Shown: positions 1-42,610 of the stretch, piece by piece
Numbering within the stretch: the first letter of the stretch is position 1
How the letters are laid out: every line of letters begins with the position of its first letter
NCBI GenBank assembly: GCA_011088105.1
Contig: JAALKI010000022.1
Coordinates: 1 to 42,610, forward strand
Source: Nitrospirota bacterium
Lineage (GTDB): Bacteria > Nitrospirota > Nitrospiria > Nitrospirales > UBA8639
Length of the DNA stretch: 42,610 bases
Direction: 5' to 3'
Translations under genes and position numbers: made by a program
Notes under the pieces: generated by a model
Databases searched by the model: none
What the model was told of the DNA's origin: nothing
What the model saw: the letters and a program-made list of their open reading frames with translations, nothing else

Positions 1-52
1 ATTCTGCCAGAAAGCTCTACATTGCGCCTGTCCGTGGTTGGGGGAAGCTTAC
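1..52. mobile_element. Left terminal repeat, probable end of an IS66-like insertion sequence
   Basis: Positions 1-54 are the exact reverse complement of 42557-42610. Read outward, the repeat starts GTAAGC at position 52. A GTAA tip is typical of IS66-family elements, which carry terminal inverted repeats and make 8-bp target duplications (family knowledge). The last two matching bases (53-54) may be chance. Only the tip of the element lies in the window, so no transposase is visible. The same end could also simply be the overlap where an assembler stopped at a multicopy repeat; both can be true. Confidence 0.55.
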
Positions 53-596
53 AATAACAGATCGTCTGCAGACGTGGTTGTCTGAGCAAAAAATGTTCTT
101 TGTGGCAACGGCATCCTTGAGTGAGATAGGTCATCTCAATTGCTCTCCCAAAGGCGGTAATTCATTTAGAGTTTTTGACGAGAATACAGTCGCGTATCAA
201 GACCTCATCGGTAGTGGCGTTGAAACTATTGCTCACCTTAGGGAGAATGGCAGAATTATGGTTATGTTTTGCGCGTTTGCTGGTCAACCGATAATTGTGC
301 GGCTGCATGGCAGAGGCCAAGTGATCTTTCCAAATCATGCTGATTACGATTCTCTCAGCAAACTGTTTCCATCCAATGTCGGTGTTCGCTCCATTATTCG
401 TGTCAACGTCGATCGCCTCAGCGATTCTTGTGGCTTTGGTGTACCTTTAATGAATTTCATATCAGATTGAGACAATCTTGACCGCTGGATTGCATCTAAA
501 AGCGACGATGAATTGCTGGCTTATCAACAAGAACGAAATGCGGCAAGTATTGATGGGCTTCTGGGAGTTCAACTTCCTAGCGATGTGGCTGAGTAG
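53..596 (+). pseudogene. Pyridoxamine 5'-phosphate oxidase (PNPOx-like split-barrel) family protein, disrupted
   Basis: The product resembles small flavin or F420-binding split-barrel proteins of the pyridoxamine oxidase superfamily, with FFVATAS near the start, SPKGG, a TVAYQDL strand, ETIAHLREN and CGFGVP. The frame is already open through the left repeat. Homology-like sequence (ITDRLQTWL) begins right after it, so the natural first few codons seem replaced by the repeat; the nearest usable start is TTG at 78. An in-frame TGA at 468-470 interrupts the protein. Reading through in the same frame gives DNLDRW, then LLAYQQERN and SIDGLLG, down to TAG at 594-596, which is the usual C-terminus of the family. 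A CGA-to-TGA change would explain the stop. The gene is therefore broken at both ends, and the intact activity would be unknown in any case. Confidence 0.8.
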
Positions 597-796
597 ACGA
601 AGTAGACTGTGACGGTTTTGGACTGGTTGTGACCAATAGGATAGCTGACCTCCAGCTAGTTTCAGAAATTCACGCAAAAGACTGGAGCAAATACAACGAT
701 TCGGGAAAGTGCTAATGCGTCTGTTCTTGATACTGGGTAGATAAGCTATACTAAAAACGCCTGCTGTTTGTAGCGAAAACTGAAGACTGCGGAGAT

Positions 797-1585
797 TTAA
801 TCAAACAAGCCTTTTAAGAGACCCTTACCTACTTTTTCTGCGGCCTCTCCCAAATTTTTGATTGATCCCTTTATGTCTTTTACGCCACGGCCTAAGAGTT
901 TTGTTGAGTTCGGTATGACCTTTAGCACATCAGCATAGATGGCCTCGAAAATTTGAGCAGACGCGGCTTGAAAGCTAGTGCCTTCCTCGTTTTTCCCGAT
1001 ATCGTTGAGGTAAATGTCGGGTAGGGTGAATTCCAGGGATTGCCCTTGGAGTGCGGTCATACTCAAATGAATGTGGCTTTTTCTCACAAAGACTTTTCGG
1101 ATGAATACGTGTTTGCCCTCTTCGCTAGAGACCTCGTGTTCCTCAGGCTCTGCCTCGTGCGACGATTCTTCCGTCGAATATTCTTTGATGCGTTCCTGAA
1201 TAGTTTCGAGATTACTCGAACCATTTAGCCTCCCTTCCAAGGTAATCTCTGGTTGGTCAATAATGATTTCATCAATAATAACGGTATCTGAGAGAATAGA
1301 ATCCCGGTCAACTCGGATCCGTATTTTTGGCAGAGATAGCGCATGGTCGCTGTGAAATCCTTCAGGATTTTTGATGACCAATCCTATGAGCGTGCCTTCG
1401 AGAAGCCCTCCCTCGGCAAGCAAGGAAACATCGACATCTTCTATGAGCACTGGGGTGCCGAGGATTTGTGGCCCCATTGTCTCCACGCCAGTTTTGATAA
1501 TGGCGTCCAGTGAGGCCCCAATGATGAAAATAATGATGCCCAACAGACCCAAAACAAGTAATCCAAACTTGACTAAGGTTTTCAT
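797..1585 (-). CDS. AsmA-like membrane-anchored protein
   Basis: This 262-residue protein begins with one hydrophobic segment (about residues 5-25) with almost no cytoplasmic N-terminus. A region with the flavour of AsmA/DUF748 proteins follows: a threonine/glycine-rich stretch after the anchor, then alternating beta-strand-like segments (IRIRVDRDSIL, IIDEIIIDQPEITL). Such proteins sit in the inner membrane facing the periplasm, and larger relatives are linked to outer-membrane lipid transport. This one is much shorter than true AsmA. A Glu/His-rich stretch (about 135-160) separates the strand-rich part from a C-terminal half that ends in a helix rich in Gly and Lys. It lies 5 bp downstream of the inositol monophosphatase gene and is probably co-transcribed with it. 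The specific role is unknown. Confidence 0.6.
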   Translation of the reverse strand: MKTLVKFGLLVLGLLGIIIFIIGASLDAIIKTGVETMGPQILGTPVLIEDVDVSLLAEGGLLEGTLIGLVIKNPEGFHSDHALSLPKIRIRVDRDSILSDTVIIDEIIIDQPEITLEGRLNGSSNLETIQERIKEYSTEESSHEAEPEEHEVSSEEGKHVFIRKVFVRKSHIHLSMTALQGQSLEFTLPDIYLNDIGKNEEGTSFQAASAQIFEAIYADVLKVIPNSTKLLGRGVKDIKGSIKNLGEAAEKVGKGLLKGLFD

Positions 1586-1590
1586 GCTAT

Positions 1591-2400
1591 TCAGCTCTCT
1601 TTCAAAGTCTCTAACATTTCTTGATGAATAGTCCCATTGCTGGCAACAACTTCTTTGTCATATATGGAAAAGGGACTGCCATCGTAATTGGTTATCCGTC
1701 CTCCGGCTTCTTGCACAATGACCATGCCAGCCGCTGTATCCCATGGGTTGAGTTTAAGTTCCCAAAAACCATCAAAGCGTCCACAGGCCACATAGCACAG
1801 ATCGAGGGCTGCGGCTCCTGTGCGTCGAAGACCTTGGGTTTTGAGCGCAAACCGACAAAATTCATCAAGGTTATCACGGGTTTCCCGGAAATCATAGCTA
1901 AATCCTGTGACGACCAAGGCTGTATTGAGCTTCTCAACGTGGGATACGTGGATGGGGGTCCCATTGAGTTTGGCGCCGCAGCCAACTTCTGCGGAGAAGA
2001 GTTCATTCCGAAACGGATCAATTACTACACCAACAATACAAGTCTTTTGCCATTCCAATCCAATAGAGACGTTATAAAATGGAAACCCGTGGGCGAAGTT
2101 CGTCGTGCCATCCAATGGATCAATAACCCATTTGTAGGGAGAGTCATGTGCCGCGTACAGCCCTGCTTCTTCAGCCAAAATTTGATGAGTCGGAAAGGCC
2201 TGCTGGATGACCTGCACAATGGCTTGTTCGGATTCACGATCGGCATCTGTCACTAGATTATGGATGGAGTTTTTGTGATGAACGTGAAATCCAGACTGGG
2301 CATACCGCTGGAGGATTTTTGCTCCTACTCGAGCGGCTTGGCTCGCCACGTTGCGATATTGCTGAAGCATGGTGTGGTCAGGTGTGAACGGATTGGACAT
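1591..2400 (-). CDS. suhB: Inositol monophosphatase family protein (SuhB-like)
   Basis: This is a Mg-dependent sugar-phosphate phosphatase of the inositol monophosphatase/SuhB family. The metal-binding signatures are all present when numbered from the upstream ATG at 2406: the E79-E80 pair, the IDPLDGTTNF motif at about 95-104 with D96 and D99, and the WDTAAG motif at about 222-227. Length (about 270) is normal for the family. The start could be the ATG at 2406 or, two codons later, the one at 2400; the true N-terminus may be later still, since the first 12 residues are not conserved-looking. SuhB proteins dephosphorylate inositol-1-phosphate and related substrates and in enteric bacteria also bind the transcription antitermination machinery; which applies here cannot be told. 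The AsmA-like gene follows at once. Confidence 0.85.
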   Translation of the reverse strand: MSNPFTPDHTMLQQYRNVASQAARVGAKILQRYAQSGFHVHHKNSIHNLVTDADRESEQAIVQVIQQAFPTHQILAEEAGLYAAHDSPYKWVIDPLDGTTNFAHGFPFYNVSIGLEWQKTCIVGVVIDPFRNELFSAEVGCGAKLNGTPIHVSHVEKLNTALVVTGFSYDFRETRDNLDEFCRFALKTQGLRRTGAAALDLCYVACGRFDGFWELKLNPWDTAAGMVIVQEAGGRITNYDGSPFSIYDKEVVASNGTIHQEMLETLKES

Positions 2401-2485
2401 AGGCAATAAGAGCGAACTGTTGCGTACTACATTTTCACAGGTTAGTCAAAGAGAATTGCTGCAAAGCCTCAGCCCTCCGTCAGTG

Positions 2486-2503
2486 ACGTCCTGGCCAGGA
2501 CGT
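2486..2503. repeat. Perfect 18-bp palindrome between suhB and recR
   Basis: ACGTCCTGG is followed directly by its reverse complement CCAGGACGT. CCCTC at 2473-2477 and GAGGG at 2505-2509 can extend the hairpin with a bulge. A second, bulged hairpin (GCTTG-CGT against ACG-CAAGC) lies at about 2531-2555. No T-tract follows on either strand, so this is not a canonical terminator. It lies downstream of recR and upstream of suhB, and could be an operator, a REP-like element or an mRNA 3' structure. Confidence 0.6.
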
Positions 2504-2616
2504 TGAGGGTTTCACGCAACGACCTGTCTACGCGCTTGCGTGTTTATTACGCACAAGCCAGAGCTTTGCTACGACAGCCGCAAGAAACGCTGCAGGTCAT
2601 TGTTTTCAATAACAGA

Positions 2617-3219
2617 CTAGAGTTCACGACGACCCTCAATAGACTTGGTTAGGGTAATATCATCGGCATATTCAATATCCATGCCAACGGGAATGCCGTA
2701 GGCGATACGAGAAACGTGGACGCCATGTGGTTTGAGTACGTTGGTGAGATAGATGGCGGTGGCTTCTCCTTCAATGGTTGGGTTGGTGGCAACGATGACT
2801 TCGGTGATCCCCCCTTCTTTCACGCGTTGTTCCAGTTCATGGGCACGAATTTCGGTTGGTCCGACTCCGTCCAAAGGGGACAGGGCTCCTGATAAGACAT
2901 GATACAATCCGTGAAAACCACGGCTTCGTTCAATTGCATGGAGTGTACTGGGTTCTTCCACGACTAGCACTTTTGTTCGGTCGCGCTTGGGGTCTTGGCA
3001 GATCTCGCATAATTCATGTTCGGCGATGTTTCGACATTGCACACAGAAGGTGACATGGGCCTTGACGTCTCGGATAGCATCGGCCAGGCGTAGGGCATCT
3101 TCACTTCGGGCCTTCATAATATGAAAAGCCAATCGATGCGCTGTTTTTTGTCCTATTCCCGGGAGCTTGACAAATTCTCGGGCCAAAGTTGCCAGCAAGC
3201 CTTGTTGTTGAACGCTCAT
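2617..3219 (-). CDS. recR: Recombination mediator RecR
   Basis: RecR works with RecO (and RecF) to load RecA onto single-stranded DNA covered with SSB during gap repair. The 200-residue length is standard. An N-terminal helix-hairpin-helix (KLPGIGQKTAHRLAFH, about 18-33) is followed by a four-cysteine zinc finger (C59, C62, C71, C74) and a Toprim domain starting near VLVVEEPS. The C-terminal part carries the typical ATNPTIEGEATA and RIAYGIPVG motifs. It is the last gene of the dnaX-ybaB-recR group, 27 bp after ybaB, a gene order conserved in many bacteria. Confidence 0.97.
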   Translation of the reverse strand: MSVQQQGLLATLAREFVKLPGIGQKTAHRLAFHIMKARSEDALRLADAIRDVKAHVTFCVQCRNIAEHELCEICQDPKRDRTKVLVVEEPSTLHAIERSRGFHGLYHVLSGALSPLDGVGPTEIRAHELEQRVKEGGITEVIVATNPTIEGEATAIYLTNVLKPHGVHVSRIAYGIPVGMDIEYADDITLTKSIEGRREL

Positions 3220-3246
3220 ACTTTCACATGCTGTATGCGTTGATGC

Positions 3247-3573
3247 TTAAAACATACCCGGAATGCCCATTCCTCCGGTAAGCGATTTAACCTCTTCGGC
3301 CATGAGGTCTTTTGCTTTCCGCAATGCTTCATTTGTTGCAGCCAGAACGAGGTCTTGCACCATTTCTTTATCATCAGACTGTAAAATTTCTGGATCAATA
3401 GTCACCTTGGTTACGTGCATGGCGCCATTGACGGTGATGGTCACCATCCCTCCGCCGGCAGACGCGTCCACGGTTTTTGTCGCTGCCTCTTCCTGAATTT
3501 TGCCTAGCTGTTCTTGCATTTGCTGGGCTTGCTTCATCAAATTTCCCATGTTGCTAAACGGATTCTTTGACAT
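3247..3573 (-). CDS. ybaB: Nucleoid-associated protein, YbaB/EbfC family
   Basis: YbaB/EbfC proteins are small dimeric DNA-binding proteins; the 108-residue length is typical. The N-terminal helix carries the usual MKQAQQMQEQ pattern, the middle strand region contains VDASAGGGMVTITVNG, and a C-terminal helix (NEALRKAKDLMAEE) is followed by a Gly/Met-rich tail ending GIPGMF, typical of the family. The ribosome-binding site AAGGAGGAG lies inside the last codons of dnaX, whose stop is at 3578, so the two genes are translationally close. Likely co-transcribed with dnaX and recR. Confidence 0.96.
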   Translation of the reverse strand: MSKNPFSNMGNLMKQAQQMQEQLGKIQEEAATKTVDASAGGGMVTITVNGAMHVTKVTIDPEILQSDDKEMVQDLVLAATNEALRKAKDLMAEEVKSLTGGMGIPGMF

Positions 3574-3577
3574 TAGA

Positions 3578-5356
3578 TTATTCCTCCTCCTTTGTCGGAA
3601 TGCGGCGGGCTGCTACCACATCCCCTCCAAATATTTCGATGGCCTCCTTGACCAAAGGGTGGTTTTTTGCTTCGGCGACTAAGGCCTGTTCTTCCGTTTC
3701 TTGCCGTTTGACTCTGGTTTGCTTGAACGAGGGCTGTTGGGTTTGTTTGTCCGTTAATTCAATGACTCGAACTTGCACAGTTCGTTGGACGATTTCTTTC
3801 AAGAACCCAACAATAAGACGCCGATTTTCTTCTTTTTGAATTCGTGAGCATGCAACAGACGCCGATTTTTGAAAGCCGATCACAATTTGATTTTGTTCAA
3901 TAGCCACTAGGGTTCCCATTTCCAAAAACGATCCAATATTGGGATGCTCTTTAATCATGCGATCAACAACGGTTTCCCAGATGGTTTCACTCAATGGGAT
4001 ACCCGGGGCCGAAGCCTCGAGGGGAGGCGTAACATGTTGAGGTTTGTCTTCAACCTTCCGGGGCGGTGGAGCTGGTTGTTGTTCAACAGGGCTTGATGGA
4101 GATGGGCCCTGTTTTTTGTTTATGGCCGGAGCTGTTTGTTGCTGGACTGGACGGGAAGGCGGCTCACTAACCTTCTGTTGCGCCGGCGGTGTTTCTTGTG
4201 GTTTCTTGGTTGGCTCAGGTGTTGGCCCTTGTGCTGAAGCAGAGTGTTCCTGGTTCGCTGTTTTCAGTCTTGTGGCCCGAACCACCGCAACCTCAAGAGC
4301 AAATTGTGGATGATTGGTTATGCGCAAGGTGTCTTCGACGTGTGAGAAAATCTCAAAGAGCTCTTGAATCTGATTGGCGCTGAATGTTTTGGCATCTTGT
4401 AGCGTGAAGTCCAGTTCTTCAGACGGAAGATCCATTAAGGCTTCGACTTCCTGGCGGACTGGTACGACATTCGCAATTAGAAGGTTTCGTATCTTTTCCG
4501 TTATTTCCCGGCAGTAGGTCCGCAGATCATATCCTTGATCCACGACCTGGCTGACTGCCGTGATGGCTGCGGTCGTATTTTGGTGAATCACCGCAGAGAG
4601 TAAACAGCGCACCAGTTCTTCTGGAATCGCCCCCAGCAACCGCTCCAGGTCTGGCAGTGTCAGAACGTTGCCGACAAAGGCCACGGCTTGATCAAGCAGG
4701 CTGAGTGCATCTCGCATGCTACCGTCACTGGCTCGAGCAATCGCTACTAAGCCCTTCTCTTCAATTGTGACCTGATTCTGCTCTGCGACATAATGGAGTC
4801 GTTGGATGATTTCAAGGCGTGGAATCCGTCGAAAATTAAAATGCTGACATCGTGAGAGAATAGTTGCAGGAATTTTATGGATTTCCGTCGTCGCAAAAAT
4901 AAAGACGGCGTGACTTGGTGGTTCTTCCAGTGTTTTCAGCAGCGCATTAAATGCTGAATTCGACAGCATGTGGACTTCATCAATGATGTAGACTCGATAT
5001 GACCCATGAAAGGGCACAAACTTGACATTTTCGCGCAATTCTCGAACGTCATCGACGCCAGTGTTGGATGCGCCATCGATTTCAATCACATCGACAGAAT
5101 ATCCGCGAGTAATCTCTGTGCAGCTTTCGCATCGCTCACAGGGATGGTCCGTTGGGCCTTGTTGGCAATTCAATGCCTTGGCTAGAATTCGGGCTACCGT
5201 TGTTTTCCCGACACCTCGCATGCCTGAAAAGAGGTAGGCATGCGCCACGCGTTTGCCGAGGATGGCATTCGTCAGGGTTTGCACGACATGTGGCTGTCCG
5301 ATCAAATCCTGGAATGTTCCGGGACGATATTTTCTAGCAAAAACTTGATAATCCAT
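3578..5356 (-). CDS. dnaX: DNA polymerase III subunit gamma/tau
   Basis: DnaX is the motor of the clamp loader that places the sliding clamp on primed DNA. The 592-residue protein starts ARKYRPGTFQDLIGQ, has Walker A GMRGVGKTT near residue 46, a zinc module with CERCESC, a DEVHML Walker B and SRCQHFNF as sensor 1. A Pro/Gln-rich linker (about 365-450) leads to the tau-specific C-terminal domain. In the linker, codons 414-415 form a run of six A bases (4112-4117) immediately followed by a hairpin with an 8-bp stem (4085-4092 with 4106-4113). A -1 shift there would end at a TGA ten codons later and give a gamma-like product of about 424 residues. ybaB and recR follow. Confidence 0.97.
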   Translation of the reverse strand: MDYQVFARKYRPGTFQDLIGQPHVVQTLTNAILGKRVAHAYLFSGMRGVGKTTVARILAKALNCQQGPTDHPCERCESCTEITRGYSVDVIEIDGASNTGVDDVRELRENVKFVPFHGSYRVYIIDEVHMLSNSAFNALLKTLEEPPSHAVFIFATTEIHKIPATILSRCQHFNFRRIPRLEIIQRLHYVAEQNQVTIEEKGLVAIARASDGSMRDALSLLDQAVAFVGNVLTLPDLERLLGAIPEELVRCLLSAVIHQNTTAAITAVSQVVDQGYDLRTYCREITEKIRNLLIANVVPVRQEVEALMDLPSEELDFTLQDAKTFSANQIQELFEIFSHVEDTLRITNHPQFALEVAVVRATRLKTANQEHSASAQGPTPEPTKKPQETPPAQQKVSEPPSRPVQQQTAPAINKKQGPSPSSPVEQQPAPPPRKVEDKPQHVTPPLEASAPGIPLSETIWETVVDRMIKEHPNIGSFLEMGTLVAIEQNQIVIGFQKSASVACSRIQKEENRRLIVGFLKEIVQRTVQVRVIELTDKQTQQPSFKQTRVKRQETEEQALVAEAKNHPLVKEAIEIFGGDVVAARRIPTKEEE

Positions 5357-5453
5357 ACGTTAAGGCCACTTAGGATTGACGGGAACCGTGGATGATTCAC
5401 TCAAGCTCCACGATGGGTTGCCCTATGATGTGATGGGTGAATGGTATGAAAAA

Positions 5454-5556
5454 CGGGGCCAGGTGATCCTGCGGCACACAGAGTAGCCTTCTTACCGTTG
5501 CTTCCTTCCGGACCTGGCGGAGTTCGTAGGACTCTGTTGCACAGGGCCCAGCCCCT
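5454..5556 (-). ncRNA. ffs: Signal recognition particle RNA, bacterial small type (4.5S RNA)
   Basis: The minus strand carries the near-invariant SRP apical motif AGGTCCGGAAGGAAGCAAC, with GGGGCTGGGCCCTGTGCAA at the 5' side and AGGATCACCTGGCCCC at the 3' side, whose ends pair to form the long hairpin. This RNA and Ffh form the particle that directs membrane proteins to the translocon. It lies between tRNA-Ser and dnaX on the same strand. The ends are estimated from pairing of GGGGC with GCCCC and may be off by a few bases. Confidence 0.95.
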
Positions 5557-5663
5557 TATTCTCGTCTCATGCATTTCATCTATGGTGTTCACCCTGTTTG
5601 GAGATTTCACCTTTTTAGATGAACAGAGACCATTCCGTTGTGGACTCCTTTGTGGAAGGAAGA

Positions 5664-5754
<91 letters not shown>

Positions 5755-5986
5755 CTATCGTGTCTGCTCGTTTCTCTCCAAAGAGGGTGCATCTTATCAT
5801 GGACCCGAATCACCGACAAGCGATCTTGCCTATAATTTTGCCGATGTTCTGAAGAAAAAGGGAAATTATCAGTATTGATAAGGAACGGAACGGCGTATGG
5901 TTGACTTCGAATATGGCCCTATGGCTAACTCGACCTGGAGTGTTTTTAACGATCATGAACATGAGAAAGGTTGTGTCAGGAGGGTT

Positions 5987-6634
5987 ATGAAAGCGAAATT
6001 TTCAGAATTTGACTCCACACAATTTTCATTTCACCGTGATCCGGTCCTCGTCCTTGAAGACTTTTGGTCTCCACAAGAACAACGCATGTTTCAAGAGGCC
6101 ATGGAGCGGTCGGCATGGACATCGTTAGCGGACTTGCCAGCGGTCTCACGGGCATTTCCAAACTGTGGTAATTGGGAAAAAGCGGAAATTGGCCGGAAGG
6201 AGGCCGGCATGTTGCTCCATCGCTTAGAATTGCCCTGTATTGCTGAGTATATTGAGTCGTTTCCAGTGATTAAACACCGGCATATCAATTTTAATTTCTA
6301 TTCGTATGGAGTAGGTGACTGTCTTTCTACACATGATGATACGGATGAGGCGTATGTCTCTTCGCAAGGCCCTCGGCCTCCACTTCGCCGTCTGGCATTA
6401 GCCACCTATGTGCATTCAGCGTGGCAGCCCGATTGGGGGGGGGAATTGATGCTATACGACCTGAAGAAACAAGACGAGGCCCAAACACTTGATGTGGTTG
6501 ACTGCATTGCTCCAGTTCCTGGTACGTTAGCGATTTTTGCCGTCCCTCGTTTTCACCGAGTGTGCCGTGTGGATGCACTGGCTGGAGAACATAAACGACT
6601 CTCTATTGCCGGATGGTTTATGACGGAACATTAA
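5987..6634 (+). CDS. 2-oxoglutarate/Fe(II)-dependent oxygenase, prolyl-hydroxylase-like
   Basis: This is a non-haem iron oxygenase of the 2OG-Fe(II) superfamily that would hydroxylate a protein or small-molecule substrate with 2-oxoglutarate and oxygen. The iron-binding triad is visible as HDDTD (H and first D) and the later RFHRV histidine. YSYGVGDCL precedes the first motif, and WGGELMLYD plus PVPGTLAIFAV form the typical second half of the double-stranded beta helix. The ending AGWFMTEH is common in prolyl 4-hydroxylase-like members. I chose ATG 5987 because AGGAGGG lies directly upstream, although the spacing is short. An in-frame ATG at 5897 would add 30 residues that look unlike the family. 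It stands alone, between the tRNA gene and a convergent gene. Confidence 0.8.
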   Translation: MKAKFSEFDSTQFSFHRDPVLVLEDFWSPQEQRMFQEAMERSAWTSLADLPAVSRAFPNCGNWEKAEIGRKEAGMLLHRLELPCIAEYIESFPVIKHRHINFNFYSYGVGDCLSTHDDTDEAYVSSQGPRPPLRRLALATYVHSAWQPDWGGELMLYDLKKQDEAQTLDVVDCIAPVPGTLAIFAVPRFHRVCRVDALAGEHKRLSIAGWFMTEH

Positions 6635-6919
6635 CCCTTCAAAGAGGCTGTCCGAGATTTGAGTAATCGACGGGGTTCACCAGATTCTCTGACCCTTTGT
6701 GTTTCATCGGCGCCACGCTTTCCTCTCAACGATCGAGAGCCCCGACTCACATGCATACCATCTCGTGACGATTATTTTCTCAAGCAACCTCCTCAGCCCA
6801 TGGACCATTCACGTAAGTGGGACCTTCGATTACAGAAAGAGTGAATGGTCGAGAGAGAGGGATTGTTTTTGGTGATTAGGTCCAGAGCTTGAATGGGCCT
6901 GTCTAAGGCTGCATCACGA

Positions 6920-7393
6920 TTACTGTTCAGGATAGCGGGCTTCAGCCACCGCACGGATGAAGGCATGGAGGCTTTGGCGCTCTTCATCATTGAGTGCCAG
7001 TAACAAGTGTGTTTCATTGGCATGTTCGACTCTCAGACTCAGAAATGGAATCTCTTTTCGATTTTCTGTGTCTTCCCACGTCCCATCTGTCACTTGCACT
7101 TTATCCAAATTGGCGACCGACGTGACATCGTAACGGAAGTACGTATCGCCAATGACCATGTCATAGAGGACGTTTCCTGTGGTTAAGAGGACAAGATTAA
7201 AATGTCCCTGATCTTCATAGCCTTGGGGCAAATGTTTATTAATATGAACCATGGCGACTTGTCGATCAGCGAGTGCTGCTTGGAAATTTGCTTCCAAGGC
7301 CGCATAATCAATCTGTAGGGCTCGTTCATCGGGACCAGTGGCAGCCAACGCTGCGTCACGGGCTTTCTCAAAGACATCTTTTGCTGTGAACAC
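6920..7393 (-). CDS. Hypothetical protein, 157 residues
   Basis: No family is recognised. The protein is soluble, acidic and mixed alpha/beta, with no signal peptide. An N-terminal helical part (about 1-55, rich in Ala and Glu) leads to several strand-like stretches (FNLVLLTTGNVLYDMVIG, FLSLRVEHA) and a C-terminal helix beginning LNDEERQSLHAFI. The start is GTG at 7393, supported by AGGAG seven bases upstream; no better ATG exists nearby. It faces the oxygenase gene across about 285 bp in which I see no further gene. Confidence 0.6.
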   Translation of the reverse strand: MFTAKDVFEKARDAALAATGPDERALQIDYAALEANFQAALADRQVAMVHINKHLPQGYEDQGHFNLVLLTTGNVLYDMVIGDTYFRYDVTSVANLDKVQVTDGTWEDTENRKEIPFLSLRVEHANETHLLLALNDEERQSLHAFIRAVAEARYPEQ

Positions 7394-7592
7394 GCTTTTC
7401 TCCTTTCATGAATCCTGCAAAGTGACCATTGACCATGTGTGTATGATGAGCTGAAAACAGCTGTGAGCTACGATAGCTGTTGCTACTAGTGGAATGCAAG
7501 CGTCTTCCATTGCTTTCTTTTCATAGTCTCTTGCATACTGGAGCAGGTTGCATGGAGCAAGACGAAACATGAATTAGCCTGAGGAGTCTGCG

Positions 7593-7808
7593 ATGAGTGA
7601 ACAGAGTTGTTTTATCGAAAATTGCGGTCAACGGGTGTATGCCCCAGCTGGGACCACTATACTCTGCAAAGAGCATTTTATTGATTTTGTCACGTGGCGT
7701 AGGAAAAAAGGAGGGAAGGGGCTCTTCCGCAGATACAGTGGGATGACCATGGCAGAACGAGATATCATTATTCGGGATTGGCAACAATCATTCACGGTCA
7801 GTACATAG
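7593..7808 (+). CDS. Small Cys-containing protein, putative zinc ribbon
   Basis: This 71-residue protein has C-x4-C near its start (CFIENC) and a second Cys with a nearby His (ILCKEHF) 19 residues on, a spacing that could hold one zinc ion. The rest is basic and aromatic (TWRRKKGGKGLFRRY), which would suit nucleic-acid or ribosome binding, but that is inference. A GAGGAG ribosome-binding site lies eight bases before the ATG, which makes this a convincing small gene. It stands alone between two minus-strand genes. No function can be assigned. Confidence 0.65.
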   Translation: MSEQSCFIENCGQRVYAPAGTTILCKEHFIDFVTWRRKKGGKGLFRRYSGMTMAERDIIIRDWQQSFTVST

Positions 7809-7819
7809 ATCATCCATCA

Positions 7820-8248
7820 TTATTCCATCAAGGGTGAGCCATGATGGTGGATCATCTTCCACGTCTCATCAATTCGTTCATATAAGTTTGTTGCCATGAC
7901 ACGGCTTTGTTGACTAGTTTCCCCGTGATGGCTGGTAATGTTTTCGGTACAAATCACCCAAGCGACATCTCCTGCTACTTGGACCTGCATTTCTGTAAGA
8001 GAAAATTCCATAGAAAAAATATTATTGAAGATTACGACCCATGAGTCGCGCACATCGGGCCATCCCACGCGAATTTGCCAGCCAGGGTGAATACACGTGA
8101 CATAATCTTGATGAGCCCAAAGAGTGTCCATCTTCATGATATCGAGATTTTCGAAACTTTTATAAAAAGCTTCGTTGATCTGGGTCACTTCTTCAATCCG
8201 TTCCTGCAGCATTCCGTCTACTCCTGTCTGTTCGTCAGCATTATCCAC
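7820..8248 (-). CDS. SnoaL/NTF2-like family protein
   Basis: The 142-residue protein matches the NTF2-like cone fold of the SnoaL_3/DUF4440 type. An N-terminal helix (INEAFYKSFENLD) is followed by DTLWAHQDYVTCIHPGW, a helix containing VRDSWVVIFNN, and strands ending VAWVICTENITSHHG and WKMIHHHGSPL. In this fold the central pocket binds small molecules, and members may be enzymes or ligand-binding proteins. The start is probably GTG at 8248; an internal ATG thirteen codons later is possible. It ends 12 bp from the convergent small Cys protein. The DMT transporter gene lies upstream on the same strand, so the two may be co-transcribed. Confidence 0.75.
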   Translation of the reverse strand: MDNADEQTGVDGMLQERIEEVTQINEAFYKSFENLDIMKMDTLWAHQDYVTCIHPGWQIRVGWPDVRDSWVVIFNNIFSMEFSLTEMQVQVAGDVAWVICTENITSHHGETSQQSRVMATNLYERIDETWKMIHHHGSPLME

Positions 8249-8285
8249 GAAAGGTGTCTACTTTCTCTGAGTGTCGAGCTAGAAG

Positions 8286-9203
8286 TCAAACTAACGATGA
8301 TTTATTTACCAACCAGACACCTAACAGAATCAACCCAATCCCGATGATGTCCCATACCTCGATAGATTCAGCAAGAATTATCGCAGAAAAGAAGAGGGCT
8401 GATACTGGAATCAGATTGACAAACATGCCCGCTCGGGATGCCCCAATCCCTGATACGCCATAGAGCCAGGCTTGTTGCCCAATGGCCGTTGCGAAGATGA
8501 TCACATAGGCTAAGGCGATCCAGCCTGACACTGGAATGGAGGCGAGCCCTGCCGTTAGCACCTTGTGATCTGTCCATAGCAGAGGAAGTTGCAAGATAAT
8601 GGAAATAAAGAGCGTGGTCCAGTTTACTGTTAGGGGAGATAGGCGTTCCATAACCCGCCGGCTTCCGATGGTATAGAGAGCCCAACTAATCAGGGCAAAA
8701 ACAATCAGTGTACCTCCTAAAAGAGGATTGTCCCCCATGGAGCTTCCAGGTTTCATGCCCGAGACACAGGCGACGCCTCCAAAAGAGAGCAAACAGCCTA
8801 CCCATACCTGTTTGAAGGGGATCTCTTTGAGCAACAGCGAAGACAAAAATGCAGTAATGGCGGGACTGGCTCCCATAATGATCCCAGCAGCGCCTGCTCC
8901 AATATAATGTAACCCATAGAGCACTAAGAGATGATTACCAAGGACGCCAATCCCCAGCATGCTGAGGACCCCAATCTCACGAGCTGACCATGAGATGTTG
9001 GTGGTGTCTTGCCACCACCACATGGGGAGAAGAATCACCAATGCGCCTAGGCCTCGAAACACGGAAACTTCTACGGCGGAGAAAGCCCCCAGTGCAATCT
9101 TTTGCGCAACGATCGACCCACCCCATACCATAGCGGCAGAGAGTAATGCGGCATAGGCTGCCTTGTGCCCATGATGGGTTTTTATGTGGTTATCCGTTAT
9201 CAC
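8286..9203 (-). CDS. EamA-family (DMT superfamily) transporter
   Basis: This 305-residue inner-membrane protein is almost wholly hydrophobic with about ten predicted helices in two EamA repeats. The first starts near AALLSAAMVWGGSIVAQKIAL and the second near LIVFALISWALYTIGSRRV. The RGLGALVIL stretch after helix two and the GASPAITAFLSSLLLKE motif are typical of EamA/RhaT-like permeases, which export metabolites or amino acids. The substrate cannot be read from sequence. The start is GTG at 9203 (MITDNHIK). The tail ends at 8286, about 37 bp before the NTF2-like gene. Confidence 0.88.
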   Translation of the reverse strand: MITDNHIKTHHGHKAAYAALLSAAMVWGGSIVAQKIALGAFSAVEVSVFRGLGALVILLPMWWWQDTTNISWSAREIGVLSMLGIGVLGNHLLVLYGLHYIGAGAAGIIMGASPAITAFLSSLLLKEIPFKQVWVGCLLSFGGVACVSGMKPGSSMGDNPLLGGTLIVFALISWALYTIGSRRVMERLSPLTVNWTTLFISIILQLPLLWTDHKVLTAGLASIPVSGWIALAYVIIFATAIGQQAWLYGVSGIGASRAGMFVNLIPVSALFFSAIILAESIEVWDIIGIGLILLGVWLVNKSSLV

Positions 9204-9626
9204 TGTGAATGGTCCATGATGACGGCAATGACAAAACGTGACAGGTGTTCATTCCTCTTCGTCAATAGGCCTGTCAAACATGGTTTTCTCGCCTTTCTTG
9301 AGGCCATGGTCTAATCAGCATAGGTGCATGATTATAGAAGTGAGTATGTGGCGCGGGATTGTAGACTGCCCATAGGCATGGCTTCAAGGCCTTGGGGCAC
9401 GATGAACCGCACGGTATTTGTCGCTTTCTATTTTAGCAAGACCACCAGTGCTTTATGGTCATGTATCCTTTAGTTTGGGGGCCGAATGCCTTATATCAAT
9501 AGGACCTTTGTCCCGTTGACGACAAAGCAGGCAAAGCCTACAATGAATCCGACTCTATTTCACATTTCTGATTTTGAGAATTCAGAGTTAAAAATCTTGT
9601 GATCGCTTTGTTCGGAAGGAGGATTT
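9204..9626. other. Intergenic region of 423 bp, mostly featureless
   Basis: No coding frame with convincing protein character is visible between the EamA gene and the ferredoxin gene. The right part holds a good sigma-70 promoter (9516-9544) and the leader of the ferredoxin mRNA, about 75 bases long, ending in a strong ribosome-binding site (AAGGAGG at 9616-9622). The left 300 bp hold nothing I can name. Confidence 0.5.
9516..9544 (+). promoter_or_regulatory. Sigma-70 type promoter for the ferredoxin gene
   Basis: A -35 box TTGACG (9516-9521) and a -10 box TACAAT (9539-9544) are separated by the ideal 17 bp. Transcription should start near 9551, about 75 bases before the ferredoxin ATG. Confidence 0.7.
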
Positions 9627-9974
9627 ATGTCTCTGCTTATTACGGAAGAATGTATTAATTGCGGTGCCTGTTTGCCTGAATGTCCCAATGAGGCGATATT
9701 TGAAACCCGGAGCGCCGCGGAAGAAAAAGGCCATCAGGTCGGAGAAGGCCAGGGTGAGGGTGATACGGTATATGTGATTACCCATGAACGGTGTACCGAA
9801 TGCGTAGGCCATTTTGATGAGCCCCAATGTGCTGCCGTTTGCCCCGTTGATGATTGTTGCATCTCGGACCCTGAGGTTCCTGAGATAACGGATGTGTTGC
9901 TTGACAAAGCTCGCACGCTCAACCCAGATAAAGAAATTGATCCCGACAAAGTGTGGAGTGGTGTAAGAAATTAA
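9627..9974 (+). CDS. 4Fe-4S dicluster ferredoxin, YfhL-like
   Basis: This 115-residue electron carrier has two cluster-binding motifs: CINCGACLPECP near the N-terminus and a second, CTEC followed by an insertion and CAAVCPVDDC, the asymmetric pattern of the YfhL/Allochromatium-type 2[4Fe-4S] ferredoxins. A Gly/Glu-rich loop (about 32-48) lies between them, and an acidic C-terminal tail of about 30 residues follows. Such ferredoxins have very low potentials and feed electrons to reductive enzymes. It has its own promoter and a strong ribosome-binding site, and is followed by a hairpin terminator, so it is a single-gene transcript. Its redox partner is not evident from the neighbours. Confidence 0.92.
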   Translation: MSLLITEECINCGACLPECPNEAIFETRSAAEEKGHQVGEGQGEGDTVYVITHERCTECVGHFDEPQCAAVCPVDDCCISDPEVPEITDVLLDKARTLNPDKEIDPDKVWSGVRN

Positions 9975-10009
9975 TCTCGTTTCCCACTAACTTTTTGCTT
10001 TTTTATGTC

Positions 10010-10047
10010 TGAGGCCAGTCTTTTCCGATGAGAAGAGGCTGGCCTCA
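10010..10047 (+). terminator. Rho-independent terminator after the ferredoxin gene
   Basis: TGAGGCCAG at 10010-10018 pairs with CTGGCCTCA at 10039-10047. The stem continues inward to 16 bp with two G-U pairs around the loop CGATGA. A short run of four T follows a few bases later, so the tail is weak. Confidence 0.6.
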
Positions 10048-10149
10048 GGCTTTTAGATGTTGTGCAAAACAGTCTGTTTCTCTTCAGTATATCGTTGACT
10101 GTCTTTTTCAACAGTCCCTATTTCTTGGAACTCTCTGGTTTGATGGGTA

Positions 10150-11973
10150 TTACCGGCGAGCGAGCGAACGGCGTTCGTTGTCGGTCAGGTAACGTTTGCG
10201 AAGTCGGATGTTTTTGGGGGTGACCTCAACCAGCTCATCTTCTTGGATAAATTCCAAGGCAAACTCTAAGGTCATCTCCCGTGGAGGTGTCAGCTGAATT
10301 GCTTCATCGGACCCTGCGGCTCGGATGTTGGTGAGCTTTTTCTCTCGGATGGTATTGACCACTAAATCCTGGCCTTTATTGTTGACCCCAACAATCATCC
10401 CCTCATACAAACTTGCGCCAGGATAGATAAACATTTCTCCGCGGTCTTGAAGCCCCCATATGGCATAGGGGACAGCTTGGCCTGGGCCTTGAGAAATTAG
10501 TACGCCACTGGCTCGTTTCGGAATATCGCCTTTATATTTTTGGTACTCATAGAACGATTGGTACATGATGCCTGTGCCTCGAGTCATCATAAGGAATTCG
10601 CTACGGAAGCCGAGTAAGGCCCTTGAGGCAATAACGAAATCCATTTTGATGGTCCCGACCGTGCTGATTTGCATGTCTTTCATCTCAGCACGTCGGCTGC
10701 CTAAGGTTTCGATGACCGTCCCTTGATAGTCCGGCTCAACTTCGACTACTAGTTCTTCAACGGGTTCCAAGCGTTCACCATCGATTTCCTTAAAAATAAC
10801 TTGAGGGGGCGAGACTTCTAATTCATAGCCTTCACGTCTCATGGTTTCGATCAAGATGGCTAAATGTAACTCGCCGCGCCCTGAAACCTTAACCCGTTCG
10901 CTTCCTTCAACTTCTTCGACTTTAATGCCGACGTTGATCATGGCTTCATGCTCCAGTCGTTCCCGAATGTGTCGAGAGGTCAGAAACCGTCCGCCATCTT
11001 TTCCCGACAGAGGGCTGGTGTTGTGGGAAAAGTTCATGGAGATGGTGGGCTCGTCAATTTTGACGGTCGGTAACGCAGTTGGGTTTTCTGGCGAAGCAAT
11101 GGTTTCTCCAACCTTGACATCTTGGAGTCCGGCTAGAGACACCATGTCCCCAGCGGAAGCCTGCTCAGCTTCGACCCGTTTGAGCCCTTTGTAAACAAGG
11201 AGTTTAGAAATTTTCCCTCGCTCTCGTTTCCCGTCGCGTTGTAAGAGAAGCACGGGCTCACCGATGCGGATGGTTCCATGCACAATCCGTCCAACCGCGA
11301 TTCGTCCAATGTAGGTGTCATAATCCAACATTGTGACAAGCATCTGAAACGGTTGATCCAGGTCTGCAACGGGAGGAAGGACTCGATGTAAGATGGTTTC
11401 GAGGAGTGGTTTCATGTCTTCTGCATGGTCATCTAGGTCTAGGGTGGTGCGGCCTTCTTTGCCTGATGCAAAGACAATGGGGAAATCTAGTTGTTCATCA
11501 GTGGCGTTCAGTTCGCAGAACAAATCAAATGTTTGATCCACCACATCATGAGGGCGGGCGTTTGGGCGATCGATCTTATTAATCACCACAATGGGTTTGA
11601 GATGGAGCTCCAAGGATTTTTTGAGGACAAACTTTGTTTGAGGCATGGGCCCTTCAAACGCATCGACAAGGAGGAGGACGCCATCGACCATTCGAAGAAT
11701 GCGTTCGACTTCACTCCCGAAGTCGGCATGCCCTGGGGTGTCGACGATGTTGATTTGGACATCCTTGTACCGAAGGGACCCGTTTTTGGAAAAGATGGTA
11801 ATGCCCCGTTCTCGTTCCAACGGGTTTGAGTCCATGATGACTTCTTCGCCTTCTTTAAAGACATAGGCTCCAGTTTGTTTGAGTAATGCATCGACTAATG
11901 TGGTTTTTCCATGGTCAACATGAGCAATAATCGCTACATTTCGCACGTCTTTTCGTCGTTTTTGGTTTGGCAT
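10150..11973 (-). CDS. typA: Ribosome-associated GTPase TypA/BipA
   Basis: TypA/BipA is a translational GTPase related to EF-G that binds ribosomes and helps 50S assembly and growth under stress or cold. The G1 motif AHVDHGKTT, the ERERGITI switch region, the [11 protein letters not shown]3 motif and the NKIDR G4 motif are all present, followed by the usual beta-barrel and EF-G-like domains ([17 protein letters not shown]) and the TypA-specific C-terminus ([22 protein letters not shown]). I start at ATG 11973 (MPNQKRRK), since ten extra upstream residues from 12003 are not family-like; neither start has a strong ribosome-binding site. It is transcribed toward the ferredoxin gene and away from purH. 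Confidence 0.96.
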
Positions 11974-12111
11974 CGTGGCGCTACTATAGCACAATTTTTT
12001 CAAAAAGATGCTGTCGTATGTCTAAATGGAATTCGTTGAAGTTCAAAGAAGCATTTTGATAAGCTGCCTTCCCGTTCTGATTGATCGTTCATTCATGATA
12101 AAGGGCATCTC

Positions 12112-13668
12112 ATGGCGAATCTCAACCATATCTTGATGAGTGTGTCAGATAAAGCCGGCATTGTGGACTTGGCAAAAGGCTTAACGGCACTTGGCGGAAA
12201 TATTTTATCCACAGGTGGCACGGCCAACGTGTTACGTGAAGCCGGCGTGGCAGTGACCGATGTGTCTTCGTATACCGGGTCTCCTGAAATTTTGGATGGG
12301 CGGGTGAAAACTCTGCATCCTAAGATCCATGGTGGGTTGTTGGGGCGCCGATCCCTTCCTGATCATGTGCAACAAATGGCTAAGGAAGCTATTGAGCCTA
12401 TTGATGTCGTTGTTGTGAACCTCTATCCGTTTGAGGCGACCATTGCCAAACCGGGGTGTTCTTTTGAAGAGGCGATTGAAAACATTGATATCGGTGGCCC
12501 TTCGATGTTGAGATCAGCTGCGAAGAACCATGAAGATGTCCTGGTGATCGTCGATCCTGATGACTACGCACGCATTCTAGAAGCCTTGCAGGTAGGGACT
12601 GTGCCCCTTTCGCTTCGTCGAGAGTTGGCGCAAAAGGTGTATCACCATACGGCAGTGTATGATGGCCTCATTGCGACGTATCTTGACCAACACATTTCTG
12701 AATCGGCTGAATCAAAATTTCCGGATGTCCTGACCCTTCGTTATGAGAAGGTCATGCCATTGCGTTATGGCGAAAACCCCCATCAGCACGGGGCGTTTTA
12801 TCGGGAACGAGGGTTTCGGGAGGCTTCGGTTTCCCAAGCCACGCAACTGCATGGCAAAGCGATGTCGTATAACAATTACCTTGATGCAAATTCTGCTTTA
12901 GAGTTAGCGAAGGAATTTCACGTTCCAGCCGTTGCCATCATCAAACACAATAATCCCTGTGGCGCGGCGATAGGGACGACGGTGGTTGAAGCTTATGTGA
13001 AGGCGAGAGAAACGGATCCCATTTCAGCTTTTGGAGGGGTGATTGCCTGTAATCATCCTGTCGATCTTTCGATGGCTAAGGAAGTCACTTCAACATTTGT
13101 TGAGGTTTTGGTTGCTCCTGGGTATGCCGAAGAGGCATTGGTTGAACTCAAGCGGAAAAAAGACCTTCGCGTTTTGGCAGTGGGATCGTTAGATTCCACC
13201 ATTCGCGAAGGGTTGGATTTGAAAAAGCTTGTTGGTGGGGTGATTGTTCAGGATCGGGACCTTGGTGCCTTGCTGGATATGAAATCGCTGCAGGTACCAA
13301 CTCGACGGAAACCGACGGATGCCGAGTATGAAGCCTGTGCGTTTGCCTGGAAAGTCTGTAAGCATGTGAAGTCCAATGCCATTATTTTTGCGAATCCCCA
13401 ACAGACAGTTGGAATTGGCGCCGGACAAATGAGCCGGATTGATTCGGTTAAACTGGCTGAGATGAAAGCCAATTTGCCCATTCATGGTTGTGTGATGGCA
13501 TCGGATGCGTTTTTTCCTTTCCGTGATGGTGTGGATGCTGCGGCTAAGTCTGGGATTGCGGTGGTGATTCAGCCTGGAGGTTCCATTCGCGATGAGGAAG
13601 TGGTCAAAGCTGCGGATGAACATGATATGGCGATGATCATGACAGGCATGAGACATTTCCGGCATTAG
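12112..13668 (+). CDS. purH: Bifunctional AICAR formyltransferase/IMP cyclohydrolase PurH
   Basis: PurH carries out the last two steps of IMP synthesis: formylation of AICAR with 10-formyl-tetrahydrofolate, then ring closure. The N-terminal MGS-like cyclohydrolase domain shows LSTGGTANVLREAGV, GRVKTLHPKIHGGLLGRR and NIDIGGPSMLRSAAKNH. The formyltransferase domain shows LRYGENPHQ, the KHNNPCGAA motif with the catalytic Lys-His, DPISAFGG, and near the end SDAFFPFRDG and VIQPGGSIRD. The 518-residue length is standard. An AAGGGCA ribosome-binding site precedes the ATG. purD follows 116 bp later on the same strand. Confidence 0.98.
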   Translation: MANLNHILMSVSDKAGIVDLAKGLTALGGNILSTGGTANVLREAGVAVTDVSSYTGSPEILDGRVKTLHPKIHGGLLGRRSLPDHVQQMAKEAIEPIDVVVVNLYPFEATIAKPGCSFEEAIENIDIGGPSMLRSAAKNHEDVLVIVDPDDYARILEALQVGTVPLSLRRELAQKVYHHTAVYDGLIATYLDQHISESAESKFPDVLTLRYEKVMPLRYGENPHQHGAFYRERGFREASVSQATQLHGKAMSYNNYLDANSALELAKEFHVPAVAIIKHNNPCGAAIGTTVVEAYVKARETDPISAFGGVIACNHPVDLSMAKEVTSTFVEVLVAPGYAEEALVELKRKKDLRVLAVGSLDSTIREGLDLKKLVGGVIVQDRDLGALLDMKSLQVPTRRKPTDAEYEACAFAWKVCKHVKSNAIIFANPQQTVGIGAGQMSRIDSVKLAEMKANLPIHGCVMASDAFFPFRDGVDAAAKSGIAVVIQPGGSIRDEEVVKAADEHDMAMIMTGMRHFRH

Positions 13669-13784
13669 ACGTCTTTTCGGCATATCCCAGTATCAAATCT
13701 TTCTTTGCCCCTATATCTGTGCGGAAAATGATGTGGAGATTGTGCTTCTATTCCGTGGATAATCTGTTTCGAGGCAGTTGATTC

Positions 13785-15053
13785 ATGAAAATTCTTGTCA
13801 TTGGCAGTGGAGGCCGTGAGCATGTGTTGGTCTGGAAACTGACGAAAAGCCCACGTGTCTCAAGCATATATTGTGCCCCAGGTAATGCAGGCATTAGCCA
13901 GCTGGCCACCTGTGTTCCTCTTCAGCCTGATGACATTGCTGGTCTCAAAGCGTTTGCCAAAGACTCTGCTATCGACCTCACAATTGTTGGACCGGAAGCC
14001 TCTCTGGCCTTGGGCATTGCAGATGAGTTCCGACGAGACAAGTTGAAGATTTTTGGCCCAACCCGTAATGCCGCACGGATAGAATCAAGCAAAGCGTTTG
14101 CGAAGGAATTGATGATCCGGCAAGGCATCCCCACGGCTGATTCTCGAACGTTCGAAAGCCTTGCCCCAGCCCTGGAATATTTGGAGACCTGTCGAATTCC
14201 GGTTGTTGTGAAGGCAGACGGTTTGGCTCAGGGAAAAGGTGTCATTATTGCGCAGGATAAGGAAACAGCCAAAGCCGCTGTGGTAGGTATGTTGGAGGAA
14301 CAGGCCTTTGGCGCTGCCGGGTCTCGCGTGGTGATTGAAGAGTATCTGGAAGGTGAAGAGTTGAGTGTGATGGCCTTTGCCGATGGGAAAACAGTTGTGC
14401 CCATGCTTGCAGCACAAGACCACAAACGTATCGGTGATGGAGATGTCGGCCCCAATACCGGAGGGATGGGTGCATATGCTCCAGCGCCCCTGGCTTCAGC
14501 AGCATTGCAGCATCAGATCCTTCACGAAGTTTTGTTCCCGGCCATTGAGGGGTTGTCTCGTGTGGGAAGTCCATTTTATGGCGTTCTGTATGCAGGGCTT
14601 ATGATTCAGGACGGGCGTCCTTTTGTTCTAGAGTTCAACGCGCGCTTTGGAGATCCTGAGACACAGGTAGTCTTACCCTTGTTACAAACAGACCTTGTCG
14701 ATGTCTTGGAAGCTGTTATTGAGCATCGGTTGGATCAACTCTCTGTCGAATGGAGCAATCAAGCCGCTGTGTGTGTGGTCTTGGCGTCTGGAGGCTATCC
14801 TGGTCCGTACCAGACGGGTTTGGCCATTGGCGGGTGTCTCGCGTCATCGCAGTCTCAGCAAGGCATGATTTTCCATGCAGGAACAGCCAAGAAAGATGAC
14901 CAACTTGTCACGGCCGGTGGACGGGTTCTTGGTGTCACCGGGCTCGGGCCAGATCTCAATATTGCAAGGACCGATGCGTACAAAATGGCTGAGCCTATTA
15001 CCTTCGAAGGGCGGTATTTTCGTCAAGATATTGCCAGCAAGGCATTGGTGTAG
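13785..15053 (+). CDS. purD: Phosphoribosylamine-glycine ligase PurD
   Basis: PurD joins glycine to phosphoribosylamine with ATP, the second step of purine synthesis. The ATP-grasp enzyme begins KILVIGSGGREHVLVWKL and has GPEASLALGIADEF, VVKADGLAQGKGV, the catalytic-domain GPNTGGMGAYAPAPL and EFNARFGDPETQVVLPLL, and the C-terminal ASGGYPGPYQTG. The 422-residue length is normal. AGGCAG precedes the ATG at 13785. It likely shares regulation with purH, though the 116-bp gap leaves room for a separate promoter. A weak hairpin with 6-bp stem (15083-15102) follows. Confidence 0.98.
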   Translation: MKILVIGSGGREHVLVWKLTKSPRVSSIYCAPGNAGISQLATCVPLQPDDIAGLKAFAKDSAIDLTIVGPEASLALGIADEFRRDKLKIFGPTRNAARIESSKAFAKELMIRQGIPTADSRTFESLAPALEYLETCRIPVVVKADGLAQGKGVIIAQDKETAKAAVVGMLEEQAFGAAGSRVVIEEYLEGEELSVMAFADGKTVVPMLAAQDHKRIGDGDVGPNTGGMGAYAPAPLASAALQHQILHEVLFPAIEGLSRVGSPFYGVLYAGLMIQDGRPFVLEFNARFGDPETQVVLPLLQTDLVDVLEAVIEHRLDQLSVEWSNQAAVCVVLASGGYPGPYQTGLAIGGCLASSQSQQGMIFHAGTAKKDDQLVTAGGRVLGVTGLGPDLNIARTDAYKMAEPITFEGRYFRQDIASKALV

Positions 15054-15157
15054 AGCCCTAAGAGACGTTCCTGAATTTATATGCCAGATCTCAGTCTCTG
15101 GCTTGTTGTACATGAAGCCAAAACTCTGGTGTGGTCTTCAGCATCTCGTTTATTTCG

Positions 15158-15832
15158 ATGGCACATATTCTCCCCTTTTCTGAAGAACCATCTTCTGCTG
15201 TGTTAGATGAGGCACGTCAGTGTCTGGTTCAGGGTGGGGTGCTTGCGATTCCTACTGAGAGTTTTTATGGGCTGGCGGCCTCCGTGACACAGCCTGAAGC
15301 CGTTTCACGTGTTGCCACTACGAAACAGCGTTCGCTTTCGAAACCACTCTTGGTGTTGATTGGCGATGTGAGCCAGCTCCATGGTTTGGTTGCCACTGTT
15401 CCCTCTGCAGCAGAAATCCTGATCGAACATTTTTGGCCAGGCCCGCTGACGATGATTTTTCCAGCAGCTTCTCAGCTTGCTGTTGCCCTGACAGGGGGAA
15501 CGTCGACTATTGCTATCCGTCAGCCAGGGCATCCTGCGTTATTGGCATTACTCCGCATTGTTGGCCCAGTCACAGGGACGAGTGCGAATCGTTCAGGCTT
15601 TCCCCCTCCCAGGACAGCCTCTGCGGTGCAAGATGTTCTAGGTGATTCCCTTGATCTTATCTTGGATCATGGGCCAACTCGAGGAGGCAAGCCTTCAACC
15701 CTTTTTCGTGTAGATGATTCTTTGCAGGTTGTTCGAGAAGGGCCGATTACACGTACAGACATTCATGCGGTGCTTGCCTCAGCTGGGTTCACGGTGTCAG
15801 GTGACGAGGCAAGTCCATCATCGTCTCTATGA
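15158..15832 (+). CDS. tsaC: L-threonylcarbamoyladenylate synthase (Sua5/YrdC/TsaC family)
   Basis: This enzyme makes threonylcarbamoyl-AMP from threonine, bicarbonate and ATP, the first step of the t6A37 modification of ANN-decoding tRNAs. The YrdC-domain signatures are present: AIPTESFYGLAAS, the KQRSLSKPLLVLIG nucleotide/bicarbonate site, WPGPLTMIF and VTGTSANRSGFP. Length is about 224 residues; there is no Sua5 C-terminal domain, so it is the short form. I start at ATG 15158 (MAHILPF) rather than GTG 15131. The C-terminus ends in a serine-rich tail. It is followed 41 bp later by threonine aldolase; both use threonine, which may or may not matter. Confidence 0.93.
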   Translation: MAHILPFSEEPSSAVLDEARQCLVQGGVLAIPTESFYGLAASVTQPEAVSRVATTKQRSLSKPLLVLIGDVSQLHGLVATVPSAAEILIEHFWPGPLTMIFPAASQLAVALTGGTSTIAIRQPGHPALLALLRIVGPVTGTSANRSGFPPPRTASAVQDVLGDSLDLILDHGPTRGGKPSTLFRVDDSLQVVREGPITRTDIHAVLASAGFTVSGDEASPSSSL

Positions 15833-15873
15833 TACAATAAAGCGAGTTTGGATGATTTGCTAGGAGAAGAGAC

Positions 15874-16902
15874 ATGATCGACTTGCGAAGCGATACGGTG
15901 ACACGCCCGTCGGCGGCCATGCGCGAGGCCATGGTTCAAGCCGTCGTTGGCGATGATGTGTATGGCGAAGATCCAACCATCAATCGTTTGGAAGAAATGG
16001 CTGCTGTCCTGTTGGGAAAAGAAGCTGGACTTTTTGTGCCCACCGGCGTGATGGCCAACCAATTATCGCTACGCCTCCATACGCGGCCTGGAGATGAAGT
16101 CATTGTCGAAGGCTCGTCTCACCTCATTCGATATGAAGGTGGGTCGGCGTCCTCTTTATCGCAGGTTCAACTGTGTTGTGTGCCAGGCACGCGAGGGCTC
16201 CTTTCATCTGGACAGGTGCTTCAGGCTATTCGGCCTCAAGACCTTCACTTTCCTCTTACGACGTTGGTCTGTCTAGAACAAACGCATAATGTTGGCGGGG
16301 GGACAATTTATCCTCTTGCGACGATTCAACAGATTGCGGAGGTCGCACGAACTCATGGGGCGGCTCTTCACTTGGATGGCGCCCGGTTGTTTCATGCAGT
16401 TGTGGCAACGGAGATTGCTGCTGCAGAATATGCGCAATATTTCGATACAGTGTCGTTTTGCCTATCGAAAGGGCTGGGGGCTCCTGTGGGGTCGATGATC
16501 GTTGCGACGAAGGCTAATATTGATCGCCTCCGTCGCCTGCGCAAGCTATTTGGTGGAGGCATGCGGCAGGTAGGCATTCTTGCAGCGGCAGGGATTTATG
16601 CGTTGGAGCACAACGTGGCTCGGCTTAAAGAGGATCATGTTCATGCGAAACAGTTGGCGTGTTTGCTCCAACAGATTCCCACGGTGTTTGTGGATCCTGA
16701 CTTGGTTGAAACGAATATCGTATTATTTGAAGTGGTCAATAGTGATTGCACCACATCAGAATTGTTGCTCGCCTTCAAAGAGGCTGGGGTGTTACTCAAT
16801 TCAGTTGGGGATCGGGCTTTTCGAGCTGTCACGCATTTGGATGTGACAGCAGAACAGATCGAAGAAGCAGGCACCCGTATTTCTTCTGTTCTCGGCGAGT
16901 GA
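15874..16902 (+). CDS. ltaE: Low-specificity L-threonine aldolase
   Basis: A PLP-dependent enzyme of the aspartate aminotransferase fold that splits L-threonine or allo-threonine into glycine and acetaldehyde. It opens with [19 protein letters not shown] and [11 protein letters not shown], the hallmark of the family. [10 protein letters not shown] contains the PLP-contacting Asp and Arg, and the lysine for the Schiff base is in [13 protein letters not shown]. Length 342 is normal. AGGAGAAGAGAC gives a strong ribosome-binding site before the ATG. Likely co-transcribed with the upstream threonylcarbamoyl-AMP synthase gene. Confidence 0.94.
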
Positions 16903-16932
16903 CAAGAAGTTTAGGGTGACTGCCTTGTTTCG

Positions 16933-16962
16933 TTGACAGCTTGGTCTTGAGCTTCCTACAAT
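16933..16962 (+). promoter_or_regulatory. Sigma-70 type promoter
   Basis: A perfect -35 box TTGACA (16933-16938) and a -10 box TACAAT (16957-16962) stand 18 bp apart. Transcription would start near 16969, giving a leader of about 27 bases for the small zinc-ribbon gene at 16996. Confidence 0.75.
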
Positions 16963-16995
16963 TGTAAGAGACGTACCTTTTGAAAAGGATGGGTG

Positions 16996-17202
16996 ATGGC
17001 TGTACGGGATCGAGAATGGCCAGGGTATACGGTTTGGTTTGCATGTCCGGAATGTGGACGGTTGTGGACGTATCAAGGGAATGATGTGGTTGCCCTTGAC
17101 CCTAAATTTGCCTTGGGCCCAGCTCTTCCCAGTAGCGATATGATCAGTCATACGTGTGCTATCTGTGAAGGCACCAAAAATGCTCCTGCCGCGGAGATTT
17201 AG
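16996..17202 (+). CDS. Small putative zinc-ribbon protein
   Basis: A 68-residue protein with two CxxC pairs, CPEC near residue 18 and CAIC near residue 54, which together make a plausible four-cysteine zinc ribbon. WPGYTVWFACPECGRLWTY resembles zinc-ribbon beta hairpins, but no named family is recognised. ATG 16996 follows a GTG at 16993; AAGGA (16985-16989) is well placed for the ATG. It has its own near-consensus promoter just upstream, so it is likely well expressed. A run of seven T after a short inverted repeat (17194-17220) may be a weak terminator. Confidence 0.65.
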   Translation: MAVRDREWPGYTVWFACPECGRLWTYQGNDVVALDPKFALGPALPSSDMISHTCAICEGTKNAPAAEI

Positions 17203-17226
17203 GGGCTAGTCTCTTTTTTTCTTCTT

Positions 17227-17652
17227 TTACCCCAGCGATACAGATTTTCCCTCCATATCGGTCTCACCTGCCTTGGCACTAGCTTTGTCAACAGACCATT
17301 CACGCGGTGTAATCGTCATGTGGTGAGCCTTGAGCGTAATGAATGATCCTTGTGTAATAACGACCCGGTCTTCTTCCTTCAGTTCGATGTGTAGGACCTG
17401 TTCTCCGCTTTCCCTGTGGGTCAAGACAAGACTGGTTGTCTCTTTGATAAGTTCATAGGCTCTTTGCTCATTGATTGCCAATGCGCTATTGACGATTTTC
17501 AAGGGCATCAATCCTCTTGAATCGAATAAGACAAACGTGAGGCTCAGAGGGCCTCCTGGCTTTCGCAAGGCAAATTCGATTTGTGGCACACCTTCGATTT
17601 CCACGGTTCCATTGGTATTGCGATAGAGATGTGGACCAACTTGAATATCCAT
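17227..17652 (-). CDS. Hypothetical protein, 141 residues
   Basis: No family is recognised. Strand-rich segments dominate (TVEIEGVPQIEFAL, LSLTFVLFDSRG, QVLHIELKEEDRVVI, GSFITLKAHHMTITP), suggesting a small beta-sandwich or barrel; there is no signal peptide or membrane segment. A start at ATG 17652 (MDIQVGPH) is supported by AAGGAG about eight bases upstream. The open frame extends to 17739 but those 29 residues look non-coding. It is convergent with the zinc-ribbon gene and lies downstream of the small membrane protein gene. Confidence 0.6.
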   Translation of the reverse strand: MDIQVGPHLYRNTNGTVEIEGVPQIEFALRKPGGPLSLTFVLFDSRGLMPLKIVNSALAINEQRAYELIKETTSLVLTHRESGEQVLHIELKEEDRVVITQGSFITLKAHHMTITPREWSVDKASAKAGETDMEGKSVSLG

Positions 17653-17784
17653 GACGGCTCTGCTCCTTCTGTTGAAAAGTCTCCCGTGTTCCCTCTTATG
17701 AGGGAAGAGCTGTATCACACACACAGACCTGTCTGTCATGGTCTGTAGCCATGACAGGTCGTAGGGAGGCTATAAAAATGAACG

Positions 17785-17994
17785 TTAGCGATCCGGCTTT
17801 TTTATACGATTTAAAATTAGCGCGATGCAACCACCGAGAAGCCCTCCCCCAAGGATAGGGGTGATGAGTTCAACTAGTTTGACTTCCCAGAGGGATTCCT
17901 GTGTGAGCATGATATCCCGAATGCCTCCTTGAATCATTATGACGGCAAGGGCCATTAGTGCGCCGATTAGAAACCACCATGCAAAAATTCTCAT
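17785..17994 (-). CDS. Small two-helix membrane protein
   Basis: The 69-residue protein has two hydrophobic helices: FAWWFLIGALMALAVIMI near the N-terminus and LITPILGGGLLGGCIALIL near the C-terminus, ending in a basic tail (NRIKKPDR). Glycine-rich GGGLLGG in helix two could allow close packing. I start at ATG 17994 (MRIFAWW); a longer frame from 18036 overlaps the ComM stop and adds a soluble-looking segment. It lies 19 bp downstream of comM and is probably co-transcribed. Function unknown. Confidence 0.5.
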   Translation of the reverse strand: MRIFAWWFLIGALMALAVIMIQGGIRDIMLTQESLWEVKLVELITPILGGGLLGGCIALILNRIKKPDR

Positions 17995-18013
17995 AGATGC
18001 GTTGCCTATAGGT

Positions 18014-19540
18014 TTAGGTTGGAATTGGCCGATCAAAGCTTCGGTATTGAATGGCTTCGGCCAAATGTGTGGGCGTAATTGCCTCAGAGTCTGCTAAATC
18101 TGCAATGGTTCGCGCAACTCGGAGGATGCGGCCATAGGCCCGTGCCGACAGGCTCAGCCTGGTTACGGCCTGCTCAAGGAGCTGTTGTCCGAGTTGGTCA
18201 ATGCCACAATATTTTTTAATGTGACGTGGCCTAAGTTGGGCATTATTGAAGACCCGCTCTTTTCGGTACCGGAAAGATTGTCGTTTGTGGGCGTTGGCGA
18301 CACGCTGTCGAATTGTGTCTGACTGTTCGGTTACCGTTTCATGACTGATCTGTGAGACAGGGACAGCTGGAACATCGAGTTGGATGTCTATCCGGTCGAG
18401 TAGTGGGCCAGACAATCGTGACCGATATCGCTGGATTTGAGTTGGTGTGCATTGACACTCCCGGGTGCGATCACCATGGTAGCCACAAGGGCAGGGGTTC
18501 ATGGCCCCGATTAACATAATATGCGCGGGGTATTGGAGTGAGGCTTGCACTCGGGTCACCGTGACCGTTCCATTTTCAAGCGGTTGTCGAAGGCTGTCGA
18601 GCACAGGCCGTTTAAACTCCAGAACCTCATCTAAGAACAAGACGCCATGATGGGCTAATGAAACTTCACCTGGTTTTGGCATGGTGCCCCCTCCAACCAA
18701 GCCTGCTTCAGAAATATTATGATGGGGGGCACGAAATGGGCGAGTCGTAATCAATGCTTGGTTGTGTGAGAGAGTGCCGGCGATGCTGTGGACTCTTGTC
18801 GCTTCCAAGGCTTCGTCTAATGACAAAGGGGGAAGAATACTAGGCAGACGCTGGGCTAGCATCGTTTTCCCGGACCCTGGAGGTCCGATTAACAGAGTGT
18901 TATGGCCTCCGGCCGCGGCGACTTCTAAGGCTCGCTTAGCATGGTCTTGTCCCTTGACATCGGAAAAATTGTCATCCAGGTTCTGGTGCGTGTTTAACAA
19001 GAGCTTAGGGTCCATGGTGGTTGGGGCAAGCGGAAGATTCCCGTTGAGGAATTCCACAACTTCCGGTAAAGTCTGGACTCCATAGACTTTGGTTTCCTGG
19101 ACCATCGCAGCTTCTGATGCATTCTCTATAGGAACAATAAAGGGATGTGTATTCCTGCAGATCATGCTGATTGACAGAGATCCAGTGACGGGCTTGACTT
19201 GGCCTGCCAACGAGAGTTCTCCAACGAGGACATGATTGGCCACGGTCTCTGGTGTTACCACATCCAATGCAACAAGAATGGCAATCGCAATGCCCAGATC
19301 TAAGCCGGAGCCTTCTTTTTTTATTCCCGCTGGGGCCAAGTTGACCGTAATTTTTTTGGCGGGGAAAGAAAACCCCGTGTTTTTTAATGCTGCGCGGACC
19401 CGATCTCGACTTTCCCGAACTGTGGCATCTGGCAGGCCAACGACAGAAAATTGAGGGAGGCCACCACGAATGTCGACCTCGATTTCAATGAGATGGGCCT
19501 CAAGGCCTTGAAGAGCGGCACTGAAGACGCGTCCAAACAC
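18014..19540 (-). CDS. comM: ComM/YifB family Mg-chelatase-like AAA+ ATPase
   Basis: ComM is a hexameric helicase that promotes branch migration when incoming single-stranded DNA is integrated during natural transformation; YifB-type proteins are widespread even where competence is unproven. The 508-residue protein has the Lon-like N-terminal domain (FSVVGLPDATVRESRDRV, GSGLDLGIAIAIL), Walker A GPPGSGKT at 219-226, RPFRAPHHNISEAGLVGGG, HHGVLFLDEVLEF as Walker B, and the zinc-like MNPCPCGYHGD stretch. The C-terminal lid SARAYGRILRVARTIADL is conserved. ATG at 19540 is the natural start (MFGRVFSAALQG). A secreted-protein gene diverges upstream. Confidence 0.95.
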   Translation of the reverse strand: MFGRVFSAALQGLEAHLIEIEVDIRGGLPQFSVVGLPDATVRESRDRVRAALKNTGFSFPAKKITVNLAPAGIKKEGSGLDLGIAIAILVALDVVTPETVANHVLVGELSLAGQVKPVTGSLSISMICRNTHPFIVPIENASEAAMVQETKVYGVQTLPEVVEFLNGNLPLAPTTMDPKLLLNTHQNLDDNFSDVKGQDHAKRALEVAAAGGHNTLLIGPPGSGKTMLAQRLPSILPPLSLDEALEATRVHSIAGTLSHNQALITTRPFRAPHHNISEAGLVGGGTMPKPGEVSLAHHGVLFLDEVLEFKRPVLDSLRQPLENGTVTVTRVQASLQYPAHIMLIGAMNPCPCGYHGDRTRECQCTPTQIQRYRSRLSGPLLDRIDIQLDVPAVPVSQISHETVTEQSDTIRQRVANAHKRQSFRYRKERVFNNAQLRPRHIKKYCGIDQLGQQLLEQAVTRLSLSARAYGRILRVARTIADLADSEAITPTHLAEAIQYRSFDRPIPT

Positions 19541-19655
19541 AGGAACTCCATGGAGTACAAAGGTTCATCAGGGAAGGAAATTGAGCGGGATTATAGGCAG
19601 GTGGTTTGAGCCTTTTCAATATCGGTTAATCATTTCTTCTCATATTCAGAGTCTA

Positions 19656-20243
19656 ATGATGTCTCGATATATTTCCAAGATTTGTCTCTTCCCTCTTCTG
19701 AGTGTGATGGTGTGGATGTCGGGAACCTTCCCTGTTTCCGCGCATGCGGTCATGTCCTCATCACCGATACAAACGCGGGCTCCTGCGTTACAGGTTGGGG
19801 CGATCATGGCGTTGTTGGCTACATTTGAAGAAGCCGGAATATTGCCGCCGGAAGACAGTCCTGAAGCCACACAATTGATTCATGGGCTCATTCAATTGCA
19901 ATCAGCGTTTATGAGAAGTTCCGATGTCGCGGTTACCCAATTTTTTTCGAATGCCTTGGCCTCATATTTTTTTGGAGAAGCCCAGGAAGCAGAAAACAAG
20001 TTTCGTGCTCAAGGGTGGACTTCCCAGACGCTTGAAGCCATTTTGTTATATGAGGCGTATCCAAAGGCCTGGCATTCGCCAAAATTAGACGAAGGCTTAC
20101 GAGTGTTCAATGTCACTCGTGCTGATCTCAAAGAAGTCCAAATCGTGTTTGATCAAGCGAGACAAGCCTTTCTTGCTCAACGGCGTGATATTCATGATGT
20201 GTACGATCAATGGCGACGGACAATGCCGGGAGCTGGTCGGTGA
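19656..20243 (+). CDS. Secreted hypothetical protein
   Basis: A 195-residue protein starting at ATG 19656 (or 19659) opens with a clear Sec signal peptide: MMSRYISK, a hydrophobic core (LFPLLSVMVWMSG) and a cleavage-like SAHA. The frame is open back to 19581 but that would bury the signal. The mature part is helical and Ala/Gln/Glu-rich (IMALLATFEEAGILPPED, AQEAENKFRAQGW, EVQIVFDQARQAFLAQRR). No domain is recognised; a periplasmic location is likely. It diverges from comM, so the 115 bp between them should hold promoters for both. Confidence 0.65.
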   Translation: MMSRYISKICLFPLLSVMVWMSGTFPVSAHAVMSSSPIQTRAPALQVGAIMALLATFEEAGILPPEDSPEATQLIHGLIQLQSAFMRSSDVAVTQFFSNALASYFFGEAQEAENKFRAQGWTSQTLEAILLYEAYPKAWHSPKLDEGLRVFNVTRADLKEVQIVFDQARQAFLAQRRDIHDVYDQWRRTMPGAGR

Positions 20244-20363
20244 GTCAGATTGATCAGGAAGGTGTGATTCATTCTGATGAGAGCATCTATGGCTTCTTGT
20301 GCGCGCGGTCTATCCTGGAAAAGGAAGCAGTCTGGTGCCTTGGCTCTTGCCCAAGTTTGAAAT

Positions 20364-21056
20364 TTAGTCAGGCACGGTAATGAAGCAGATGGGGTCTCCC
20401 ACAATAGCTGTGGGATAATCCTTTTCATCGATGATACAGGGTCGTTGAAAGGTTGTACTCCAATGGGTGATCCATGGAATTTCCTCGACGGAGCATGTGA
20501 TCTGTCCCGGGCTGGCTAGTTTATTGAAACAATCAATGGCCAGCGTGGTTACAGTTGTTCGTTCTTCTACAAAGGTAGATGGATTAAAGGTGACAGGATT
20601 CGCCCGGCCGTAGGAGAGCGCCGACAGTTCAGGGAATTGTTCGGGATCATTGAGCACACTGACCATCCAAATATGATCATAGTGGCCTGTGGCGGATCGT
20701 GCATCTGCGGCTTCAAAGGTCAATGGCAGTTGTTGGCAGGCGTGGTTCAAGACTGTGACTTCTTCTTGGCGGAGGCTACATGCGATCACCTCACGTTCTA
20801 ATTCCATCGATTCCATGACCAAGATTGGAATCTCCGCTACGCCTGCGCCGACGTAGAGACTTCGTCCTCCAGGTTGCAGGCGAGGCCGTAACGCTATCGC
20901 GAGTTTGGCCCCTAATTGTTGACATGGCCCTTTTTGATCTAGCCAGAATAACTCGCCACCTTCATCGCAATAGATGGAAGCCAGTGCGGTATAGTCCAGG
21001 GCCTGGAAGATCTCGGCAATCATCTGTCGAGTTGAAGCGTGTAATCGTGTGGTCAT
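20364..21056 (-). CDS. Methyltransferase-like protein
   Basis: The 230-residue protein contains a glycine-rich SAM-binding-like loop, SLYVGAGVAEIP (about 65-76), followed about 17 residues later by VIACSLRQEEV and then FEAADAR, the order of class I methyltransferase motifs I-III. The motif I sequence departs from the usual ExGxGxG, so SAM binding is not certain. The C-terminal half (GRANPVTFNPSTFVEE, IPWITHWSTTFQRP) is unfamiliar. ATG at 21056 has GGAGAG upstream. It diverges from the kdsD-type gene across 162 bp. The substrate is unknown. Confidence 0.5.
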   Translation of the reverse strand: MTTRLHASTRQMIAEIFQALDYTALASIYCDEGGELFWLDQKGPCQQLGAKLAIALRPRLQPGGRSLYVGAGVAEIPILVMESMELEREVIACSLRQEEVTVLNHACQQLPLTFEAADARSATGHYDHIWMVSVLNDPEQFPELSALSYGRANPVTFNPSTFVEERTTVTTLAIDCFNKLASPGQITCSVEEIPWITHWSTTFQRPCIIDEKDYPTAIVGDPICFITVPD

Positions 21057-21218
21057 GCGAGTCTCTCCAACTGTGAGGGAGTGTATCGTGATTGAAAAAG
21101 AAATCGAGTCAAAGCAAGGGGAACGTCAGGGAAAAACAAGATGACATTTTCTCGCATTTATGACATGATATTTTGCCTCTCTTTATTAGTAAACGCACGA
21201 CAGCGCGATGTTTAGAAA

Positions 21219-22205
21219 ATGTCAGGATTATTAACACAGATGGATATTATAACAGAAATTCGACGCGTGATTGAGTTAGAACGCCTCACCATCCAACGGT
21301 TGGAGGCACAGGTAGGGGCAAGCTATGAGACAGCAGTTGGGATGCTGTTTGCGTGCCAGGGAAAGGTTGTTGTGACTGGAGTAGGAAAATCTGGAATCAT
21401 CGCCCAGAAAATTGCCGCGACACTGGTATCGACGGGGACGGCGGCTTTGTTTCTGCATGGCGCAGAAGGAATGCACGGGGACATGGGTATTGTCCAAAAA
21501 GGCGACATCCTGATTGCCATTGGCAAATCGGGGGAAAGTGATGAACTGGTGGCCATTCTCCCTGTGGTTCGACGGTTGGGTGCCCAGATTATTGCCATTA
21601 CCGCTCATGCAGATTCAACCGTTGCTCGTCATTCAGACTTGGTGTTGGTGACGCCTATTGAGGAAGAGGCATGCCCGCTCAATATGGCTCCGACTTGCAG
21701 TACAACAGCGGCTTTGGTTGTTGGCGATGCTTTGGCCATGGCGTTGATGAAGCTGCGGAATTTTCAACCGGCGGACTTTGCTTTATTTCACCCTGGAGGT
21801 CAATTGGGGAAACGGTTACTCTTGACGGTAGCCGATATCATGCGGGCTGGAGAGGCCAATGCGCTGATTCATGTCTCAAGTGACCCACGGGCGCTTTTAT
21901 ATGAAATGACCAGCAAGCGAGCAGGTGCCGTCTCCGTTGTAGATGATGCGCATGCCTTATTGGGCCTAGTGACGGATTATGATATACGGCAGGTATTAGA
22001 GCGAGGCGAGGACTTGTTTGCACTATCGATGACTCAAATCATGAACCCTCATCCGCAATTTGTGTATGCTGATGATAAGGCTTTTCACGCATTGGAAATA
22101 ATGGAAAATCGAGAAAAACCGATTTCGGTCTTGCCTGTTCTCAATCGTCAGAAACAAGTTGTTGGGCTCATTCATTTGCATGATCTCGTCGCGCGAGGGT
22201 TATGA
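21219..22205 (+). CDS. kdsD: D-arabinose 5-phosphate isomerase, KpsF/GutQ/KdsD family
   Basis: This enzyme interconverts ribulose 5-phosphate and arabinose 5-phosphate, the entry to Kdo synthesis for lipopolysaccharide or capsule. The N-terminal SIS domain shows VTGVGKSGIIAQKIAATLVSTG, HGAEGMHGDMG, AIGKSGESDEL, TPIEEEACPLNMAPTCSTTAAL and FHPGGQLGKRLL; two CBS domains follow (about 205-328). The first ATG is 21219 and an in-frame ATG at 21240 (MDIITEIRR) is equally possible; neither has a good ribosome-binding site. No kdsA, kdsB or kdsC is in the window. It opens the polysaccharide locus, 46 bp ahead of a GDP-mannose dehydratase. Confidence 0.92.
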   Translation: MSGLLTQMDIITEIRRVIELERLTIQRLEAQVGASYETAVGMLFACQGKVVVTGVGKSGIIAQKIAATLVSTGTAALFLHGAEGMHGDMGIVQKGDILIAIGKSGESDELVAILPVVRRLGAQIIAITAHADSTVARHSDLVLVTPIEEEACPLNMAPTCSTTAALVVGDALAMALMKLRNFQPADFALFHPGGQLGKRLLLTVADIMRAGEANALIHVSSDPRALLYEMTSKRAGAVSVVDDAHALLGLVTDYDIRQVLERGEDLFALSMTQIMNPHPQFVYADDKAFHALEIMENREKPISVLPVLNRQKQVVGLIHLHDLVARGL

Positions 22206-22251
22206 CTCTTCCTATTTTAAGAACGCATGAGTTTCAGACGGTTTGTGCTAA

Positions 22252-23217
22252 GTGAAAGCGCTTATCACAGGTATAACAGGTCAGGATGGGTCCTACTTGG
22301 CCGAGTTTCTGTTGGAGAAAGGGTACGAAGTTCATGGGCTTGTCCGAAGGGTTTCAATTGAAGACCCTGAGCATCGGCTTTGGCGTCTTCTTCATATCAA
22401 GGATCGGCTTCACCTGCATGCTGCCTCCTTGGAAAGCCTTCCCAGCATTTATCGCGTCATGCACGAAGTCCAGCCTGAGGAATGTTATCACTTGGCAGCG
22501 CAAAGCTTTGTGGCGTATTCCTTTGAGGATGAGTTTTCGACACTCAACACGAATATTAATGGGACCCATAATGTGTTAGCTGCTATTAGAGATTGTGTGC
22601 CGCAATGCCGGTTCTACTTCGCGGCGTCCAGTGAAATGTTTGGAAAGGTAGAAGAAGCTTCGCAAAGTGAACAGACACAGTTTCATCCTCGTTCCGCTTA
22701 CGGGATCTCAAAGGTTGCTGGATTTCATTTGACTAAAAACTATCGAGAAGCCTATGGCATTCAGGCCTCGTGTGGGATCCTCTATAACCATGAATCCCCA
22801 CGGCGAGGGTTTGAGTTTGTCACCAGGAAAATTACCTCTCATGCAGCACGCATTAAGAGAGGATTGGCCAAGAGCATCAAGTTGGGAAATCTCGATGCAC
22901 GGCGTGATTGGGGGCATGCGCGTGATTATGTCCAAGCCATGTGGCTTATGCTGCAGGAGGACGTGCCGGATGATTATGTTATTGCAACAGGGGAACAGCA
23001 TTCTGTTCGGGAATTCGCAGAAGCCGCTTTTTCATATGTAGGTCTTGATTATCGTAACCATGTGGTAATTGATCAAGAGCTCTTTCGGCCAGCGGAAGTC
23101 CAGACGTTATTGGGAGATGCGGGTAAGGCCAGACAGAAGCTGAAGTGGAACTGCCAGATACAATTCAAGGAGCTTGTACGGGAAATGGTTGAATCGGATT
23201 TGCGGATGGGTGCCTGA
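22252..23217 (+). CDS. GDP-mannose 4,6-dehydratase-like NAD-dependent epimerase/dehydratase
   Basis: A short-chain dehydrogenase of the extended type that most resembles GDP-mannose 4,6-dehydratase, which makes GDP-4-keto-6-deoxymannose. The Rossmann motif [34 protein letters not shown], the Ser-rich FAASSEMFGKV and the catalytic Tyr-Lys in SAYGISKVAG are present, as are NHESPRRGFEFVTRKI and DARRDWGHARDYV. At 321 residues it is shorter than the gmd at 23473. It starts with GTG at 22252. The two dehydratases are clearly diverged from each other and differ in base composition, so this copy may be older or serve a different product such as GDP-rhamnose. Confidence 0.85.
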   Translation: MKALITGITGQDGSYLAEFLLEKGYEVHGLVRRVSIEDPEHRLWRLLHIKDRLHLHAASLESLPSIYRVMHEVQPEECYHLAAQSFVAYSFEDEFSTLNTNINGTHNVLAAIRDCVPQCRFYFAASSEMFGKVEEASQSEQTQFHPRSAYGISKVAGFHLTKNYREAYGIQASCGILYNHESPRRGFEFVTRKITSHAARIKRGLAKSIKLGNLDARRDWGHARDYVQAMWLMLQEDVPDDYVIATGEQHSVREFAEAAFSYVGLDYRNHVVIDQELFRPAEVQTLLGDAGKARQKLKWNCQIQFKELVREMVESDLRMGA

Positions 23218-23472
23218 TTTGTCTTACAAGCAAGTGTATGAAAATTGTACTCGTGACCCATGTCATAAACATGGCATGTTTGAAATGGCCAAATCCTTTG
23301 AAGGTAATTTCAGGTAATCTACCTTACTCAAGAGTTCAAGTTCTTGGCACCGTGATATCCCAAGCTATTAAGTCGTAGTGGAGAGGACAGCAATGAGTCT
23401 TGGTTGAAAAGTAAAAAAAACTGTCAAAGGTATATATCAAATCACGTAGGAATCCTGGAAAAACAAAACGAC

Positions 23473-24561
23473 ATGAACAGAATGAAGAGAGCATTAGTTA
23501 CAGGTATCACCGGTCAGGATGGCGCATATCTTGCAGAATTTCTTCTTGAAAAAGGCTATGAAGTGCACGGCATCAAACGTCGTTCGTCCCTATTCAATAC
23601 CGATCGTATCGACCACCTTTATCAAGACCCGCACGAGAAAGACTGTCATTTTAAACTTCATCACGGTGACCTAACTGACGGCTCGAACCTCATCCGTATT
23701 ATCCAGCAAACAAAACCCGATGAGATCTACAACCTTGCGGCTCAATCTCATGTGGCTGTCAGTTTCGAAGAACCAGAATATACTGCAAATTCCGATGCGC
23801 TTGGTACTCTGCGTATCCTGGAGGCGATTCGCATCTTGGGCCTAGAAAAGAAAGCTCGCTTTTATCAAGCCTCTACCTCTGAACTCTTTGGCAAGGTAAA
23901 GGAGACTCCGCAAAGGGAGACCACTTTTTTCTACCCGCGTAGCCCTTATGCTGTGGCCAAGCTCTATGCCTATTGGATCACGGTTAATTATCGTGAAGCC
24001 TATGGCATCTATGCTTGTAACGGTATCTTGTTCAATCATGAATCTCCAATTCGAGGTGAAACATTTGTGACTCGCAAGATTACCCGTGCGTTAGCTCGTA
24101 TCAAACTTGGCCTTCAAGACTGCCTCTATCTCGGCAATCTTGATGCAAAAAGAGACTGGGGCCATGCCAAAGACTATGTCGAGATACAATGGCTGATGCT
24201 GCAGCAAGAACGACCGGAAGATTTTGTTATCGCTACTGGTATACAGCACAGCGTACGTGATTTCGTCAACGCTGCTGCCAAGGAACTTGAAATACAGATC
24301 AGCTGGCAGGGACAAGGCATTAACGAGTCTGGCTCACTTAATGGAAAGACCATTGTCCGTATCGATCCACGCTACTTCCGTCCGACCGAGGTTGAGACCT
24401 TACTGGGCGACCCCACAAACGCAAAACAAAAACTCGGCTGGAATCCGAAAATCAGCTTTGAAGAGCTAGTTGCTGAGATGGTTCGGGAAGATCTTAAGAC
24501 TGCCAAATGTGATGAACTAATCAAGCGCCATGGTTACAAATCCATGGATTACCACGAATGA
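23473..24561 (+). CDS. gmd: GDP-mannose 4,6-dehydratase
   Basis: Gmd converts GDP-mannose to GDP-4-keto-6-deoxymannose, the precursor of GDP-fucose and related sugars. The protein is of the long E. coli-like type (about 362 residues): [19 protein letters not shown], the [15 protein letters not shown] loop, [30 protein letters not shown], catalytic [12 protein letters not shown], and [17 protein letters not shown]. The open frame begins with TTG at 23404, but ATG 23473 or 23482 fits the family start. fcl follows with a 4-bp ATGA overlap, so the pair is translationally coupled and the product is probably channelled to GDP-fucose. Confidence 0.95.
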
Positions 24562-25538
24562 GCCAGTCAAAGATTTATATTGCTGGGCATCACGGCATGG
24601 TCGGTGCTGCGATTCTTCGGAGCCTGCGACAACAGGGGCAGACAAACATCATTACCCGTACTCGCTCTGAGTTGGATCTCACCAACCAGTTAGCTGTTCG
24701 TACCTTTTTTGGAGAAGAAAAACCGGAGCATGTTTATCTAGCTGCCGCCAAAGTTGGCGGAATCCATGCCAACAATACTTATCCAGCCGATTTCATCTAT
24801 CAAAACTTAATGATCGAGGTGAATGTCATTGATGCGGCGTTCAGAAATGGCGTCAAAAAGATTTTATTTCTCGGTTCGAGCTGCATCTATCCGAAAATCT
24901 CTAAACAACCCATGGATGAAAGTGCGCTACTAACGGGCTTGCTGGAGCCAACAAACGAGCCCTATGCTATTGCCAAAATTGCTGGCATCAAACTTTGTGA
25001 GAGCTACAATCGTCAGTATGGTGAAACTCACAGCATCGACTACCGCAGTGTCATGCCGACTAATCTCTACGGCTCTGGGGATAATTATCATCCAGAAAAC
25101 AGCCACGTCATACCAGCGCTGATTCACCGATTCCACGAGGCGAAAGTCAAAAATGCTTCTCGTGTTACGGTCTGGGGAAGCGGTAATCCAATGCGTGAGT
25201 TTTTGTATGTAGACGATATGGCCGCCGCCTGTGTGTATGTTATGAACCTCGACAAGGCGATCTACGATCAGCATACCCAACCGATGTCCAGCCACATCAA
25301 TGTTGGTAGTGGTATTGATATCACTATCAAGGAACTTGCCAATACTATTGCCAATGTGATCGGTTACCAGGGAATGATTGAATTTGATACGACTAAACCC
25401 GATGGTGCGCCACGAAAACTGATGGATAGCAATCGACTCAAAACTCTTGGCTGGAAACCTGCGATAGGACTTAGAGAAGGCCTTCACAATACCTATCAAG
25501 AGTATTTGTCGTCCGTTGCTGTAAAGAGCAATAGTTGA
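24558..25538 (+). CDS. fcl: GDP-L-fucose synthase
   Basis: Fcl (WcaG) epimerises and reduces GDP-4-keto-6-deoxymannose to GDP-L-fucose with NADPH. The 326-residue protein shows [79 protein letters not shown] and the [23 protein letters not shown] family motif in pieces. It starts inside the gmd stop (ATGA) and is followed after 3 bp by the lactonase-like gene, so the transcript continues. The sugar donor suggests fucose in the surface glycan. Confidence 0.95.
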
Positions 25539-25541
25539 TAG

Positions 25542-26330
25542 ATGAGTACACGCAATACAACATTGGTGTCTTTGCAGTTACTTGGTCAGTCCGGGTGTCG
25601 AATTGAATATAACGGTACTGTGATCTATATAGATCCTTACCTTTCTAACTCTGTCCAGGAACTAGATTCACCTGATTTAAAAAGGCTCATTTCACCCCCA
25701 ATGTCCCCAGAAGAGGTAACGGACGCTAGCTGGGTGCTGATTACGCATGACCATATAGACCATTGTGATCCTCATACTTTGCCTAAAATTGCTCATGCAT
25801 CCGAATCTTGTCGTTTTATTGGTCCGCCACCGGTGTTAAAGAGATTTCTGGAATGGGGTATTTCTGCCCAGCGTTACCAAATGGCTCAAGAAAGCTGGAT
25901 GCAAATTGGTCAGGCAGTGAAGATTAGAGCTGTCCCGGCAGCACATCCTATTATCAAGCGAGATGAAGATCACAATTTATTAACCATCGGATATATCGCA
26001 GAGATTGAAGAAAAACGAATTTATCTCGCGGGTGATACGAGTGTTACACAAGAGTTAATCGATGTATTAACGTCATTACGTCCTATAACCACAGCAATTC
26101 TTCCGGTGAATGAACGCAATTTCTTTCGAGATCGCCGTGGGATTATTGGAAACATGTCTGTAAGAGAGTCCTTCCTATTGGCAATGGAAATCGGAGTAAA
26201 AACCGTAATCCCAGTTCATTGGGATATGTTTGAAGCGAATTCGGTAATCCTAGATGAGATTCGTGTGATCTATCATCAAATGGGGCCAGGCTTTGATTTG
26301 CAAATTCAGCCAGACTCAATAGCCCTCTAA
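25542..26330 (+). CDS. UlaG-like metallo-beta-lactamase-fold hydrolase (putative lactonase)
   Basis: A 262-residue metallo-hydrolase of the UlaG type, relatives of which open L-ascorbate-6-phosphate lactone. Metal ligands lie in THDHIDHCD; the partner motifs FIGPP, AAHP, LAGDTS and VIPVHWDMF are in family order. The N-terminus (LLGQSGCRIEYNGTVIYIDPYLS) is typical. UlaG enzymes act in the cytoplasm on sugar lactones; no ascorbate pathway is nearby. It sits 3 bp after fcl and 3 bp before the next glycosyltransferase, so it belongs to the polysaccharide operon. In this setting it may hydrolyse a sugar lactone to the acid, feeding the hydroxyacid dehydrogenase and CMP-synthetase downstream (inference). 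Confidence 0.78.
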   Translation: MSTRNTTLVSLQLLGQSGCRIEYNGTVIYIDPYLSNSVQELDSPDLKRLISPPMSPEEVTDASWVLITHDHIDHCDPHTLPKIAHASESCRFIGPPPVLKRFLEWGISAQRYQMAQESWMQIGQAVKIRAVPAAHPIIKRDEDHNLLTIGYIAEIEEKRIYLAGDTSVTQELIDVLTSLRPITTAILPVNERNFFRDRRGIIGNMSVRESFLLAMEIGVKTVIPVHWDMFEANSVILDEIRVIYHQMGPGFDLQIQPDSIAL

Positions 26331-26333
26331 TTC

Positions 26334-27269
26334 ATGCTTATTAGTATCATTATCCGTACATTGAATGAGGAGAAACATTTGGACGTTCTCCTTTCAAGTA
26401 TCGAAGGTCAGGAAGTTGCTGATCTGACATATGAGATTATTGTTGTCGATTCTGGTTCTGATGACCATACGTTGCAAATAGCAACATCTCATGGATGTCA
26501 GATTCTCCATATCACGCGTGAAGAATTCTCGTTTGGGCGTTCCCTAAATATGGGGTGCGAAGCTGCATCGGGTGAGTTATTAGTCATGGTCAGCGGTCAT
26601 TGTGTGCCAACGAATAAACAGTGGCTGAAAGCTTTATGCCAACCATTGATTCAAAACGAAGCAAGTTATGTCTATGGCCGACAAATCGGCAGCTCAGACA
26701 GTTATTATAGCGAACGCAGAATTTTCTCGAAGTACTATCCAGAAAAAACCCAAATCCCTCAGGAAGGCTTTTTCTGCAATAATGCTAATTCTGCAATTAC
26801 TCGTACAATGTGGGAACGCTATCGTTTTGACGAAGAGCTAACAGGTCTTGAGGACATGGAGTTGGCAAAACGGTTGGCTAATGATAGTGGAAAATTGGGC
26901 TATATTGCGGAAGCCTGTGTCTGCCATTTTCATGACGAGTCATGGCATACTGTCAAGCGTCGTTTTGAACGAGAAGCTATAGCCTTACAAAAAATTATGC
27001 CTCAAATCCATATTCATAAACTGGACTTCCTTCGATATATCGTTTCCAGTGTTTGGCTGGATTGGAAGAATGCAAAGCAGGAAAGTGCATTCCTCAAAAA
27101 GGCAAAAGAAATTGTTCAGTATAGATTTTATCAGTATTGGGGCAGTTATGTAGGTAACCATGATCATCGAAAACTCTCGCATGCCCAGAAGGATGAATAT
27201 TTTTATCCACACACGTTAGAGAATAATTATGAAGAAGAAAATCGTCGCGTTGTTACCGATGAAAGCTAA
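26334..27269 (+). CDS. Family 2 glycosyltransferase
   Basis: A GT-A fold transferase that would move a sugar from a nucleotide donor to the growing glycan on the cytoplasmic face of the inner membrane. The 311-residue protein starts with ISIIIRTLNEEKHLDVLLSSI, has the nucleotide-binding VVDSGSDDHT, MVSGHCVPTNKQWL in the place of the DxD region (no clear DxD is seen), and TGLEDMELAKRL as the catalytic ED motif. The C-terminal 70 residues are aromatic and basic, with WLDWKNAKQ, perhaps membrane-associated. It overlaps the next gene by 41 bp, and is thus tightly coupled to the cytidylyltransferase. The donor is unknown. Confidence 0.87.
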   Translation: MLISIIIRTLNEEKHLDVLLSSIEGQEVADLTYEIIVVDSGSDDHTLQIATSHGCQILHITREEFSFGRSLNMGCEAASGELLVMVSGHCVPTNKQWLKALCQPLIQNEASYVYGRQIGSSDSYYSERRIFSKYYPEKTQIPQEGFFCNNANSAITRTMWERYRFDEELTGLEDMELAKRLANDSGKLGYIAEACVCHFHDESWHTVKRRFEREAIALQKIMPQIHIHKLDFLRYIVSSVWLDWKNAKQESAFLKKAKEIVQYRFYQYWGSYVGNHDHRKLSHAQKDEYFYPHTLENNYEEENRRVVTDES

Positions 27270-27927
27270 CAGCGAGCGAGTAAAAGGAAAAAACTTCAAG
27301 GATTTTCTTGGCAAGCCATTATTTCGCTGGATACTCGATTCTTTACTAGAGGTTGAAGAGATCGAACAAGTCATTATCAATACCGATGCGCGGGACATTC
27401 TTCAAGAGAAGGGCTTTGCCGAGAGTGACAGGATCTTGATCCGTGACCGCAAGCCAGAAATCTGTGGTGATATGGTCTCTATGAATCTCGTACTGGCTGA
27501 CGATGTTAAGAGCATAGAGGCCGATATCTACCTCATGACTCATACCACCAATCCTCTAATAAGTACAGATACCATCCGTCGCGCACTAAGCACTTTCCAA
27601 CAAGAGCAATCTGAAGGTGCAGCAGATTCGCTCTTTACAGTTGATAAGATTCAAAATCGTTTTTACCGAGCCGATGGCAGTGCGGTTAACCATAATCCCA
27701 ATAATCTTGTCCGCACCCAGGATCTTGAGCCTTGGTTCCAAGAAAACTCCAACCTGTACATTTTTACACGTGGCAGCTTTGCCGAGACAAATGCTCGTAT
27801 AGGCATGAAGCCGATGATGTTTGAGAGTCCAAAGTTTGAATCCATTGATATAGATACGCCAGAAGACTGGGATTTCGCGTTTGTAGCGGCACGTTATCTA
27901 ATGGAGCAGAAGAGACAACAACAATGA
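27229..27927 (+). CDS. CMP-sugar-acid synthetase, acylneuraminate cytidylyltransferase family
   Basis: Members of this family (NeuA, PseF, LegF, KdsB) join CMP to 2-keto sugar acids such as sialic, pseudaminic or legionaminic acid or Kdo. The 232-residue protein has the N-terminal nucleotide loop LLPMKANSERVKGKNFKDFLGKP with the conserved Arg and Lys, the TTNPLIS stretch after YLMTHT, and the C-terminal FESIDIDTPEDWDFA signature. It starts inside the glycosyltransferase gene and its stop overlaps the start of the dehydrogenase gene (ATGA), so three genes are translationally coupled. No NeuB/KdsA-type condensing enzyme is found in the window, which leaves the source of its keto acid open. Confidence 0.85.
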   Translation: MKKKIVALLPMKANSERVKGKNFKDFLGKPLFRWILDSLLEVEEIEQVIINTDARDILQEKGFAESDRILIRDRKPEICGDMVSMNLVLADDVKSIEADIYLMTHTTNPLISTDTIRRALSTFQQEQSEGAADSLFTVDKIQNRFYRADGSAVNHNPNNLVRTQDLEPWFQENSNLYIFTRGSFAETNARIGMKPMMFESPKFESIDIDTPEDWDFAFVAARYLMEQKRQQQ

Positions 27928-28859
27928 AAATACTGGTTACCTGTCCTCCCATGCTTGGCATGATCGATAACTTCAGCCAAATTTTTGAACAGCATGGGGT
28001 AGAAGTAACTGTACCAAATGTCGTGCAAACGCTGTCGATTAAAGAACTCAAAGAGCTTGTTCCACAACATGATGGATGGATCATCGGGGATGATCCGGCC
28101 ACCCGAGAAGTCTTGACCGCTGGAAAGGCAGGTCAACTGAAGGCGGCGGTTAAATGGGGAGTTGGTGTGGATAACGTAGACTTTGAGGCATGTAAAGAGC
28201 TCGATATATCTATTGCAAATACTCCTAATATGTTTGGTCGAGAAGTGGCTGATATTGCGATGGGATATGTCATTGCCCTTGCAAGAGAAACCTTTCAGAT
28301 CGATGCAGGCGTGCGTCAAGGACAGTGGCCAAAGCTGCGAGGGATTTCTTTATCTGATAAAACAGTGGCCCTTGTGGGTTTTGGCGACATTGGGAAAAAT
28401 GCAGCTAAACGCCTGCTCGCAGCCGATATGAAGGTCATTGTTTATGATCCTGTAGTACCCGACAATCCAGAACTAACCACTGTCGAGCGTGCCGACTGGC
28501 CTGACCGGATTGAAGAGGCCGATTTTCTTCTCATAACCTGCTCCTTGACAGCTTCTAGCCATCATATGGTCAATGCGGAAGTATTAGCCAGGACAAAGGA
28601 TGGTGTGCGGGTAATCAATGTTGGCCGCGGTCCTGTAATTAACGAGAAGGCGCTTGAAACAGCGATTCAAGCTGGCAAAGTGTATTCAGCAGCACTGGAT
28701 GTCTATGAAACAGAACCGCTGCCCAAGGACTCTTATCTTCGCACCCACCCACGCTGTATTTTCGGATCACACAACGCATCCAATACTATAGACGCTGTAG
28801 ATCGAACCAGCCGTATTGCTATCGACAAACTCTTCAAGTTTTTGGGGATCATCGAATGA
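27924..28859 (+). CDS. D-isomer-specific 2-hydroxyacid dehydrogenase (SerA-like)
   Basis: An NAD(P)-dependent dehydrogenase that interconverts a 2-hydroxyacid and the 2-keto acid. The N-terminal part carries KWGVGVDNVDFEAC; the nucleotide-binding motif is VALVGFGDIGKNAAKRL, followed by VYDP; VINVGRGPVINEKAL holds the conserved Arg, ALDVYETEPLPKDS the Glu, and GSHNASNT the catalytic His. The protein has 311 residues, lacking the ACT/regulatory domain of full SerA. It overlaps the cytidylyltransferase by 4 bp. This pairing suggests that it produces, or acts on, the acid that is activated with CMP, rather than serving serine synthesis (inference). Confidence 0.87.
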   Translation: MKILVTCPPMLGMIDNFSQIFEQHGVEVTVPNVVQTLSIKELKELVPQHDGWIIGDDPATREVLTAGKAGQLKAAVKWGVGVDNVDFEACKELDISIANTPNMFGREVADIAMGYVIALARETFQIDAGVRQGQWPKLRGISLSDKTVALVGFGDIGKNAAKRLLAADMKVIVYDPVVPDNPELTTVERADWPDRIEEADFLLITCSLTASSHHMVNAEVLARTKDGVRVINVGRGPVINEKALETAIQAGKVYSAALDVYETEPLPKDSYLRTHPRCIFGSHNASNTIDAVDRTSRIAIDKLFKFLGIIE

Positions 28860-28898
28860 TACCCTTGGTAAGGGTATTGTGAGCATGAGGTATTGATT

Positions 28899-29750
28899 GT
28901 GCCAAACGAAGAGAGTCGGCTTCGAATCATTCGACCCGATAGCCGAATAACGGAAGGCTCAATCAGGGCAATCCGGGACTTGATTGATGAAGTTTGGACC
29001 TTCCGTAGCCATATCAAGATTGTCTTTAAGGAGCAATTCCGTGCTGCTTATTCAGGGACTGGGCTAGGCATATTCTGGAACTATGTGCTGCCCTTGGTTC
29101 CGTTGACTGTCTATTGGATGTTGTCGAAGTTGCGTGTCTTTCCGAATTTCGAGGGCGTTGATAGCGCAACTTTTCTGACATTTGGCGTGACGTTGTGGTT
29201 TCTGTTTACGGGCTGTGTTCAGACACCGATCCAGGTTGTCCACTCACGCAATAAGGAGGCGATGAAAACCGCCTTTCCCTTGAGTGCTGCGATTGTTTCG
29301 GGATTTGGGCGGTTATTGTTCGATACGCTGATACGGGTTATGTTTGTGACCATTGTTGTAATCATGACACAAAGTTGGCCGGGCTTACAGAGTTTGCTAC
29401 TACCTGTCGTGATGCTACCAGCCGTTCTGTTATTTATTGGAGGGGGGTTGTTACTTGGCATACTTAATGTGATCTACAACGATGTCTCTCGTGTGGTGAC
29501 CATCCTGCTCCAATATGGTATTTTTGTGAGCGGGGTACTATTCCCCCTTTCTGATATGGATCTGCTCTCCACCCTAATTCTGTTTAACCCTTTTGCGGTA
29601 TTTATCGATGCTTGCCGTACTATTGTCTTTCAAGGGGTCATTGAAAATTTCAGTGTGTATCTTGTCATGACAGGGCTAGCCTTGATCGTGTTCGTGTTGT
29701 CATGCCGTGTATTCTTTATCATGGAATATCGGATCAGGGGAATTAATTGA
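28899..29750 (+). CDS. wzm: Polysaccharide ABC exporter, membrane permease (Wzm/TagG-like)
   Basis: The ABC-2 type permease forms the channel that moves a lipid-linked polysaccharide across the inner membrane. It has an N-terminal amphipathic part ([20 protein letters not shown], here the typical gate-helix region) and six membrane segments ([96 protein letters not shown]). I prefer GTG 28899 because GAGG lies 8 bases before it; TTG 28893 is the alternative. The ATPase gene overlaps its stop. Export by this route means the glycan is finished in the cytoplasm, in contrast to Wzx/Wzy systems. Confidence 0.9.
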
Positions 29751-31006
29751 TGTTGCTGCAGACCGATACTGTACTGGAAGTAGAACGATTGTCCAAGCTT
29801 TACTCACGTGCACAAGGTGTGACTCGTCAGCGATTGGCCGTGACCTTCGGTCGTATACTGTTAGGATGGTCTCCAAAGCCTCTTAGCAATTTGCAGAAAA
29901 GTGAGTTTTGGTCGCTTAAGGATGTTAGCTTTTCTCTCAAGCGTGGTGAGGCCCTTGGTGTGATCGGACTTAATGGCGCAGGGAAAACAACATTGCTCAG
30001 ACTTCTGGCAGGGCAGCTTTTGCCTGATGAGGGTGAAATCCACATTCTTGGTAAAACAGCGGCAATGATTGATCTGACTGCTGGCTTTCAGATGACAGCA
30101 AGTGGAGCGAGGAATGTCTTTCTGCGGGGAGCAATGTTGGGACGCAGCAAAGAAGAGATTGCTGTGACCTACGATGAAATCGTTGATTTTGCAGAACTCG
30201 GAGATGCGATCGATGCTCTGGTCTCTACCTACAGTTCTGGGATGCTCATGCGGCTTGCCTTCTCTATCATGGTAGCAATGAAGTCAGACATATTATTTAT
30301 TGACGAAATCTTATCTGTTGGTGATTTCTGTTTTCGTCAGAAATGTCTTGCGCGTATTCGTGAACTGCGTGAGCAAGCTGCTTTTGTGTTAGTCTCTCAC
30401 TCAATGAGTAATATAAAGCTTTTTTGCGATCGTGCTATAGTTTTACACAAAGGGCGAGTGGTCTTCAAAGGGGAACCAGAGGAGGCAATTAGAGTCTATG
30501 AGGAGATGAAATTTCCCCAAGCGGTTACTCAAGAAACAAAGCGCGCAAACGTCCTAAATCCCCAATTTCACAATGAAAAGATCGTTGAGCAAGTTGAACA
30601 TTATTGGTGTAATGTGTATGGACAGCCTATCGGTGAGATCCGTTCGGGAGAAAACTTGTATCTAAAAGCATCCTTTAAAATAGCCCACAGACCAAGGGAT
30701 CTCATTATGGGAGTACCGGTTTGGACAGAAGAAGGCGGGTATGTGACTGGATTTTCGACAGAGATTCAAGAAGAAGGAATGGCTATTACCCCAGAGGAGA
30801 GGACCACGTTTCTGCTCAAAATCCCCAATATTATCTTTAATCCAGGTATTTACCTGTCAAACTTCGTCATTAATGATGGCCCTGAATTTCTTTACCGAGG
30901 AAGTAATACGACCTTGACGGTTCTATCGGTGCGGAATCGTTTTTGGGGGGTGGTCACGCTCCCACATAGTTGGCAAATATCAACTGAAAGCGAGAAACTG
31001 TCTTAA
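29747..31006 (+). CDS. wzt: Polysaccharide ABC exporter ATPase with C-terminal cargo domain (Wzt-like)
   Basis: The N-terminal 240 residues form the nucleotide-binding domain: Walker [10 protein letters not shown], a [12 protein letters not shown] signature motif (SSGM instead of LSGGQ, as usual in this subfamily), Walker [13 protein letters not shown] and the H-loop LVSHS. From about residue 275 an additional strand-rich domain of some 140 residues ([51 protein letters not shown]) matches the Wzt C-terminal module that binds a modified non-reducing end of the glycan. The start is TTG 29747 or ATG 29750, overlapping wzm. The extra domain implies that the polymer carries a terminal mark, for which methyltransferases later in the locus are candidates. 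Confidence 0.92.
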
Positions 31007-31104
31007 AAGGGCCTCCCATCTATCACCGTCACCGTATGTTTGGATATGACACGAACCTTTTCCCCAGTCGGCACCTCCAAAATCTTGAACAGGCTGTTAG
31101 GTCA
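31003..31104 (-). pseudogene. Possible 3' remnant of a minus-strand gene
   Basis: In the 272 bp after wzt, one minus-strand frame encodes about 32 residues with protein-like character (LFKILEVPTGEKVRVISKH in one stretch, then [10 protein letters not shown] and a stop whose complement overlaps the wzt stop). A stop codon lies just upstream and no start is available, so this could only be the tail of a lost gene. I do not recognise the family, and chance is possible. The rest of the interval holds nothing I can name. Confidence 0.2.
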
Positions 31105-31278
31105 CAAATCTATAGGACTCGTCCATCAAATTACCCAGATCTAGGTTTAGACAGGTTGCTCGTTTTATTGACAAGCGTCAACACAAAATGAACTAAAATT
31201 CAAGAATGCTGATCTAACCACGCGGCTGCATCTGACGGCAATAGCACTACGCTTTGTTACAGCCGATCAGCTTGGCTG

Positions 31279-32606
31279 TTGCTATACGAGAGATGTTCAC
31301 AAGTGAGATCAATAGATTTCGGGCTATTTCGCAAACGGTTATCAAAGGTAATGTTGGTAATTATAATCAATATCCTAATTTTTCAGGTTTTACTTGAAGT
31401 TGGGCTGAAATTCATTATGGTTCCCGCATGGCCAACTTACTTTTTACCTCGTCATTATCCAGCTTCTATGGTTCAAACAACAGCGGGACCTGTATCAGCT
31501 AATTGGATCACAAACTCTCAGGGTTTTCATGATGTTGAACATGATTTTAGTGCAGTTGATGATAAAGTCAGAATTGTGACCATCGGTGATTCTTTCCTTG
31601 ATGGCCCTCAGCAAAACCCACTTTCATCGTTACTGTATTCTCTAATCAAGGAAGAGCGAGACAATGTTGATGTCATCAACCTAAGCAGGCCAGGAATCAA
31701 TACCAATCTATATTACTTACTATTTAAACACGCTTTGCCGACGTATGAGCCTGATATCGTATTGGTATTTATTTATGAGGGAAATGACTTTAGGGCGATG
31801 GATAAGTTTTCGGCAGACCTTTATGATAAACCAGTCTCATTCTTTAAACGTTACCCACAATCATCTTATTACGGGATGATCTTCCCGAGGTCATCTATAT
31901 TTATTTCAGACATGGTTAGTGGCCGTTTAATCCATAATAGATGGAGTAATATGCCTGAAAATGCGCGATGGGAAAACCTATTGAGGCACGTAACCTGGAG
32001 GAAATTTCAAGAGATATCACTAAATACATAGATGCAGATAGTGCTACTGTTCGTCAGTTTCTTATTGATCGTTTAACAAAAGAGGAACTACAGGAGCTAA
32101 CAAAATTTGGTGTACGGATTGATTTGTTGTCATACATGATCTCTATTGGGCTTGAGGCAAACTACGCTCCAAGTTTAGGGATAAAGAAACATAGGCCTGA
32201 AATTAAGAATGAAATTATTGCGAATAAACAGGTGGAATCTGTTTTTGCTTTTCTAAGGGCAATGAAAGAGACTTCTTTGAAAAGAGGAATTGAATTCTAT
32301 TGTGTATTAATACCAACGTCATATGCTGACCCAAAGTCTTCTGATATGTATGTGAGACTCGGTGCTGGTCAAGATCCTTTGTTTGTTGGCACACGCATGA
32401 AACAAATGGACCAGCTTAAGCATAAGTTGATATATGGGAATTTCAAAATTATTGATCTTAGCGATGCACTTGATGGTGAAAGTGACAGCTACCTTAGGTT
32501 TGATACTCATTGGAGTCTAAAAGGCGTTCAAATTAGTGCAGGCTATATCAGTAAGTATCTAATTAATAAAAGCAAGCAACTAACAACGCCATCAATTACG
32601 TCATGA
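31279..32606 (+). pseudogene. SGNH-hydrolase / AlgJ-AlgX-like protein, split by a frameshift
   Basis: Two overlapping frames encode the halves of one protein of about 440 residues. The first (31279 to a stop near 32031) has an N-terminal membrane anchor (VMLVIIINILIFQVLLEVG) and the nucleophile motif TIGDSFLDG. The second (31968-32606) carries DTHWSLKG, the Asp-His of the catalytic triad in AlgJ/AlgX-like O-acetyltransferases. Reading on after the run GGGAAAA (31970-31976) with one extra base joins ENARW to GKPIEARNLEEIS without a stop. The protein would be periplasmic and might acetylate or deacetylate the glycan. No MBOAT partner is present. Start may be TTG 31279 or GTG 31303. It could be a real pseudogene or a sequencing error. 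Confidence 0.7.
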
Positions 32607-32627
32607 TCAATTTTGATAAGAGTCTAG

Positions 32628-33014
32628 TACAATATTGAAATAACCAAACGTAATTTCGAGAAGGCAGGGGTTGATTCACAGATTGACAGCCGATGTGGAA
32701 ACAGTAGGGAAATTTTACCCAAGATCATGAACGAGATAGAATTCACATGCTTTGTGTTTCTGGATGCTTGTCATTTTTATGAGGACGTTTTATTCGAATT
32801 CGAATCGCTCCTACCAAAGTTGGCAGATGATGCGCTTGTCTTATTCGATAACACGTATCCCATCGCCGAGGAGAATGAAGATCAGAGAGTCAATGGTGCA
32901 TTAAAAACAATCCTGGATTGTCACGGCGGCAACTTGATTAACCTGAAATTTGTTTCTTGGTATACGCCGGGTTTGGCAATCTGGCAAAAACAGCCTAATC
33001 TTTATAGCGTTTAA
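32628..33014 (+). pseudogene. C-terminal fragment of a class I SAM-dependent methyltransferase
   Basis: The frame is open from just after a TAG at 32625, with no start until ATG 32727. From 32634 on it already looks like a methyltransferase interior: EITKRNFEKAG (after motif II), CGNSREILPKI, then FVFLDACHFYED (motif III-IV) and DDALVLFDNTYP (motif V). The N-terminal half with the SAM-binding glycine loop is missing and is not found upstream, where the SGNH gene ends at 32606. It is therefore a truncated remnant of the Methyltransf_24/CmcI-like type. A product from ATG 32727 (95 residues) could not bind SAM. Confidence 0.7.
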
Positions 33015-33038
33015 AGGTTTTTTAGGAGAGAATGCCTG

Positions 33039-33800
33039 ATGTTTGATTTCATAAGAAAATCCCAGCTATGGGAAGGTATCGACTCTGATTGGTATAAAGA
33101 GTTGAAGGGCGGTACACCTTTTCATCTCAAGACTATCCAAGATGTGGCGATGTATCAGATCATCAAAGATATAAAGTTTAGTAAAATTGCTGAAATTGGT
33201 GGAGGTAATTCAAGGATTTTGCCTCTTATTTCAGCGAAGAATGAATGTTGTAATGTGGATAAATTCGAGGGCATGGATGGTGGGCCAAAATATGAAATAA
33301 CGATTCCAAAAGTGCAGAATCTTAAAACCTTCCTTGGTGAATATAGTGATCTTTTGAAAGAAAATTCCTTTGACTTGTTATTTTCCGTTTCAGTGGTTGA
33401 GCATGTCCCCGTAAATAAATTGGATGATTTTTTTATGATGGCATACGGATCCTCAAGCCAGGAAGTATTATGGTTCATGCGATTGATATGTATATTAGTG
33501 ATGCACCATCGTCTTTCTGGCTTAATCGTTTTGACCTTTACAAAAAAGCATTAATAGGTAACAACAGTATAGACCCGATTGGCTTTGTTAACAACGGACC
33601 ACTGAGATTTTCATGCGATTTTGCCAGTAATCCTGATGATATCATGCATTCATGGCGGCGGATAGCACCTGGTCTGGATGATCTGAGACAAAGTGCACAA
33701 AGCGTGTCTTTGATGTGGGGGGCTAAAAAAATATGATGGCAACCAACTGCATTATTGGGTGTTTAGGTTTTTTCGTGATGCTCTAGTGACTGACAGCTGA
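33039..33800 (+). pseudogene. Class I SAM-dependent methyltransferase, broken by two homopolymer frameshifts
   Basis: The first frame (from ATG 33039) has IAEIGGGNSRILPL as motif I and FDLLFSVSVVEHVP as the motif IV region. At a run of seven T (33428-33434) the frame is lost; one more T gives FFYDGIRILKPGSIMVHAID, a normal continuation that runs on in another frame (TGA at 33734-33736). That frame in turn stops at a run of seven A (33725-33731); with one A fewer the reading continues YDGNQLHYWVFRFFRDALV to TGA at 33798-33800. The reconstructed protein of about 253 residues is a likely glycan methyltransferase. The pattern fits homopolymer errors in the sequence as well as a decayed gene. Confidence 0.7.
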
Positions 33801-34009
33801 TAATTGGCGATTGCCTAGTCAGATTGCGCTACTCCTTGGTTTTGAGGCTTAGGTAAATACCAAATAAGTCATGATTTTTCCTGTTGGATGTGGATAGATG
33901 TCTAAAGGTGAACTTGCTGTTTTACAATACCTCCGCAATGCTACATGCGTAAACTTGTGGATGAAGTCGTTCTGCTGATGACAGTCAAGGGTTGAAGTTT
34001 TAGGAAAGA

Positions 34010-34033
34010 CACTACGGGCGTAAGCCCGTAGTG
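34010..34033. repeat. Perfect 10-bp hairpin upstream of the glycosyltransferase-DUF115 gene
   Basis: CACTACGGGC (34010-34019), loop GTAA, and GCCCGTAGTG (34024-34033) form a perfect stem-loop 28 bp before the ATG at 34062. GTTCATT follows, not a T-tract, so it is a poor terminator; a REP-like element or translation-control structure is possible. The interval 33801-34061 shows nothing else. Confidence 0.55.
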
Positions 34034-34061
34034 GTTCATTAACCGAGGTATGGTTTGAAGC

Positions 34062-35855
34062 ATGGTGAATTCTGGATTAAGTGCATGTAGACAGGGAACT
34101 GGTAATTTGACCATTTCGGTCGTATCTCCAAATTTTAACCAGGCAGAATTTCTTGCGGAGTGTTTGTCGTCTGTTCGTGATCAAACGTATAAGCCAATTG
34201 AACACCTTGTGTTCGATCCCGGCTCGACAGATGGCAGTCGCGATGTTGCTGCACGTTTTCCTAACGTGACACTCATTGCCGAGCCAGATGAGGGTCAGTC
34301 TGAAGCTGTCAATAAAGGTTTTTCCCGTGCGCGAGGTGAAATCATTGCCTGGCTGAACTCTGATGATTGTTTGGCACATCCGCGTGTTTTCGAGTGTGTT
34401 GTGCAGCGCTTTCTCCAAGATGATGAGCCGGGTATTGTGTATGGAAGAGGCATTTTTACAAATGAATCTGGCAAGAAGCTACGGGATGTGTACATCAACA
34501 AAAACCCTGCATCACTGAATTGGCGGCTTCAGCAAGAAGACGGCATTCTTCAGCCTGCACTTTTCATGAGACGAAGTGTGATTGACCGTGTTGGTCCGTT
34601 ACGCAACGATCTACATTACTGCATGGATTATGAGTATTGGATTAGATGTGTGAAAGCAGAGGTGAAATTCGTGTATTTGGACGTGGATCTGGCAATAGCA
34701 CGTTACCACGATAACAATAAAACATATGGAATGCGAGGGAAAAGTTATTACGAAATTTGCGACATGCTGAAAGAGCATTTTGGTTATGTGAGCCATGTTT
34801 GGTTAAAGCGATATGCTGAGTTTTTATCTGATGGGCACGATGGCGTGCTTGTCGATGCTGAAAATGCTGGCATCAAAGATCCCGATAAGTTTAACAAGAT
34901 TTACCGTGGTCTTTTGCTTGCCTACAACGGATCATATGATAGTCGTCGGCTGTTGTCAGAACGAGCACCAAAGAAAAGTTTTGGTGATACCTTGCGAGAG
35001 ATGAAAAGGTTGGAAGTCGAAGGGCCAGTTCCCTGTCACGAGATACCGACTGGACAAGAACAAAAGTCCAGTTGCGTTACCTATACGGTGGGAGCTCGGC
35101 GCTGGGCTTTTGATGCTAAATGGAAGACAGCACAAATTGTTAAATCACATAAGTTCTTTCGGAATCGTGTAGCGAAACGTCACCGTGATACGTGCATCAT
35201 TGTCGGCAATGGTCCGACTTTAAACCAGACAGACTTTTCACTGCTGAAAAATCAGGATGTCATCGTTTCGAACAATGTTTTCTTAAGCGATGAGCTCATC
35301 AAGTACGCGACGTACTATACAGTAGTTAATTATCTCGTTGCAGAGCAGAGCAGTCAACATATTAATAGGCTGGAGGAGGTGCACAAGGTTCTGCCGTATT
35401 GGTTGGCGTATTGTTTGAATCCTGGCCCGAACGTCTATTTTGTTGATGCTGTTGGCTATGCGGAATTCAGCACGAATATGTTTGAAAATATGTCCTGGCG
35501 GCATACCGTGACATTTTTCAACCTACATCTTGCCTACGGACTTGGATATCGCAAGGTAGTAATGATTGGCTTTGATCATAACTATAAACAACCCAAAGGC
35601 GTGTTTGAGCAGGAAGTTATCCAAAACTATGCGGAAGACGACAACCATTTCCATTCGGGCTATTTTCGTGGAAAGAAATGGCAGGCTGCAGATACGAGTA
35701 ATATGGAAAAGATGTATCTATTGGCAAGAACTGCCTATGAGAAGGACGAGCGGGATATTGTGAACTGCACGATAGGTGGTCACCTAGAGGTATTTAGACG
35801 TGGTGATTTAAATGTGGAGCTAGGACTGGAAAACAGCAGAATGAGCTATGCTTAA
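34062..35855 (+). CDS. Bifunctional protein: family 2 glycosyltransferase fused to a DUF115/MptE-like domain
   Basis: Residues about 17-240 are a GT2 domain: ISVVSPNFNQAEFLAECL, FDPGSTDGSRD and the metal-binding WLNSDD near 97-102, with MDYEYWIR as the later acidic motif. After a linker, residues about 375-597 form a second domain: CIIVGNGPTLNQTDFSLL, the VTFFNLHLAYGLGY helix, VVMIGFDHNYK, NHFHSGYF and IGGHLEVFRRG. The same motif set recurs in the proteins at 36081 and 41741. Similar NGPSL domains occur in Maf flagellin glycosyltransferases and GT42 sialyltransferases, so a CMP-sugar transferase role is plausible but inferred. The protein would be cytoplasmic. The start ATG 34062 is preceded by only a weak ribosome-binding site (GAGGTATGG). 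Confidence 0.82.
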   Translation: MVNSGLSACRQGTGNLTISVVSPNFNQAEFLAECLSSVRDQTYKPIEHLVFDPGSTDGSRDVAARFPNVTLIAEPDEGQSEAVNKGFSRARGEIIAWLNSDDCLAHPRVFECVVQRFLQDDEPGIVYGRGIFTNESGKKLRDVYINKNPASLNWRLQQEDGILQPALFMRRSVIDRVGPLRNDLHYCMDYEYWIRCVKAEVKFVYLDVDLAIARYHDNNKTYGMRGKSYYEICDMLKEHFGYVSHVWLKRYAEFLSDGHDGVLVDAENAGIKDPDKFNKIYRGLLLAYNGSYDSRRLLSERAPKKSFGDTLREMKRLEVEGPVPCHEIPTGQEQKSSCVTYTVGARRWAFDAKWKTAQIVKSHKFFRNRVAKRHRDTCIIVGNGPTLNQTDFSLLKNQDVIVSNNVFLSDELIKYATYYTVVNYLVAEQSSQHINRLEEVHKVLPYWLAYCLNPGPNVYFVDAVGYAEFSTNMFENMSWRHTVTFFNLHLAYGLGYRKVVMIGFDHNYKQPKGVFEQEVIQNYAEDDNHFHSGYFRGKKWQAADTSNMEKMYLLARTAYEKDERDIVNCTIGGHLEVFRRGDLNVELGLENSRMSYA

Positions 35856-36080
35856 AAGCAGTATCTGAGTGATGAGTTGATACATGCAGAGTCTCGGGTT
35901 GCAATGGGTGTGGCTAGACATCCATCTTTAACCACTGGCTGGGTGTCTCTCCTTAGTCTGAAAGGCGGGTTCCGTCAAGGCCAGGGGGCCACAGGGCTAC
36001 ATAGACAGGCTGGATACGTAACGCAAACCTCCCACACTCTGTTCGTTCCATCCCCCTTGCATTTGAAAGAGCGTCCATAA
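35856..36080. other. Spacer of 225 bp, richer in GC than its flanks
   Basis: The stretch around 35930-36060 contains G/C-rich segments (CCAGGGGGCCACAGGGC) unlike the AT-rich genes on either side. A frame is open to 36080 but its protein has no family character and the predicted start lacks a ribosome-binding site. It may be the scar of an inserted element. Nothing else is recognised. Confidence 0.3.
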
Positions 36081-39000
36081 ATGACAATAGCTCGCAAAAA
36101 GGAAGAATTAACAAAATTTGGTAAAGCCAGGACTGCCTCTTTTGTGAAAAGCAATTTCAGCAACCAAGTAGGCAGCGAAAAAACACACCTCAAACTGCTT
36201 ATCATTGATGCTACGAAGATTGGAGATGGCACAGCAACAGGTGAGATGAAAAAGAATTTGCTAGGGGAGTGGCCTAAAGAGAAACTTCTTCAAATTTATA
36301 GTGTGGCATACGAAAAAATCGGCATGTATAGGGGCACAAGCACTGAAGGTTATCCAGTAGAAGCTAATAAAATACACGATGATGTCAAACAATATAACCC
36401 GGATGTCATCTTATATCGACCAGTGCCAGATAACATGGCTTTGCATAATCTAGCCATGAAACTGATCTTACAGGCCAATAAACCTTTTGTGACTTGGATT
36501 ATGGATGATTGGCCTGCTCGACTTAATAGAGAAGATTACAATAAATATTTAAAAATGGAGCAAGATTATCGAGTGCTTTTAGCCCGTTCGCAATTAAATC
36601 TGAGTATTAGCCAGGCAATGTCTCATGCTCTTAAGGAACGCTATGGCGTAACTTTTATGCCTTTAGCAAATGGCGTGAACTTAAAGCAGTGGCCAAGGAA
36701 AGAAATATGCACGCAAAAGTCAAAAACGTTCTTGGTTCGATATGCAGGGAGTTTAGCAGAAAATATGACATTGCAAAGTCTTGCAAGAGTTGCACGAGCT
36801 ATTGAGGAAATGAGTGAGAATTATGAAATTAAATTTGAGATTCGAACAAAGAAAATATGGTGGGATAAAGCAAAGCAATATTTTCGTGGATTAAAAAGAA
36901 CATTTTTTTTGGTTGATCAGCTTTCATCAGAAGATTATCGTGCGTGGATATCAGAAGCGGATATGTTGGTTATCGCTTATAACTATGACCCCATTTCTAT
37001 TGAATACATTCAGTATTCATTTGCGAATAAGTTGCCTGAATGTTTGGCTAGTGGCGCAGTTATTCTTGCTCATGGTCCAACTAGAGTCGCAACAATTGAT
37101 TACCTGAAATCTAATGGCTGTGCAGCAATTGTCGAAGACGATTCAGAAGCTTCTCTAATTCAGGAAATGGAAAAGGTCATAACTGATAACTCATATAGAG
37201 TTGGTTTAGTAGAAAAGGCCAGAATGATTGCTTCCAAAAATCACGATCTAATGAAATTGCAAGAAAAAATGGAGACACTCTTTGTTCAAATAAGCCAAAG
37301 CAGAGCACTTGATTCACATGTTGGCTTTTTAACTATGGATCGTGAAGTACATGCGCATCTTGATGAAACAAAGATTATTGCACGTTTACTATCAGCGCTA
37401 CCAGTTTCCTCCATTATGATTGACGTGGGGGCACATCATGGGACAGCACTTGCACCGTTTAGTGAAATGGGTTGGAAGGTTTTTGCCTTTGAGCCAGATC
37501 CAGGAAACAGGAAACGTCTTGTGGAGAGATACGGAAATGTACAAAACATTAGCATTGATCCTCGTGCGGTAGGAGAGCGTACTGAAACAGGTGTCCCGTT
37601 CTATGTTTCCGATGAAAGTACAGGTATTTCCAGTATGTTGGCTTTTAGGGAGAACCATAAGCCGGGAGACGCTGTCGATGTAACAACAATTGCAGGTATT
37701 CTCGCCGACAATGACATCGAACACGTAAATTTTCTGAAGATTGATGTAGAAGGCTATGACTTTTCGGTTTTAAAATCTGTTCCTTGGGGAGAAATTAAAC
37801 CAGATGTTATTGAGTGTGAGTTTGAAGATGAAAAAACCAAGCATTTAGGGCATAGTTGGAAAGACATCTGCGAATATTTGGTAGAGAAAGGATATGCCGT
37901 CTATGTCAGCGAATGGCACCCAATCATTCGGTACGGTATACGCCATGACTGGCATCAACTTATTCGTTACCCATGTGAACTGGCCGACTCCAACGCCTGG
38001 GGTAATTTGCTGGCATTTAAGAATGATCCTGGATGTGCAGCGATGCAAGAAGCATTGGATAAAGTACTCACGGTAAAGCATTCAGCATGTCAATCATTGG
38101 GTACTAGTGAACGGATTATGAAACAGCCATTCTTACCCTGTTTTTCCTCGTATGCTCATTTTGTCGAATGGGTTCGGAGTAAAAGTCTGACACTATTCCG
38201 TATCGGTCAGTTTGCCATGTGGGTATTGTACTTTCTTAAGCGACATCCTACAGCTTCTGCTCTTGGGCTAATGACATTGAGTATGCTTGTTCTTATGCCG
38301 ATTTTGATTCCAGCATTTGCGTTCTACGAAAGCTATTTTTGGGCAGTCGCTGTTCTATGTATGTTCGCTGCAATATCTGGGATGGGCATCTCATTTGTTA
38401 ATAAGAAGATAATGGAATTTGTCGAGCGAGAACACCATCACAGACAAGCACTAAAATTCGAGATCATATGCGAACACGAGAAAAAACATGACCAGTTGGT
38501 GTCAAGGGTGAAGGCCCAGAGGCAGCAACTCGAGCAGCTGGTGTTGGGCAAGGGAGGACAAAAACGGCAACCCGAGCAGCAACCCGAACAGCTGGCACAA
38601 TATATGGAACTTGTTAACAGTATTCCAACCCGTTCCCCAATATTCCTTCCAACAGAAAAAGTGCCATTGCCTGAGCGCATTCGAAGTTTGAAGCGCGTTA
38701 GTCAAATTTATAATGATCAGCTGGACGCTCTGTATCGTCCACAGATACGTGCATTGAGAGAGAAATACAAAGGTACAGACCGCTGTTTTATTATTGGTAA
38801 TGGACCGAGCCTTAACAGCACTGATTTATCAGTGCTGAAAAATGAAGTGACATTTGCGGTTAACGGATTTTTCATGAAGGTGCCTGAACTTGATTGGCTG
38901 CCAACATTTTATGTTGTAGAGGATCATTTGGTTGCTGAGGATAGACAGGAACGGATTAATAATTTTTCGGGACCAACAAAACTCTTTCCAGTTTACCTGG

Positions 39001-39527
39001 GTTACTGCTTAGACGGCGGATGCGACACCATTTTTTTTAATCACCGTCCTAGAGTCAGTTATCCGCATGGTTTTGATTTTTCAACTGACGCTTCAGAAAT
39101 AACATATGCAGGTTGTACTGTAACTTATACATGTATGCAGCTAGCGTATTATTTTGGGTTTAAAGCAATTTATTTAATCGGTGTAGATGCAAGTTATGAT
39201 ATTCCGAATGATGTAAACAGAAGTAATGCCTATGATGTCAGCGTATTGGATATGCAATCTGATGATCCAAATCATTTTCATCCAGATTATTTCGGGAAAG
39301 GGTTTCGATGGCATAACCCACAAGTCGATAAGATGCTTGAAGCCTACCTTGAAGCTAAACGGGTATTAGAAAAAACAGAGCAGAATATTTTTAATGCTAC
39401 GATTGGAGGGAAACTAGAAGTGTTTAAGCGTGTTAAATTTAGTAGTATCTTCCCAAAAGCCCTTTCTCCAAAAGAAGTAGAACGCCTCAATATTGACAAT
39501 AATGGTGGCAGCAAAAATAGCGTTTAA
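36081..39527 (+). CDS. 1148-residue fusion: glycosyltransferase, FkbM methyltransferase, membrane/coiled-coil segment, DUF115 domain
   Basis: Four modules are visible. Residues about 37-400 look like a GT-B glycosyltransferase (ILYRPVPDN, MPLANGVNL, RYAGSLAENMT, NKLPECLASGAVILAHG). Residues about 432-648 are an FkbM-type methyltransferase (MIDVGAHHGTALAPFSEMG, FAFEPDPGNRKRL, FLKIDVEGYDFSVL). Residues about 704-772 hold two to three hydrophobic helices, followed by a Gln/Glu-rich coiled coil (about 784-841, QRQQLEQLV). Residues about 900-1148 are a DUF115/MptE-like domain (CFIIGNGPSLNSTD, VTYTCMQLAYYFGF, IYLIGVDASYD, NHFHPDYFG, IGGKLEVFKR). The protein is thus membrane-attached and could extend, methylate and finish the glycan. 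Part of it (from 38016) is duplicated directly downstream. Confidence 0.82.
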   Translation: MTIARKKEELTKFGKARTASFVKSNFSNQVGSEKTHLKLLIIDATKIGDGTATGEMKKNLLGEWPKEKLLQIYSVAYEKIGMYRGTSTEGYPVEANKIHDDVKQYNPDVILYRPVPDNMALHNLAMKLILQANKPFVTWIMDDWPARLNREDYNKYLKMEQDYRVLLARSQLNLSISQAMSHALKERYGVTFMPLANGVNLKQWPRKEICTQKSKTFLVRYAGSLAENMTLQSLARVARAIEEMSENYEIKFEIRTKKIWWDKAKQYFRGLKRTFFLVDQLSSEDYRAWISEADMLVIAYNYDPISIEYIQYSFANKLPECLASGAVILAHGPTRVATIDYLKSNGCAAIVEDDSEASLIQEMEKVITDNSYRVGLVEKARMIASKNHDLMKLQEKMETLFVQISQSRALDSHVGFLTMDREVHAHLDETKIIARLLSALPVSSIMIDVGAHHGTALAPFSEMGWKVFAFEPDPGNRKRLVERYGNVQNISIDPRAVGERTETGVPFYVSDESTGISSMLAFRENHKPGDAVDVTTIAGILADNDIEHVNFLKIDVEGYDFSVLKSVPWGEIKPDVIECEFEDEKTKHLGHSWKDICEYLVEKGYAVYVSEWHPIIRYGIRHDWHQLIRYPCELADSNAWGNLLAFKNDPGCAAMQEALDKVLTVKHSACQSLGTSERIMKQPFLPCFSSYAHFVEWVRSKSLTLFRIGQFAMWVLYFLKRHPTASALGLMTLSMLVLMPILIPAFAFYESYFWAVAVLCMFAAISGMGISFVNKKIMEFVEREHHHRQALKFEIICEHEKKHDQLVSRVKAQRQQLEQLVLGKGGQKRQPEQQPEQLAQYMELVNSIPTRSPIFLPTEKVPLPERIRSLKRVSQIYNDQLDALYRPQIRALREKYKGTDRCFIIGNGPSLNSTDLSVLKNEVTFAVNGFFMKVPELDWLPTFYVVEDHLVAEDRQERINNFSGPTKLFPVYLGYCLDGGCDTIFFNHRPRVSYPHGFDFSTDASEITYAGCTVTYTCMQLAYYFGFKAIYLIGVDASYDIPNDVNRSNAYDVSVLDMQSDDPNHFHPDYFGKGFRWHNPQVDKMLEAYLEAKRVLEKTEQNIFNATIGGKLEVFKRVKFSSIFPKALSPKEVERLNIDNNGGSKNSV
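38016..38450 (+). repeat. Source copy of a partial direct duplication
   Basis: DNA from 38016 (TTTAAGA) closely matches 39523 onward for about 140 bp, up to ATTTTG at 38158-38163; the match resumes after the second ATTTTG at 38301-38306. The segment between the two ATTTTG repeats (38164-38306, 143 bp) is missing from the downstream copy, together with one further T. Similarity then fades through the coiled-coil region. Confidence 0.85.
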
Positions 39528-39780
39528 GATTGATCCTAAGCATGCGGTGATCCAAAAAGCATTGGATAAAGTACTCACGGTAAAGCATTCAGTATGTCAA
39601 TCATTGGGTAATAGTGAACGGACTATGAGACAGCCATTCTTACCCTGTTTTTCCTCGCATGTTCATTTTGATCCAGCATTTGCGTTTTACGGAAGTTATT
39701 TTTGGACGGTGGCTATTCTATGCATGCTCTCTACAATATCTGAGAGGAGTGTCTCATTTAGGTAACAAGAGAGTGACCGA
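39523..39780 (+). repeat. Downstream copy of the partial duplication, internally deleted
   Basis: The copy starts exactly at the TTTAAGA that contains the stop codon of the 1148-residue gene. It matches 38016-38163 and then 38307-38430 with scattered base changes. The 143-bp loss lies between two ATTTTG hexamers of the source, a typical deletion by short direct repeats; with one more lost T the net change of 144 bp keeps the frame at that point. Confidence 0.85.
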
Positions 39781-39886
39781 ATTCGTCGAATGCGACTATA
39801 CATCACAGTCAAGGAATAAGATCAAGACCATGCCTGAACAAGAGAAAAAGCAGAAGCAGCTGGTGTTGAAAGTGGAGGCACAAAAG

Positions 39887-39970
39887 CAGCAACTCGAGCG
39901 GCTAGTATCAAAGATAGAGACACAAGGGCAGCAACTCGAGCGGCTAGTATCAAAGATAGAGACACAAGGG
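39887..39970 (+). repeat. Tandem 42-bp repeat, two identical copies
   Basis: Units 39887-39928 and 39929-39970 are identical and start CAGCAACTCGAGCGG. Each encodes 14 residues, exactly two heptads, with Leu, Leu, Ile and Gln at the a/d positions, so copy-number change would lengthen or shorten the coiled coil without breaking it. A diverged unit precedes the pair. Confidence 0.95.
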
Positions 39971-40995
39971 CAGTACTATAGGCATTCCCATGAATTATTT
40001 GATCAAAAACTCGATAAGCTTGCTAGGTTAGCTTCTGTATCCAATTTTAGCAATTATCAGTTGTTCAACCGCAGGTTGACCAAGGCGCACTGCGATATTC
40101 TGGAGCAAGAATGGTCGAGAAAACTCGGCATTAAAGTTACTCCGAGGTCGTTGGCCTACCTTGCACATCGTATTTGTACACTGGAAAGTGCAGGTAAGGG
40201 GAGACTGGCCGCTACCATAGAAGATGCTGTTTTAAGAGTTCTTGTGGCTTCTGCAGTTAAAAACAAAAAATTGCGTGTATTGGAAATCGGTACCTTATTT
40301 GGAGTTGGACTAGCAGCAATTTATGATCATACAAGTTCTCGTTTCAGTTCAGTACACCTTACTGCAATTGATCCATTTGATGGATATTACAGAGAAGGTA
40401 TCCGTGATATTCTAACGGATGAAGCAGTTAACGAACCGATATTCCGATCAAACCTAGCAATGGCAGGTGTTCCGGAACAGGACTATACGCTGATCAAATC
40501 GATGAGTACGGAGAATTCCTCAATCGAATCTGCGACAAAATCACTTCATGATGTGCTTATTATCGATGGTGATCATAGCTATTCTGCTGTCAAGTCGGAT
40601 TTTGTCAATTATCTCCCTGCCGTAAGAGAGGAGGGGTATATAATTTTTGATGATTACGATGTGCCGGAATGGCCAGATGTCAAAGAGTTTGTGGATACTA
40701 TTGTGCGTGATAGTTCAGATGTTACATTGGTAGGGGTAAGCTGGCGTACCGCAGTATTTCAAGTTGTACAGAAATCTGAGGAAACTACAAATTCCTCAAC
40801 TAATTAGATGACATGATTTCTTTGTGGAATCTGTATTGCTCAATGTTTGATGTCTATTTGTGTAGCTCTCCAATATAACTTCCATCTCATGAATAACTAA
40901 TCGGTCGTAGGAAGCCGCGAAAAGAAACTCAAGGACAGAACGTTGCAATGGGTTAGAGCAAGACAGAGTGGTTTGAATCATTTCATGGTAGTCGA

Positions 40996-41754
40996 ATGTC
41001 AATGGACCAAAAAACTGCGGTTCTGATTACCGGGTGTAACGGTGGAATTGGAAAAATACTGTGCCAGGAATTCAATGCTGCTGGTTATCTAATAATCGGG
41101 ACAGATTTGCATGCGACGGAGGAAGTCAATTGCCACCTCTACCTTGGTTGTAATCTGCTTGAGCTTACTTCTAATAGTGAAACCCAAAAGTGGTTCAAAA
41201 GCGCTGTAGAAGATTTCGTCAATGAACAGGAGACTGGGTTGCAGGCAGTTATCAATAATGCTGCCTATCAAGTTGTTAAACCGCTTTATGATTTATCTGT
41301 TTCTGAGTTTCATTCTACTCAGCAGATTAATGTCATTGCGCCTTTTGTGTTGGCTCATCTTTTCGAATCTTCACTTCGTAAACATACAGGTAGTATCGTC
41401 AATGTCGGTAGTATTCATTCTAGGTTAACGAAGCCTGGATTTTGTGCTTACTCTACCTCCAAAGCCGCACTCTCTGGACTCACCAGGGCATTGGCACTGG
41501 AATTTTCTAGAGATGTGACCATTAACACCATTTTACCAGCCGCGACTAAAACAGATATGTTGCTTGCAGGATTTAGCGAACATCCAGAAAAACTTTTGGA
41601 GTTGGAGTCTTATCACCCGATTGGCCGAATTGCCGAGCCAGTTGAAATTGCTCGTTTAGCCCTGTTCCTCTGTTCGGAAAATGCACGCTTCATAACTGGT
41701 GCTGAGATACCTGTTGATGGTGGGATCGGAGTGCGTTTGCATGACCCAGTTTAA
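40996..41754 (+). CDS. Short-chain dehydrogenase/reductase
   Basis: A classical SDR of 252 residues. LITGCNGGIGKIL is the NAD(P)-binding TGxxxGIG motif, NNAAYQ corresponds to NNAG, NVGSIHS holds the catalytic Ser and YSTSKAALSGLTRAL the Tyr-x3-Lys. INTILPAATKTDML and FITGAEIPVDGG are typical C-terminal landmarks. SDRs of this kind occur in nonulosonic acid and other unusual-sugar clusters next to CMP-sugar synthetases, but the substrate here is unknown. It follows 188 bp without a gene and overlaps the last gene of the window by 14 bp. Confidence 0.9.
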   Translation: MSMDQKTAVLITGCNGGIGKILCQEFNAAGYLIIGTDLHATEEVNCHLYLGCNLLELTSNSETQKWFKSAVEDFVNEQETGLQAVINNAAYQVVKPLYDLSVSEFHSTQQINVIAPFVLAHLFESSLRKHTGSIVNVGSIHSRLTKPGFCAYSTSKAALSGLTRALALEFSRDVTINTILPAATKTDMLLAGFSEHPEKLLELESYHPIGRIAEPVEIARLALFLCSENARFITGAEIPVDGGIGVRLHDPV

Positions 41755-42553
41755 AGGAATAGTCCGGCCTGGAGGAAAGCTCGATCAATTCAACCCCTAC
41801 CGAATAGGCTTACACCTTTTATTAGATAGGCTAAGATGGGACTGTTCTCCTCGTTCTTGGATACATCGAAAGAAAGTTGCTGCACTGCGTAACGTTCATG
41901 CTGGGGAAAAAGCTATCATTCTCTGTAATGGCCCAAGTCTCCGGGATGTCGATTTCTCTACTATAAGAGGTGTCTTTACCTTCGGGTTGAACAAAATCAA
42001 TCTTCTTTTTAAGCAGACTGATTTTCGCCCCTCCGCGATAGTATCGGTTAACCCTTTTGTTATTGAACAAAATGCAAACTTCTTCTCATCAACGGATATC
42101 TTACTATTTCTGGATCGCGTGGCAATTAATCATGGTATTTCTTCTACAGAGCATATTTATTTTTTACATTCCTGTGGGTTTCCATATTTTGCACGGGACT
42201 GTTCTGTAAGCGTATTTCAAGGGTTTACAGTCACTTATGTTGCCCTTCAAATCGCGTATCATATGGGTTTTAGCAACGTTGCGCTTGTGGGTTGTGATCA
42301 TGATTACAAAATGACTGGCAATCCAAACGTCATCGGTTATAACGAGTCCAGGGACCCTGCTCATTTCTGCGAGGATTATTTCTCTCCTAACCAGCCTTGG
42401 CAGTTCCCAGATTTGAAAGCGAGTGAGTATTACTATGACCTGGCTCGACGCTGTTACGAGGATGATGGGAGAGTGATTGTCAATGCCAGTATGAAGACGC
42501 AACTTAGCGTTTTTCCTCTAATGCGTTTGGAAGATTTCATTCGCGATGCCTAG
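41741..42553 (+). CDS. Stand-alone DUF115/MptE-like putative glycosyltransferase
   Basis: A 270-residue protein from ATG 41741 (MTQFKGIVRPGG), inside the end of the SDR gene; earlier in-frame starts from 41699 would lie deep in that gene. It consists almost wholly of the module shared with the two large proteins: AIILCNGPSLRDVDFSTI (about 58-75), VFQGFTVTYVALQIAYHMGF, VALVGCDHDYK, AHFCEDYF and NASMKTQLSVFPL. It would be cytoplasmic. Homology to the NGPSL domains of Maf and GT42 proteins suggests transfer of a CMP-activated sugar; a pterin kinase role (as in archaeal MptE) is unlikely in this context. The right terminal repeat begins 5 bp after its stop. Confidence 0.78.
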   Translation: MTQFKGIVRPGGKLDQFNPYRIGLHLLLDRLRWDCSPRSWIHRKKVAALRNVHAGEKAIILCNGPSLRDVDFSTIRGVFTFGLNKINLLFKQTDFRPSAIVSVNPFVIEQNANFFSSTDILLFLDRVAINHGISSTEHIYFLHSCGFPYFARDCSVSVFQGFTVTYVALQIAYHMGFSNVALVGCDHDYKMTGNPNVIGYNESRDPAHFCEDYFSPNQPWQFPDLKASEYYYDLARRCYEDDGRVIVNASMKTQLSVFPLMRLEDFIRDA

Positions 42554-42558
42554 GTTTT

Positions 42559-42610
42559 GTAAGCTTCCCCCAACCACGGACAGGCGCAATGTAGAGCTTT
42601 CTGGCAGAAT
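42559..42610. mobile_element. Right terminal repeat, probable end of an IS66-like insertion sequence
   Basis: Exact inverted copy of positions 1-52, starting GTAAGC at 42559 and running out of the window. The eight bases inside it (42551-42558, TAGGTTTT) differ from the eight inside the left copy (AATAACAG). The two ends are therefore not the two sides of a single IS insertion; they are separate insertions, or the bracketing ISs of a composite element. Confidence 0.55.

Follow-up and report, generated by a model that had tools for sequence, protein, structure and literature searches.

Probable oxidative synthesis of an activated acidic surface-glycan sugar, in place of PEP condensation, by a widespread bacterial gene set

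We describe a bacterial gene set of wide occurrence. Its probable product is an activated acidic sugar for surface glycans, which would be formed through oxidation of an ordinary sugar, and not through condensation with PEP, the reaction by which a synthase supplies the keto acid of CMP-activated keto sugar acids (Kdo, sialic, legionaminic and pseudaminic acids). On balance, we favour the reading that this is a mobile biosynthetic set yielding a CMP-activated 2-ketoaldonic (ulosonic) acid, with oxidation taking the place of condensation. We give an even chance to the further proposal of a new class of CMP donor, in which a purely oxidative route would lead from an aldose to a CMP-2-ketoaldonic acid bearing a 3-hydroxyl, with no PEP- or pyruvate-condensing enzyme, for use by a GT2 glycosyltransferase with an S-G/A-H motif.

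The locus was found in the window, a 42,610-nucleotide stretch of a Nitrospirota contig. Four intact ORFs at positions 25542–28859 of the forward strand encode a UlaG-like metallo-hydrolase, a GT2 glycosyltransferase, a NeuA/PseF-type CMP-synthetase and a D-2-hydroxyacid dehydrogenase, bearing out the four-gene module described in the original prediction. The GT2 and CMP-synthetase ORFs overlap by 41 bp, those of the CMP-synthetase and the dehydrogenase by 4 bp (ATGA), and catalytic residues of the set members are kept across relatives. An ABC exporter pair (28893..31006, forward strand), made up of a permease (28893–29750) and a Wzt-like ATPase (29747–31006), provides a glycan-export context outside the core set; such a pair also lies directly 3′ of the dehydrogenase in two other loci (L085 and L091). 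A KpsF/KdsD isomerase gene (21219–22205) lies upstream of the four genes. It was ruled out as a member of the set, as no KdsD relative occurs near the CMP-synthetase in our comparison sample of 80 close relatives of that enzyme (63–75% identity, about ten phyla; a wider sample comprised 93 loci). A search for phage relatives returned none.

The same genes recur together well beyond this genome. Near the CMP-synthetase, GT2 was present in 77 of the 80 loci, the dehydrogenase in 76 and a short-chain dehydrogenase (SDR) in 62, and all four partner functions occurred together in 50 of the 93 loci. The co-occurrence in other genomes on which the original prediction depended thus extends to most of the 80 loci, across about ten phyla. 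Since the same genes recur jointly in most of these relatives, the grouping goes beyond chance. Surface-glycan clusters are mosaic and frequently transferred, so that adjoining genes in an ordinary cluster might share no joint pathway; this is extremely improbable here and already contradicted by a fusion, by in-place replacements and by a grouping and order kept over about ten phyla. As controls, nine loci with distant CMP-synthetases, most of them NeuB-linked, contained no UlaG-like protein, SMP-30 protein, dehydrogenase or SDR. Near the 80 close relatives, NeuB gave a single edge match, and neither KdsA nor an aldolase was found. The last result bears on the possibility that general metabolism provides the keto acid in the form of a 2-keto-3-deoxy acid (from a pyruvate aldolase, a sugar acid dehydratase or dephosphorylated DAHP), with the dehydrogenase acting elsewhere. 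DAHP synthases are common, and in the sister lineage Acuticoccus (L040) genes for an HpcH-type aldolase, a CMP-synthetase, a 2-hydroxyacid dehydrogenase and a HAD phosphatase adjoin; however, such a source would not account for the near-constant dehydrogenase and the lactonases, and we regard it as unlikely. Taken together, the comparative genomics mostly supports the oxidative interpretation, and the original prediction is upheld in part.

The predicted CMP-ulosonate synthetase (27229..27927, forward strand) matches CTP_transf_3 (PF02348, 77 bits), and both the fold and the active-site residues shared with NeuA and PseF are conserved; 72 relatives share D207, D209 and further residues without exception. 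Its best NCBIfam model, PseF, scored 80.4 bits, far under the equivalog cut-off of 205.7, and the best KdsB model, with a cut-off of 193, gave 37 bits. The nearest structures are CMP-Kdn and CMP-Neu5Ac synthetases, which places the enzyme structurally closest to the NeuA type and not to KdsB. All dehydrogenase-linked CMP-synthetases fall within one clade (95/91), to which this protein belongs, and the NeuB-linked ones fall outside it.

The dehydrogenase (27924..28859, forward strand; PF02826/PF00389, 2-Hacid_dh_C 169.5 bits) is the proposed aldonate 2-dehydrogenase. Its catalytic residues R235, E264 and H283 and the Rossmann GxGxxG..D pattern are kept in 70–72 of 72 sequences. Its family includes 2-ketogluconate reductases, and the catalytic Arg-Glu-His is common to it and the 2-ketoaldonate reductase GhrB; in contrast to GhrB-type enzymes, it has an NAD-type Asp175 and would work oxidatively, pulled by CMP transfer. 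For D-2-hydroxyacid dehydrogenases, reduction is usually the favoured direction; this, together with 3-phosphoglycerate dehydrogenases as the top sequence matches here, speaks against aldonate oxidation. The enzyme could instead be a reductase providing the glycan with a 2-hydroxy acid substituent, for example glycerate, while the CMP-synthetase uses a separate sugar, and its nearest characterised relatives, phosphoglycerate dehydrogenase and glyoxylate/hydroxypyruvate reductases, fit such a role. We consider this very unlikely in view of the tight linkage and overlap of the gene with that of the CMP-synthetase and the restriction of this linkage to one synthetase clade.

The putative aldonolactonase (25542..26330, forward strand) is a UlaG-like hydrolase of the metallo-beta-lactamase fold (PF12706 Lactamase_B_2, 81.7 bits). 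NCBIfam models for metal-dependent hydrolases and UlaG match it below their cut-offs, and with 47 bits against the UlaG equivalog cut-off of 306 it is a UlaG-like protein, the score ruling out UlaG itself. The structural model (pLDDT 95.3) has UlaG-type structures (3bv6, 2wyl/2wym) as top matches, and the metal ligands of the UlaG fold (HxHxDH, H135, D165 and H226) are invariant among relatives. Unlike the L-ascorbate 6-phosphate lactonase UlaG, to which it has about 20% identity, the hydrolase sits in a glycan cluster, and at 13 loci the UlaG-like domain and GT2 form a single fusion protein. This fusion has no obvious fit to an early lactonase step and counts as a point against the pathway.

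Elsewhere, the same slot is filled by unrelated proteins. A UlaG-like protein occurs in 39 of the 80 loci and an SMP-30 protein in 16 (55 in total), never both; among the 93 loci the counts are 42 and 17, with a third fold, PF04199, in two, and no locus has two kinds. The SMP-30 proteins resemble 7plb and regucalcins. The lactonase role is strengthened by this replacement of the UlaG-like protein with unrelated SMP-30 or PF04199 proteins. None of the three kinds was found within 6.5 kb in 32 of the 93 loci, a further point against the pathway. Betaproteobacteria that have no lactonase frequently carry another ORF upstream of GT2; it was considered as another lactonase and rejected, as by eye it looks EpsI-like.

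The SDR, a candidate aldose 1-dehydrogenase that would supply the lactone, was overlooked in the original prediction. In the window, it is encoded at 40996..41754 (forward strand; PF13561/PF00106), outside the four-gene segment and 12 kb from it, and it is a relative of the SDR found 3′ of the dehydrogenase in most other loci; in 23 of the 93 loci no SDR lies within 6.5 kb. These gaps in linkage, and the difficulty of predicting SDR function, likewise weigh against the pathway. The catalytic Tyr and Lys are invariant among relatives, glucose 1-dehydrogenases (3vtz, 2dtd) are the top PDB matches for the Nitrospirota relative, and an alphaproteobacterial SDR of the set resembles sulfoquinovose 1-dehydrogenase.

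Candidate transferases accompany the set. The linked GT2 (26334..27269, forward strand) matches the Pfam GT2 domain (PF00535), with S-[GA]-H replacing DxD in 72 of 72 aligned sequences, a substitution that would fit use of a CMP donor. A possible CMP-ulosonate transferase is the PF01973 (MptE-like/Maf) protein at 41699..42553 (forward strand; 49.7 bits), relatives of which occur near the CMP-synthetase in 60 of the 80 loci; Maf has a Cst-II-like central domain, for which CMP-Neu5Ac and CMP-Kdo serve as donors (PMC11339370). The forward strand also encodes a large protein with an FkbM methyltransferase domain (residues 448–605) and a PF01973 domain (residues 881–1040) at 36081..39527, as well as a GT2 with a canonical SDD motif and a weak, sub-cut-off C-terminal PF01973 match at 34062..35855.

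The original prediction also proposed that the keto acid is supplied without a condensing enzyme. The window indeed contains neither NeuB nor KdsA, but it does contain the KpsF/KdsD isomerase, and the host genome carries KdsA and KdsB on another contig (C15), making the CMP-synthetase of the set a second one beside KdsB. No true NeuB was found in the host genome; the sole PF03102 match (35.6 bits) is a DAHP synthase flanked by hisC-like and tyrA-like genes. Of 46 cassette genomes, 39 have a KdsA above its cut-off and 25 have no NeuB above 100 bits. The proposed search for the set in genomes free of NeuB and KdsA was successful: in ten genomes (nine including the dehydrogenase), four of them assembled as almost one contig, no KdsA above cut-off, NeuB or KdsB was found, and the CMP-synthetase of the set is the only convincing CTP_transf_3 protein. 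Richelia sinica is an example of a cassette genome with neither KdsA nor NeuB. A KdsA or NeuB substrate source is thus unneeded in these ten genomes; the KdsA of the host itself counts against the pathway. The presence of KdsA in most cassette genomes and in the host, along with a kdsB-kdsA copy within the same cluster as the set on a Thalassovita plasmid, would suit a CMP-synthetase that activates Kdo or a derivative from housekeeping KdsA, the oxidoreductases and lactonase making or modifying another residue of the same glycan. The ten genomes, the structural proximity to NeuA-type enzymes and the presence of this second synthetase beside KdsB in the host argue against this, and we judge it rather unlikely.

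For the favoured oxidative route, we infer the reactions, their order, the direction of the dehydrogenase, the identity of the sugar and the CMP transfer as follows. The SDR would oxidise an aldose at C1 to a lactone, which the lactonase, a UlaG-like protein in the window and an SMP-30 or PF04199 protein in other loci, would open to an aldonate. The NAD-type dehydrogenase would then oxidise C2, giving a 2-ketoaldonate that, unlike Kdo and sialic acids, retains its 3-hydroxyl, and the NeuA-type synthetase would place CMP on the anomeric hydroxyl, pyrophosphate hydrolysis pulling the unfavourable oxidation forward. The DxD-less GT2 and/or PF01973 (Maf-like) transferases may add the residue to a surface glycan, which in the window would be exported by the Wzm/Wzt pair. 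Such a route would share the homologous synthetase fold and residues, and a Maf-like PF01973 protein nearby, with sialic, legionaminic and pseudaminic acid activation (NeuB with NeuA/PseF), but it has no NeuB, and its keto acid would apparently come from aldonate oxidation. Similarly, Kdo activation (KdsD-KdsA-KdsC-KdsB) transfers CMP to a 2-keto sugar acid, and the window has a KdsD-like gene upstream; however, the set has no KdsA or KdsB and is also found in genomes that lack them. Non-phosphorylating sugar oxidation likewise forms an aldonate with an aldose 1-dehydrogenase and an SMP-30 lactonase, but there the aldonate goes to a dehydratase, whereas here it would be oxidised at C2 and then activated with CMP for use in biosynthesis.

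The open literature (subscription papers and preprints lay outside this scope) yielded no account of the gene set or of glycans containing non-deoxy ulosonic acids. From the E. coli K3 capsule, a 4-deoxy-2-hexulosonic acid is on record, according to a work listed among the references of PMC10433991. If our interpretation is correct, the occurrence of a CMP-synthetase gene in the absence of NeuB and KdsA would not signify an incomplete sialic acid pathway, and the set would then likely be misannotated in many genomes, as 'acylneuraminate cytidylyltransferase' and 'phosphoglycerate dehydrogenase'. Nucleotide sugars would also gain a further class through this second route, by oxidation, which could account for ulosonic acids in which the 3-hydroxyl is retained.

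The four proteins named in the original prediction (a UlaG-like hydrolase, a GT2 glycosyltransferase, a CMP-synthetase and a D-2-hydroxyacid dehydrogenase; 25542–28859) were confirmed. On the + strand of the window their genes follow those for KpsF/KdsD (21219–22205), two Gmd-like proteins and Fcl, and precede a Wzm/Wzt-like exporter pair and more transferase genes, with an SDR (40996–41754) 12 kb downstream of the dehydrogenase. The second Gmd-like protein (22252–23217), adjoining a full Gmd (23404–24561), scores just under the Gmd cut-off (397.6 versus 415), and two overlapping ORFs at 31279–32606, of which the second weakly matches AlgX/SGNH, could represent a single frameshift-split gene.

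Among 396 genomes of the phylum, the gene order hydrolase, GT2, CMP-synthetase, dehydrogenase and SDR occurs around close synthetase relatives (64–69% identity) in three genomes of the taxonomic order to which the window's genome belongs, and distant relatives (33% or less) mostly adjoin NeuB. In 80 loci from a scan of genome contigs, picked by similarity to this one protein so that the counts describe its clade and not all bacteria, tblastn placed near the synthetase a GT2 (77 loci), the dehydrogenase (76), an SDR (62), a PF01973 relative (60), a UlaG-like protein (39) and SMP-30 (16); KdsA and KdsB were found near it in none, and NeuB in one, at the extreme locus edge. The co-occurrence in other genomes that had been proposed as a check is seen in most of these loci. 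A GT2–synthetase–dehydrogenase triad is carried by annotated Thalassovita, Gemmobacter and Sulfitobacter plasmids, and the patchy occurrence of close synthetase relatives (12/390 cyanobacteria; 3/299 genomes of the sphingomonad order) suggests horizontal transfer of the set. In loci L037, L038 and L039, the annotated synthetase starts at 9022 seem too late, because conserved residues run on upstream and the tblastn match begins at 9001.

In the proposed route, the SDR would convert an aldose to a lactone, a lactonase would open it to the aldonate, and the dehydrogenase would yield the 2-ketoaldonate for the synthetase. Relatives show essentially no variation in the catalytic Arg, Glu and His or the Rossmann glycines of the dehydrogenase, in the UlaG-like metal-site residues, in the tested synthetase residues or in the Tyr and Lys of the SDR. 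Predicted models of the UlaG-like protein (pLDDT 95.3) and the synthetase (89.9) are closest to UlaG-type structures and to CMP-Kdn and CMP-Neu5Ac synthetases, respectively; the synthetase falls below the NCBIfam cut-offs of PseF and KdsB and is an equivalog of neither. The best solved-structure matches of the SDR from a related Nitrospirota locus are glucose 1-dehydrogenases, and sulfoquinovose 1-dehydrogenase is among the top three for the alphaproteobacterial type, though SDR specificity allows no certain reading from sequence. Several Rhodobacterales loci carry galE in the SDR's usual place (L037:10632–11648, L039:10641–11660, also L107 and L127).

Within 6.5 kb of the synthetase, in a larger collection of 93 loci, we found a UlaG-like protein in 42, SMP-30 in 17 and PF04199 in 2 (L048 is a further PF04199 case), never two kinds in one locus. 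Pfam bore out the SMP-30 identity in three loci. In several gammaproteobacteria SMP-30 sits exactly in the UlaG-like gene's place upstream of the GT2, and in 13 loci a UlaG-like domain is fused to the GT2 (Pfam-confirmed in one). It is chiefly this replacement by an unrelated fold that points to a hydrolytic, probably lactone-opening step. All three kinds are absent from 32 of the 93 loci, some through contig ends, so this step may also be spontaneous or supplied from elsewhere.

The window's own genome has only two CTP_transf_3 proteins, the window's synthetase and a KdsB that adjoins KdsA on another contig (C15), and no NeuB; a weak NeuB match, flanked by hisC-like and tyrA-like genes, is a DAHP synthase. 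Of 46 cassette genomes, 39 have KdsA over the cut-off and 21 have NeuB above 100 bits; both are absent from G432 (Sphingomonadales EhC05), G435, G438 (Richelia sinica) and G441, to which six cyanobacteria (G751, G771, G785, G810, G856 and G954) are added. The search for the set without NeuB or KdsA thus returned ten genomes, and for one of them (G856) no dehydrogenase was detected in the stretch that was read. None of the ten has a CTP_transf_3 match above 33 bits other than the set's synthetase; all five genes of the set are present in G785, G954 carries a version with PF04199 and G432 one with SMP-30. Such absences can reflect incompleteness in MAGs, less so in near-complete genomes; G751, G771, G785 and G954 are each nearly one contig. 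The keto acid could possibly come from sources other than NeuB or KdsA, such as aldolases or dephosphorylated DAHP. An Acuticoccus plasmid (L040:8201–11362) carries in a row an HpcH/HpaI-type aldolase, a CMP-synthetase (42%), a 2-hydroxyacid dehydrogenase and a HAD phosphatase, possibly a pyruvate-aldolase feed for this sister synthetase. A tree of 58 CMP-synthetases groups those linked to a dehydrogenase in one clade (support 95/91), three members of which lack a visible dehydrogenase, partly through contig ends, and places NeuB-linked ones outside it. The nearest NeuB-linked sister comes from capsule plasmids of E. coli (L041:8998–11908) and Enterobacter (L042:8995–11905), where a NeuB-family protein of 514 aa and a protein resembling inositol monophosphatase accompany it.

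The donor would be used by the GT2, a PF01973 protein or both. All 72 aligned GT2 sequences have S-[GA]-H at the DxD position, a loss that would be in keeping with a monophosphate donor like CMP, though this is no more than suggestive. PF01973 proteins (Maf central domain) are Cst-II-like and accept CMP-Neu5Ac and CMP-Kdo (PMC11339370); the window encodes one clear such protein and one further domain. The gene set is real and recurrent and most likely constitutes one pathway, for which an oxidative, condensation-free route is, on balance, the best explanation.
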